From: Symbiodinium sp. CCMP2592
Taxonomy: Eukaryota > Sar > Dinophyceae > Suessiales > Symbiodiniaceae
NCBI GenBank assembly: GCA_905221615.1
Contig: CAJNDT010000940.1
Coordinates: 47,488 to 111,487, forward strand
Direction of reading: 5' to 3'
DNA length: 64,000 nucleotides
The translations under genes and the position numbers were made by a program. Under the pieces are notes generated by a model. It saw nothing but the letters and a program-made list of their open reading frames with translations, was not told the DNA's origin and did no database searches. Shown here piece after piece: positions 1-64,000 of this stretch (its first letter is position 1; the number at the start of each line of letters is the position of its first letter).

Positions 1-760
1 ATCCTGGGGACAAAGAAGGAGGACCTGCCGGAGAGCCAGTTCGCTTATCCTGAGGACAAAGAAGGAGGACCTGCCGGAGAGCCAGTTCGCTTATCCTGGT
101 GACAAAGAAGGAGGACCTGCCGGAGAGCCAGTTCACTTATCCTGCAAACAAAGAAGGCGGACCTGCCGGAGAGCCAGTTCGCTTATCCTGGGGACAAAGA
201 AGGAGGACCTGCCGCAGAGCCAGTTCGCTTATCCTGGGGACAAAGAAGGAGGACCTGCCGGAGAGCCAGTTCGCTTATCCTGGAGACAAAGAAGGAGGAC
301 CTGCCGGAGAGCCAGTTCGCTTATCCTGGGGGCCGGAGAGCCAGTTCGCTTATCCTGGGGGACAAAGAAGGAGGACCTGCCGGAGAGCCAGTTCGCTTAT
401 CCTGGGGACAAAGAAGGAGGACCTGCCAGGGAGCCAGTTCGCTTATCCTGGGGACAAAGAAGTAGGACCTGCCGGGGAGCTAGTTCGCTTATCCTGGAGA
501 AAAAGAAGGAGGACCTGCAGGAGAGCCAGTTCGCTTATCCTGGGAACCAAGAACGACAACCTGAATCAAAGAAGGAGGACCTGCCGGAGAGCTAGTTCGC
601 TTATTCTGGGGACAAAGAGGGAGGAAGAATTGCGGGAGAGCCAGTTCGCTTATCCTGGGGACAAAGAAGGAGGACCTGCCGAAGAGCCAGTTCGCTTATT
701 GTGGGGACAAAGAAGGAGGACCTGCTGGAGGGCCAGTTCACTTATCCAGGTGGCAAAGAT
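1..760 (+). repeat. 47-bp satellite, block I
   Basis: Tandem copies of a 47-bp unit that begins GACAAAGAAGGAGGACCTGC, continues CGGAGAGCCAGTTCGCTTAT and ends CCTGGGG. Units differ by scattered substitutions and small indels. Because 47 is not a multiple of 3 and the consensus has no stop in any forward frame, every forward frame stays open and cycles through the same 47-residue pattern. Long ORFs here are therefore a property of the repeat and are not evidence of a gene. The block runs off the left edge and decays after about 16 units. Confidence 0.95.
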
Positions 761-2107
<1,347 letters not shown>

Positions 2108-2359
2108 ATGGACGAGCCCGGAACTCAGAGCATCGTCCAAGTGCAGTGTATCGTAAGAGAACTTCGGTGTTCGGTTTCTACCGGCAGGCAAGTGAACGGG
2201 ACGCTGACCTTGCTGAGCGGAAAGAGCTTGAGTGCCAATGCGGACAAACTCAACAGTGTGTCTTACCTGACCCGGACGGCCGGACATGCATGCCTTAGAT
2301 CCGTTCGGTCTGTCACAGTGTCTCCCGAGGATGGCCAATTGTTCCGACTCAAGAAGTAG
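2108..2359 (+). CDS. Hypothetical small protein, doubtful
   Basis: An 83-codon frame starting at an ATG in a good context (gccATGg) shortly after a CTTCAG that could be a splice acceptor. The frame is open further upstream without an ATG, so it could also be a 3' exon. The translation has no motif, membrane segment or low-complexity bias that I recognise. It ends next to satellite block II. It could be noncoding; the start context is the only support. Confidence 0.2.
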   Translation: MDEPGTQSIVQVQCIVRELRCSVSTGRQVNGTLTLLSGKSLSANADKLNSVSYLTRTAGHACLRSVRSVTVSPEDGQLFRLKK

Positions 2360-2361
2360 GA

Positions 2362-4932
2362 CTTGCCTGGGAACAAAGAAGGAGGACCTGCCGCAGAGCC
2401 AGTTCGCTTATCTTGAAGACAAAGAAGGACCTGCCAGAGAGCCAGCTCGCTTATCGTGGGGACAAAGAAGGAGGACCTGCCGGAGAGCCAGTTCGCTTAT
2501 CTTGGTGCCAAAGAAGGAAGACCTGCCGGCGAGCCAGTCCGCCTACCTGGGGATCGCTTATCCTGGGGACAAAGAAGGAGGACCTGCCGGAGAGCCAGTT
2601 CGCTTATCCTGGGGACAAAGAAGGAGGACCTGCCGGAGAGCCAGTTCGCTTATCCTGGGAACAAAGAAGGAGGACTTGCCGGAGAGCTAGTTCGCTTATC
2701 CTGGGGACAAAGAAGGAGGAGGAATTGCGGGAGAGCCAGTTCGCTTGTCCTGGGGACAAAGAAGAAGGACCTGCCAGAGAGCCAGTTCGCTTCCGAGCCA
2801 GTTCGCTTATCCTGGGGACAAAGGAGGACCTGCCGGAGAGCCAGTTCGCTTATCCTGAGGACAAAGAAGGAGAACTCGCCGGAGAGCCAGTTCGCTTATC
2901 CTGGAGAACCTGCCATAGAGCCAGTTCGCTTATGCTCATAACAAAGAAGGAGGACCTGCCGGAGAGCAAGTTCGCTTATCGTGGGGACAAAGAAGGAGGA
3001 CCTTCCGGAGAGCCAGTTCGCTTATCCTGGAGACAAAGAAGGAGGACCTGCCGGAGAGCCAGTTCGCTTATCCTGGTGCCTTAAGGAGGAGCTGCCGGAG
3101 AGCCAGTTCGCTTATTGCGCGGATAAAGAAGGAGGATCTGCCGGAGAGCCAGTTCGCTTATCAGCAAGACCCGCCGGAGAGCCAGTTCGCTTATCCTGGG
3201 GACAAAGAAGGAGGACCTGCCGGAGAGCCAGTTCGCTTATCCTGGGGACAAAGAAGGAGGACCTGCCGGAGAGCCAGTTCGCTTATTTGGGGAAAAAGAA
3301 GGAGGACTTGCCGAGGATGGCGTCGCCCGTCAGGGGCGCTTCCAAGAGCAAATTGCGGACTATGCGGGGCGTAAACTGTTCCTGCACCAAATTGAAGCTG
3401 CCGGAGAGCCAGTTCGCTTATCCTGGGGACAAAGATCGCTTATCCTGGGGACAAAGAAGGAGGACCTGCCGGAGAGCCAGTTCGCTTAGCCTGGGGACAA
3501 AGAAGGAGGACCTGCCGGAGAGCCAGTTCGCTTATCCTGGGGACAAAGAAGGAGAACCTGCCGGAGAGCCAGTTCGCTTATCCTGGGGACAAAGAAAGAA
3601 AACCTGCCGGAGAGCCAGTTCGCTTATCCTGGGGACAAAGAAGGAGGACCCGCCGGAGAGCCAGTTCGCTTATCCTGGAGAACCTGCCATAGAGCCAGTT
3701 CGCTTATGCTCATAACAAAGAAGGAGGGCCTGCCGGAGAGCAAGTTCGCTTATCGTGGGGACAAAGAAGGAGGACCTGCAAGAGAGCCAGTTCGCTTATT
3801 TAGGGGACAAAGAAGGAGGACCTGCCGGAGAGCCAGTTCGCTTATCCTGGGGACAAAGGAGGACCTGCCGGAGAGCCACTTCGCTTATCCTGGGGACAAA
3901 GAAGGAAAACCTGCCGGAGAGCCAGTTCGCTTATCCTGGGGACAAAGGAGGACCTGCTGAAAAGCCACTTCGCTTGCCCTGGTGAGAAAGAAGGAGGCCT
4001 GCCGGAGAGCAAGTTCGCTTTTTTTGGTGACAGAGAAAGAGAATTTGTCGGAGAGCCAGTTCGCTTATCTTGGGGACGAAGCAGGAGGACCTGCCGGAGA
4101 GCCAGTTCGCTTATCCTGGGGACAAAGAAGGAGGACCTGCCGGAGAGCCAGTTCGCTTGTTCTGTGGACAAAGAAGGAGGACCTGCCGGAGAGCCAGTTC
4201 GCCTATCCTGGGGACAAAGAAGGAGGACTTGCCGGAGAGCCAGTTCGCTTATCCTGGGGACAAAGAAGGAGCTGCCGTGAGAGCCAGTTTGACAAAGAAT
4301 GAAGACCTGCCGGAGAGCCAGTTCGCTTATCCTGGGGACAGAGAAGGAGGACCTGCCGGAGAGCCAGTTCGCTTATCCTGGAGACAAAGAAGGAGGACCT
4401 GCCGGAGAGCCAGTTCGCTTATCCTGGCTGGGCACAAAAAGGAAGACTTGCCGGAGAGCCAGTTCGCTTATCCTGGGGACAAAGAAGGAGGACCTGCCGG
4501 AGAGCCAGTTCGCTTATCCTGGGGACAAAGAAGGAGGACCTGCCGGAGAGCCAGTTCGCTTATCCTGGGAACACAGAAGGAGGACTTGCCGGAGAGCCAG
4601 TTCGCTTATCCTGGGGACAAAGAAGGAGAGTGGGGACAGAAGGAGGACCTGCCGGAAAGCCAGTTCGTTTATCCTGGGGACAGAGAAGGAGGACCTGCCG
4701 GAGAGCCAGTTCGCTTATCCTGGCTGGGTCCAAAAAAGAAGACCTGCCGGAGAGCGAGTCCTGGGGACAAAGAAGGAGAGCCAGTTCGCTTATCCTGGGG
4801 ACAAAGAAGGAGGACCTGCCGGAGAGCCAGTTCACTTATTGTGGGGACAAAGAAGGAGGACCTGCCGGAGAGCCAGTTCGCTTATCCTGGAGACAAAGAA
4901 GGAGGACCTGCCGGAGAGCCAGTTCGCTTATC
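2362..4932 (+). repeat. 47-bp satellite, block II
   Basis: About 50 units, more diverged than block V. Many are truncated or joined out of register. A foreign stretch at roughly 3314-3400 interrupts the array, and some units carry the variant GGAGAACCTGCCATAGAGCC followed by TTATGCTCATAACAAAG. That same variant pair recurs in block III near 6965-7000, which suggests block-level duplication inside the satellite. Confidence 0.93.
3314..3400. other. Non-satellite insertion in the array
   Basis: About 87 bp without resemblance to the 47-bp unit, flanked by normal units. I see no terminal repeats or target-site duplication that would explain how it arrived. Confidence 0.6.
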
Positions 4933-5047
4933 TCGCTCCAGGATTAACTTCTTTGGGGCCCCTCAACTATCTCAGATCGTTTTTGTTGCAGCTTCAGTGC
5001 TCTAAATGCTTTTTTGTTGTGGATCTGAAGTTAGCAGCTCTCCAGCC

Positions 5048-5908
5048 ATGGAGCGGTCTGTTGCGCCTGCTAGCGCGATTAAGCGCCGGCGCCGTTCACC
5101 GATTGTGCAGTGGGCGGGGGTGCTGAGGGCGTGCTCGCGGACGTGGCAGCAGCGGTTGCAGCACCTGCCGTCCCCCGCCGGCGTGCTCGTGAACAGGTGC
5201 CTGGCGGGGACCGCACATGCACTCCTTCGGCTGCCCGACACTGCCTTCCTGAGTGGCGTCTTGAATTTCTCCACGGCCCCTGCTTGGGGCCAGTATCGCT
5301 CGCTGTGGCAAGCCGAAGGTCCGTGGAACCAACGTCGTGGCCGTTTGGAGTTGCCACAGCCGCTGCTGGACATCGAGAACGTGGTGCAAGACCTGGATGT
5401 GGCGCGGCGCCTCGCGACAACGTGCAACCCTTTGCGGCCCTTTCTGAAGCAGACGGCATCGTCGTTGCAGGCCTTTGCGAAGAAACGCTGCAGAGAGGTG
5501 GAGCGCGAGGTGGCCGAGCGCCGGCAGCGCGAAGCCCTGGAGATTCGGGATCTGCACCAGCACCCCCTCTGCGACCTGCTGGATCACGTGGTGTCCTACT
5601 CGGCCAGCGAAGGCGAAAGGAACGGCTGTCTGATGGTGGACGAAGACATTCTGCGGAATCTCGGCTACCGTCATGTACGGCGCCTGGCCAAGGCAGGGTT
5701 TGGGTTCCGCGTAGAGAGCCTTGCACAGATCAGCAATCTTCGGGAGGCCGCTAAATTTAGCAAGCCGCGCTGGAAGCGGCAGTTGCAAGCAGGAACGCTG
5801 CGGGCCGCCGTGACCGTGCAGGTCGCAGCCAACATGGGGCTACGGCTGGTGTGGCAAGGCCCAGTGCGCCGCGCCTTCTTGTTTTTTACGTTTCACAGAG
5901 ACGCATGA
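5048..5908 (+). CDS. Hypothetical 286-aa protein
   Basis: A single open frame isolated between two satellite blocks. I chose the ATG in the context ccATGg. About 50-60 nt upstream lies a pyrimidine-rich stretch ending TTTTTGTTGCAG, a plausible trans-splice or intron acceptor, and the frame has no better ATG. The N-terminus has a basic run (KRRRR near residue 15) resembling a nuclear localisation signal. The middle (about residues 120-185) is charged and probably helical, with a stretch rich in Glu, Arg and Gln. I recognise no catalytic motif or domain and assign no function. Composition is non-repetitive and high-GC like the other genes here, which makes real coding likely. Confidence 0.55.
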   Translation: MERSVAPASAIKRRRRSPIVQWAGVLRACSRTWQQRLQHLPSPAGVLVNRCLAGTAHALLRLPDTAFLSGVLNFSTAPAWGQYRSLWQAEGPWNQRRGRLELPQPLLDIENVVQDLDVARRLATTCNPLRPFLKQTASSLQAFAKKRCREVEREVAERRQREALEIRDLHQHPLCDLLDHVVSYSASEGERNGCLMVDEDILRNLGYRHVRRLAKAGFGFRVESLAQISNLREAAKFSKPRWKRQLQAGTLRAAVTVQVAANMGLRLVWQGPVRRAFLFFTFHRDA

Positions 5909-6125
5909 GCTTCCCGTCTGCTGACAAGAAAAGAGAAGCCGCTCCGGACAACTAGCATCGATCACAATGACTCGGGCCGCATGTAGCTGTGATGCTTCCC
6001 GTTTTGACTTTCAGCTTCCACTGCCGACGAAACCACAGCGCCTGGCGTGCAAACCAAGTCACTAGACACTACTCAGACAAAGAAGTCTTTTACGGAGCCC
6101 CTTAAATAAGAACATGGCTAGTTCG

Positions 6126-8740
6126 CCCGTCTCCAGGACAAAGAAGGAGGACCTGCCGGGAAAGCCAATTTGCTCATCCTAGGGACAAAGAAGGAGGACC
6201 TGCCGGAGAGCCAGTTCGCGCATCCGAGTGACAAAGAACCTGTCGGAGAGCCAGTTCACTTATCCTGGGAGCAAAGGAGGACCTGCCGGAGAGCCAGTTC
6301 ATTCCCGGTAAACAAGAAGAGGACCTGCCGGAGAGCCAAGTCGCTTATCCTAGGGGCAAAGAAGGCGGACCTGCCGGAGAGCCAATTCGCTTATCCTGGG
6401 GACAAAGAAGGAGGACCTGCCGGAGAGCCAGTTCGCTTATCCTGGGGACAAAGAAGGAGGACCTGCCGGAGAGCCAGTTCGCTTATCCTGGGAGCAAAGG
6501 AGGACCTGCCGGAGAGCCAGTTCATTCCCGGTAAACAAGAAGAGGACCTGCCGGAGAGCCAAGTCGCTTATCCTGGGGACAGCCAGTTCGCTTATCCTGG
6601 GGACAAAGGAGGACCTGCCGGAGAGCCAGTTCGCTTATCCTGGGGACAAAGAAGGAAAACCTGCCGGAGAGCCAGTTCGCTTATCCTGGGGACAAAGAAG
6701 GAGGACCTGCCGGAGAGCCAGTTCGCTTATCCTGGGGACGAAGAAGGAAGACCTGCTGGAGGGTTAGTTCGCTTATCCTGGGACAAAGGAAGGGGGACCT
6801 GTCGGGAGAGCTAGTTCGCTTATCCTGAGGAAAAAGAAGGAGGACCTGCCTGAGAACCAGTTCGCTTATCCTGGGGACAAAGAAGGAGGACCTGCCGGAG
6901 AGCCAGTTCGCTTATCCTGGGGACAAAGAAGGAGGACCCGCCGGAGAGCCAGCTCGCTTATCCTGGAAAACCTGCCATAGAGCAAGTTCGCCTATGCTCA
7001 TAACAAAGAAGGAGGACCTGCCGGAGAGCAAGTTCGCTTATCGTGGGGACAAAGAAGGAGGACCTGCCGGAGAGCCAGTTCGCTTATCCTGGAGACAAAG
7101 AAGGAGGACCTGCCGGAGAGCCAGTTCGCTTATATTGGGGACAAAGAAGGAGGACCTGCCGGAAAGCCAGTTCGCTTATATTGGGGACAAAGAAGGAGGA
7201 CCTGCCGGAGAGCCACTTCGCTTATCCTGGGGACAAAGAAAGAGGACCTGCCGGAGAGCCAGTTCGCTTATCCTGGAGACAAAGAAGGAGGACCTGCCGG
7301 AGAGCCAGTTCGCTTATCCTAGGGACAAGGAAGGAGGACCTTATCCTGGGGACAAAGAAGGAGGACCTGCCGGAGAGCCAGTTCGCTTATCTTGGGGACA
7401 AAGAAGGAGGACCTGCCGGAGAGGCAGTTCGCTTATCCTGGGGACAAAGAAGGAGGACCTGCCGGAGAGCGAGTTCGCTTATCCTGGGGACAAAGAAGGA
7501 GGACCTGCCGGGAGAGCCGCTTCGCTTATCCTGGGGACAAAGAAGGAGGACCTGCTGGAGAGCCGGATCGCTTATCCTGGGAACAAAGAAGGAGGACCTG
7601 CTGGAAAGCAAGTTCGCTTATCCTGGGGACAAAGAAGGAGGACCTGCTGGAGAGCCAGTTCGCTTATCCTGGGGACAAAGAAGAAGGACCTGCCGGAGAG
7701 TCAGCTCGCTTATCCTGGGGACAAAGAAGGAGGACCTGCCGGAGAGCCAGTTCGCTTATCCTGGGGACAAAGAAGGAGGACCTGCCGGAGAGCCAGTTCG
7801 CTCATCCTGGGGACAAAGAAGGAGGACCTGCCGGAGAGCCAGTTCGCTTATCCTGGGGACAAAGAAGGAGGACCTGCCGCAGAGCCAGTTCGCTTATCCT
7901 GGGGACAAAGAAGGAGGACCTGCCGGAGAGCCAGTTCGCTTATCCTGGGGACAAAGAAGGAGAACCTGCCGGAGAGCCAGTTCGCTGATCCTGGGGACAA
8001 AGAAGGAGGACCTGCCGGAGAGCCAGTTCGCTTATCCTGGGGACAAAGAAGGAGGACCTGCCGGAGAGCCAGTTCGCTTATCCTGGGGACAAAGAAGGAG
8101 GACCTGCCGGAGAGCCAGTTCGCTTATCCTGGGGACAAAGAAGGAGGACCTGCCGGAGAGCGAAGTTCGCTTATCCTGGGGACAAAGAAGGAGGACTGCC
8201 GGAGCGCAGTTCGCTTATCCTGGGGACAAAGAAGAAGGACCTGCCGGAGAGACAGTTCGCTTCTCCTGGGGACAAAGAAGGAGGACCTGCCGGAGAGCCA
8301 CTTCGCTTATCCTGGGGACAAAGAAGGAGGACCTGCCGGAGAGCCAGTTCGCTTATCCTGGGGACAAAGAAGGAGGACCTGCCGGAGAGCAAGTTCGCTT
8401 ATCCTGGGGACAAAGAAGGAGGACCTGCCGGAGAGACAGTTCGCTTATCCTGGGGACAAAGAAGGAGGACCTGCCGGAGAGCCAGTTTGCTTATCCTGGT
8501 GACAAAGAAGGAGGACCTGCCGGAGAGCCAGTTCGCTTATCCTGGGGACTGCCGGAGAGCCAGTTCGCTTATCCTGGGAACAAAGAAGGAGGACTTGCCG
8601 GAGAGCCGGTCCTGTTATCCTGGGGACAAAGAAGGAGGACCTGCCGGAGAGCCAGTTTGCTTATCCTGGGGACAAAGAAGGAGGACCTGCCGGAGAGTCA
8701 GTTCGCTGATCCTGGGGACAAAGAAGGAGGACTATGCGGA
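6126..8740 (+). repeat. 47-bp satellite, block III
   Basis: About 55 units. The first part (6126-7000) is irregular and includes a repeated subunit with ATTCCCGGTAAACAAGAAG. The second part (7000-8740) is close to consensus, giving forward frames of about 500 and 600 codons that are satellite translations. The right end passes directly into the 635-bp repeat. Confidence 0.95.
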
Positions 8741-11700
8741 GGGCTAGATCACAACAGGACTTCGCGACGGGCTAATTTGCTCTGGGTGCCACCTGGCGAC
8801 AGAAGACAAGTTTTCGGTGACCTAGTCTTGAGTAGGTTTTGCTGGGCTTTGCTATGAATTTCTGAGCATACCCATTTGTTTCGAATTGGGCACAACGATG
8901 TCATCGTCTCGGCAAAGAACGATGACTTTCCGCAGGGCGAGAATGCTTATCCAGGGGAGAAAGAAGGAGGACTATGCGGAGGGCTAGATCACAACAGGAC
9001 TTCGCGACGGGCTAGTTTTGCTCTGGGTGCCACCTGGCCGCAGAACACAAGTCTGGGGTGACCCGAGAGTGCAGTGACTCACGTCTGGAGTGACTCAATG
9101 CTGGGGTGACTCAGGTCTGGCACACCCAGTCCTGAGGTGACCCAGCTCTTGAGGTGATCCAGTCTTGGGGTGATGCAGTCTTGGGGTGACCTAGTCCTGA
9201 GCAGATTTTGCTTAGTTTTGTTGTGAGAATTAGCATATTACAGTACACCCAACAAGCAAAAACGAACCAGTTGTTTTGACTTGCGCGCAATGCTGTCATT
9301 GTCGCGGCAAAGAACGACGACTTTCCGCGGGGCGAGAACACTTATCCAGGGGAGAGAGAAGGAGGACTATGCCGAGGGCTAGATCACAACAGGACTTCGC
9401 GACGGGCTAGTTTGCTCTGGGTGCCACCTGGCCGCAGAACACAAGTTTGGGGTGACCTAGTGTTGAGCAGATTTTGCTGTGCTTTGCTATGAACTCTTGA
9501 GCATACCCATTTGTTTCGAATTGGACACAACGATGTCATCGTCGCGGCAAAGAACGACGAGTTTCCGCAGGGCGAGAACGCTTATCCAAGGGAGAAAGAA
9601 GGAGGACTATGCGGAGAGCTAGATCACAACAGGACTTCGCGACGGGCTAGTTTTGCTCTGGGTGCCACCTGGCCGCAGAACACAAGTCTGGGGTGACCCG
9701 AGAGTGCAGTGACTCACGTCTGGAGTGACTCAATGCTGGGGTGACTCAGGTCTGGCACACCCAGTCCTGAGGTGACCCAGCTCTTGAGGTGATCCAGTCT
9801 TGGGGTGATGCAGTCTTGGGGTGACCTAGTCCTGAGCAGATTTTGCTTGGTTTTGTTGTGAGAATTAGCTTATTATAGTACACCCAACAGGCAAAAACGA
9901 ACCAGTTGTTCTGACTTGCGCGCAATGCTGTCATTGTCGCGGCAAAGAACGACGACTTTCCGCGGGGCGAGAACGCTTATCCAGGGGAGAGAGAAGGAGG
10001 ACTATGCCGAGGGCTAGATCACAACAGGACTTCGCGACGGGCTAGTTTGCTCTGGGTGCCACCTGGCCGCAGAACACAAGTTTGGGGTGACCTAGTGTTG
10101 AGCAGATTTTGCTGTGCTTTGCTATGAATTCTTGAGCATACCCGTTTGTTTCGAATTGGACACAACGATGTCATCGTCGCGGCAAAGAACGATGACTTTC
10201 CGCAGGGCGAGAACACTTATCCAGGGGAGAAGAAGGAGGACTATGCGGAGGGCTAGATCACAGCAGGACTTCGCGACGGGCTAGTTTTGCTCTGGGTGCC
10301 ACCTGGCCGCAGAACACAAGTCTGGGGTGACCCGAGAGTGCAGTGACTCACGTCTGGAGTGACTCAATGCTGGGGTGACTCAGGTCTGGCACACCCAGTC
10401 CTGAGGTGACCCAGCTCTTGAGGTGATCCAGTCTTGGGGTGATGCAGTCTTGGGGTGACCTAGTCCTGAGCAGATTTTGCTTAGTTTTGTTGTGAGAATT
10501 AGCTTATTATAGTACACCCAACAGGCAAAAACGAACCAGTTGTTTTGACTTGCGCGCAATGCTGTCATCGTCGCGGCAAAGAACGACGACTTTCCGCGGG
10601 GCGAGAACGCTTATCCAGGGGAGAGAGAAGGAGGACTATGCCGAGGGCTAGATCACAACAGGACTTCGCGACGGGCTAGTTTGCTCTGTGTGCCACCTGG
10701 CCGCAGAACACAAGTTTGGGGTGACCTAGTGTTGAGCAGATTTTGCTGTGCTTTGCTATGAATTCTTGAGCATACCCATTTGTTTCGAACTGGACACAAC
10801 GATGTCATCGTCGCGGCAAAAAACGACGTGTTTCCGCAGGGCGAGAACGCTTATCCAGGGGAGAAAGAAGGAGGACTACGCAGAGGGCTAGATCACAGCA
10901 GGACTTCGCGACGGGCTAGTTTTGCTCTGGGTGCCACCTGGCCGCAGAACACAAGTCTGGGGTGACACGAGAGTGCAGTGACTCACGTCTGGAGTGACTC
11001 AATGCTGGGGTGACTCAGGTCTGGCACACCCAGTCCTGAGGTGACCCAGCTCTTGAGGTGATCCAGTCTTGGGGTGATGCAGTCTTGGGGTGACCTAGTC
11101 TTGAGCAGATTTTGCATAGTTTTGTTGTGAGAGTTAGCTTATTATAGTACACCCAACGTGCAAAAACGAACCAGTTGTTTTGACTTGCGCACAACGCTGC
11201 CATCTTCGCGGACGACGACTTCCCGCAGGGCGAGAACGCTTATCCAGGGGAGAAAGAAGGAGGACTATGCGGAGGGCTAGATCGCAACAGGACTTCGCGA
11301 CGGGCTAGTTTGCTCTGGGTGCCACCTGGCGACAGAAGACAAGCTTTCGATGACCTAGTCTTGAGTAGGTTTTGCTGGGCTTTGCTATGAATTTTTTTTG
11401 AGCATACCCATTTGTTTCGAATTGGACACAACGATGTCATCGTCGCGGCAAAGAACGATGACTTTCCGCAGGGCGAGAACGCTTATCCAGGGGAGAAGAA
11501 GGAGGACTATGCGGAGGGCTAGATCATAGCAGGACTTCGCGACGGGCTAGTTTTGCTCTGGGTGCCACCTGGCCGCAGAACACAAGTCTGGGGTGACCCG
11601 AGAGTGCAGTGACTCACGTCTGGAGTGACTCAATGCTGGGGTGACTCAGGTCTGGCACACCCAGTCCTGAGGTGACCCAGCTCTTGAGGTGATCCAGTCT

Positions 11701-12165
11701 TGGGGTGATGCAGTCCTGGGGTGACCTAGTCTTGAGCAGATTTTGCATGGTTTTGTTGTGAGAATTAGCTTATTATCGTACACGCAACGGGCAAAAACGA
11801 ACCAGTTGTTTTGACTTGCGCACAACGCTGCCATCGTCGTGGACGACGACTTCCCGCAGGGCGAGAACGCTTATCCAGGGGAGAAAGAAGGAGGACTATG
11901 CGGAGGGCTAGATCGCAACAGCACTTCGCGACGGGCTTGTTTGCTTGCTTCTGGAAGCCACCTGGCCGCAGAACACAAGTCTGCGGCGCCCTAGACTTGC
12001 AGTCTTGGGGTGACCTAATCTTGAGCAGATTTTGCTTTGTTTTGTTGCGACAACTAGTGTATTGTTAGTACACCCAACCGGCAAAGACGAAACATTTGTT
12101 TCGAATTGGACACAACGCTGCCATCGCCGCGGCAAAGAACAACGACTTTCTGCAGGGCGAGAGAC
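8735..12165 (+). repeat. Higher-order tandem repeat, period about 635 bp
   Basis: Landmarks such as GATCACAACAGGACTTCGCG recur at alternating spacings of roughly 240 and 400 bp, giving about five copies of a composite unit near 635 bp. The long half carries a run of TGACTC/GGGGTGA motifs (9060-9200 and equivalents). Each half carries a copy of CTTATCCAGGGGAGAAAGAA followed by GGAGGACTATGCGGAGGGCTAG, which aligns with the 47-bp satellite unit. Each unit also has a 61-codon open frame beginning in TTTGTTTCGAATTGG DNA. It is repeated with the array and has no known domain, so I do not call it a gene. Confidence 0.9.
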
Positions 12166-12723
12166 ATGTCTGAGGCAGTGACACAAGATATTCCCGAGCA
12201 TGGTTTTCCAGGCCTAGTGTCTCCCAAAGCAAAGCAACGGCTTGCTTCAGAAGTTGCCGCTTGCTCTTTCCTATCCGGATTTGCTGTAGCTTTCATGCTC
12301 AGAGCTGTTGCTGCTAGCAGTGCGGTTGTCGAAACAGCCATGATGCTTCTGATCTTTTGGGAGTTCACCTACCAGCACCGGCGGCCGAATGGCTACATCG
12401 CCCGTAACAGCGAGAAGCTGGTTCTCTGCAGCCTAACCACTCAGCAACTTGGCTTGCACGACCCACTAGCCTCACTAACTGAGTGTGTGTCGTGCTCTGC
12501 AGCAACTCCGGAGGCGTTCCTCGGCGTTGCTATGCTTGTTCGTCACCCGAGACGGCAAATGCACAAATGGACACGGCGGATGGTCTCTCACGCGAGTGGG
12601 TCCACTTCTCCTGCTACAAGCTCATTTCCACTCCGCGGACCCCGGCAGGTGGGACACGTGGCTTACACTTGCCGGATGCTCGGCGGCAAACAGTCACGCG
12701 GCCAGACGCAGGTTGCAGACTGA
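12166..12723 (+). CDS. Hypothetical protein with a hydrophobic segment
   Basis: A 185-codon frame starting at the first ATG after the last 635-bp repeat copy; the frame extends upstream into the repeat itself, so that part is probably not coding. Residues about 27-65 include a hydrophobic stretch long enough for one or two membrane helices, followed by a basic region. After about position 12480 another forward frame looks more protein-like: it holds C-x2-C, then 21 residues, then H-x2-C, with the sequence EWVHFSCYKL. An AG acceptor (CTCTGCAG) sits at about 12502, so a spliced gene that changes frame here is possible. Function unknown; the C2HC-like pattern resembles the one in the protein at 13859-14461. 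Confidence 0.35.
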   Translation: MSEAVTQDIPEHGFPGLVSPKAKQRLASEVAACSFLSGFAVAFMLRAVAASSAVVETAMMLLIFWEFTYQHRRPNGYIARNSEKLVLCSLTTQQLGLHDPLASLTECVSCSAATPEAFLGVAMLVRHPRRQMHKWTRRMVSHASGSTSPATSSFPLRGPRQVGHVAYTCRMLGGKQSRGQTQVAD

Positions 12724-13072
12724 ACACCCGGAGTCCAGCCAAGGAACGGGATGCCATTTTGCCGGGCCACATCCAAAGTGGGGCCACGTTGTTTCACTCC
12801 AACTGGCCAGCTGCTACTTCGCCGTCGTCCCTGTGCATAGGGCTGTAGCTTTCTAACGAGTCTCACAATCGCCCGGCAGTGGCATCTGGCGATGCCCCAG
12901 CGAAAATCTAGAAAATCTACGCCCTGGACGCGTGCAACATGATTTTACTTGCCAGTCGAGAGTATGAACGCCCGGTAAACACAGCGAACCTTCTGGCTCA
13001 CGAAGCGTCCACATGTTGCTAGGCCAAGGAAGACTGCAACCTGTCGGTGTTCTAGTTTCATTGCGGGCGAGC

Positions 13073-13612
13073 ATGGCCGCAACAACTGCCGAAGCAGCTT
13101 TTGGCAGCACTTCCCGCGCGCTCAAGATTCACCCGCGTTGGCTGCAGCAGATCTTGGAAGGCACGAAGCGCATCGAGATCAGGAGCAGGCCCTGCCCCCA
13201 CGAAGGCTGGATCTCTTTGGCAGCCACCGGCGTCCTTGAAATACAAGGGCGGGCATTGATTTCCGGGTCGCGCCGGCTCACTGCAGCTGAGCGTGAAGAA
13301 CACGCAGGAGCTCTGGAGGTCGCAGTGCAAAGGGAATCAACGTACCATGTAGCTGTGATCGCAATCTACGAAAGCTTCAAGCGTCGGTGCCCATGACAGG
13401 TTCTGTCCTACGAAGATCCGTGGGCTTGGGAAATTGCGGACGTGCAGCGTTTACGACCACCGGTCGCCATTCCCAGCTGGGTGGCCAAGGGTAGCGTGCA
13501 GTGGCTGACTCGCGAGCGCTGGCAGCGTTGGGACGATGCACAGAGCAAGCCCAGCAACAATGCTCCAAAACGGGGCAAGCAGGTACGCAAAGTTCGGTCA
13601 ACCAACTGCTAA
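13073..13612 (+). pseudogene. ASCH-domain (PUA-like) protein broken by an in-frame TGA
   Basis: After a short N-terminus the frame reads ALKIHPRWLQQILEGTKRIE and continues with GWISLAATG, the start of an ASCH domain: a PUA-related RNA-binding fold in which the K-x-E-R core and the GWIxLAxTG strand are typical. A TGA at 13394-13396 stops it. The same frame, with no shift, continues with YEDPWAWEIADVQRLRPPVA and GSVQWL, which matches the usual C-terminal half of these domains, and ends at a TAA at 13610. So one nonsense codon splits an otherwise complete domain of about 180 codons. An upstream ATG at 13013 is an alternative start. It could be a pseudogene, a readthrough case or a sequencing error. 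The domain assignment rests on motif reading only. Confidence 0.6.
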
Positions 13613-13858
13613 GGCACAGCAGTGACGGTGAGCCTCCCAGAAGAACCACGCAGTTTTCACTAAGGAGCGCACAGGTCAGCGGCACTTCAAAGAAAAGACA
13701 GCGCGGCACGAGCGACAAGGTAGGAGACAGCATGAGCATGCGTGCGACGATGCTGAGCTCTGTCTGCCTCCTTGTCGGCTCCAGCACACAAGTAGCTGCG
13801 CTTCCACACATCAAGTAGTCACGAGGGAGAAAATACCTGAGTTGCCAGGCAATTCACG

Positions 13859-14461
13859 ATGCCGGCCATGAATTCCGCGAGGTGGTATCAACTGGATGGC
13901 AGCAGCAGCGAGGAGGAAAGTCTTGCATCCCCGAGTCCACCGACGTCCCCACGGCAACCGATTGTAAGGGGTGAGTACGCGGTGCCGGATCCACCTCTCC
14001 CGAGCGATCCGGACTTTCGGCGAGAAGTTCTTCGTGAGTGCGCGGAGCTGATGACCTTTGCGACACAGCATGCGCCTCCTTCCTACAAAGCAATGAAGAC
14101 CTGGCTTCGGTTGGAGTCACGAGGAGAGTGCTCGTCCTGCGCTTCCCAGAACTTCTTCAAAGTGATGCTGCTCATGGGCTGGACACGTGACAAGATAGGC
14201 TGGTTCCATTACCCCTGCTTCAAAGCCTTGTGGGAGTCAGCCGGACGTGACCGGGCGCACGCCTTCCCGGTGCAACGCAGAGTGGGCATCTACCTGTACA
14301 GGCGGGGCGGACGGCAATGCATGCAGTTCCACTACTACGCCCTGAATTATGCCATGTGTGGAGACTATTTTCTCCCCGACGTTCAGAAGCCCTTGTCTGC
14401 CTACGGCTTCGTGAATCGCTTGGAGAAAGTCTGGGACGGCATCGGTTCCTGGCGAGCCTGA
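13859..14461 (+). CDS. Hypothetical protein with C2HC zinc-binding pattern
   Basis: A 200-aa frame with ATGs at 13859 and 13868. The N-terminus is rich in Ser, Pro and Glu and probably disordered. Residues about 90-125 hold C-x2-C-x22-H-x2-C with the flanking sequence GWFHYPCFKALW. That WFHxxCF arrangement recalls PARP-type or related treble-clef fingers, although the spacing between the two metal-ligand pairs is shorter than in classical PARP fingers. The C-terminal half has aromatic-rich segments (QFHYYALNYAMCGDYF) without a motif I know. Possibly a nucleic-acid-binding protein; that is inference. Non-repetitive composition and length favour a real gene. Confidence 0.5.
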   Translation: MPAMNSARWYQLDGSSSEEESLASPSPPTSPRQPIVRGEYAVPDPPLPSDPDFRREVLRECAELMTFATQHAPPSYKAMKTWLRLESRGECSSCASQNFFKVMLLMGWTRDKIGWFHYPCFKALWESAGRDRAHAFPVQRRVGIYLYRRGGRQCMQFHYYALNYAMCGDYFLPDVQKPLSAYGFVNRLEKVWDGIGSWRA

Positions 14462-14745
14462 GTCCGAGATGCGAGAGCTGCTAGCTGCTAGCTGGCTCCA
14501 GGGGCCAGGACAACCTGGGCGCAGTCCCGAACAGCGGGCTTCAAAACTGTCTACCGTACCCATGCTGGCAAAAGTGAGAGCTGCTATGCAGGATTTAATA
14601 AAAGCTCCAGGCATAGAGCACCTGTAGAGAAATGGGGCTTGAAGCGTGACTCTGTCCTGCACTGGCATGGCTGACTGCGTGCGCAAGGTGTTTCGGCTGC
14701 AGATCGGTCGCCGAAGCTGTCGTCCTTTCGCTAGACCCACGAGAT

Positions 14746-15357
14746 ATGGAGTGCTGCCGCGTCGAATCGGACGTTCTGGCCTCAGAGCACTGGGAGCAGC
14801 CGTGCCCATGTAAGTGGTCCTTGACCCGTTGGGTGAAATCGGAGCAATGTTCCAGAGTGGAGCAACAGCAGCCTGTCGAGATTTATGCCTATGATGCTCC
14901 CATCCCGTGCGCCCGCCATTGTGCCTGGGAGCACCCTTGTGTCTGGGAGCACTGCAAGACGTTCACGGCGGACGGCGAGCAAGTGTGGGTTTACCGGGCA
15001 CTACTCCCAGGCCACCTACGCGTCCCTCCCGGGCAGTCGTGCCTCTTCCACCTGGCCATCCGCAAGATACGTCCAGACCTGCACGTTTGCTTCGAAATGG
15101 CAGACGCGGATGCAGGGAAGCAGCTGTCTGTGCGAAGCGCTTTCTCGGGCGACTTCATCTTGGAGATGCGCGAGCCCAAGCATAATCGAATCTCTTTGGG
15201 CAGTGTGGAGACGGTGCTGCGCTGGCAGCTAGGGCTCACGGAACAGCAGAATATCATATCGCATGAGCAACCGCCGGTGAGCTTCGACGTGTCGGACACC
15301 CAGTCGGACGCGCACATCTCCGAGGACGAGTCAGAGATCTCGGACTTCAGCTTCTGA
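14746..15357 (+). CDS. Hypothetical 203-aa protein with acidic tail
   Basis: An open frame beginning at an ATG in gatATGgag. The first third is rich in Cys, Trp and Glu (CAWEHPCVWEHC). The middle reads like a compact beta-rich domain (VWVYRALLPGHLRVPPGQSC onwards). The last 35 residues are acidic and Ser-rich (SDTQSDAHISEDESEISDFS). I recognise no family. It lies about 285 bp after the preceding gene on the same strand, consistent with a unidirectional dinoflagellate gene row. Confidence 0.5.
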   Translation: MECCRVESDVLASEHWEQPCPCKWSLTRWVKSEQCSRVEQQQPVEIYAYDAPIPCARHCAWEHPCVWEHCKTFTADGEQVWVYRALLPGHLRVPPGQSCLFHLAIRKIRPDLHVCFEMADADAGKQLSVRSAFSGDFILEMREPKHNRISLGSVETVLRWQLGLTEQQNIISHEQPPVSFDVSDTQSDAHISEDESEISDFSF

Positions 15358-15632
15358 GCTGGTGAGCAGATTGGCTGCGCAGATGAAGACCTGTAGTGGC
15401 AAGTAGAGCTAGACATCGCGTGCTGAGGCACGTCACCTTCGCAGGGCATGTTCAAAAAAATAGGTTGTGGAGAGAACGAACGCAGCCTGCCCACCGCTGT
15501 ATACAGCGACAGTGCCATCAGCAGTTTCGCGGCAATTATGAGCTCACTACATCACCCCGCTTGCAGTCCCAAGCCCGACAGCACTGGCAGCTTAGTGCAG
15601 CAACCACAGGTCTCACTTGCTCTGCAGTAGCA

Positions 15633-16148
15633 ATGGCATTGGCCGTGCGGCGTTCCTTCGAGCCTCTACCCTGGGCCACGGTCAAGTCAGACGCTGTTGC
15701 AACTCTTCGGAAACAAGCTGGCGCGAATCAACCTCTTGGGCCGCCTGTCGCTGGCGCGGCTGATCGGCTGGGGCGCCACAGCAGCGACCTTGCTTTCCTT
15801 GTGTCCTGGCTTCCCGAGGAAGATGTGGCATGGCTGACAGCATGGTCATCGTCGCAAGCCATGTCTCTCGACAATGCAGCAAAGCAAATCGTGCACGCAT
15901 TCAAAGAAGCAGAAAGAAGGTTGATCGCAACACCGATCCCATTGGCTTTGCCCAACTTGGAAGTCTTGCCCGAAGCTGTGGAGCTTCCAGGTGCTCCTGA
16001 CGCTGCGGAGACGGATAAGAGCGAAGTGTGTGAGCCTCGTGTGAAGCGACAGCGGCAATCTCAAACGGGGCCGTCCCAGCTTCTGCGCCACGCTGCAAGT
16101 TCAGCTGCTCAACGACGGCAGCGGCAGCAGCAGCAGCAGCAGCTGTAG
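15633..16148 (+). CDS. Hypothetical 171-aa protein ending in poly-Gln
   Basis: I start at the ATG in caATGg, which follows a pyrimidine-rich TCTCACTTGCTCTGCAG acceptor by a few bases; the frame is open upstream but without a better start. The protein has an Ala- and Leu-rich helical middle (about residues 45-100), a Pro/Leu/Glu segment, a basic KRQRQ cluster and a C-terminal Gln run from a CAG repeat. No domain is recognised. The CAG run may vary in length between individuals. Confidence 0.45.
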   Translation: MALAVRRSFEPLPWATVKSDAVATLRKQAGANQPLGPPVAGAADRLGRHSSDLAFLVSWLPEEDVAWLTAWSSSQAMSLDNAAKQIVHAFKEAERRLIATPIPLALPNLEVLPEAVELPGAPDAAETDKSEVCEPRVKRQRQSQTGPSQLLRHAASSAAQRRQRQQQQQQL

Positions 16149-16502
16149 CGCCGTGGATTCCAAATCAATCACACCTGGGCTGGCTAGGTTGCAGCCAGTA
16201 GCACGAGGATCTGCACCGCTGCCGCCTACAACAGGTGAATCAGCAGGGGCAAGAAACGAGCACAGCTTGTCCCAACCTTCCGAAAAACATGCTTGCGCTC
16301 CTTGAATGGATTCGGCTTGTGCATAGCTTTGCTTGATCGGGACTCCAGATCCACCGCCTGTCCGTGTAACGCAAGCAGTGTCCAAGTTTGCAAGCGGCTT
16401 CAGGTAGGCTTTGCCAATTACTGCGACACGAAGCCTGCGAGCTTGGGCAACCATCCGGCTCGAGAGACTGCCTGTTCCTGCGCCATTATCAGTTGCCGCG
16501 GC
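16149..16502. other. Intergenic stretch
   Basis: No domain-bearing frame seen. The frame of the next gene stays open back to about 16293 but has no ATG before 16503, so this may be a 5' leader or an unrecognised exon. Confidence 0.4.
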
Positions 16503-17168
16503 ATGTCGCTGGAGAAGATTCTAGAAGCTGCTGGCACGAACTGCATCCCATTGCTGGGGATAGCTGGCGCGGTGCCGCTGCTTCGATGCAGTAGGAATTG
16601 CTTGGCCACCGGCCCCGGTGTTCAGGGCACTTCGCTGCGGGTCTACATCGCAAGCAGCATCCGTCGGGCACGGGCCGCATTGAAGCCTCTTCTGGATGGT
16701 CGCCTGCGGTTGCCCGGCTTTCATGCCCCGGGATTTCCAGTTTACGTGGAACCATCACGCCCACATAGGGCCTTTTGGTTGGACCCACACTCACATCCAT
16801 GGCACGGCTGGCTCGGCAGCGAGAACCGCATGATTGAGTGGCTGTACGACGCAGACCTTCTTGCCTTCACACCTGCAGAAGCAGTCCTGATCATGAATGC
16901 GTGGTTTCCGTACCTGCGAGCAGAAGGGGCCCAGCTCAGCGACTTCTTCCAGGATGCCAGAGCCAGGTTCTTCTACAAGCCCTGCCAAGGACAAACCGCT
17001 GAGGATGAAACCGGTCCTCTGCGCAAACCTGCCGCAAGTCTTGTCATCATCTTTAATTACTGCGGCTTCGAAGGTGTTGTCTGGGCGGGTGCAATAGCAG
17101 ACCCTCGACAAAACTTTTGTCAAAGTCGGTCTGCCAAAGGCGCACACGGCGAGTTCCGTTTGGTCTAG
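16503..17168 (+). CDS. Hypothetical 221-aa protein
   Basis: Open frame from the first in-frame ATG. The N-terminal 30 residues are fairly hydrophobic (CIPLLGIAGAVPLL), perhaps a membrane-associated helix. The central region is rich in aromatic residues, His and Pro (FHAPGFPVYVEPSRPHRAFW, then HPWHGWLG), and the C-terminal part again has hydrophobic segments (SLVIIFNYCGFEGVVWAG). I cannot assign a family. It is the last gene before satellite block IV. A spliced upstream exon is possible. Confidence 0.45.
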   Translation: MSLEKILEAAGTNCIPLLGIAGAVPLLRCSRNCLATGPGVQGTSLRVYIASSIRRARAALKPLLDGRLRLPGFHAPGFPVYVEPSRPHRAFWLDPHSHPWHGWLGSENRMIEWLYDADLLAFTPAEAVLIMNAWFPYLRAEGAQLSDFFQDARARFFYKPCQGQTAEDETGPLRKPAASLVIIFNYCGFEGVVWAGAIADPRQNFCQSRSAKGAHGEFRLV

Positions 17169-17310
17169 CGGCAGTTGTGGCAGGTGCAGAAGCTCGGGTG
17201 AAAACTCACTAGCGCGTGTCTGAGAATGTCATGATACCGTCAAGTTGAAGCGGACCATCCCGCCCAGGCTTTCGCAAAGAAGAAGAAGTACCTCCTGAAC
17301 CGCCCACGCG

Positions 17311-18508
17311 GACAAAGAAGGAAGACCTGCCGGAGAGCCAGTTCGCTTATCCTGGGGACAAAGAAGGAGGACCTGCCGGAGAGCCAGTTCGCTTATCCTG
17401 GGGACAAAGAAGGAGGACCTGCCGGAGAGCCAGTTCGCTTATCCTGGGGACAAAGAAGGAGGACCTGCCGGAGAGCCAGTTCGCTTATCCTGGGGACAGA
17501 GAAGGAGGACCTGCCGGAGAGCCAGTTCGCTTATCCTGGGGACAAAGAACGAGGACCTGCCGGAGAGCCAGTTCGCTTATCCTGGGAACAAAGAAGGAGG
17601 ACCTGCCGGAGAGCCAGTTCGCTTATCCTGGGGACAGAGAAGGAGGAGGACCTGCGGGAGAGCCAGTTCGCTTGTCCTGGGGACAAAGAAGGAGGACCTG
17701 CCAGAGAGCCAGTTCGCTTCCTGTGGGGACAAAGAAGGAGGACCTGCCGGAGAGCCAGTTCGCTTATCCTGGGGACAAAGAAGGAGGATCTGCCGGAGAG
17801 CCAGTTCGCTTATCCTGGGGACAAAGAAGGAGGACCTGCCGGAGAGCCAGTTCGCTTATCCTGGGGACAAAGAAGGAGGACCTGCCGGAGAGCCAGTTCG
17901 CTTATCCTGGGGACAAAGAAGGAGGACCTGCCGGAGAGCCAGTTCGCTTATCCTGGGGACAAAGAAGGAGGACCTGCCGGAGAGCCAGTTCGCTTATCCT
18001 GGGGACAAAGAAGGAGGACCTGCCGGAGAGCCAGTTCGCTTATCCTGGGGGCAAAGAAGGAGGACTTGCCGGAGAGCCAGTTCGCTTATCCTGGGGACAA
18101 AGAAGGAGGACCTGCCGGAGAGCCAGTTCGCTTATCCTGGGGGGAAATAAAGAAGGAGGACGCGGAGAGCCAGTTCGCGGACAAAGAAGGAAGAGTTAGC
18201 CTGGGGACAAAGAAGGAGGACCTGCCGGAGAGCCAGTTCGCTTATCCTGGGGACAAAGAAGGAGGACCTGCCGGAGAGCCAGTTCGCTTATCCTGGGGAC
18301 AAAGAAGGAGGACCTGCCGGAGAGCCAGTTCGCTTATCCTGGGGACAAAGAAGGAAGACCTGCCCGAGAGCCAGTTCGCTTATCCTGGGGACAAAGAAGG
18401 AGGACCTGCCGGAGAGCCAGTTCGCTTCTCCTGGGGACAAAGAAGGAGGACCTGCCGGAGAGCCAGTTCGCTTATCCTGGGGACAAAGAAGGAGGACCTG
18501 CCGGAGAT
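17311..18508 (+). repeat. 47-bp satellite, block IV
   Basis: About 25 units close to consensus. The last 90 bp or more, including a variant reading CGCTTCTCCTGG, match the corresponding end of block V at 46356-46442, so this edge belongs to the large duplicated segment. Confidence 0.95.
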
Positions 18509-19900
18509 GCAGTCTTGGGGTGACCTAGCCGCAGCCTTCAGCAGATTTTGATTTCTAGTGTTGTTAGTATGACCAACCGAAACCTACGAAATATTTGTGT
18601 GGACTTGGCTACAACACCTTCATCGTCGCGGCAAAGAACGACGACTTCCCGCAGGGCCACGACGCCTATGCAAGCGAGAAAAAAGGAGGACTTCGTGAAG
18701 GGCTAGATCACAACAGGACGTTCCCGACGGGCTAGTTTGCTGGCAGTGTGGAAGCGACCTGGCCGCAGTCAAGGAGTCTGGGGTGACCCAGGTTCTGCAG
18801 TGACTCACGGCTGGAGTGACTCAAGGCTGGGGTGACTCAGAACTGGGTTTGCCAGTGATCCAGCCTTGTGGGGTGATGCAGTCTTGGGGTGACCTAGCCT
18901 TCAGCAGATTTTGATTTCTAGTGTTGTTAGTATGACCAACCGAAACCTACGAAATATTTGTGTGGACTTGGCTACAACACCTTCATCGTCGCGGCAAAGA
19001 ACGACGACTTCCCGCAGGGCCACGACGCTTATCCAGGGGAGAAAGAAGGAGGACTTCGTGAAGGGCTAGATCACAACAGGACGTTCCCGACGGGCTAGTT
19101 TGCTGGCAGTGTGGAAGCGACCTGGCCGCAGTCAAGGAGTCTGGGGTGACCCAGGTTCTGCAGTGACTCACGGCTGGAGTGACTCAAGGCTGGGGTGACT
19201 CAGTTCTGGCAAACCCAGTTCTGAGGTGACTCAGCTCTTGAAGTGATCCAGCCTTGTGGGGTGATGCAGTCTTGGGGTGACCTAGCCTTCAGCAGATTTT
19301 GATTTCTAGTGTTGTTAGTATAACCAATCGGCACCTACGAAACATTGGCGCGAACGTGGCTACAACACCTTCATTGTCGCGGCAAAGAACGACGACTTCC
19401 CGCAGGGCGACGGCTTATCCAGGGGAGAAAGAAGGAGGACTTCGTGAAGGGCTAGATCACAACAGGACGTTCCCGACGGGCTAGTTTGCTGGCAGTGTGG
19501 AAGCGACCTGGCCGCAGTCAAGGAGTCTGGGGTGACCCAGGTTCTGCAGTGACTCACGGCTGGAGTGACTCAAGGCTGGGGTGACTCAGTTCTGGCAAAC
19601 CCAGTCCTGAGGTGACTCAGCTCTTGAAGTGATCCAGCCATGTGGGGTGATGCAGTCTTGGGGTGACCTAGCCTTCAGCAGATTTTGATTTCTAGTGTTG
19701 TTAGTATGACCAACCGAAACCTACGAAATATTTGTGTGGACTTGGCTACAACACCTTCATCGTCGCGGCAAAGAACTACGGCTTCCCGCAGGGCGACGAC
19801 GCTCATCCACGGGAGAAAGAAGGAGGATTTCGTGAAGGGCTAGATCACAACAGGACGTTCCCGACGGGCTAGTTTGCTGGCTGTGTGGAAGCGACCTGGC
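18509..19900 (+). repeat. Tandem repeat of about 370-390 bp, four units (copy 1)
   Basis: The landmark TGCAGTCTTGGGGTGACCTA recurs near 18509, 18877, 19265 and 19650. Units share GGCAAAGAACGACGACTT, TTATCCAGGGGAGAAAGAAG and the TGACTC/GGGGTGA run with the 635-bp repeat at 8.7-12.2 kb, so the two arrays are diverged relatives. The last unit is cut off and followed by unique DNA leading into the 475-aa gene. Confidence 0.9.
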
Positions 19901-20187
19901 CGCAATAGACTCTTGTCTGCGAATGGTTCGATACAGAACGAGCCGCCTGCATCAATTTACGGAATGCGCAATGTACAGTGAGGTAGCTACGTGCGTCTCG
20001 ATTTTGGAGCACATGCCCTGGCATCCTCAGCTGTGAAAGCACAAAAGCTGCACTGTGTGCTTGTCTGTCGTGTCGCACAGTCTCTGTCGAGTTTAGCAGC
20101 CATCCGGGACACGTGTTCCGCCTGCCGTGCCGAGCACAAGCAGCAGTCAGACTTGCCCTACTTTTCTTCTCCTCGTCTTCTGTAGCC

Positions 20188-21615
20188 ATGGGCAAATGGA
20201 CACCGCGGAAATCGGCGGGCAAGCGCGTCGCGAAAGATGACAAGACCAAGGGGAAGTATCCGCCGGGCATTCCCTTCTACAGGCTACCCGTGAAAGCATT
20301 CCTCCGAAGCTGGCCCGACGAGGATGGTTGCATGCTCTTGACGGAGAAGCAAGCTCCTTCCGACTATTTCACTGCTTCGAAGTTGGCAGAGCAGCTGACA
20401 GCCGAATCTTCCGAGTGCGTTGCTCGGCTAGGCTTGGGAGTCAGCCTGGCCGCCGCTGCACTGGAATCTTGTGCAGCAGCTTTGGCGGTGCTGCCGGCAG
20501 CGTCGGCAGACAAGAAGTATGGACAGACCGGGATTCCCGCTGTCAAGAAGATTCTGGAAGCCCTCCGTGCCTCGCTCGCTGTGGCCAACATGACCAATAA
20601 GGAATGCGCAGATGCTTCCTCGGCGTCGCCCCAAATTGAGAAGGTGCTTAAGAAGTTGGGGAAGAAGGACGCGTTGAAGCAGCAAGTCAAGGACTTTGCG
20701 CGCCTGGCGGACACCAGCTCCCGCATGTATGCAGGTGCCATGGCCGGCTTGGAGCTCTGCACCCTGGCGGCCAACCCGAAAGTTTGGGCAAAGAAGATCC
20801 CGGACGAAAAGGAGCAGGACAAGGCCGTACAGAGGTTCATGCGCAAGAAGACTCTGGAGACTTGTGCGCAAGCCGTGGCGACTACCAACGCTGCTCGCTT
20901 GGAAGCCAAGGCTCCGCGAAAGAAGCGTGCTTTCGGAGACAGCAGCAATGACGGGGACGCCAGCGAAGAGGACTCCCGCTCCGAGTCCGACCAGAACTCG
21001 GGCGGTAGAGGATCTGACACCGACAGCGACAAGGAGTCGCGCTCGTCTTCTGCTTCCAAAGAAAGCCAGAGGAGGAAGAAGAAGGCAAAGAAGCCGAAGG
21101 CTCCGAAGAAGCCTGCGGCGCCGGAGAAGCCACCTGCGGAGAAGCCGGCTGCAGTTGATCTCCGTGTGGACGACGAGGAGGATGATGTAGAGGAGGAAGC
21201 TGCTGCAGATCCACATCTGTCCTGGGAAGAATCCGAGGTGGTCAAGTTTGCCGAGGAGCTGCAGACTATGGTTGCAAACCAGGACAACAAGAAGGAGAGG
21301 CTGCCGTTGTCTGCGCTGGTCGCACTGCTGGATAACGTGCCCGAGCCCGTGCTGACGGAGCATGGACTTGCCAAGGTTCTGCAGACATTGAAGCAGATGA
21401 CGCGCCTACCGAAGAAGGAGAAGCTGATCACCATCTTCGAGAGCATGCAGGGTATGGCAGCCAAAGCAAAGAGCCTGCAGGGCCTGCACGAGCAGGTCCA
21501 CCCTGCGCCGGACGCCGGCTTGGCAGCAGAGGTAGAAGCACCGCCAGAAGCACCGCCAGCAGCGCCTGCCGTGGTCGAGGAGATCATGGAGAATGATGAG
21601 CCGGGAGACGATTGA
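20188..21615 (+). CDS. Helitron-associated 475-aa Lys/Glu-rich protein (copy 1)
   Basis: The ATG (ccATGggc) is placed two bases after a strong pyrimidine tract ending TCTTCTGTAG, a good acceptor for spliced-leader trans-splicing. Residues 1-25 are basic; 40-240 form a helical Ala/Leu-rich region; about 245-350 are low complexity, Ser/Asp/Glu followed by Lys/Pro/Ala (KKAKKPKAPKKPAAPEKP); about 370-440 form a predicted helical bundle (LPLSALVALLDNVPEPVLTE) that weakly recalls TFIIS N-terminal or LEDGF-type domains; the tail is acidic. No enzyme motif is seen. The same gene precedes Rep in the second segment with very few changes, so it may be an accessory protein of the element, perhaps DNA- or chromatin-binding. 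That role is inference. Confidence 0.75.
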   Translation: MGKWTPRKSAGKRVAKDDKTKGKYPPGIPFYRLPVKAFLRSWPDEDGCMLLTEKQAPSDYFTASKLAEQLTAESSECVARLGLGVSLAAAALESCAAALAVLPAASADKKYGQTGIPAVKKILEALRASLAVANMTNKECADASSASPQIEKVLKKLGKKDALKQQVKDFARLADTSSRMYAGAMAGLELCTLAANPKVWAKKIPDEKEQDKAVQRFMRKKTLETCAQAVATTNAARLEAKAPRKKRAFGDSSNDGDASEEDSRSESDQNSGGRGSDTDSDKESRSSSASKESQRRKKKAKKPKAPKKPAAPEKPPAEKPAAVDLRVDDEEDDVEEEAAADPHLSWEESEVVKFAEELQTMVANQDNKKERLPLSALVALLDNVPEPVLTEHGLAKVLQTLKQMTRLPKKEKLITIFESMQGMAAKAKSLQGLHEQVHPAPDAGLAAEVEAPPEAPPAAPAVVEEIMENDEPGDD

Positions 21616-22067
21616 ATGCCCGTGCAGGCTGTCGTCATGTTTAAAGGCGTGGCATTGCAAGTATAGCACAGGCACAGCCCGCTCTTTTCGAGTTGTACAG
21701 CATTTACCGACCAACGCTTCACCGTTTCATTTTCCATGCAAAATCAAGGGCTTGCCTCATCATGCTGTTCTTCGCTGCTGCTTGAACAAGCTTGCGTGGA
21801 CAGGCTTGACTTGCGCCGTTCGGCCCTGGTTCGACGAGGTCTTCAAGGTAGGATAGCACTTGTAGGAATACTTGGGGCGATCTCGCGATCCCAACTGTGC
21901 AAGCCATGCCCTCTGTGTGTCCTGGCGCAGCGAGCTCTGCTTGCTGCTTCTCGGCGCAGAGCCCCGGACGCGCAGCGCACCGAGGCAAATTTCCAACATG
22001 TGCACCTTGACGGCAGTTGAACCGAATGAATGCTTTTGTGCCCACAGTCGCGAGTTGCCCGTTGTGA
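21616..22067 (+). other. Leader between the 475-aa gene and Rep (copy 1)
   Basis: Contains the 3' trailer of the 475-aa gene and probably an unrecognised first exon of Rep: the Rep frame is open from 22068 with no ATG until well inside the conserved part. AG acceptors occur (CCCACAG at about 22047 and GCCTGAG at about 22079). I could not decide the exon structure. Confidence 0.4.
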
Positions 22068-22388
22068 ACCGAGCCTGAGGTCTTCTGTGATCCGCACCGT
22101 CTGGCCACAGCTTGTGTCCAGATACGATCGCGCGGGCACATCAAACGCTTGCTGTTGGCCTTGACGCCTGAGTGTCAGCTTCTTGCCCTGGAGCGTGTGC
22201 CGGAGGAACTCCGTGGGTATTTCCAAACAGAGCTGGCCAAGCCAAAGTTGTGCATGGGCATGGACGGCGAGCGATGCACCTTTGCGCGTGGAGGTCCTGT
22301 TCAGGTGAAGGGTCAGGCCGCGCGCTGCCTCTTCTGTCGACCCGAAGATCTTTGGCCGCTCTGCGAAGACGACGCGGGCAAGCGAGAG

Positions 22389-22448
22389 GCAGGACTTTTG
22401 CATGCCTAGCGGCAGACAACAACAAGCACAAATCTTTCCCTGTTCCAG
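22389..22448 (+). other. Probable 60-nt GC-AG intron (copy 1)
   Basis: Joins the frame ending ...DDAGKRE to the frame starting VLGKLRRM. The sequence runs GCAGGA...TTCCAG, has an in-frame stop (TAG at about 22407) and a pyrimidine-rich end. A donor a few bases upstream would also keep the frame, so the donor is uncertain. Confidence 0.5.
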
Positions 22449-23180
22449 GTGCTCGGCAAACTCCGTCGTATGTCAGCAGCCAGTCGTGCCCGTGCTCTGG
22501 CAGAGCGCTTACCGCCCGGTGCCACCATGGAATATTTTCAGGCACAGCTGCAGGGCCCGGCACCCAAGCGCGCGGCTGGGCGGGGTGGCCGGCGACCGCC
22601 GGATAAGCAGCAGCTGCCGGACTTGTGGCAGGGTGCTTTGGCGTCGCGGCAAGCAGCTGGAGGCCCGGCATCAGCGGCGATGAAGAAGAAGTATCGAGAG
22701 CAGGTGCTGGCAGACAGGGCTCGAGCGCGGCGTCGCATGGGCCAGCCTGCCAATCGCACCAAAGCTGGCGAGACTGTGGACAACACGACTGGGCTGCCGC
22801 CGGCGAAGCGTCGGCGGCTGGCTGAGAACTTCGAGCGCTGGTGCCTCTATGACTCGTGGAGCCTGTGCACAAACTGCGGCCTCCTCGCACCTTGCGACCT
22901 CACGGAGAGCAGCCTGAGCAAGCCACAGCAGCCCACCCATTCCTCGGGCAAGTGCTCCAGGTGCCAAGCTGTCCGGGTGCAGCCGGTTGTGACAGTGGCA
23001 GATGTGCCAGAAGCATTGCGAGGGCTTAGTTCAGAAGCTGCGCAAGCCTTGTCACCTCTGGAGATCGATGTGGGGCCGGTCGTTCGCGCCGAGCACAAGT
23101 CCGGGTACCGTCAGAAGACGACCTTGATCCGCTTCCGCTGGCAGACGACGGCGGTGAAGAAGCGCCTCAAGCTCTTACAG

Positions 23181-23275
23181 GCAAGGCGTTCCATGAAAAC
23201 TACCTATGTATGTGTATAAGTGCATTTTCTAAATATACCACAATATGCAAAACCTGCGGATTGTGCATTGACCAG
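23181..23275 (+). other. 95-nt GC-AG intron in Rep (copy 1)
   Basis: CAG|GCAAGG at the donor and GACCAG|GAT at the acceptor, phase 0. The intervening DNA is AT-rich compared with the exons and contains stops. Removal joins KKRLKLLQ to DVDMRAKARAAYDF and puts both parts in one frame. GC donors are frequent in dinoflagellates. Confidence 0.8.
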
Positions 23276-25431
23276 GATGTGGACATGCGGGCGAAGGCCC
23301 GTGCTGCCTACGACTTCCTGCTGGCCTCGGAGGACACTTCGTACGCGACCTTCGTGGCCGAGCACAAAGAGTTTCTGCGGGATCACCCTGGCGCAGATGA
23401 GCTAACTCGTCGTCGCCGGCTGCAGTTCATTGAGCGTGTGGGTGTGGAGTGCGCTCTCTGGCCCGTCCTCTTCTGGGATGTTAGGCACACCTTCACGCAC
23501 GAGCGTGCCACGGATCCCAGGCGGGTGATTCGTCAGGAGCGGGCCCCAACCCTGGAGCAAGTGCTGAACACTGGTCGGCACACTGCCTTTCCTGCTGCCG
23601 AGAGCGACAACGACAGTGACGAGGGAAGCCAGGATACCCACGAAGAGGCTGTGGAGGACGCTGGTACCACGCGACACAGCATGAAGCGGCTCTTCGCTGC
23701 CTTGGCACTGGGTCGCCTGCTTGGCTACGCCGCTGACTTCCAGCTGCTGCAGTTCGTGTACGACTTGAACCTCTGGAGCAGCATCGGCTCCAAGAAGAAC
23801 CTGCAGCTGCCGACGCCCATGCGCCTCATGCTCAAGGGCGAGGCCTTCAGCCCTCACTACTGGCGCGGCGTGCACTATGCCCTGCTGGACATGGTGCGGC
23901 AAGTCGGTTACCCTCGCATCTTCTTCACCGTTGCCCCCTACGAGTGGAGCTTCCCATACCACGAGTGGGTTCGCGACGAGATGCAGAAGATGCTCAAAGA
24001 GCGCCTCTTCTTGCCGGTCGCGGAGACGCTGCACATGGTGCACGTCATGGTCCAGGCTGTGAAGGGCCTCGTGCTGGGGCACACAGGTGGACGGGCACGG
24101 CAGCAAGCTTGGACGAGCAACATCTTTCGTGCGCTGGATGACCAGGGTCAGCCCCGCCGCCTGCACTTCTTCTTGCGTCTCGAGTATCAGGACGGGACCC
24201 GCAAGGCAGCCACCCAGGACTACCACGGCTCCGGCAGAGTCCATGTGCACGTCGTCATCTTTGTGAAGCCCGAGGACGTCGAGCAGCTAAACCTGGCGGA
24301 AACGGTGTCTGCTACATTGCCTGACGAGGCGGACCTCCGCGGCTACGTCGAAGGCAGCCAGTACGACCGGGACAAGAAGAGCGGCTGGCCCGTCCACGAG
24401 GCGCCGACTTGCTTCGACCGCGCGGCGGGCGCCTGGCGCCTTCAGCACACCGAGGATGACCATGCGGCCGGTCTGCGCCCCTACATCGTCGACTTGATGG
24501 AGGTGCTCCGCTGCCACCAGGACTTTCAGATGTGCGACGACGACGGCCTGCTCCGTGCCTACGTCACTAAGTACGTCAGCAAATTCTCGGATGCGGCCAG
24601 CGAGGAGTGGCTGAACGACGACGCGGAGGCCATGAGCATCGCCGCCACCGTGCTCATGCGGTATCGGCCGCTGGAGCCGGAGATGGTGCTGCAGCTCTTT
24701 GGCGCCAAGTTCCGGCAATGGCAGCTCTCCACCCAGAGCGGCGGCAAGCGCGATTTGGTGGCACCATATCCTGACCAGGACCCCAAGCCGCGCGAAGTGG
24801 AGCTGTACGAGCAGGCGGACTGGGCTTGTGGTCGCATCAGCCTCCTCGACTACCTACGCAAAACCACGGCCGAAGGGAAGATCTGCCACTGGCTGAAGAA
24901 GCAGCACAAGCAGTCCGGCAGCGAGGCCACTTTGGAGGAGTTTGCTGCGAGCTACGTGATGCAGGGCGAGAAAGTCGTGGCCGCCGAGACCGTGTCCAAG
25001 TTCAACGACCGCTTCTTCGGTCAGTGGCTGATGCTTCATGTTCCCTTCGAGAAAGCCACGGACTTCTGCCTTCCTCCGCACCTCGCACGACGGCTCCCGG
25101 AAGCCCACAAGTACTTCGCCATGGCGGTCCTCTGCAAGCATCCGGTGGCCCAGGCCATGTGGCAGGAAGAAGATCCGAGCGGAGCTGAAGATGGAGGCGC
25201 ACACCAAGGACCACGTGGACACCATCCTCGCCATGATCCGCGCTCACCGCGGCTTACTGCAGGAATACCTGGACGGCTCGCTGGATGCCCGAAAGGAGCG
25301 GCAGGCCCAAGAGAAGCGCAGCGGTGAGAAGAAGGCGTCCAAGACGAAAGCAGGTCCTGTGGATGCCAGCAAATTCAACAGACAGCAACTCCGCGCCTCG
25401 TCTGCATCAGATCACAAGCTGTACATGCGAA

Positions 25432-25467
25432 GCAAGCACGCAGATTGAGCCTTCGGCATGCTGTGAG
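25432..25467 (+). other. Candidate 36-nt GC-AG intron at the Rep-helicase junction (copy 1)
   Basis: GCAAGC...TGTGAG, 36 nt, a multiple of three, containing both in-frame TGAs (25446 and 25464). Its removal would join LYMRS to FKELVDSAVDRALS. An alternative cut at 25440-25475 also gives 36 nt. The size is very small for a dinoflagellate intron, so readthrough remains possible. Confidence 0.4.
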
Positions 25468-26726
25468 GCTTCAAGGAGCTCGTGGACTCCGCCGTGGACC
25501 GTGCGCTAAGCATCGAGGAGGCAGAGGACGAGGGCGAGGCAGACCGACTGCGACAAGAAGCTCGAAGCAGCAAGGCCAACGTTTGCCTGGGGCCCCCTGG
25601 CACTGGCAAGACCACCGTGATCTTCTCTTGCATCGACCGTGCTCTGGCCAAGGGTGGCAAGGTCTTGATGGCTTTGCCGACGGCCCAGCTGTCCAGTCGC
25701 ATGAAGGCACGCTATGGTCACAAGGTGGACATCGATACTTGCCACGCCGCGTTTGGCCTACATGAGTCTGCAGAGCACGGGGAGGCCTCGTTGCTGAGCA
25801 TGTACTCCCTCATCGTTGTCGACGAGCTCTCGCAGCTGGACATGGTCAACTTCGACAGGATCTTGAGGCTCTGGGCTGCTGCGGATCGCGTGCCGGCCTT
25901 GGCGCTGCTGGGTGACCGCTACCAGATGGCCGGCATGGGAGAACGGCGGCCCTGGCATTCGCGCCTCTGGAACACCATGTGCTACCGGGTGGCCTTGCAC
26001 AAGATGTACCGCTGCAAGGACAAGCTGCACGCGAAGCTCCTGGCAGTGCTCAGGACTGGCAAGCCGAGCGCCAAGCTCCTCCAACAGCTCCGCAGGAAGA
26101 TGGCATGGCGGCCTCCTGGCCCACCCACAGTGAAGGGACTTCGGAAGCTCCTGAAGTCGAAGCCCGACACGACCATCCTCACATGCACCAGGCGGGGTGC
26201 CGCTCGAGTCAATGCGGCCGCTTTGAAGGCCCTCTTCCCGAAATACCCTCCGCTTGCGACTTTACCGGCTGACGTGGACGCGAACCCCGAGAATTACGTG
26301 CAAGGCATGCTGAAGCCAGTTCACGATCTGCAGCCCTCCGCCATGCCCGTCTACAAGGGCATGAAGGTGTACTTGACGCGCAATGTGCGGAAGGACGTCG
26401 ACTTCATCAACGGCATGGAGGCGACGGTTTTGAAGTATGACGACGGAACGGGCGGCCTCCTGGTGCGCACCGCCACCGGGTATGTGGTCAGCGTCTGGCC
26501 TTGGACCGACCCAGAAAGAGGCGGCTTGGTCTACTATCCCGTCCGGCCTGGCTAAACATCCACCATCCTGAAGTTCCAGGGTGCAGAACTCCCTCATGTC
26601 GTCGTCTACCTGGATGCCCCGAGGGTTCCGGCCGCGGCCTACACGGCCATCAGCAGGGTCGGCTACTACAAGGACTTCCTGCTGGCGGGCATCTTGACGG
26701 AGCATCATTTCGCGCCGGCGAAGTGA

Positions 26727-27192
26727 CGTGGGTTATAGCAGCAGTCGTTTCACTTCGGCAGGCGCTACGTGAATAGGTAGCCCGCAACATGTTGCGAAAG
26801 CAACTTTCAAGGATTTTCATTCGGAGCCAAGCACTGGTGCCGCGCGAGCCGTATACTGTGCAGGCAGCGCCGAGCACAGTCTTTGCTCTTCAACTTCCCA
26901 CACCAGATAGCATCGAAGGTGCCAAAACAAGCTTGCCAGGAGCGCCGTACATCGCAGGTGTCTTGACACATGTGTGTTGATGCCACCCACAGATGACTGC
27001 CGTGGTTGGACGAGCCTCATAGTCGTCCCTCTCGCGCAATCTGGGCTCTAAGCGGAAACAACTTGACATCTGCAGTTTACATCCTTTTGCACACGCCCAA
27101 CGACCTGTTCATTACTTCTCCAATGCCCTTCTCATACTGCGCGTAGCGTAGGGCCTTTGTAGGGTGTGGTGCTGAGTGCGCAGACAAGTGCC
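26727..27192. other. Intergenic stretch (copy 1)
   Basis: No domain-bearing frame seen. It is conserved in the second segment apart from a few substitutions and a small GCAGGC insertion there near 54925. Confidence 0.5.
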
Positions 27193-27825
27193 ATGAAGTT
27201 GGCCGAAAAGACCGCGCGGCTGCTGTGCTGGTACCTGCCCGATTGGGTTGATGGCCTGTCGATCCTGAACTGGCTAGGCACCTGCCGAGAAGCGCGTCTC
27301 TCTCAGCGCGGAACCTCTTGGCCGGCCAAATTTCAAGCGACGGTGCACTTCACAAAGAATCTGCTGGCATACATGCGCAAGCACCACGTCATGCCGTCCA
27401 ACGAAGACTACGTGGACGCCCTGCTACATTTGTTGCATGACGACAGGCTGCCCGTCGCGCTTCCTTCCCCAGGCGGCCCGCTGGTCATTGACACTGCCCA
27501 CGTTGGAGAATATCGCGAGCACGTTGCAATGTACTTGGGCTTGCGTGCCGGAAGCATCAAGGGCAACAGCTTCAAGGAGTTTCTCGCAGTGGTACAGAAG
27601 CTGAACGGCCCTGAGCATGCTTGGTGCAGGGATCCAGCATTCCAGTCTGTGCGCAACAAGCTTGTCGAAGGCAATGCACGATTCTTCGTGCATAGTGAGT
27701 GTTGGGATTCGTTGCTGCACGGCTCTGAGTGTACAGACAGCTGCGACTGCATTTACCTGGTGTTTCAATATCACAACTTCTATTTTGCTTTGTGCACCTG
27801 GCCGGATATTGACAATTACCTGTGA
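27193..27825 (+). CDS. Helitron-associated 210-aa protein (copy 1)
   Basis: The ATG in gccATGaag is the first in a frame that is open slightly upstream. The N-terminal 40 residues (LLCWYLPDWVDGLSILNWLG, then TCREARL) loosely resemble an F-box helix set, but I would not call it that without a profile search. The C-terminal third has a Cys-rich segment (HSECWDSLLHGSECTDSCDC) that could bind metal, followed by aromatic residues. Almost unchanged in the second segment; the clear difference is Thr/Ser near residue 7. It follows the helicase at about 470 bp on the same strand and is probably a passenger or accessory gene of the element. Confidence 0.65.
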   Translation: MKLAEKTARLLCWYLPDWVDGLSILNWLGTCREARLSQRGTSWPAKFQATVHFTKNLLAYMRKHHVMPSNEDYVDALLHLLHDDRLPVALPSPGGPLVIDTAHVGEYREHVAMYLGLRAGSIKGNSFKEFLAVVQKLNGPEHAWCRDPAFQSVRNKLVEGNARFFVHSECWDSLLHGSECTDSCDCIYLVFQYHNFYFALCTWPDIDNYL

Positions 27826-28264
27826 GCTAAATTCCGCCCCGCGTCTAGTGCAGAGACGTCAGGGAGCGTGCAGATGCGAGTCGCTGTACAGGCCGTGCAA
27901 AGATCAGAAACCTCGAGCACGCCTTACACCCTTGCGAGCAGAAAACGAATGACAGCTTCTTCCGCGCAATGCCTCCGCCCCGACACAACTGAGAAGTCCA
28001 TTTCCATGTTCAGGTTGCGTCACTGCTTAAGCTGTTTTGTTCCATGGCCGTCTCGGCTCGTAAAGAATGCAATTATGATATTTCAGCATGGCTTTCGAAA
28101 GCTGTTTCTTCTAAACCATATAAGCCCCCCTTGATAGGGGGGGTTGGGGGGGGTAGACAACCCTAAACCCGTTCAAGGTTTGTAATTTGGGTGGGCGGGC
28201 GGGCATCGCAGCTCATGCGCCGACCCCAACCACCATGGAGGGGTCGAAAGCGCACTCGCAGCGA
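27826..28264. other. Right flank of duplicated segment, copy 1
   Basis: 3' region of the 210-aa gene, then a G-run (TTGGGGGGGG at about 28145), a lone CCCTAAACCC at about 28161 and a stretch leading into the telomeric seam. No gene seen. Confidence 0.5.
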
Positions 28265-28285
28265 AAACCCTAAACCCTAAACCCT
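28265..28285 (+). repeat. Interstitial telomeric repeat, C-rich
   Basis: Three CCCTAAA-type heptamers. This is the point at which the two long duplicated segments stop being alike. Confidence 0.95.
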
Positions 28286-28327
28286 CTCTCTCAAATGAGT
28301 ATTTAAATGTTGAGCCATTTTTTCGGC

Positions 28328-28962
28328 ACGGACCCCCCAATGTTGAGCCAATTTTTCGGCAGGACCCCCCAATGTTGAGCCAATTTTTCGGCAGGACCCC
28401 CAATGTTGAGCCAATTTTTCGGCAGGACCCCCCAATGTTGAGCCAATTTTTCGGCAGGACCCCCAATGTTGAGCCAATTTTTCGGCAGGACCCCCAATGT
28501 TGAGCCAATTTTTCGGCAGGACCCCCCAATGTTGAGCCAATTTTTCGGCAGGACCCCCAATGTTGAGCCAATTTTTCGGCAGGACCCCCCAATGTTGAGC
28601 CAATTTTTCGGCAGGACCCCCCAATGTTGAGCCAATTTTTCGGCAGGACCCCCCAATGTTGAGCCAATTTTTCGGCAGGACCCCCCAATGTTGAGCCAAT
28701 TTTTCGGCAGGACCCCCCAATGTTGAGCCAATTTTTCGGCAGGACCCCCCAATGTTGAGCCAATTTTTCGGCAGGACCCCCCAATGTTGAGCCAATTTTT
28801 CGGCAGGACCCCAATGTTGAGCCAATTTTTCGGCAGGACCCCCCAATGTTGAGCCAATTTTTCGGCATGACCCCCCAATGTTGAGCCAATTTTTCGGCAG
28901 GACCCCAATGTTGAGCCAATTTTTCGGCAGGACCCCCCAATGTTGAGCCAATTTTTCGGCAC
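28328..28962 (+). repeat. Minisatellite, 31-32 bp unit, about 20 copies
   Basis: The unit reads CAATGTTGAGCCAATTTTTC then GGCAGGACCCCC. Copies differ mainly in the length of the C run (4 to 6). The reverse strand is open across the array as an artefact of the repeat. Confidence 0.97.
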
Positions 28963-28969
28963 CTAAGGT

Positions 28970-28999
28970 TCGGGCTTTAGGGTTTAGGGCCTAGGGTTT
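28970..28999 (-). repeat. Interstitial telomeric repeat, G-rich orientation
   Basis: GCTTTAGGGTTTAGGG followed by a degenerate CCTAGGGTTTCG. It is the only clear TTTAGGG-oriented array on the + strand; the others read CCCTAAA. Confidence 0.85.
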
Positions 29000-29002
29000 C
29001 GT

Positions 29003-29268
29003 TGCTCATGCTCTTTGCTTTCCTGGGGCTGCTTGGTGTGACTACCCCCCAATAAGCGATGCTCATGCTCTTTGCTTTCCTGGGACTGCTTGGTGTGACT
29101 ACCCCCCAATAAGCGATGCTCATGCTCTTTGCTTTCCTGGGACTGCTTGGTGTGACTACCCCCCAATAAGCGATGCTCATGCTCTTTGCTTTCCTGGGAC
29201 TGCTTGGTGTGACTACCTCCCAATAAGCGATGCTCATGCTCTTTGCTTTCCTGGGACTGCTTGGTGTG
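29003..29268. repeat. Minisatellite, 57-bp unit, about 4.5 copies
   Basis: Unit starts GCGATGCTCATGCTCTTTGC and ends CCCCAATAA. 57 bp is 19 codons, so the reverse strand reads a perfect 19-residue repeat (MSIAYWGVVTPSSPRKAKS). No start context or unique sequence suggests a real gene. Confidence 0.95.
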
Positions 29269-29460
29269 ACTATCTATACTGCAGCACTAGAAACATAAGT
29301 ATCCGTAGAAATCGAGTTGTAGGGTTTGAAGTTTGATGTCGTCTGAGGGTAACGAAAAAAACTTTCTAAGTCTTGTGTTTTGGGATTCTTTGGGTGGGTG
29401 GGTATTCTTCCAAGTTCTTACTAGCGAACTTGACTAGAAACTGCTCGACCAGAGCTGCTG

Positions 29461-29494
29461 AACCCTAAACCCTAAACCCTAAACCCTAAACCCT
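29461..29494 (+). repeat. Interstitial telomeric repeat, C-rich
   Basis: Nearly five CCCTAAA heptamers. The DNA just after it (CTCAAGCAAAAAATAAATAG) resembles that after the array at 59500-59604, so the seam and its flank are duplicated. Confidence 0.97.
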
Positions 29495-29529
29495 CAAGCA
29501 AAAAATAAATAGAAGGTGTGTGTTAGTCG

Positions 29530-29645
29530 GCTGGAAAGCAGGGAAAATAGACACCAGGTGTCTATATCTAGGGGCGTTAGTCGGCTGGAAAACAGGGGAA
29601 CAGACACCAAGTGTCTAAATCTAGGGGCTTTAGTCGGCTGGCACC
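29530..29645 (+). repeat. Two hairpin repeats with TAGACAC-type stems
   Basis: TAGACACC-A-GGTGTCTA near 29548 and AGACAC-CAA-GTGTCT near 29602, each within a TCGGCTGGAA...TTAGTCGG backbone. The backbone is shared with the ATTGACA/TGTCAAT hairpins at 31.6-32.4 and 61.6-62.1 kb. Confidence 0.8.
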
Positions 29646-29736
29646 CGCCAAGGTATGGCTCTGGTCGCAACTCGGCTGCAATCAAATATGTCCACGTCTA
29701 GAGCGTGCTTGCGTCATGCTTGCATCGATTTCACTG

Positions 29737-30060
29737 CTTCGCTTATTGGGGCTTTAGGAATGAAAACCTCTTGCAGAATTGTTTCGCTTATTGGGGCGTT
29801 AGGAAGGAAAACCTCTTGCAGAATTGTTTCGCTTATTGGGGCGTTAGGAAGGAAAATCTCTGGCAGAATTGCTTCGCTTATTGGGGCTTCAGGAATGAAA
29901 TCCTCTTGCAGAATTGTTTCGCTTATTGGGGAGTTAGGAATGAAATCCTCTTGCAGAATTGTTTCGCTTATTGGGGCGTTAGGAACCAAATTCTCTGGCA
30001 GAATTGTTTCGCTTATTGGGGCTTCAGGAGTGGATATCTCTTGCTGAATTGCTTCGTCTA
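29737..30060 (+). repeat. Minisatellite, 45-bp unit, array 1
   Basis: Unit CAGAATTGTTTCGCTTATTG followed by GGGCGTTAGGAAGGAAAATC and TCTTG. 45 bp is 15 codons, so frames repeat in register (e.g. LIGALGRKISCRIVS). Variants include CTTCAGGAATG and GGAGTTAGGAATG. Related arrays lie at 33127-33590 and 62925-63280. Confidence 0.93.
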
Positions 30061-30554
30061 GTGGGGAATTTGCTCTACGGGGCTCTTTCTGGCACACTCG
30101 TATCCGTAACAAATCGTACTCCCGGGTCTTGGTGATTCTTTCTGGCACATTCTTATCCGAGGCAAGGAAAATAGTGTCAATATCTGGGGGTGCTTGCGTC
30201 AGGCTTGTGCCATGCTTGCGCTTTCCCTGCCGAAGCCAAGGTACAGCTTGGCATCCCGCCCTTTTTGTGCCGCTGCCAAGGCACTACCAGAGGGACGGCA
30301 ATGAGAAACGGCCACTAAGCTGCAATTGCACGCATGCAAGCTCGCAGTTTCCCTTCCATGTCGTACGTCAGGTCCGCTCCAAACCAAGCTGCCAGCCAAG
30401 ACCTAAGGAAGATACATCCGCGATGAGAGCCCCTGCAGATGCAAGATGAGCCTCCTATATCACTGGTAAGGGGTGCCTTCAAAGACCTTCACGCTTCATC
30501 ATACCATCATACTTTCCCGCACATGCATTGATTCATCACGTCACAGCCAAGGTC
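30061..30554. other. Unique stretch between arrays
   Basis: Starts with DNA shared with 33590-33780 (including GGTCTTGGTGATTCTTTCTG). No gene recognised; the short forward frame at 30129-30449 has no domain. Confidence 0.5.
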
Positions 30555-31605
30555 GCCAGATTGACACTGTCAATCCCGAGGGCGGCAGTGTCAATCTGAA
30601 GGCGGCCCGTGTCAATCTGGCGCCCCCCCCTCCAGATTGACACTGCCGCCCCGCGGATTGACACCGGACCGGCGCCAGATTGACACTGTCAATCCCGAGG
30701 GCGGCAGTGTCAATCTGAGGCGGCCCATGTCAATCTGGCGCCCCCCCCCCTCCGATTGACACTGCCGCCCGCGGATTGACACCGGACCGGCGCCAGATTG
30801 ACACTGTCAATCCCGAGGGCGGCAGTGTCAATCTGGAGGGCGGCCCATGTCAATCTGGCGCCCCCCCCCCTCCGATTGACACTGCCGCCCCGCGGATTGA
30901 CACCGGACCGGCGCCAGATTGACACTGTCAATCCCGAGGGCGGCAGTGTCAATCTGAAGGCGGCCCGTGTCAATCTGTCCCCCCCCCCCCCATTGACACT
31001 GCCGCCCCACCCCCAGATTGACACTGTCAATCCCGAGGGCGGCAGTGTCAGCGGCCCGTGTCAACCCCCCCCCCCTCCAGATTGACACTGCCGCCCCGCG
31101 GATTGACACCGGACCGGCGCCAGATTGACACTGTCAATCCCGAGGGCGGCAGTGTCAATCTGAAGGCGGCCCGTGTCAATCTGGCGCCCCTCCAGATTGA
31201 CACTGCCGCCCCGCGGATTGACACCGGACCGGCGCCAGATTGACACTGTCAATCCCGAGGGCGGCAGTGTCAATCTGAAGGCGGCCCGTGTCAATCTGGC
31301 GCCCCCCCCCCTCCAGATTGACACTGCCGCCCCGCGGATTGACACCGGACCGGCGCCAGATTGACACTGTCAATCCCGAGGGCGGCAGTGTCAATCTGAA
31401 GGCGGCCCGTGTCAATCTGGCGCCCCCCCCCCTCCAGATTGACACTGCCGCCCCGCGGATTGACACCGGACCGGCGCCAGATTGACACTGTCAATCCCGA
31501 GGGCGGCAGTGTCAATCTGAAGGCGGCCCGTGTCAATCTGGCGCCCCCCCCCCCTTCTCCAGATTGACACTGCCACCCCGCGGATTGACACCGGACCGGC
31601 ACCAG
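30555..31605. repeat. Tandem hairpin repeat, unit about 115-120 bp
   Basis: Each unit contains the palindrome ATTGACA-C-TGTCAAT, then GAGGGCGGCAGTGTCAATCT, a C-run of variable length, and GATTGACACCGGACCGGCG. About nine units, with indels mostly in the C-run. Related copies lie at 60955-61595. Confidence 0.93.
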
Positions 31606-32420
31606 ATTGACAGCATGTGTCAATGTCTGGACCACGGCCACACGGGGAGTGTGACGCACCGGGCGGGCTCTTCGGCTGGAAGGCACAGAAGATTGACAGG
31701 CAGTGTCAATATCTTGGGGCTCTAGTCGGCCACTCACACAAAGACACGGCCAGGAGGCGCAGAAGATTGACAGCATGTGTCAATGTCTGGACCACGGCCA
31801 CACGGGGAGTGTGACGCACCGGGCGGGTTCTTCGGCTGGAAGGCACGGAAGATTGACGGGTAGTGTCAATATTTGGGGGCTTTAGTCGACAGCTCACATA
31901 AGGACACGACCAGAAGGCGCAAAATATTGACAGCATGCGTCAATGTATGGACCACAGCCACACGGGGAGTGTGACGCATCGGGCTGGCTCCTCGGCTGGA
32001 AGGCACAGAAGATTGACAGGCAGTGTCAATATTTCGGGGCTTTAGTCGGCAGCTCACATAAAGGCACGACCAAAAGGCGCAGAACATTGACAGCATGCGT
32101 CAATGTATGGACCACAGCCACACGGGGAGTGTGACGCACCGGGCGGGTTCTTCGGCTGGAAGGCACGGAAGATTGACGGGTAGTGTCAATATTTGGGGGC
32201 TTTAGTCGACAGCTCACATAAGGACACGACCAGAAGGCGCAAAATATTGACAGCATGCGTCAATGTATGGACCACAGCCACACGGGGAGTGTGACGCACC
32301 GGGCGGGCTCCTCGGCTGGAAGGCACAGAAGATTGACAGGCAGTGTCAATATTTCGGGGCTTTAGTCGGCAGCTCACATAAAGGCACGACCAAAGGGCGC
32401 AGAATATTGACAGCATGTGT
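31606..32420. repeat. Tandem hairpin repeat, unit 160 bp
   Basis: Five units spaced 160 bp, each with two inverted repeats: GATTGACA-GGCAG-TGTCAAT and ATTGACA-GCATG-TGTCAAT, separated by ACCACGGCCACACGGGGAGT and CTTTAGTCGGC. The alternate hairpin loops differ while the arms are kept. The same unit recurs at 61596-62065. Confidence 0.95.
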
Positions 32421-33126
32421 CAATTTAGGCTTCGCAAGGGAAGACCGAACCCCAAAATCGCAGGACCGAAGCCGTACACACAGTGCGTTTCTAGGCGCTC
32501 CGCTTGCAGCCGAGCGGACCCTCTAAGCTATCCCTGTGGAATCTAGTGTTGGGCGGCTCTCTACAGCGACTGCTGGAGCACAGCCAATCACTGGAGAACC
32601 GGCCTCCACATACCTAAAAAGGCCGAGGATACCTTCCTGAGCCAGGCGCTTTAAAGCCAGATGCCAGGATTTTCCGTTTAACCTGCAAAAGGGAACGCAT
32701 GTACTCGCTTGCGGGTGCGTGTTACTACCGGTGTCCCGATTCACTCCAAAATCGGGTATCCAGTGCGGGTGAAGCTGGTTCATTCCGAACAGAAACAGCT
32801 ACGGAAACGCGAAAGGTATTCTAAAACAAGGCCATCCCGGAAGCGGATCATGACTCTGCCCGGGGGGTGCCTTCAAGGATCTTCACACTCCCAGTCCATG
32901 CTCCATCGTACTTGTGATCGTTCGTCATGTTCATACTTCCAAGCATGCTTCTTCGTGCGTGCGTTCACTCTTCATGTCCCAACCAAGGTACGACAGTGGA
33001 AGCATCTCGGCTGCAACTAAACATATCCGTTTCGGTCAAGCTCACGCTTCTCTCGTGCCTGCATGGCGCTTACATGTACCGACCAATGTAGCTTCCTTTT
33101 GCGCCGCTGCTAAGGTACAACCAAGG
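32421..33126. repeat. Unique-looking flank duplicated at 62066-62925
   Basis: From CTTCGCAAGGGAAGACCG onward the sequence matches the second locus closely. The other copy carries a T-rich insertion of about 155 bp at the point equivalent to 32675. I see no gene; short frames have no domain. Confidence 0.85.
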
Positions 33127-33590
33127 CGGGCAGAATTGTTTCGCTTATTGGGGCGTTAGGAAGGAAAACCTCTTGCAGAATTGTTTCGCTTATTGGGGCG
33201 TTAGACGGAAAATCTCTGGCAGAATTGCTTCGCTTATTGGGGCTTCAGGAATGAAATCCTCTTGCAGAATTGTTTCGCTTATTGGGGCGTTAGACGGAAA
33301 ATCTCTTGCAGAATTGTTTCGCTTATTGGGGCTCTGGCAGAATTGTTTCGTCGCTTATTGAGGCTTCAGGAGTGGATATCTCTTGTAGAATTGTTTCGCT
33401 TATTGGGGCGTTAGGAAGGAAAATCTCTTGCAGAATTGTTTCGCTTATTGGGGCGTTAGGAACCAAATTCTCTGGCAGAATTGTTTCGCTTATTGGGGCG
33501 TTAGAAGGAAAAACTCTTGCAGATTTGTTTCGCTTATTGGGGCGTTAGGAGCGGATATCTCTTGCTGAATTGCTTCGTTTAGTGGGGAAT
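33127..33590 (+). repeat. Minisatellite, 45-bp unit, array 2
   Basis: About ten units, some shortened (GCGTTAGACGGAAAATC variant). Matched unit by unit by much of 62925-63280. Confidence 0.93.
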
Positions 33591-34400
33591 TTGCTCTACG
33601 GGGTTCTTTCTGGCACACTCGTATCCGTAACAAATCGTACTCCCGGGTCTTGGTGATTCTTTCTGGCCCATTCTTATCCGAGGCAAGGAAAATAGACACC
33701 AAGTGTCAATATCTGGGGGTGCTTGCGTCAGGCTTGTGCCACGCTTGCATCGCTTTCCCTGCCGAAGCCAAGGTACAACCAGCGCCGTCGGATGAGGCGA
33801 GAGCCGCCTCCAGACTGCATCTGGCAGCAACCTGGCAAAACCAGTTTGTCAGCCTCCAGCAAATCATAATGCCGGAAGGAATCCACTTGGGAAGCTCTCC
33901 AACCACATCGCAATCCTTATTATGAAGGAAATCCATTTGGGAAGCTCTCGGACAACCTGGCAATCCTGATCCTTGTCCACTTCATGGAGGAAATCCAATT
34001 GGGAAGCTCTCGGACCACTTGCTGATGAAGCTGCTACGAGGGAGTGAATACGAATACAAGGACATCTGCAAGTGTACATACACTTGTCAGCTACAGTACA
34101 TTATTATGCTTTCACATTTTTGAAGATTTCGCCGCAACTTACAAGGCGCGCCATGTGCCCCCGCAAAGAATCGGCGGCGTGAGACATTCAACGAGAGCAG
34201 AAATGTGGCTGGCTAGGAGCAAACACTCGATTGCGACCGCACTCTTGTTGATGATGGTTGTTTGCATTCTTGAGCGTTCGAGCTGTTTTTCATGTTTCTT
34301 GTGCTTGAAACCTTGATCGTCGTTCTGCGCAGCTTTCCTGGTGTCAGTTAGTTGGACAGTAGACTGATTTCAGGCCTGGCCTAGACATCTTGTGTTCGCC
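33591..34400. other. Leader region of the second Helitron
   Basis: Contains a GACACCAAGTGTC hairpin at about 33695 and three imperfect copies (about 33875-34020) of a 60-odd-bp unit with TTGGGAAGCTCTCGGA. AG acceptor sites precede the Rep ATG (for example TGATTTCAGG at about 34365). No separate gene recognised. The element's 5' end is probably here but no terminus could be fixed. Confidence 0.4.
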
Positions 34401-37400
34401 ATGGCGCCCTGCCTGCGATGTGGCAAGGGAACCCGGAGCGGCCACGGAGAAGGTTGGTGCAGCAATCCCCAGTGCCGTCGAGAAGAACAAGAAGAGCGCA
34501 AAGCCCAGGCGAGCCGGAAAAGACAAGAGCGAGCTGCAAAGGGGGGTGGCAGTCGCGGACCCCTTCCCCTCGAAGCAGCCAGACAAGAACAGCGACGACA
34601 GCTCCAAGCTCAGAGGGCGGAGGAAGGAGTGGGCAGCCGTGGGCCCAAGCCAGACGAGAATAGCAGCCATCGTGCCCCGCGGCGTGAACAACAAGCCGCA
34701 AGGGCAGAGATGATGGAGGAGGGTGTCGGCACTCGTGGGCCGAAGCCTGAGGAGGACAGCACTCGGGCACAGAAGCGCAAGCTGCAAATCCAAAGGGAGG
34801 AGGAGGGTGTCGGCACTCGCGGGCCGAAGCCAGACGAGAACAGCAGCCGTCGTGCCCCGCGCCGTGAACAACAAGCCGCACGGGCAGAGATGATGGAGGA
34901 GGGTGCTGGCAGCCGTGGGCCAAAGCCAGTCGCCACCGAGGTTCAACAACAAGGGTATCCTTTCCCCGACGAAGAGAAGCTCACCCCCGAGCAGGCGCAG
35001 GCCTACTACGTCGCTTTCGTCCGCAGCTGGGGCAGGTTTGGTTTGTCGAGGGTTTGTGAAGGATGCAAGACGCTGACGCCGGCAAGACATCTCAAACTGC
35101 AGAAAGTGATGGGGAAGCTACGCTGCAAGAATTGCAGGGAGAATCAGACCAAGCTCGTTCTCCAGCCCTTGCCGCCCGTCCCGCAAGTCTTACAAGGACT
35201 GAAACCCCTCGAGCAGCAGCTGATCGCAATGGCCAGGATCTCGCAGGTCTTGATCGACAAGCTTCCCGGCGGTGGCCCGAGTGCAGCGTGGGGGCGCATG
35301 TACGCAGTGCTGATGGAGGAGCCCCTCATTTGCGACGTCTTGCAGGGTGCCACTTTCATGGACGACGGCACGGTCTTGGTGGAGGGGGTCCAGGGCATGA
35401 CCGCCTCGCCAGCGCGCCTCCACTGCTTGCACGCAGCTCTACAGCACCTGCAAGCCGAACACTCCTTGTACACAAACTGCCCTGCAGTGCACAGGGCCAT
35501 AGAAAGAATGGCAGCCATCCTGGCACAGAACGGACCCACCTCAAGGGCATACGAAGGAGGAGGGGACTGTCCGCAGCAACCATCAGAGTCCGACAGCGAC
35601 GATGACGAGCTCGAGGTGACCTACCTGGTGCCCAAGGAGTACAAGATCCCCAACGCCGAGATCAGCGATCTGCGCAAGGCTCGAGAATGTTCGAGGCTGA
35701 TCGAGAACATGGACGTGAAGTTCTTCCCGCACTTGTTTCCAACTGGTACCGGCGGATTCCCAATGCTCACACAAGGCAAGGACACCAACTTCTCGCAGTA
35801 TGCCCGGAAACGTCTCCTCGGTCTAGACCCACGATTTGAAGCATCCACGGCCTACATCATGTGGCTGCTCGAGATGCAAACGAAGAAGCGCTTGTCAGGC
35901 AACATCAACGTGAGGATCCGCGACCTAAAGCAGCCCAGAGGCTCAACCGAGTACGAGAACCACAGCCGTCAGGTATACACGGTCCTCAGAGACATGCCAG
36001 GAACGCAGCCGTACCTGCATGCAAAGAAGGGCGTGGCGCTCAGCATGTACGAGCAGCTCGGAATTCCCAACTTCTTCATGACGCTGACCTGTCACGCGCG
36101 CCAACCAGAACTCCTCGTCGCAGTCATCATGGCCAGACTCTTGCGACTCCATCCCCGTCCGCCCGAAGAGCTGGAGCGGCAGGCTGCCGAAATCCTGTCC
36201 TGCTACCAGAACGACGAGAAGTTCACCTGGGACGGCCTCTCCCCCAACCAGCTGTGCAACCAGCATCCTGCAGTGGTGGCCAGACAGTTCATGCACCAGG
36301 TGTCCAAACTGATGGCGTGGTTGTCAGCCGAACGCGATGCGCCTGATGATGCACAAAGAGACGCAGATCCACAAGACGAGCCCCAGCAAGACGATTTGGA
36401 CGGCGAGGAGGACTTCGCCCAAGCCCCGGCCACGGATTCCACGGGTGTCCATCGGCGCATGCGCAGGGAGCGGCCGCCCTTCAAGGTCTTGGACTATATC
36501 CTCCGCATCGAATGGCAAAAGCGGGGCTTCCCGCATGCTCACATCCTTTTGTGGACCTCGGAACGGTGGAATGCAAAGGAAGACCGGCAGCGGCAGGGGG
36601 CTCCGGAGCCTTCGGAGACCAAAGAAGCGGCAAAGAAAGCAGACCCGAATTGGTCGGACGAAGAGGAGATGGAGAAGTTCGTCCCCAAGTGCGCAGAAGA
36701 TCTCAGCGACAAGCACATCGTTACGAAGAGCCCGCACACTTGGCGCCAATCGCAACGACTCCAGCCCCGAGACATCGAAATCAATGCCAAGCTCGCCGAG
36801 TTGCTGGTGCACACGCATACTCCGTACTGCGGCAAGCGTGAGTTGGGCGCTTGCCGCTTCGGGTTTCCTCGCCCCTCAGAGCCGCGCACCAGACGGCGCA
36901 CTTCCCAGGAGCAGTACGCCAACAGCCGGTTCAAGAGCAGCCTCTGCGTGAGGCGGGCCGAAACAGACACCATGATGGGCAGTTACAATACGGCTATCTT
37001 GCGCAGATGGAGGGCAAGCATGGATCTGCAGGTCATTTGCGAGCTCACCAGTGCCAGCCGCTACATCCTTGGCTACGCCTTCAAATCCGAGGAGGACCGA
37101 AAGGCGCAGCAACGCGTGGAGAAGATCGTTGCGGGCTTCAGCTCCGGCAACAACGACGGCCCGGACCTCCAGAACCAGCAGGTCTACAAAGCGGCGCATG
37201 CAGCATTGCAGGGTCGAACCACGTCCACGTTCGAGGCCTGCCACCTCCTGCTTGGCCTCCCCATCGTCCAGTTCTCGAGAGACAACGTGTGGATCCAAGC
37301 CGGGCCTCCGGCCACGTGGACTGTGTGGGTGCCCAGACAGGATGAAAGCCGTGCCCTCCGAGAACCCGACGCCTACCGCAACACCAAGCTCAGCCGAGAT

Positions 37401-39607
37401 GGGGAGATGCCCATTGCTCAGCACTGGTACCGACAGATGCAGGCACATTTCAGCAGCCAAGAAGTCCTGGTGCCAGTGGAAGGCGGAGCTCCGACGGCGT
37501 GCACCTTCCAGGATTTGACCTTCATGGACTTTTGCGCAGCCTTCAGGTTCGTCGGCGTCAAATTCCCGCAACCTCGCAGGCAGCCTGCTATCGTCGGGCA
37601 CAGACCTTTCAACCCCGACCTCGAGCCAGAGGAGTTCTACTACTCCAGGCTGCTGCTGCACCTGGTCTGGAAGGAGCCGGGAGACTGGCTGGAGGAGGAA
37701 GACCGCGGAAGCCACGCGGCCGCCTTTCGGCGCATTGTGGCAGACTTAGACGGCCATCCTCATTTCTTGCGATCCAAATGCTTCCCGCAGCTGGACGGCA
37801 CTGTGAATGCCGCCAGGAGACTGCTAGCCGTGCAGGCCACCATGTACATGAAGACCAGGATGCATCCGGCCCACTTGCGGGACGGCTGGGCGAACAGCAA
37901 GGTGGCCGAGGACAACTACAAGGACTCCCTGGAAATTATGGAAGCGCTGAAGAAACGGCACGGGGGCGACATCGACTTTCTGGCCCCAGACACCGTGCCC
38001 ACCGGAGCCGCCAGCAACGCTTTCGCGCCTGTGGAAGGCGGAGAGGAGTCTTTCGAGATGCTGACGACGGAGAACCCGACCCCGGAAACGGAGCGACAAC
38101 GGCAGGCAATGGAGCACATCGTCAACTCCGTCCTGAGCTGCCCGAACATCAAGAGCAGCGAGAGCACCCGACGACTGAAAATGCTGCTTCATGGACCGGG
38201 CGGCTGCGGAAAGTCGGTTGTGGTGCGAGCAGCAGCTCACATGCTCCGCCAAGACGGCAAAGGAGTGGTGATCGCGGCACCGACGGGGGTGGCGGCCTGG
38301 AACATCAACGGCGTGACCCTCCACTCATGCCTCCTTCTCCCGGTCGTCAACAAGAGCTACGGCAAGGCCTGCGATCTACCCCTTCCAAACGGCCCCCAGC
38401 TGGCTTCCCTCCGAGCAATCTGGGCAAAGGTGGTGGCACTCTTCGTGGACGAGATGAGCTTCGTTTCCGCGTTCATGTTGGATCGACTGGACCAGCACCT
38501 CCGTCTCGCCAAAGACGCTCCACACCTGCCTTTCGGAGGACTCCACAGGAGACCTGTACCAGTTGCCACCCCCCGGCGGCTTACCAGCCTTCGCCAGTCG
38601 GCTATGGCTTCTCTTCGAGCTGTGCGAGCTCCAGGGCAACCAGCGTGCGGCCAAGGACCCGACCTGGGCGGCTCTGCTCGCAAGGGTCCGCGTCGGGAAC
38701 TGGACGGAGGCGGACATCGAGACCTTGCGCGGCATGGTGGTCAAGAAACAGGGCTCGAAGCGGCCCGCCCCGAAGGCCGTCAATCTGTACGCCACCCGAA
38801 AAGCAGTCGCAAACGCCAACGACAAGTACAAAGCCGAGCACCTACAGAGAACCGACGCCACGCTTCACGACTGCCCGGCCGTGGACTTCAACGTCAAGAC
38901 CGGAGCTCCGCTGGACCCAGCAGCCATCTGGACAGATCCAGAGGATACTGGAGGACTCGAGACCTTGCTGCAGCTTTCGGTCGGCTTGCGTGTTATGCTG
39001 CGGCACAACATCGACGTGGAGGATGGCTTGGTTAACGGAGCTTGCGGCGCCGTGGAGCACATCGACATCGACGAGACCAGCGGAGAGGTGGAAAGGATCT
39101 GGATCGCCTTCGAGAAGAATGCCGGAACCATTTGGCGAGCGGAGCACGGCACCAACTCAGTGGCCATTCTCCGTCGCTCGGGCACGTACGTGGACAAGGA
39201 CTGCAACAAAGCGGAAAGACGTCAATTTCCGCTCGTGCTCGCTAAAGCCATCACCATCCACAAGAGCCAAGCAGCCACGATGCACGACGGAGTCCACGCA
39301 CGCTTGGACCACACGGTCACCCAGGAAGGTCAAGCGTACGTCGCCCTGAGCCGCTGCCCCGAGCAGGCATTGTGCACCCTGGAGCACTTCAACCCGAAGG
39401 CTTTGCGATTCAACAAGAACGCTGAGTGGGCTCTGCACAAGTTGAAGTTTCAGCAAGCGCAGAGGGATGGTCCGCCACTCTGGCGTGCCTTGTTCAAGCC
39501 TCCGCAGAGCAAGGAAGTCTACTCGAAGCGATTGCAGGAGCTGGGCAAGCCTGATTTCGCGAAGCTGGGGACATGGCACGGCGAGGATGCGGAGGAGGGC
39601 GTCCGAC

Positions 39608-39700
39608 CCTGGCACTGCCCGCTGTGCGGCGAAGAAGCTCCCGACACCAAAGCTGCCGTTCAGGCTCACAGAAAGACGTGCCCGTGCAAGCCCGAATCCA
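39608..39700 (+). other. C2HC zinc finger in the second Helitron
   Basis: WHCPLCGEEA, then AHRKTCPC: C-x2-C followed by H and Cys at finger spacing, then a Lys/Ala/Ser linker. It sits between the helicase and Josephin parts and may help DNA binding or tether the protease part. Confidence 0.65.
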
Positions 39701-39920
39701 AAGCCAAGGCCAAGAGCTCAGCCAAGAGCAAGGCTAAGCCCGTGGCCGGCGCCGCAGCAACGCCGAGCCAAGCTACTTTTGGCACGGGTAAGCGAGCCGC
39801 CGAAAATTATGCCGTGGCACATGTGCCGGTGGCCAAGCATCTTCGCAAAGACACTTGCAGCAACAGCACCCCGGCCACGCCAACAGCGGCAACCGCCCCA
39901 GGAGGAGCAGCAGAACCAGC

Positions 39921-40386
39921 CGAGGCTTATTTCGAGCAGCAGCAGCGCGCCCTCTGCGGGTTGCATGCTCTCAACAATGCTTTGGGGGCAAGGCACTTCG
40001 CACCGGAGGACATGGAGAAGGCCGTGCTCGTTCTTCTTGAAGAAGGTGGCCACGAACGTGGAGAAAACATCCAGGACCACGTGGCTCCAGATGGCTTCTA
40101 CTCCTCCGAAGTCTTGGCTCAAGCACTCCAGTCGAAGGCCATGGACACTTACGATCGGGTCATGTGGGAAATGCCTTTGAGACCCGTGACGACCGTGCGC
40201 GAGCTGCAAGGAGCTGTAGGGGCTGTGCAGAATCGGGACAACTTGCACTGGGTAGCTTACCGCTTCTTCAACAACGGCATCCTCCGTTTGGATTCTTTGG
40301 CACGCGCACCGGAGCACATCCTAGAGGACACCTTCTTGGCCGACCTCCGGCACTACCCCAGCACCTACTGCATCCGTGAGGTCTAG
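39921..40386 (+). other. Josephin (ataxin-3-type) deubiquitinase domain fused to the helicase
   Basis: About 154 residues in the same frame as the helicase C-terminus, ending at a TAG. The start FEQQQRALCGLHALNNALGA carries the Josephin active-site Cys, with a Gln five residues before it as in ataxin-3. NLHWVAYR supplies the catalytic His, and LRLDS places an Asp where ataxin-3 has Asn and the short Josephins have Asp. GFYSSEVLAQAL matches the usual middle helix. All three catalytic positions are present, so the domain could be active on ubiquitin. Activity and purpose are inference. Confidence 0.85.
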
Positions 40387-40679
40387 ACCGACTGTACAAA
40401 GCTATAGAGAGTTCCGCCACTGTGCGGACTGTGTGTGTTTGCCTGCAAGAGAAATCTGCATCTCTAGTCGTGTGCATCTACTGCAAGATGTGCATCTATT
40501 GCAAGATGTGCAACGTTTCCTCAAGGCTGAATTACACATCCCACGTATGTTTCGAAGCCGTCTCCAGCTTTTCGAATCTCCAGCCATGGATCCCAAGCCC
40601 GTTACAAGCAGATCCAGCGCCTTACGCAAAGTGTTGCGAATGCTGTGTGTATGTGTTACATCCTCGTACCTTTTTCTAG
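40387..40679. other. 3' flank of the second Helitron
   Basis: Contains a small hairpin (TCCGC-cactgt-GCGGA at about 40412) and two short repeats of GCATCTA(C/T)TGCAAGATGT. No CTRR end follows the hairpin at the expected distance, so I do not call it the element's 3' terminus. Confidence 0.4.
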
Positions 40680-40689
40680 GTGGACAAGG

Positions 40690-40805
40690 CAGGGCAGGAC
40701 AAGAGAGAGAGGCAGGCAGGGCAGGGACAGGGCTGGGCAGCAGAGCAGGGCCGGGCAGGGCAGGGCAGCACAGGGCAGGGCAGGGAGGGAGGGCGGAGCA
40801 GGGAA
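40690..40805. repeat. G-rich GGGCAGG minisatellite
   Basis: Irregular runs of GGCAGGGCAGG on the + strand, similar to 59155-59362 and 59760-60095; could form G-quadruplexes. Confidence 0.8.
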
Positions 40806-40834
40806 GAGCAGATTGCAGGCCCCAAACAATCCCA

Positions 40835-41110
40835 CCAGAGCCCGAAACAGTCTCCACGAAACAATCCCCGCGAGAGCCCGAAACAGTCGCCACGAAATTT
40901 CATATTCTTCCGGGAGCAAAAGCAAAAACCCTGTCAAGACCCGCCAAAACCCGCCCGAAACCCGGCAAAACTCCGGAAACAGTCTCCACGAAACAATCCC
41001 CGCGAGAGCCCGAAACAGTCGCCACGAAATTTCATATTCTTCCGGGAGCAAAAGCAAAAACCCTGTCAAAACCCGCCAAACCCGCCCGAAACCCGGCAAA
41101 ACTCCGGACC
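40835..41110. repeat. Direct repeat of about 120 bp, two copies
   Basis: Units run from CCCGAAACAGTCTCCACGAA through ATTTCATATTCTTCCGGGAG to AACCCGGCAAAACTCC. The A/C-rich end (AAAACCCGCCC) and the following CTATAAACCCTAAA are shared with 60245-60380. Confidence 0.9.
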
Positions 41111-41131
41111 CAAACCCTACACACCTTCTAT

Positions 41132-41191
41132 AAACCCTAAACCCTAAACCCTAAACCCTAAACCCTAAACCCTAAACCCTAAACCCTAAAC
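41132..41191 (+). repeat. Interstitial telomeric repeat, C-rich
   Basis: About eight perfect CCCTAAA heptamers. The DNA after it changes abruptly to a GC-rich palindromic stretch. Confidence 0.98.
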
Positions 41192-41525
41192 TGAAGGCCG
41201 GCCCCCCACCGCAGCGATGGGGGCCGGCCGCAGCAGGCTGGCTTGAAGGCGCCTGCGGGACCGAAGGCGATGGCCGAAAGGCGAGCCGTAGGTCCCTGGA
41301 CCTCCGGTCCACGCGGCTGAAGTGCATAGCCGCCTCCCGCAGCCTATATAATGATAACCCTAAACCTTGGTGCAAACGACCGGGGACCCTTGAATTCCTC
41401 CTTTCTGGCCTTTAGCCTACAGGCGACGGCCGAAAGGCAGCCCATAGGTCCTGTACCTCCGGTCCACGCGGCTGAAGTGATAGCACCTTCACGCAGCCTA
41501 TATAGTAATAAACCTAAACCCAGCG
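41192..41525. repeat. Two related units of about 165 bp, each ending in short telomeric DNA
   Basis: Begins with GGCCGGCCCC...GGGGCCGGCC, an inverted repeat around CACCGCAGCGATG. Two diverged copies follow: each has GGCCGAAAGG, CCTCCGGTCCACGCGGCTGA, GCAGCCTATATA and then a lone CCCTAAACC or CCTAAACCC. So even this small unit has a telomere-like tail. Confidence 0.8.
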
Positions 41526-41559
41526 CCTTTTGACCGAGGACACTTCGAATTGCTTGCGG

Positions 41560-44500
41560 ACCTGCCGGACTCGCTTATCCTGGTGGACAAGAAGGAGGAC
41601 CTCTCGGAGAGCCAGTTCGCTTATCCTGGGGACAAAGAAGGAGGACCTGCCGGAGATCCAGGTCGCTTATCCTGGGGACAAAGAAGGAGGACCTGCCGGA
41701 GAGCCAGTTCGCTTATCCTGGTGGAAAAGAAGGAGGACCTGCCGGGGCGCCAGTTCCCTTATCCTGGGAACAAAGAAGGAGGACCTGCCGGAGAGCCAGT
41801 TCGCTTATATTGGGGACAAAGCAGGAGGACCTGCCGGGGGACAAAGAAAGAGGACCTGCCGGAGAGCCAGTTCGCTTAGCCTGGGGACAAAGAAGGAGGA
41901 CCTGCCGGAGAGCCAGTTCGCTTATCTTGGGGACAAAGAAGGAGGACCTGCCGGACCAGTTCGCTTATCCTGTGCCGGAGAGCCAGTTCGCTTATCCTGG
42001 GGACAAAGAAGGAGGACCTGCCGGAGAGCCAGTTCGCTTATCCTGGGGACAAAGAAGGAGGACCTGCCGGAGAGCCAGTTCGCTTATCCTGGGGACAAAG
42101 AAAGGAGGACCTGCCGGAGAGCCAGTTCGCTTATCCTGGGGACAAAGAAGGAGGACCTGCCGGAGAGCGAAGGAGGACCTGCCGGAGAGCCAGTTCGCTT
42201 ATCCTGGAAACAAAGAAGGAGGACCTGCCGGAGAGCTAGTTCGCTTATCCTGGGGACAAAGAAGGAGGACCTGCCGGAGAGCCACTTCGCTTATCCTGGG
42301 GACCAAAAAGGAGGACCTGCCGGAGAGCCAGTTCGCTTATCCTGGGCACAAAGAAGGAGGGCCTGCCGGAGAGCCAGTTCGCTTATCCTGGAGACAAAGA
42401 AGGAGGACCTGCCGGAGAGCCAGTTCGCTTATCCTGGCGACAAAGAAGGAGGACCTGCCGGAGAGCCAGTTCGCTTATCCTGGGGACAAAGAAGGAGGAG
42501 GACCTGCGGGAGAGCCAGTTCGCTTGTCCTGGGGACAAAGAAGGAGGACCTGCCAGAGAGCCAGTTCGCTTCCTGTGGGGACAAAGAAGGAGGACCTGCC
42601 GGAGAGCCAGTTCGCTTATCCTGGGGACAAAGAAGGAGGACCTGCCGGGGCGCCAGTTCGCTTATCCTGGGGATAAAGAAGGAGGACCTGCCGGAGAGCC
42701 AGTTCGCTTATCCTGGGGGCAAAGAAGGAGGACCTGCCGGAGAGCCAGTTCGCTTATCCTGGGGACAAAGAAGGAGGACCTGCCGGAGGCCATTCGCTAT
42801 CCTGGGGACAAGAAGGAGACGGCCGGAGAGACAGTTCGCTTGAATTCTGGGACAACGAAGGAGGACCTGGCCGGACAGCCAGTTCGCTTTTAGTTCTGGT
42901 TTTTTGTTGTTTTTATCCTGGGGGAAAGAAGGGGACCTGCCGGAGAGCCAGTTCCGATTATCCTAGGGGACAAAAGAAGGGGACAGCCGGAGAGCCAGTT
43001 AGATTATCCTGGGGACAAAGAAGGAGGACCTTGCCAGGAGAGCAAGTTCGATCATCCTGGGAAAAGGAAGGAGGACCTACGGAGGGCCAAGTTCGGCTAT
43101 CCTGGGGACAAAGAAGGAGGACCTGCGGAGAGCCAGTTCGCTTATCCTGGGGACAAAGAAGGAGGGCTTGCCGGAGAGCCAGTTCGATTATCCTGGGGAC
43201 AAAGAAGGAGGACTTGCCGGAGAGCCAGTTCGCTTATCTTGGGGGCAAAGAAGGAGGACTTGCCGGAGAGCCAGTTCGCTTATCCTGGGGACAAAGAAGG
43301 AGGAGACGTAGTTTGCTTATCCTGGAGACAAAGAAGGAGGACCTGCCGGAGAGCCAGTTCGCTTATCCTGGGAACAAAGAAAGAGGACCTGCCGGAGAGC
43401 CAGTTCGCTTATCCTGGGAACAAAGAAGGAGGACCTGCCGGAGAGCCAGTTCGCTTATCCTGGGGACAAAGAAGGAGGACCTGCCGGAGAGCCAGTTCGC
43501 TTATCCTGGTGACAAAGAAGGAGGCCCTGCCGGAGAGCCAGTTCGCTTATCCTGGGGACAAAGAAGGAGGACCTGCCGGAGAGCCAGTTCGCTTATCCTG
43601 GGAGCAAAGAAAGAGGACCTGCCGGAGAGCCAGTTCGCTTATCCTGGGAACAAAGAAGGAGGACCTGCCAGAGAGCCAGTTCGCTTATCCTGGGGACAAA
43701 GAAGGAGGACCTGCCGGAGAGCCAGTTCGCTTATCCTGGGAACAAAGAAGGAGGACTTGCCGGAGAGCTAGTTCGCTTATCCTGGGGACAAAGAAGGAGG
43801 AGGAATTGCGGGAGAGCCAGTTCGCTTGTCCTGGGGACAAAGAAGAAGGACCTGCCAGAGAGCCAGTTCGCTCTATACTGGGGACAAAGAAGGAGGACCT
43901 GCCGGAGAGCCAGTTCGCTAATCCTGGGGACAAAGAAGGAGAACCTGCCGGAGAGCCAGTTCGCTTATCCTGGGGACAAAGAAGGAGGACCTGCCGGAGA
44001 GCTAGTTCGCTTATCCTGGGGACAAGGAAGGAGGACCTGCCGGAGAGCCAGTTCGCTTATCCTGGGGACAAAGAAGGAGGCCTGCCGGAAAGCAAGTTCG
44101 CTTATCCTGTGGACAAAGGAGGAGGACCTGCCGGAGAGCCAGTTCGCTTATCCTGGGGACAAAGAAGGAGGACCTGCGGGAGAGCCAGTTCGCTTGTCCT
44201 GGGGACAAAGAAGGAGGACCTGCCGCCGGAGAGCCAGTTCGCTTATCCTGGGGACAAAGAAGGAGGGCTTGCCGGAGAGCCAGTTCGCTTATCCTGGAGA
44301 CGCCGGAGAGCCAGTTCGCTTATCCTGGGGACAAAGAAGGAGGACCTGCCGGAGAGCCAGTTCGCTTATCCTGGGGACAAAGAAGGAGGACCTGCCCTGC
44401 CGAGAGCCAGTTCGCTTATCCTGGCGACAAAGAAGGAGGACCTGCCGGAGAGCCAGTTCGCTTATCCTGGGGACAAAGAAGGAGGACCTGCCGGAGAGCC

Positions 44501-46442
44501 AGTTCGCTTGTCCTGGGGACAAAGAAGGAGGACCTGCCGGAGAGCCAGTTCGCTTATCCTGGGGACAAAGAAGGAGGACTTGCCGGAGAGCCAGTTCGAT
44601 TATCCTGGGGACAAAGAAGGAGGACTTGCCGGAGAGCCAGTTCGCTTATCCTGGGGACAAAGAAGGAGGACTTGCCGGAGAGCCAGTTCGCTTATCCTGG
44701 GGACAAAGAAGGAGGACGTAGTTTGCTGCAAAGAAGGAGGACCTGGAGAGCCAGTTCGCTTATCCTGGGGACAAAGAAGGAGGACCTGCCGGAGAGCCAG
44801 TTCGCTTATCCTGGGCACAAAGAAGGAGGACCTGCCGGAGAGCCAGTTCGCTTATCCTGGGGACAAAGAAGGAGGACCTGCCGGAGAGCCAGTTCGCTTA
44901 TCCTGGGGACAAAGAAGGAGGACCTGCCAAAAAGCCAGTTCGCTTATCCTGGGGACAAAGAAGGAGGACCTGCCGGAGAGCCAGTTCGCTTATCCTGGGA
45001 GCAAAGAAAGAGGACTTGCCGGAGAGCCAGTTCGCTTATCCTGGGGACAAAGAAGGAGAACCTGCCGGAGAGCCAGTTCGCTTATCCTGGGGACAAAGAA
45101 GGAGGACCTGCCGGTTAGCCTGGGGACAAAGAAGGAGGACCTGCTGGAGAGCCAGTTCGCTTATCCTGGGGACAAGGAAGGAGGACCTGCCGGAGAGCCA
45201 GTTCGCTTATCCTGGGGACAAAGAAGCCGGAGAGCCAGTTCGCCTATCCTGGGGACAAAGAAGGAGGACCTGCCGGAGAGCCAGTTCGCTTATCCTGGGG
45301 ACAAAGAAGGAGGGTTGCCCGAGAGCCAGTTCGCTTATCCTGGGGCCGGAGAGCCAGTTCGCTTAACAAAGAAGGAGGACCTGCCGGAGAGCCAGTTCGC
45401 TTATCCTGGGGACAAAGAAGGAGGACCTGCCGGAGAGCCAGTTCGCTTATCCTGGGGACAAAGAAGGAGGACCTGCCGGAGAGCCAGTTCGCTTATCCTG
45501 GGGACAAAGAAGGAGGACCTGCCGGAGAGCCAGTTCGCTTATCCTGGGGACAAAGAAGGAGGACCTGCCGGAGAGCCAGTTCGCTTATCCTGGGGACAAA
45601 GAAGGAGGACCTGCCGGAGAGCCAGTTCGCTTCCGGAGAGCCAGTTCGCTTATCCTGGGGACAAAGAAGGAGGACCTGCCGGAGCCAGTTCGCACAAAGA
45701 AGGAGGACCTGCCGGAGAGCCAGTTCGCTTATCCTGGGGACAAAGAAGGAGGACCTGCCGGAGAGCCAGTTCGCTTATTCTGGGGACAAAGAAGGAGGAC
45801 CTGCCGGAGAGCCAGTTCGCTTATCCTGGTGACAAAGAAGGAGGACCTGCCGGAGAGCCAGTTCGCTTATCCTGGGGACAAAGAAGGAGGACCTGCCGGA
45901 GAGCCAGTTCGCTTATCCTGGGGGCAAAGAAAGAGGACCTGCCGGAGAGCCAGTTCGCTTATCCTGGGAATAAAGAAGGAGGACCTGCCGGAGAGCCAGT
46001 TCGCTTATCCTGGGGACAAAGAAGGAGGACCTGCCGGTTAGCCTGGGGGCAAAGAAGGAGGACCTGCTGGAGAGCCAGTTCGCTTATCCTGGGGACAAGG
46101 AAGGAGGACCTGCCGGAGAGCCAGTTCGCTTATCCTGGGGACAAAGAAGGAGGACCTGCCGGAGAGCCAGTTCGCTTATCCTGGGGACAAAGAAGGAGGA
46201 CCTGCCGGAGAGCCAGTTCGCTTATCCTGGGGACAAAGAAGGAGGACCTGCCGGAGAGCCAGTTCGCTTATCCTGGGGACAAAGAAGGAAGACTTGCCGG
46301 AGAGCCAGTTCGCTTATCCTGGGGACAAAGAAGGAGGACCTGCCGGAGAGCCAGTTCGCTTCTCCTGGGGACAAAGAAGGAGGACCTGCCGGAGAGCCAG
46401 TTCGCTTATCCTGGGGACAAAGAAGGAGGACCTGCCGGAGAT
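41560..46442 (+). repeat. 47-bp satellite, block V (largest)
   Basis: About 100 units. A degenerate patch at 42780-43110 has many small indels. From 43110 rightward units are close to consensus, which gives a 1,072-codon forward frame (43239-46457) and overlapping frames in the other forward registers. Local duplications of several units at a time are visible (for example the GGTTAGCCTGGGG variants at about 45113 and 46027). The right edge matches that of block IV. Confidence 0.96.
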
Positions 46443-47862
46443 GCAGTCTTGGGGTGACCTAGCCTTCAGCAGATTTTGATTTCTAGTGTTGTTAGTATGA
46501 CCAACCGAAACCTACGAAATATTTGTGTGTACTTGGCTACAACACCTTCATCGTCGCAGCAAAGAACGACGACTTCCCGCAGGGCCACGACGCCTATGCA
46601 GGCGAGAAAAAAGGAGGACTTCGTGAAGGGCTAGATCACAACAGGACGTTCCCGACGGGCTAGTTTGCTGGCAGTGTGGAAGCGACCTGGCCGCAGTCAA
46701 GGAGTCTGGGGTGACCCAGGTTCTGCAGTGACTCACGGCTGGAGTGACTCAAGGCTGGGGTGACTCAGTTCTGGCAAACCCAGTTCTGAGGTGACTCAGC
46801 TCTTGAAGTGATCCAGCCTTGTGGGGTGATGCAGTCTTGGGGTGACCTAGCCTTCAGCAGATTTTGATTTCTAGTGTTGTTAGTATGACCAACCGAAACC
46901 TACGAAATATTTGTGTGGACTTGGCTACAACACCTTCATCGTCGCGGCAAAGAACGACGACTTCCCGCAGGGCCACGACGCTTATCCAGGGGAGAAAGAA
47001 GGAGGACTTCGTGAAGGGCTAGATCACAACAGGACGTTCCCGACGGGCTAGTTTGCTGGCAGTGTGGAAGCGACCTGGCCGCAGTCAAGGAGTCTGGGGT
47101 GACCCAGGTTCTGCAGTAACTCACGGCTGGAGTGACTCAAGGCTGGGGTGACTCAGTTCTGGCAAACCCAGTCCCGAGGTGACTCAGCTCTTGAAGTGAT
47201 CCAGCCTTGGGGTGATGCAGTCTTGGGGTGGCCTAGCCTTCGGCAGATTTTGATTTCTACTGTTGTCTAGTATGACCAACCGGAACCTACGAAACACTTG
47301 CGTGGACTTGGCTACAACACCTTCCTTGTTGCGGCAAAGAACGACGACTTCCCGCAGGGCGACGACGCCCATCCACCGGAGAAAGAAGGAGGCCTTCGTG
47401 AAGGGCTTGATCACAACAAGACGTCCCGACGGGCTAGTTTGCTGGCTGTGTGGAAGCAACCTGGCCGCAGTCAAGGAGTCTGGGGTGACCCAGGTCTGCA
47501 GTGACTCACGGCTGGAGTGACTCAAGGCTGGGGTGACTCAGTTCTGGCAAACCCAGTCCTGAGGTGACTCAGCTCTTGAAGTGATCCAGGCTTGTGGGGT
47601 GATGCAGTCTTGGGGTGACCTAGCCTTCAGCAGATTTTGATTTCTTGTGTTGTTAGTATGACCAACCGAAACCTACGAATCATTTGCGTGGATTTGGCTA
47701 CAACACCTTCATCGTCACGGCAAAGAACGACGACTTCCCGCAGGGCGACGATGCTTATCCAGGCGAGAAAGGAGGAGGACTTCGTGAAGGGCTAGATCAC
47801 ACCAAGACGTCCCGACGGGCTAGTTTGCTGGCACTGTGGAAGCGACCTGGCCGCAATAGACT
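46443..47862 (+). repeat. Tandem repeat of about 387 bp, four units (copy 2)
   Basis: Landmark TGCAGTCTTGGGGTGACCTA at about 46443, 46829, 47216 and 47606. More regular than copy 1, whose first unit is shortened. The third unit reads TGGCCTAGCC. Confidence 0.9.
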
Positions 47863-48137
47863 CTTGTCTGCAAGTGGTGCGATACAGAACGAGCCGCCTG
47901 CATCAATTTACGGAGTGCGCAATGTACAGTGGGGTAGCTACGTGCGTCTTGATTTTGGAGCCCCTGGCATCCTCAGCTGTGAAAGCACAAAAGCTGCACT
48001 GTGTGCATGTCTGGCGTGTCGCACAGTCTCTGTCGAGTTCAGCAGCCATCCGGGACACGTGTTCCGCCTGCCGTGCCGAGCAAAAGCAGCAGCAGTCAGA
48101 CTTGCCCTACTTTTGCTTCGCCTCGTCTTCTGCAGCC

Positions 48138-49565
48138 ATGGGGAAATGGACACCGCGGAAATCGGAGGGCAAGCGCGTAGCGAAAGAGGACAAGACCAAG
48201 GGGAAGTATCCGCCGGGCATTCCCTTCTACAAGCTACCCGTGAAGGCATTCCTCCGAAGCTGGCCCGACGAGGATGGTTGCATGCTCTTGACGGAGAAGC
48301 AAGCTCCTTCCGAATATTTCACTGCTTCGAAGTTGGCAGAGCAGCTGACAGCCGAATCTTCCGAGTGCGTTGCTCGGCTAGGCTTGGGAGTCAGCCTGGC
48401 CGCCGCTGCGCTGGAATCTTGTGCAGCTGCTTTGGCGGTGCTGCCGGCAGCGTCGGCCGACAAGAAGTATGGACAGACCGGGATTCCCGCTGTCAAGAAG
48501 ATTCTGGAAGCCCTCCGTGCCTCGCTCGCTGTGGCCAACATGACCAATAAGGAATGTGCAGATGCTTCCTCGGCGTCGCCCCAAATTGAGAAGGTGCTTA
48601 AGAAGTTGGGGAAGAAGGACGCGTTGAAGCAGCAAGTCAAGGACTTTGCGCGCCTGGCGGACACCAGCTCCCGCATGTATGCAGGTGCCATGGCCGGCTT
48701 GGAGCTCTGCACCCTGGCGGCCAACCCGAAAGTTTGGGCAAAGAAGATCCCGGACGAAAAGGAGCAGGACAAGGCCGTACAGAGGTTCATGCGCAAGAAG
48801 ACTCTGGAGACTTGTGCGCAAGCCGTGGCGACTACCAACGCTGCTCGCTTGGAAGCCAAGGCTCCGCGAAAGAAGCGTGCTTTCGGAGACAGCAGCAATG
48901 ACGGGGACGCCAGCGAAGAGGACTCCCGCTCCGAGTCCGACCAGAACTCGGGCGGTAGAGGATCTGACACCGACAGCGACAAGGAGTCGCGCTCGTCTTC
49001 TGCTTCCAAAGAAAGCCAGAGGAGGAAGAAGAAGGCAAAGAAGCCGAAGGCTCCGAAGAAGCCTGCGGCGCCGGAGAAGCCACCTGCGGAGAAGCCGGCT
49101 GCAGTTGATCTCCGTGTGGACGACGAGGAGGATGATGTAGAGGAGGAAGCTGCTGCAGATCCACATCTGTCCTGGGAAGAATCCGAGGTGGTCAAGTTTG
49201 CCGAGGAGCTGCAGACTATGGTTGCAAACCAGGACAACAAGAAGGAGAGGCTGCCGTTGTCTGCGCTGGTCGCACTGCTGGATAACGTGCCCGAGCCCGT
49301 GCTGACGGAGCATGGACTTGCCAAGGTTCTGCAGACATTGAAGCAGATGACGCGCCTACCGAAGAAGGAGAAGCTGATCACCATCTTCGAGAGCATGCAG
49401 GGTATGGCAGCCAAAGCAAAGAGCCTGCAGGGCCTGCACGAGCAGGTCCACCCTGCGCCGGACGCCGGCTTGGCAGCAGAGGTAGAAGCACCGCCAGAAG
49501 CACCGCCAGCAGCGCCTGCCGTGGTCGAGGAGATCATGGAGAATGATGAGCCGGGAGACGATTGA
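48138..49565 (+). CDS. Helitron-associated 475-aa Lys/Glu-rich protein (copy 2)
   Basis: Same length as copy 1, with a few changes near the N-terminus (for example Ala to Glu and Asp to Glu in the first 20 residues, Arg to Lys near residue 32, Asp to Glu near residue 57) and otherwise the same protein as far as I compared. The pyrimidine tract before the ATG is kept but reads TCTTCTGCAG. A kept frame in both copies, including the long low-complexity part, argues that it is or recently was a functional protein. Confidence 0.78.
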   Translation: MGKWTPRKSEGKRVAKEDKTKGKYPPGIPFYKLPVKAFLRSWPDEDGCMLLTEKQAPSEYFTASKLAEQLTAESSECVARLGLGVSLAAAALESCAAALAVLPAASADKKYGQTGIPAVKKILEALRASLAVANMTNKECADASSASPQIEKVLKKLGKKDALKQQVKDFARLADTSSRMYAGAMAGLELCTLAANPKVWAKKIPDEKEQDKAVQRFMRKKTLETCAQAVATTNAARLEAKAPRKKRAFGDSSNDGDASEEDSRSESDQNSGGRGSDTDSDKESRSSSASKESQRRKKKAKKPKAPKKPAAPEKPPAEKPAAVDLRVDDEEDDVEEEAAADPHLSWEESEVVKFAEELQTMVANQDNKKERLPLSALVALLDNVPEPVLTEHGLAKVLQTLKQMTRLPKKEKLITIFESMQGMAAKAKSLQGLHEQVHPAPDAGLAAEVEAPPEAPPAAPAVVEEIMENDEPGDD

Positions 49566-50024
49566 ATGCCCGTGCAGGCTGTCGTCATGTTTAAAGGCGT
49601 GGCATTGCAAGTATAGCACAGGCACAGCCCGCTCTTTTCGAGTTGTACAGCATTTACCGACCAACGCTTCACCGTTTCATTTTCCATGCAAAATCAAGGG
49701 CTTGCCTCATCATGCATCATGCTGTTCTTCGCTGCTGCTTGAACAAGCTTGCGTGGACAGGCTTGACTTGCGCCGTTCGGCCCTGGTTCGACGAGGTCTT
49801 CAAGGTAGGATAGCACTTGTAGGAATACTTGGGGCGATCTCGCGATCCCAACTGTGCAAGCCATGCCCTCTGTGTGTCCTGGCGCAGCGAGCTCTGCTTG
49901 CTGCTTCTCGGCGCAGAGCCCCGGACGCGCAGCGCACCGAGGCAAATTTCCAACATGTGCACCTTGACGGCAGTTGAACCGAATGAATGCTTTTGTGCCC
50001 ACAGTCGCGAGTTGCCCGTTGTGA
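49566..50024. other. Leader between the 475-aa gene and Rep (copy 2)
   Basis: As in copy 1, with a small CATCATG duplication near 49712. The first exon of Rep, if separate, should lie here. Confidence 0.4.
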
Positions 50025-53000
50025 ACCGAGCCTGAGGTCTTCTGTGATCCGCACCGTCTGGCCACAGCTTGTGTCCAGATACGATCGCGCGGGCACATCA
50101 AACGCTTGCTGTTGGCCTTGACGCCTGAGTGTCAGCTTCTTGCCCTGGAGCGTGTGCCGGAGGAACTCCGTGGGTATTTCCAAACAGAGCTGGCCAAGCC
50201 AAAGTTGTGCATGGGCATGGACGGCGAGCGATGCACCTTTGCGCGTGGAGGTCCTGTTCAGGTGAAGGGTCAGGCCGCGCGCTGCCTCTTCTGTCGACCC
50301 GAAGATCTTTGGCCGCTCTGCGAAGACGACGCGGGCAAGCGAGAGGCAGGACTTTTGCATGCCTAGCGGCAGACAACAACAAGCACAAATCTTTCCCTGT
50401 TCCAGGTGCTCGGCAAACTCCGTCGTCTGTCAGCAGCCAGTCGTGCCCGTGCTCTGGCAGAGCGCTTACCGCCCGGTGCCACCATGGAATATTTTCAGGC
50501 ACAGCTGCAGGGCCCGGCACCCAAGCGCGCGGCTGGGCGGGGTGGCCGGCGACCGCCGGATAAGCAGCAGCTGCCGGACTTGTGGCAGGGTGCTTTGGCG
50601 TCGCGGCAAGCAGCTGGAGGCCCGGCATCAGCGGCGATGAAGAAGAAGTATCGAGAGCAGGTGCTGGCAGACAGGGCTCGAGCGCGGCGTCGCATGGGCC
50701 AGCCTGCCAATCGCACCAAAGCTGGCGAGACTGTGGACAACACGACTGGGCTGCCGCCGGCGAAGCGTCGGCGGCTGGCTGAGAACTTCGAGCGCTGGTG
50801 CCTCTATGACTCGTGGAGCCTGTGCACAAACTGCGGCCTCCTCGCACCTTGCGACCTCACGGAGAGCAGCCTGAGCAAGCCACAGCAGCCCACCCATTCC
50901 TCGGGCAAGTGCTCCAGGTGCCAAGCTGTCCGGGTGCAGCCGGTTGTGACAGTGGCAGATGTGCCAGAAGCATTGCGAGGGCTTAGTTCAGAAGCTGCGC
51001 AAGCCTTGTCACCTCTGGAGATCGATGTGGGGCCGGTCGTTCGCGCCGAGCACAAGTCCGGGTACCGTCAGAAGACGACCTTGATCCGCTTCCGCTGGCA
51101 GACGACGGCGGTGAAGAAGCGCCTCAAGCTCTTACAGGCAAGGCGTTCCATGAAAACTACCTATGTATGTGTATAAGTGCATTTTCTAAATATACCACAA
51201 TATGCAAAACCTGCGGATTGTGCATTGACCAGGATGTGGACATGCGGGCGAAGGCCCGTGCTGCCTACGACTTCCTGCTGGCCTCGGAGGACACTCCGTA
51301 CGCGACCTTCGTGGCCGAGCACAAAGAGTTTCTGCGGGATCACCCTGGCGCAGATGAGCTAACTCGTCGTCGCCGGCTGCAGTTCATTGAGCGTGTGGGT
51401 GTGGAGTGCGCTCTCTGGCCCGTCCTCTTCTGGGATGTTAGGCACACCTTCACGCACGAGCGTGCCACGGATCCCAGGCGGGTGATTCGTCAGGAGCGGG
51501 CCCCAACCCTGGAGCAAGTGCTGAACACTGGTCGGCACACTGCCTTTCCTGCTGCCGAGAGCGACAACGACAGTGACGAGGGAAGCCAGGATACCCACGA
51601 AGAGGCTGTGGAGGACGCTGGTACCACGCGACACAGCATGAAGCGGCTCTTCGCTGCCTTGGCACTGGGTCGCCTGCTTGGCTACGCCGCTGACTTCCAG
51701 CTGCTGCAGTTCGTGTACGACTTGAACCTCTGGAGCAGCATCGGCTCCAAGAAGAACCTGCAGCTGCCGACGCCCATGCGCCTCATGCTCAAGGGCGAGG
51801 CCTTCAGCCCTCACTACTGGCGCGGCGTGCACTATGCCCTGCTGGACATGGTGCGGCAAGTCGGTTACCCTCGCATCTTCTTCACCGTTGCCCCCTACGA
51901 GTGGAGCTTCCCATACCACGAGTGGGTTCGCGACGAGATGCAGAAGATGCTCAAAGAGCGCCTCTTCTTGCCGGTCGCGGAGACGCTGCACATGGTGCAC
52001 GTCATGGTCCAGGCTGTGAAGGGCCTCGTGCTGGGGCACACAGGTGGACGGGCACGGCAGCAAGCTTGGACGAGCAACATCTTTCGTGCGCTGGATGACC
52101 AGGGTCAGCCCCGCCGCCTGCACTTCTTCTTGCGTCTCGAGTATCAGGACGGGACCCGCAAGGCAGCCACCCAGGACTACCACGGCTCCGGCAGAGTCCA
52201 TGTGCACGTCGTCATCTTTGTGAAGCCCGAGGACGTCGAGCAGCTAAACCTGGCGGAAACGGTGTCTGCTACATTGCCTGACGAGGCGGACCTCCGCGGC
52301 TACGTGGAAGGCAGCCAGTACGACCGGGACAAGAAGAGCGGCTGGCCCGTCCACGAGGCGCCGACTTGCTTCGACCGCGCGGCGGGCGCCTGGCGCCTTC
52401 AGCACACCGAGGATGACCATGCGGCCGGTCTGCGCCCCTACATCGTCGACTTGATGGAGGTGCTCCGCTGCCACCAGGACTTTCAGATGTGCGACGACGA
52501 CGGCCTGCTCCGTGCCTACGTCACTAAGTACGTCAGCAAATTCTCGGATGCGGCCAGCGAGGAGTGGCTGAACGACGACGCGGAGGCCATGAGCATCGCC
52601 GCCACCGTGCTCATGCGGTATCGGCCGCTGGAGCCGGAGATGGTGCTGCAGCTCTTTGGCGCCAAGTTCCGGCAATGGCAGCTCTCCACCCAGAGCGGCG
52701 GCAAGCGCGATTTGGTGGCACCATATCCTGACCAGGACCCCAAGCCGCGCGAAGTGGAGCTGTACGAGCAGGCGGACTGGGCTTGTGGTCGCATCAGCCT
52801 CCTCGACTACCTACGCAAAACCACGGCCGAAGGGAAGATCTGCCACTGGCTGAAGAAGCAGCACAAGCAGTCCGGCAGCGAGGCCACTTTGGAGGAGTTT
52901 GCTGCGAGCTACGTGATGCAGGGCGAGAAAGTCGTGGCCGCCGAGACCGTGTCCAAGTTCAACGACCGCTTCTTCGGTCAGTGGCTGATGCTTCATGTTC

Positions 53001-54688
53001 CCTTCGAGAAAGCCACGGACTTCTGCCTTCCTCCGCACCTCGCACGACGGCTCCCGGAAGCCCACAAGTACTTCGCCATGGCGGTCCTCTGCAAGCATCC
53101 GGTGGCCCAGGCCATGTGGCAGGACGACGAGAAGATCCGAGCGGAGCTGAAGATGGAGGCGCACACCAAGGACCACGTGGACACCATCCTCGCCATGATC
53201 CGCGCTCACCGCGGCTTACTGCAGGAATACCTGGACGGCTCGCTGGATGCCCGAAAGGAGCGGCAGGCCCAAGAGAAGCGCAGCGGTGAGAAGAAGGCGT
53301 CCAAGACGAAAGCAGGTCCTGTGGATGCCAGCAAATTCAACAGACAGCAACTCCGCGCCTCGTCTGCATCAGATCACAAGCTGTACATGCGAAGCAAGCA
53401 CGCAGATTGAGCCTTCGGCATGCTGTGAGGCTTCAAGGAGCTCGTGGACTCCGCCGTGGACCGTGCGCTAAGCATCGAGGAGGCAGAGGACGAGGGCGAG
53501 GCAGACCGACTGCGACAAGAAGCTCGAAGCAGCAAGGCCAACGTTTGCCTGGGGCCCCCTGGCACTGGCAAGACCACCGTGATCTTCTCTTGCATCGACC
53601 GTGCTCTGGCCAAGGGTGGCAAGGTCTTGATGGCTTTGCCGACGGCCCAGCTGTCCAGTCGCATGAAGGCACGCTATGGTCACAAGGTGGACATCGATAC
53701 TTGCCACGCCGCCTTTGGCCTACATGAGTCTGCAGAGCACGGGGAGGCCTCGTTGCTGAGCATGTACTCCCTCATCGTTGTCGACGAGCTCTCGCAGCTG
53801 GACATGGTCAACTTCGACAGGATCTTGAGGCTCTGGGCTGCTGCGGATCGCGTGCCGGCCTTGGCGCTGCTGGGTGACCGCTACCAGATGGCCGGCATGG
53901 GAGAACGGCGGCCCTGGCATTCGCGCCTCTGGAACACCATGTGCTACCGGGTGGCCTTGCACAAGATGTACCGTTGTAAGGACAAGCTGCACGCGAAGCT
54001 CCTGGCAGTGCTCAGGACTGGCAAGCCGAGCGCCAAGCTCCTCCAACAGCTCCGCAGGAAGATGGCATGGCGGCCTCCTGGCCCACCCACAGTGAAGGGA
54101 CTTCGGAAGCTCCTGAAGTCGAAGCCCGACACGACCATCCTCACATGCACCAGGCGGGGTGCCGCTCGAGTCAATGCGGCCGCTTTGAAGGCCCTCTTCC
54201 CGAAATACCCTCCGCTTGCGACTTTACCGGCTGACGTGGACGCGAACCCCGAGAATTACGTGCAAGGCATGCTGAAGCCAGTTCACGATCTGCAGCCCTC
54301 CGCCATGCCCGTCTACAAGGGCATGAAGGTGTACTTGACGCGCAATGTGCGGAAGGACGTCGACTTCATCAACGGCATGGAGGCGACGGTTTTGAAGTAT
54401 GACGACGGAACGGGCGGCCTCCTGGTGCGCACCGCCACCGGGTATGTGGTCAGCGTCTGGCCTTGGACCGACCCAGAAAGAGGCGGCTTGGTCTACTATC
54501 CCGTCCGGCCTGGCTACGCATCCACCATCCTGAAGTTCCAGGGTGCAGAACTCCCTCATGTCGTCGTCTACCTGGATGCCCCGAGGGTTCCGGCCGCGGC
54601 CTATACGGCCATCAGCAGGGTCGGCTACTACAAGGACTTCCTGCTGGCGGGCATCTTGACGGAGCATCATTTCGCGCCGGCGAAGTGA
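50025..54688 (+). CDS. Helitron-type Rep/helicase, copy 2 (candidate intact)
   Basis: Inferred coding exons are 50025-50345, 50406-51137, 51233-53393 and 53430-54688; the initiating exon was not found, so the 5' end is provisional. The HUH motif HVHVVIF (about 52200) and the paired tyrosines in AYVTKYVSK (about 52514) are the expected catalytic residues for nicking and strand transfer in rolling-circle (peel-and-paste) transposition. The helicase part has Walker A GPPGTGKTT, Walker B VVDELSQLD, motif III LLGDRYQM, and an intact end with KFQGAELPHV and AYTAISRVG. Rep and helicase lie in one frame, but two TGAs (53408, 53426) separate them in genomic DNA. The helicase part has no ATG before Walker A, so it probably depends on joining to Rep. 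It encodes no finger or protease after the helicase, unlike the second Helitron. Confidence 0.8.
50346..50405 (+). other. Probable 60-nt GC-AG intron (copy 2)
   Basis: Same sequence as in copy 1; donor position uncertain. Confidence 0.5.
51138..51232 (+). other. 95-nt GC-AG intron in Rep (copy 2)
   Basis: Same as copy 1: GCAAGG donor, GACCAG acceptor, phase 0. Confidence 0.8.
53394..53429 (+). other. Candidate 36-nt GC-AG intron at the Rep-helicase junction (copy 2)
   Basis: Unchanged from copy 1, including both TGAs, so the arrangement is older than the duplication. Confidence 0.4.
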
Positions 54689-55160
54689 CGTGGGTTATAA
54701 CAGCAGTCGTTTCACTTCGGCAGGCGCTACGTGAATAGGTAGCCCGCAACATGTTGCGAAAGCAACTTTCAAGGATTTTCATTCGGAGCCAAGCACTGGT
54801 GCCGCGCGATCCGTATACTGTGCAGGCAGCGCCGAGCACAGTCTTTGCTCTTCAACTTCCCACACCAGATAGCATCGAAGGTGCCAAAACAAGCTTGCCA
54901 GGAGCGCCGTACATCGCAGGCGCAGGTGTCTTGACACATGTGTGTTGATGCCACCCACAGATGACTGCCGTGGTTGGACGAGCCTCATAGTCGTCTCTCT
55001 CGCGCAATCTGGGCTCTAAGCGGAAACAACTTGACATCTGCAGTTTACATCCTTTTGCACACGCCCAACGACCTGTTCATTACTTCTCCAATGCCCTTCT
55101 CATACTGCGCGTAGCGTAGGGCCTTTGTAGGGTGTGGTGCTGAGTGCGCAGACAAGTGCC
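54689..55160. other. Intergenic stretch (copy 2)
   Basis: No gene seen; counterpart of 26727-27192. Confidence 0.5.
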
Positions 55161-55793
55161 ATGAAGTTGGCCGAAAAGAGCGCGCGGCTGCTGTGCTGGT
55201 ACCTGCCCGATTGGGTTGATGGCCTGTCGATCCTGAACTGGCTAGGCACCTGCCGAGAAGCGCGTCTCTCTCAGCGCGGAACCTCTTGGCCGGCCAAATT
55301 TCAAGCGACGGTGCACTTCACAAAGAATCTGCTGGCATACATGCGCAAGCACCACGTCATGCCGTCCAACGAAGACTACGTGGACGCCCTGCTACATTTG
55401 TTGCATGACGACAGGCTGCCCGTCGCGCTTCCTTCCCCAGGCGGCCCGCTGGTCATTGACACTGCCCACGTTGGAGAATATCGCGAGCACGTTGCAATGT
55501 ACTTGGGCTTGCGTGCCGGAAGCATCAAGGGCAACAGCTTCAAGGAGTTTCTCGCAGTGGTACAGAAGCTGAACGGCCCTGAGCATGCTTGGTGCAGGGA
55601 TCCAGCATTCCAGTCTGTGCGCAACAAGCTTGTCGAAGGCAATGCACGATTCTTCGTGCATAGTGAGTGTTGGGATTCGTTGCTGCACGGCTCTGAGTGT
55701 ACAGACAGCTGCGACTGCATTTACCTGGTGTTTCAATATCACAACTTCTATTTTGCTTTGTGCACCTGGCCGGATATTGACAATTACCTGTGA
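55161..55793 (+). CDS. Helitron-associated 210-aa protein (copy 2)
   Basis: Same frame, length and start context as copy 1; the only residue difference I see is Ser for Thr near residue 7. The Cys-rich C-terminal segment and aromatic tail are unchanged. Confidence 0.65.
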   Translation: MKLAEKSARLLCWYLPDWVDGLSILNWLGTCREARLSQRGTSWPAKFQATVHFTKNLLAYMRKHHVMPSNEDYVDALLHLLHDDRLPVALPSPGGPLVIDTAHVGEYREHVAMYLGLRAGSIKGNSFKEFLAVVQKLNGPEHAWCRDPAFQSVRNKLVEGNARFFVHSECWDSLLHGSECTDSCDCIYLVFQYHNFYFALCTWPDIDNYL

Positions 55794-56230
55794 GCTAAAT
55801 TCCGCCCCGCGTCTAGTGCAGAGACGTCAGGGAGCGTGCAGATGCGAGTCGCTGTACAGGCCGTGTAAAGATCAGAAACCTCGAGCACGCCTTACACCCT
55901 TGCGAGCAGAAAACGAATGACAGCTTCTTCCGCGCAATGCCTCCGCTCCGACACAACTGAGAAGTCCATTTCCATGTTCAGGTTGCGTCACTGCTTAAGC
56001 TGTTTTGTTCCATGGCCGTCTCGGCTCGTAAAGAATGCAATTATGATATTTCAGCATGGCTTTCGAAAGCTGTTTCTTCTAAACCATATAAGCCCCCCTT
56101 GATAGGGGGGGTTGGGGGGGTAGACAACCCTAAACCCGTTCAAGGTTTGTAATTTGGGTGGGCGGGCGGGCATCGCAGCTCATGCGCCGACCCCAACCAC
56201 CATGGAGGGGTCGAAAGCGCACTCGCAGCG
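55794..56230. other. Right flank of duplicated segment, copy 2
   Basis: Counterpart of 27826-28264, with one G fewer in the G-run. No gene seen. Confidence 0.5.
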
Positions 56231-56249
56231 AAAACCCTAAACCCTAAAT
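56231..56249 (+). repeat. Interstitial telomeric repeat, C-rich
   Basis: Two to three CCCTAAA heptamers marking the end of the duplicated segment. Confidence 0.9.
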
Positions 56250-56404
56250 TTTAGACGGCCAAGGCCGAAGATGCGCCAGCGCAGGTTGTGGTTTTAAGAG
56301 CAAAAGGAAGGCGGGATTTAAGGCAAGCAACCGACACCCATAAAACAGTTTAAGTAAATTGACAGTTTGAGTAAATTGCAACATGTAAATAAGGGGCCAG
56401 GATT

Positions 56405-56467
56405 AGGCTGGGCTGGGCTGGGCTGTGCTAGGCTGGGCTGGGCTGTGCTGGGCTGGGCTGGGCGGGG
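56405..56467. repeat. GGGCT minisatellite
   Basis: About a dozen GGGCT/GTGCT pentamers followed by a G-run. Confidence 0.9.
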
Positions 56468-56524
56468 AAGGGGGGGGGGGCAGAGGGGGCGGAAGCAGGG
56501 AGGGTCAATCTCGAGGCGGTGTCA

Positions 56525-56735
56525 ATCTAACCAGCCACAAACAGCCTCCTGGGCAAGCTTTGTGAGCCATTTCGCCTGCAGGCCAACAAAAAAGATTTTC
56601 TTCAGCTGACAACCAGCCACAAAACAGCCTCCTGGGGCAAGCTTTGCGAGCCATTTCGCCTGGAGGCCAACAAAAAAAGATGTTCTTCAGCTGACAACCA
56701 GCCACAAACAACCTCCTGGGGCAAGCTTTGCGAGC
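56525..56735. repeat. Direct repeat of about 83 bp, about 2.5 copies
   Basis: Units carry AACCAGCCACAAACAGCCTC, GCAAGCTTTG(T/C)GAGCCATTT, and AAAGATTTTCTTCAGCTGAC. No coding evidence. Confidence 0.9.
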
Positions 56736-56739
56736 CAAG

Positions 56740-57295
56740 AGTCACAGAGACAACCTCAGCGTGCATGTGTTGCACGGCGAGCAGCGACCAAGTGTAGACA
56801 TGGCATTCTCCCACGAATCTTGATCGCAAAGGACACGACTTCTTGCTCAAGCCTATTCACATGCACACTGATCAGTCAAACATATCACGTTCTGTAAATT
56901 GAAATGGGTCCAGGCAAACCTTACATCAGTTGATGTGGCAAACCGAAACACCCGCCAAGAAATCTAGTGCATGCGACCTCGACAAGGCAAAGTGGTCGGG
57001 CGTGCCATGTCATCGCCAACAGAGGAGGCGCAAAGCCTCGACACGCGGCTAGACGGCGGCTCAGTCAAGTTCAGATGGGGCACAGATACTGCGGGTTGAC
57101 TGTTGAGTTTGCGCTCGGGATCTGCGAAATGGGTTGGAGACTCGGATTTTGGGAGCAAGCTGCACGGAGCTTGAAAGTCCAGGGCTGGAATGCAAAGCAA
57201 AGCAAACGACAACCACAAAGTCAGTTTTAGTAAATTGACCATTTGAGTAAATTGAAGCACATGTACGTGGAGGGCTAGGACTAGGGTTCCAGACG
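56740..57295. other. Unique stretch
   Basis: No gene or RNA recognised; the short frames on both strands lack domains. Confidence 0.5.
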
Positions 57296-57299
57296 GTAT

Positions 57300-59150
57300 T
57301 GGAAGCTGCCAGGCCAAGTAAGACACCAGGCAAAGGCCAAGAAAAGACCAGGAAGAAGCCGGGAATATGCCAGGAAGAGGTCAGGAAGATGACGGAAAAG
57401 GCTAAGAAGAGGCCAGGAAATGGCCGGAGAGGCAAAGAAGAGGCCAGGAAGAGGCTGAGGCCAGGAAGAAGCCAGAAAGAGACCAGGAAAAGGCAGGAAA
57501 AAACCACGAAAATGCCAGAAGGATGCCTGGAAGAGGTCGAGAAGAGGCCAAAATGAGAGCCAATAAGAGACCAGGAACAGGTTGGAGAGGCCGCTCAAAA
57601 TCATAAAACCCAGCGCCAAATTACCAAAATCCTGCCCAGGAAGAGGCCAAGAAGAGGCCAGGACGATGCCGGAAGATGCCGGGAAGAGGCCAAAAGAGGC
57701 CAAGAAGAGGCGAACGACGCCACGAAGAGGCCAGGAAGAGGCAGGGAAAAGGTCAGGAAAAGGCCAGAAAAGGCCGGGAAGAAGCCAAGAAGAGGCCAGG
57801 AAGAGGCCAGGAAGAGGCCGGGAATAGGTCAGGAAGAGGCCAGGAAGAAGCCAAGCAGAGGCCAGGAAGAAGCCAAGCAGAGGCCAGGAAGAGGTCGGAA
57901 GAGGCCAGGAAAACACCAGGAAGAGGCCGGGAAGAGGCCAGGAAAAGGCCAGAAGAGGCCGGGAAGAGGCGAAGAAGAGGCCAGGAAGAGCCAGCGACCG
58001 GGAAGAGGCCAGGCAGAGGCCAGAAGAAGCCGGGAAGAGGCCAAGGAAAAGGCCAGGAACAGACCAGGAAGAAGCCAGGAAGAGGCCAGGAAGAGGCGGT
58101 AAGAGGCGAGGAAGAGACCGGACAAAGGCCAGGAAGATGCCAGCAAGAGGCCAGGATCAGGCCGGGGCCGGACCGGAAAGAAGCCAGGAAAAATCCAGCC
58201 CAATGGACAAAATCCGGAGGAGGAAGAGGCCAGGAAGAGGTCAGGAAGATGCCGAAGATACCGGGAAGAGCCCGAAAGAGGCAAGGAAGAGGTGGGAAGA
58301 GGCCAGGAGGCAGAAGAAGCCGGGAAGAGGCCAAGAAGAGGCCAGGCCGGAAGAGGCCAGGAACAGACCGGTAAGAAGCCAGGAAGATGCCAGAAAGAGG
58401 CGGGAACAGGCTAGGAAGCGGAGGAAAAGGTCAGGAAAAGGCCAGAAAAGGCCGGGAAGAAGCCAAGAAGAGGCCAGGAAGAGGCCAGGAAGAGGCCGGG
58501 AATAGGTCAGGAAGAGGCCAGGAAGAAGCCAAGCAGAGGCCAGGAAGAAGCCAAGCAGAGGCCAGGAAGAGGTCGGAAGAGGCCAGGAAAACACCAGGAA
58601 GAGGCCGGGAAGAGGCCAGGAAAAGGCCAGAAGAGGCCGGGAAGAGGCGAAGAAGAGGCCAGGAAGAGCCAGTGACCGGGAAGAGGCCAGGCAGAGGCCA
58701 GAAGAAGCCGGGAAGAGGCCAGGGAAAAGGCCAGGAACAGACCAGGAAGAAGCCAGGAAGAGGCCAGGAAGAGGCGGTAAGAGGCTAGGAAGAGACCGGA
58801 CAAAGGCCAGGAAGATGCCAGCAAGAGGCCAGGATCAGGCCGGGGCCGGACCGGAAAGAAGCCAGGAAAAATCCAGCCCAATGGACAAAATCCGGAGGAG
58901 GAAGAGGCCAGGAAGAGGTCAGGAAGATGCCGAAGATACCGGGAAGAGCCCGAAAGAGGCAAGGAAGAGGTGGGAAGAGGCCAGGAGGCAGAAGAAGCCG
59001 GGAAGAGGCCAAGAAGAGGCCAGGCCGGAAGAGGCCAGGAACAGACCAGGAAGAAGCCAGGAAGATGCCAGAAAGAGGCGGGAACAGGCTAGGAAGCGGA
59101 GGAGGCCAGGAAGAAGCGCCAGCAAGATGCCAGCAAGGGGATCAAAGCCA
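57300..59150. repeat. Purine-rich minisatellite with an internal tandem duplication of about 678 bp
   Basis: The + strand is built from imperfect 12- to 15-bp units such as GGCCAGGAAGA. The stretch beginning at about 57750 is repeated from about 58428, including landmarks such as CCCAATGGACAAAATCCGGA. Forward frames read Arg/Gly/Glu/Lys repeats and reverse frames read Leu/Pro/Phe/Ser repeats, both artefacts of the unit. The strong purine strand bias could allow triplex formation. Confidence 0.92.
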
Positions 59151-59154
59151 GGGA

Positions 59155-59362
59155 AAAAGGCAGGGCGGGCAGGGCAGGGGGCAGGGCAGGGGAGGGAAGG
59201 GGAGGGGGGGGGAGAGAGCAGGGCGGAGGTGGCCAGGCAGGGCAGGGCGGGCAGGGCAGGGCAGGGCAGGGCAGGGCCGGGGCAGGGGCAGGGGCAGGGC
59301 AGGGCAGGGGGCAGGGCAGGCAGGGCAGGGCAGAGCAGGGCAGGGCAGGGCAGGGCGGGAAA
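59155..59362. repeat. G-rich GGGCAGG array
   Basis: Many G-runs of three or more on the + strand at short spacing; strong G-quadruplex potential. Similar to 40690-40805. Confidence 0.9.
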
Positions 59363-59499
59363 AGTTTAAAACCGACACCGGAAACGGAACCGGAAAAGAT
59401 TAGGGACCAAGGATTAGCCCTATAAGAGAGTGATGCTAGTGCTTGCTTCGCGTGATCTGACCAGGGCGCCTTGCGCAGTCTCAAAAAACTGCGCTGGCG

Positions 59500-59604
59500 A
59501 ACCCTAAACCCTAAACCCCTAAACCCTAAACCCTAAACCCTAAACCCTAAACCCTAAACCTTAAACCCTAAACCCTAAACCCTAAACCCTAAACCCTAAA
59601 CCCT
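59500..59604 (+). repeat. Interstitial telomeric repeat, C-rich (longest)
   Basis: About 15 CCCTAAA heptamers with one CCCCTAAA and one CCTTAAA variant. Confidence 0.98.
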
Positions 59605-59694
59605 CAAGAGCAGGATAAATAGAAATTGTATGTGCAGCTTCGTTAGAAAGCGAGCCTTTGCAGCTTTTCATAGAGCGAGCCTTGTAAATCACCA

Positions 59695-60095
59695 ATGGCA
59701 GCAATAAGCATTATACGAAGAAGGGCACAAGGCAGCAATAAACATTGTACGAAGAAGGGCACGGGGCAGAGGGCAGGGCAGGGACGGGGCGACAGCAGGG
59801 TAGGGGCAGGAGGGCAGGGAGAGGAGGGCAGCAAGCACTGCAGGGGGGGGGCCAACGCAAAACAGCAATAAACATTACACGAAGAAGGGCACATTGTACG
59901 AAGAAGGGCACAGGGCAGAGGGCAGGGCAGGGAGGTAGGGGCAGGGGAGGCAGGGGAGGGCCGGGAGGAGGGCAGGCAGGACAGGAGAGAGGAACAGCAT
60001 CGCAGCAGGGGCCAGGGGAGGGGGGCAGGCGGGCGGGGAGGGCAGCGGGGGGCAGGCAGGGGGAGCACGGGGGCAGGGCAGGGGGGGCAGGGAAG
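59695..60095. repeat. GCAATAA-CATT repeats and G-rich array
   Basis: Four imperfect copies of a short unit with ACGAAGAAGGGCAC, mostly preceded by AGCAATAAACATT, alternate with GGGCAGGG tracts. Confidence 0.85.
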
Positions 60096-60122
60096 AGCAA
60101 AAGGGAGTCCGGAGCGCCGAGA

Positions 60123-60229
60123 CTTCGAGATTCCTTTCCAGCTCTTCCCCAAGAGCGAAAGGAATCTCGAAGGTCGAGACTTGGAGATGCCTTTCCAGCT
60201 CTTCCCCAAGAGCGAAAGGAACCTCCAAG
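60123..60229. repeat. Two consecutive long hairpins
   Basis: First: CTTCGAGATTCCTTTC (60123-60138) pairs perfectly with GAAAGGAATCTCGAAG (60157-60172), and inside it GCTCTT-CCCC-AAGAGC forms a second stem with a two-base bulge, 22 pairs in all. Second (60180-60229): same inner stem, outer arms matching at 14 of 16 positions. Confidence 0.9.
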
Positions 60230-60343
60230 CCAGAAAGCAAAACAGAAACCCGCACAAAACCCGCCCAAAACCCGCCCAAAACCCGCCCAAAACCCGCCCA
60301 AAATTCGCTCAAAACTTCGGACCTGAACACTATACAATTTCTA

Positions 60344-60380
60344 TAAACCCTAAACCCTAAACCCTAAACCCTAAACCCTA
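60344..60380 (+). repeat. Interstitial telomeric repeat, C-rich
   Basis: Five heptamers, preceded by the same CTATA context as the array at 41132. Hairpin repeats begin immediately after it. Confidence 0.97.
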
Positions 60381-60954
60381 CAAAGACACGTCCTGAAGGC
60401 ACGAAGATTGACAGCAAGTGTCAATCTTTAGGCTCTGGCCGGCTGCAAGGCCGAGAAGATTGACAGGAGGTGTCAATCTCTTGGGGCTCTAGTCGACCAC
60501 AGCCCCATGGGGAGTGTGACGCACCGGGCGGGCTTTCCGGCTAGGAAGCACGGAAGATTGACAGGAAGTGTCAATATCAAGGGGCTGTAGCAGGGAAGAT
60601 TGACCGGAAGTGTCAATATCTAAGGGCTTTAGTGGGCCACTCACACAAAGACAGGCGCAGAAGATTGACAGGCAGTGTCAATCTTGGGGCTCTAGTCGGC
60701 CACTCACACAAAGACACGTCCTGAAGGCACGAAGATTGACAGCAAGTGTCAATCTTTAGGCTCTGGCCGGCTGCAAGGCCGAGAAGATTGACAGGAGGTG
60801 TCAATCTCTTGGGGCTCTAGTCGACCACAGCCCCATGGGGAGTGTGACGCACCGGGCGGGCTTTCCGGCTAGGAAGCACGGAAGATTGACAGGAAGTGTC
60901 AATATCAAGGGGCTGCAGCACGGAAGATTGACCGGAAGTGTCAAGTTAACCGGG
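60381..60954. repeat. Tandem hairpin repeat, unit about 330 bp
   Basis: Each unit holds about five inverted repeats in ATTGACA/TGTCAAT style with different loops: AAGATTGACA-GCAAG-TGTCAATCTT, AGATTGACA-GGAGG-TGTCAATCT, ATTGACA-GGAAG-TGTCAAT, AAGATTGACA-GGCAG-TGTCAATCTT. The same unit recurs at 63282-63925. Confidence 0.94.
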
Positions 60955-61595
60955 CGGGGCAGATTGACACTGTCAATCGGGGGGGGGCGGCAGGCAGTGT
61001 CAATCTGAAGGCGGTCCAGTGTCAATCCGCGGGGCGGCAGTGTCAATCTGGAGCGGGGGGGGTGTCAATCCGCGGGGCGGCAGTGTCAATCCCCCCCCCC
61101 TTCCCCGATTGACAGTGTCAATCCGCCCCGGCGGCAGGCAGTGTCAATCTGAAGGCGGCCCGTGTCAATCTGGCGCCCCCCCCTCCAGATTGACACTGCC
61201 GCCCCGCGGATTGACACCGGACCGGTGCCACATTGACACTGTCAATCCCGAGGGCGGCAGTGTCAATCCCCCCCCGCCCCCTCCAGATTGACACTGCCGC
61301 CCCGCGGATTGACACCGGACCGGCGCCAGATTGGTCAATCTGGCGCCCCCCCCCCTCCAGATTGACACTGCCGCCCCACGGATTGACACCGGACCGGCGC
61401 CAGATTGACACTGCCTGCCGCCCCCCCCCCCTCCAGATTGACACTGCCGCCCCGCGGATTGACACCGGACCGGCGCCAGATTGACACGGGCCGCCTTCAG
61501 ATTGACACTGCCGCTCTCGGGATTGACAGTGTCACTGGCCGCCCCGCGGATTGACACCGGACCGGCGCCAGATTGACACTGTCAATGTCCGGACC
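60955..61595. repeat. Tandem hairpin repeat, 115-120 bp type, second locus
   Basis: Same unit as 30555-31605 but more rearranged, with one stretch (about 61480-61560) in inverted order. Confidence 0.9.
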
Positions 61596-62065
61596 ACGGC
61601 CACACGGGAGAGTGTGACGCACCGGGCGGGCTCTTCGGCTGGAAGGCACGGAAGATTGACAGGCAGTGTCAATATTTTGGGGCTTTAGTCGGCAGCTCAC
61701 ATAAAGACACGACCAGAAGGCGCAGAATATTGACAGCATGCGTCAATGTCCGGACCACGGCCACACGGGGAGCGTGACGCACCGGGCGGGTTCTTCGGCT
61801 GGAAGGCACGGAAGATTGACAGGCAGTGTCAATATTTTGGGGCTTTAGTCGGCAGCTCACATAAGGACACGACCAGAAGGAGCAGAATATTGACAGCATG
61901 CGTCAATGTATGGACCACGGCCACACGGGGAGTGTGACGCACCGGGCGGGCTCTTCGGCTGGAAGGCACGGAAGATTGACAGGCAGTGTCAATATTTCGG
62001 GGCTTTAGTCGGCAGCTCACATAAAGACACGACCAAAAGGCGCAGAATATTGACAGCATGTGTCA
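61596..62065. repeat. Tandem hairpin repeat, 160 bp type, second locus
   Basis: About three units equivalent to 31606-32420. Confidence 0.93.
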
Positions 62066-62925
62066 ATTTAGGCTTCGCAAGGGAAGACCGAACCCCAAAA
62101 TCGCAGGACCGAAGCCGTACACACAGTGCGTTTCTAGGCGCTCCGCTTGCAGCCGAGCGGACCCTCTAAGCTATCCCTGTGGAATCTAGTGTTGGGCGGC
62201 TCTCTACAGCGACTGCTGGAGCACAGCCAATCACTGGAGAACCGGCCTCCACATACCTAAAAAGGCCGAGGATACCTTCCTGAGCCAGGCGCTTTAAAGC
62301 CAGATGCCAGGATTTCCACTATTTATTTTTCTTTATGTTTTTGGTCTTTTTTCTTTTACTCGGTTTTTTTGTTTTTTTTTTTTTTTTTTTTTTTATTTTT
62401 ATTATCTCTTTTTTGTTTTTTTTTTCTTTTTATTTTGTTGTTTTGGTTTATTTTTTTTTTTTTTTGATGGTAACTGCAAAAGGGAGCGCATGTACTCGCT
62501 TGCGGGTGCGTGTTACTACCGGTGTCCCGATTCACTCCAAAATCGGGTATCCAGTGCGGGTGAAGCTGGTTCATTCCGAACAGAAACAGCTACGGAAACG
62601 CGAAAGGTATTCCAAAACAAGGCTATCCCGGAAGCGGATCATGACTCTGCCCGGGGGGTGCCTTCAGGGATCTTCACACTCCCAGTTCATGCTCCATCGT
62701 ACTTGTGATCGTTCGTCATGCTCATACTTCCAACTTCCAAGCATGCTCCCTCGTGCATGCGTTCATTCTTCATGTCCCAGCCAAGGTACGACAGTGGAAG
62801 CAACTCTGCTGCAACTAAACATGTGCGCTCGGTCAAGCTCGCGCTTCTCTCGTGCTTGCATGGCGCTTACATGTACCGACCAAGGTAGCTTCCTTTTGCG
62901 CCGCTGCTAAGGTACAACCAAGGCG
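62066..62925. repeat. Second copy of the 32421-33126 flank
   Basis: Close match to the first locus on both sides of a T-rich insertion. No gene seen. Confidence 0.85.
62314..62468. other. T-rich insertion of about 155 bp
   Basis: About four fifths T, with no counterpart at the homologous locus near 32675. On the other strand it would be a long degenerate A tract. No target-site duplication is obvious. Confidence 0.7.
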
Positions 62926-63280
62926 GGCAGAATTGTTTCGCTTATTGGGGCGTTAGGAAGGAAAACCTCTTGCAGACTTGTTTCGCTTATTGGGGCGTTA
63001 GACGGAAAATCTCTGGCAGAATTGCTTCGCTTATTGGGGCTTCAGGAATGAAATCCTCTTGTAGAATTGTTTCGCTTATTGGGGCGTTAGACGGAAAATC
63101 TCTTGCAGAATTGTCTCGCTTATTGGGGTTCTGGCAGAATTGTTTCGCTTATTGAGGCTTCAGGAGCGGATATCTCTTGTAGAATTGTTTCGCTTACTGG
63201 GGCGTTAGGAAGGAAAATCTCTTGCAGAATTGTTTCGCTTATTGGGGCGTTAGGCAGGAAAATCTCTGGCAGAATTGCTT
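62926..63280 (+). repeat. Minisatellite, 45-bp unit, array 3
   Basis: Shares unit order and variants with array 2 up to about 63270, where it breaks off inside a unit and joins the 330-bp hairpin repeat. Confidence 0.92.
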
Positions 63281-63281
63281 C

Positions 63282-64000
63282 GGCCACTCACACAAAGACA
63301 GGCGCAGAAGATTGACAGGCAGTGTCAATCTTGGGGCTCTAGTCGGCCGCTCACACAAAGACACGTCCTGAAGGCACGAAGATTGACAGCAAGTGTCAAT
63401 CTTTAGGCCCTGGCCGGCTGCAAGGCCGAGAAGATTGACAGGAGGTGTCAATCTCTTGGGGCTCTAGTCGACCGCAGCCCCATGGGGAGTGTGACGCACC
63501 GGGCGGGCTTTCCGGCTAGGAAGCACGGAAGATTGACAGGAAGTATCAATATCAAGGGGCTGTAGCAGGGAAGATTGACCGGAAGTGTCAATATCTAAGG
63601 GCTTTAGTGGGCCACTCACACAAAGACAGGCGCAGAAGATTGACAGGCAGTGTCAATCTTGGGGCTCTAGTCGGCCACTCACACAAAGACACGTCCTGAA
63701 GGCACGAAGATTGACAGCAAGTGTGAATCTTTAGGCTCTGGCCGGCTGCAAGGCCGAGAAGACTGACAGGAGGTGTCAATCTCTTGGGGCTCTAGTCGAC
63801 CACAGCCCCATGGGGAGTGTGACGCACCGGGCGGGCTTTCCGGCTAGGAAGCACGGAAGATTGACAGGAAGTGTCAATATCAAGGGGCTGCAGCACGGAA
63901 GATTGACCGGAAGTGTCAAGTTAACCGGGCGGGGCAGATTGACACTGTCAATCGGGGGGGTGGGGGGGGCGGCAGGCAGTGTCAATCTGAAGGCGGTCCG
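63282..64000. repeat. Tandem hairpin repeats, second 330-bp locus (runs off the window)
   Basis: Two units matching 60381-60954, then the start of the 115-120 bp type. Individual arm mutations (for example CTGACA or TGTGAATC near 63720-63765) break some stems. Confidence 0.92.

Follow-up and report, generated by a model that had tools for sequence, protein, structure and literature searches.

In Symbiodinium sp. CCMP2592 we identified a large family of rolling-circle, Helitron-like elements with a Josephin domain in their transposase, and our overall reading, to which we give a probability of roughly 0.7, is that this Josephin would deubiquitinate in cis. The family transposase spans about 2000 codons and joins an HUH Rep, a Pif1 helicase, a C2HC finger (in most of the lineages read) and a C-terminal Josephin, and the fusion is present across about ten diverged lineages. 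Deubiquitinases of the OTU and VTD classes are already known in Helitrons; what appears to be new here is the Josephin in Helitron-like elements. A search of the open-licence PMC literature, a scope that gives no proof of absence, found no report of a Josephin-Helitron fusion. The DNA under study, referred to as the window, is a stretch of 64,000 nucleotides (assembly GCA_905221615.1, contig CAJNDT010000940.1, positions 47,488 to 111,487 of the forward strand), and coordinates given without a contig are positions within it.

The Josephin domain was recognized by two kinds of search. Against Pfam, the domain alone (39928-40383) matched PF02099 at 52.9 bits and E 4.9e-14, where the Pfam cut-off is 26 bits, and the match within the longer C-terminal protein reached 48.1 bits (E 1.5e-12). 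This significant profile match agrees with the preliminary description, which had proposed a Josephin from motifs read in the letters, and all of those hallmarks were located in the window: the Gln five residues before the catalytic Cys at 39940 (QQRALC), the HALNN of CGLHALNN at 39964-39978, the HW of NLHWVAYR at 40246, and LDS at 40288. A sequence search of PDB with the single window protein returned Josephins only (5 of 5 matches at E up to 1), comprising Josephin-2 (6pgv) at 2.6e-7 and ataxin-3 and the ataxin-3-like protein at 9e-5 to 2e-4. With a family profile as the query, the same five Josephins were retrieved, Josephin-2 now at 2.4e-11, together with a weak C39-like peptidase (0.00094). 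Searching NCBIfam with the Josephin domain gave no match. Since the Pfam and PDB sequence searches both match Josephin, we reject the reading that the window holds no Josephin.

The features of the window copy are collected in Table 1. Its gene is covered by two open frames, 34368-39035 and 38458-40386, which switch near 38543 between the helicase strings FGG and GDLYQLPP. The transposase starts at the ATG at 34401, with the same MAPC start as 11 intact copies elsewhere in the genome, and the second half of the helicase holds a Pif1_2B domain (PF21530, 1.8e-6 in Pfam) and motif VI at 39328-39354. We take the YxxxY motif to supply the catalytic tyrosines, and the Walker A and motif VI labels are likewise our presumed assignments. 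Between two helicase anchor strings the window copy is 11 bases shorter than copy L009, and this interval has the L009 length in 7 of the 10 other subfamily-A copies (L009 included), the anchors not being found in the remaining 3. Downstream of the switch, the Josephin frame is open and continuous with the second helicase half, with no stop. The window copy is one decayed member of the family, and its whole protein is not encoded in one frame: the domain order first proposed for it, from Rep/helicase through the C2HC finger to the Josephin, stands, but the single continuous protein does not, as this copy is frameshifted in the helicase near 38543. For the window protein, Pfam listed no OTU, tegument-like protease or endonuclease family at E up to 1; we presume that a tegument-protease model is part of Pfam.

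Table 1. Features of the Helitron-like element in the window.
Feature	Position	Strand	Basis
N-terminal part: MAPC... start, zinc-knuckle-like N terminus, Rep, first helicase half	34401..38543	+	frame 34368-39035
Helitron_like_N (PF14214)	35913..36551	+	Pfam, E 8.9e-17
HUH motif GFPHAHILLW, Rep nickase	36525..36554	+	motif search
Rep two-tyrosine motif SRYILGYAFKSE (YxxxY)	37056..37091	+	motif search
Pif1-like helicase, first half (PF05970)	38094..38540	+	Pfam 4e-15; Walker A 38193-38216
Frame change within helicase	38540..38548	+	short deletion relative to 7/10 sibling copies; 3 not comparable
C-terminal part: helicase second half, C2HC finger, basic linker, Josephin	38545..40386	+	frame 38458-40386
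C2HC zinc finger CPLCG...H....C	39616..39681	+	motif search and alignment
Josephin deubiquitinase domain, Gln/Cys/His/Asp active-site residues	39928..40383	+	Pfam and alignment; Pfam-aligned core 39940-40338
Family-wide conserved 3'-end signature, ...ACACCTTCTAT followed by AAACCC	41109..41137	+	cross-copy comparison
Telomere-like (AAACCCT)n tract directly after the 3' signature	41132..41187	+	cross-copy comparison

Other copies in the genome, a 1.098 Gb assembly of 5383 contigs, preserve the whole protein. Using the C-terminal half as the query, we obtained 73 matches (889 first-look candidates, 72 scored), which form two groups at 88-100% and 57-60% identity. Besides the window, 17 copies (L009-L025) were retrieved together with upstream sequence; 16 of them match approximately the whole query, and L018 matches from residue 67. 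A single uninterrupted frame of 1967-2066 aa runs from MAPC to the Josephin in 11 of these 17 copies, and the strings of Rep motif 1, HUH, YxxxY, Walker A and HALN[N/H] are present in all 11 intact proteins; the other six (L013, L015, L016, L018, L021 and L025) are interrupted or start inside. One open frame holding all these parts in 11 of 17 copies establishes the fusion, and we regard the Josephin identity and its fusion to a Helitron-like Rep/helicase as virtually certain. The proposal that the Josephin is the C-terminal domain of a Helitron Rep/helicase is thereby upheld outside the window, by a search of this same genome for the Rep-helicase-Josephin architecture.

The copies also vary in form. 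L026-L028 are shortened derivatives that keep the second helicase half and the Josephin, and L026 and L027 each contain two units in head-to-tail order with a spacing of about 4.1 kb. Among the 73 C-terminal-half matches, 28 begin at query residue 91-108 and end at 613, in frames of 526-568 aa. In four subfamily-B copies (L019-L022) the transposase is preceded by a second, common frame of 256 aa. In the L054/L055 lineage, with frames of about 2169-2189 aa, about 60 additional residues (TVRY..PGQSL..VDKAHVQL) precede the Josephin.

Conservation of the active site extends to every copy aligned. All 33 aligned C-terminal parts, many of which are close siblings, have the same Gln, Cys, two His, Trp and Asp; in a comparison of ten lineages, Gln, Cys and His do not vary, and the Asp is found in all nine that extend to it. 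PF02099 was matched by all ten lineage representatives (E up to 0.01). The two N-terminal cysteines of the C2HC finger occur in 30 of the 33 aligned copies, the three rows with a gap belonging to an L029-type lineage that lacks the finger. Pooled over six pairs of related copies, pN/pS was 0.25 for the Josephin, 0.16 for the helicase and 0.41 for the linker, and the Josephin differences in these pairs amount to 81.2 nonsynonymous against 99.8 synonymous (one-sided binomial p 2e-20), although single pairs vary (Josephin dN/dS of 0.80 in L023-L040, on 7 differences). The pooled value of 0.25 therefore points to purifying selection on the Josephin, with a constraint below that of the helicase and above that of the linker. 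Judged from its sequence, the domain probably has deubiquitinase activity; the selection acting on it leaves its substrate unspecified.

The Josephin is widespread in this genome. A genome search with PF02099 gave 419 candidates, and the best 150, all of which scored over the cut-off, include none with a listed internal stop; the same search found nothing in 14 control genomes. Of these 150 places, 70 are enclosed by frames no shorter than 1700 aa and 52 by frames under 700 aa, proportions that do not describe an unbiased sample because the 150 are the best candidates. The long-frame places read are those that were fetched. The C-terminal end was read at another 16 places: helicase and Josephin share one frame in 15, and the sixteenth (L044) is masked upstream. 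Starting from the other end of the protein, a search with the Rep family PF14214 gave 754 candidates, 150 of them scored, and the Josephin is present in all six copies picked from this list, being partly masked in L057 and followed up to the HW motif, where the fetched stretch ends, in L054 and L055. Josephin-2 as a query gave 14 matches in the genome, one of which, on C1078 (L060), is again a Rep-helicase-Josephin protein of another lineage; host JosD/ataxin-3 genes were not identified among these 14 (C796, C3844 and C1268 unread). Stand-alone host Josephin genes were considered for nine short-frame places (L045-L053, Josephin frames of 150-349 aa) and rejected, as all nine match element-lineage Josephins. 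In L046, L047 and L048 interrupted frames lead upstream into helicase sequence, L052 begins in the late helicase, and L051 carries its helicase piece in inverted orientation. For L045 (three tandem units), L049, L050 and L053, nothing in the stretch fetched matches the helicase. A divergent Rep relic on C283 (L061) had no Helitron-Josephin protein readable by eye, and two other divergent Rep places lie on C4534 and C5324. Scans of viral contigs and genome contigs, which covered no eukaryote collection, confirmed no relatives outside this genome. With a Josephin domain at 150 or more places in one genome, counts of gene families in dinoflagellate annotations call for caution.

Comparison across copies also revealed a common 3' end. 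Past the stop codon, 17 of 18 copies (window included) share a conserved signature whose last bases are ACACCTTCTAT, ACAATTTCTAT or a close variant of these, and L015 is the one of the 18 viewed with no match to it. Directly after the signature come at least two exact AAACCCT units in 10 of the 18 copies, one in four and an imperfect tract in three, and the flanks past this telomere-like tract differ between copies or match only partly. The 29-base signature has 419 exact places in the genome and its reversed control 0. In the 100 bases at the window's 3' signature there was no hairpin beyond chance (z 0.63). The 21-base dinoflagellate spliced leader has 429 exact copies in the genome, and its reversed control has 0, in support of a dinoflagellate host.

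The Josephin and the helicase have partly different histories. In trees built on 17 of the 33 aligned rows, the helicase places subfamily A, to which the window belongs, with subfamily B (94/97) and the L029 lineage far outside. The Josephin tree that includes Josephin-2 and ataxin-3 joins A with L029 and L054 (86/88), and the one built without these two outgroups and L054 joins A with L029 (99/99). By the AU test, forcing A+B on the Josephin was rejected (p 0.008) and forcing A+L029 on the helicase was not (p 0.094). Three close pairs show a sharp contrast in synonymous divergence between the helicase and the Josephin (Fisher p 9e-13, 6e-6 and 1e-5), and for the L009-window pair p is 0.001; these pairs were chosen after earlier pair values had been inspected. 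Such partial discordance suggests that the 3' module has been exchanged between related elements, and the deep part of this history, which uses 150 columns with long branches, is tentative.

Other repeats surround the element. An 11 kb direct duplication, 97.6% identical between 17310-28281 and 45253-56248, flanks the Helitron; frames in both of its copies show a weak Phage_GPA match (20 bits, below the cut-off of 31.4), and one frame in the second copy matches an AAA_30/SF1 helicase at 64.3 bits. The duplication is possibly another type of rolling-circle element with a different HUH Rep. Arrays of a satellite with a period of about 46 bases (judged by eye) are common to 6136-8741 and 41571-46441. 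OTU deubiquitinase domains (e.g., C929:70804-71121) are strongly multiplied in the genome: of 614 candidates 150 were scored, all over the cut-off, and many of these places lie in frames of about 1800-2190 aa, some spaced about 11 kb apart, while the 2.1 kb upstream of one of them (L062) form a single open frame. This multiplication within long frames suggests that a second kind of repeated element in the genome may also carry a deubiquitinase, of the OTU class.

What the Josephin does for the element can be approached from the arrangement of the protein. Rep would nick one strand, the helicase would peel the nicked strand off during rolling-circle copying, and the Josephin would strip ubiquitin in cis from the transposase or from proteins held beside it, which could keep a long-lived nicked complex from extraction or degradation. 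We prefer protection of the transposase in cis from ubiquitin-dependent destruction as the likeliest role, and hold it tentatively, because the Josephin is covalently attached, its active site is intact and under selection, and other Helitrons have counterpart deubiquitinase classes. A rather unlikely alternative is that the Josephin acts in trans on host PCNA, histones, or repair and telomere proteins, easing fork passage or access to targets. The active site, unchanged in 33 of 33 copies, would serve such a role as well, and the one or more exact telomere-like units that follow the 3' signature in 14 of 18 copies could place the protein near special chromatin, but the tract may be the target or a part of the element. 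The position of the domain at the extreme C terminus, behind a long basic linker, would also fit self-processing, with the protease cleaving the 2000-aa product into pieces, yet a terminal position leaves little to release and, to our knowledge, Josephins cut after ubiquitin and not at polyprotein sites, which makes this very improbable. Helitrons do capture gene fragments, as the available passages of PMC6431247 describe, and the window copy itself is broken, so that the Josephin might be a captured piece of a host gene, now a neutral passenger; we reject this as scarcely credible given its pooled pN/pS of 0.25 (p 2e-20), its in-frame position in 11 of 17 copies and its presence in about ten lineages with widely diverged proteins. 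Although the window frames differ on either side of a point in the helicase, we give almost no credence to a separate neighbouring gene or to an assembly or contamination artefact, since the C-terminal frame of the window links the second helicase half to the Josephin without a stop and Rep, helicase and Josephin share one frame in 11 of 17 copies, with whole-protein single frames on many contigs, including the 225-kb C382.

Returning to the Josephin as a deubiquitinase acting in cis, we tentatively propose a wider picture, in which rolling-circle transposons would have recruited a third, unrelated deubiquitinase class, with a Josephin that is obligatory and active across a whole Helitron-like superfamily of this dinoflagellate, a 3' module that is swapped between lineages, and ends tied to telomere-like repeats. 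That selection has maintained a third, independently used class throughout a large family suggests that ubiquitin removal aids rolling-circle transposition; if this is true, deubiquitination would be a general need of the process rather than the oddity of one lineage.

Among known systems, canonical plant and animal Helitrons share with this family the Rep motifs, HUH, YxxxY and Pif1 helicase in one protein. They end in 5'-TC/CTRR-3' with a 3' hairpin and their insertion lies between A and T. At the 3' end, the side read here, the signature runs into telomere-like repeats, and canonical ends may or may not be present in this family. Within the Josephin family (ataxin-3, JosD1/2), the domain shares the catalytic Gln, Cys and His plus Asp in an alignment over about 140 residues, with 32% identity between the window copy and Josephin-2; the Asp is as in Josephin-2, whereas ataxin-3 has Asn there, and the domain forms the C terminus of a transposase rather than a small host enzyme. 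Helentrons with OTU and AP endonuclease domains, and the canonical ends, have been described (PMC6431247, PMC4067079, in the passages available). Like this family, OTU Helentrons and Helitrons combine an HUH Rep and a Pif1 helicase with an added cysteine protease of deubiquitinase fold, but the protease here is a Josephin, a different class. The comparison with OTU-bearing Helitrons made in the preliminary description was incomplete, as Helentrons carry VTD deubiquitinases and some carry OTU (PMC9741609). In the available passages of that paper, three zebrafish Helentron VTD domains are active in vitro, cleaving K48 and K63 chains and, in two of the three, K11 chains as well; its authors suggest that the deubiquitinase protects the transposition proteins. 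Those passages name Josephin once, as a deubiquitinase class, and present VTD as an additional class beside the Josephins. VTD Helentrons resemble the present family in keeping a deubiquitinase with its active site inside the Helitron open reading frame. They differ in ending with an AP endonuclease, where the 11 intact proteins here end in the Josephin, and in their hosts, which in PMC9741609, as far as its available passages go, are vertebrates, insects, cnidarians and molluscs, whereas the host here is a dinoflagellate.
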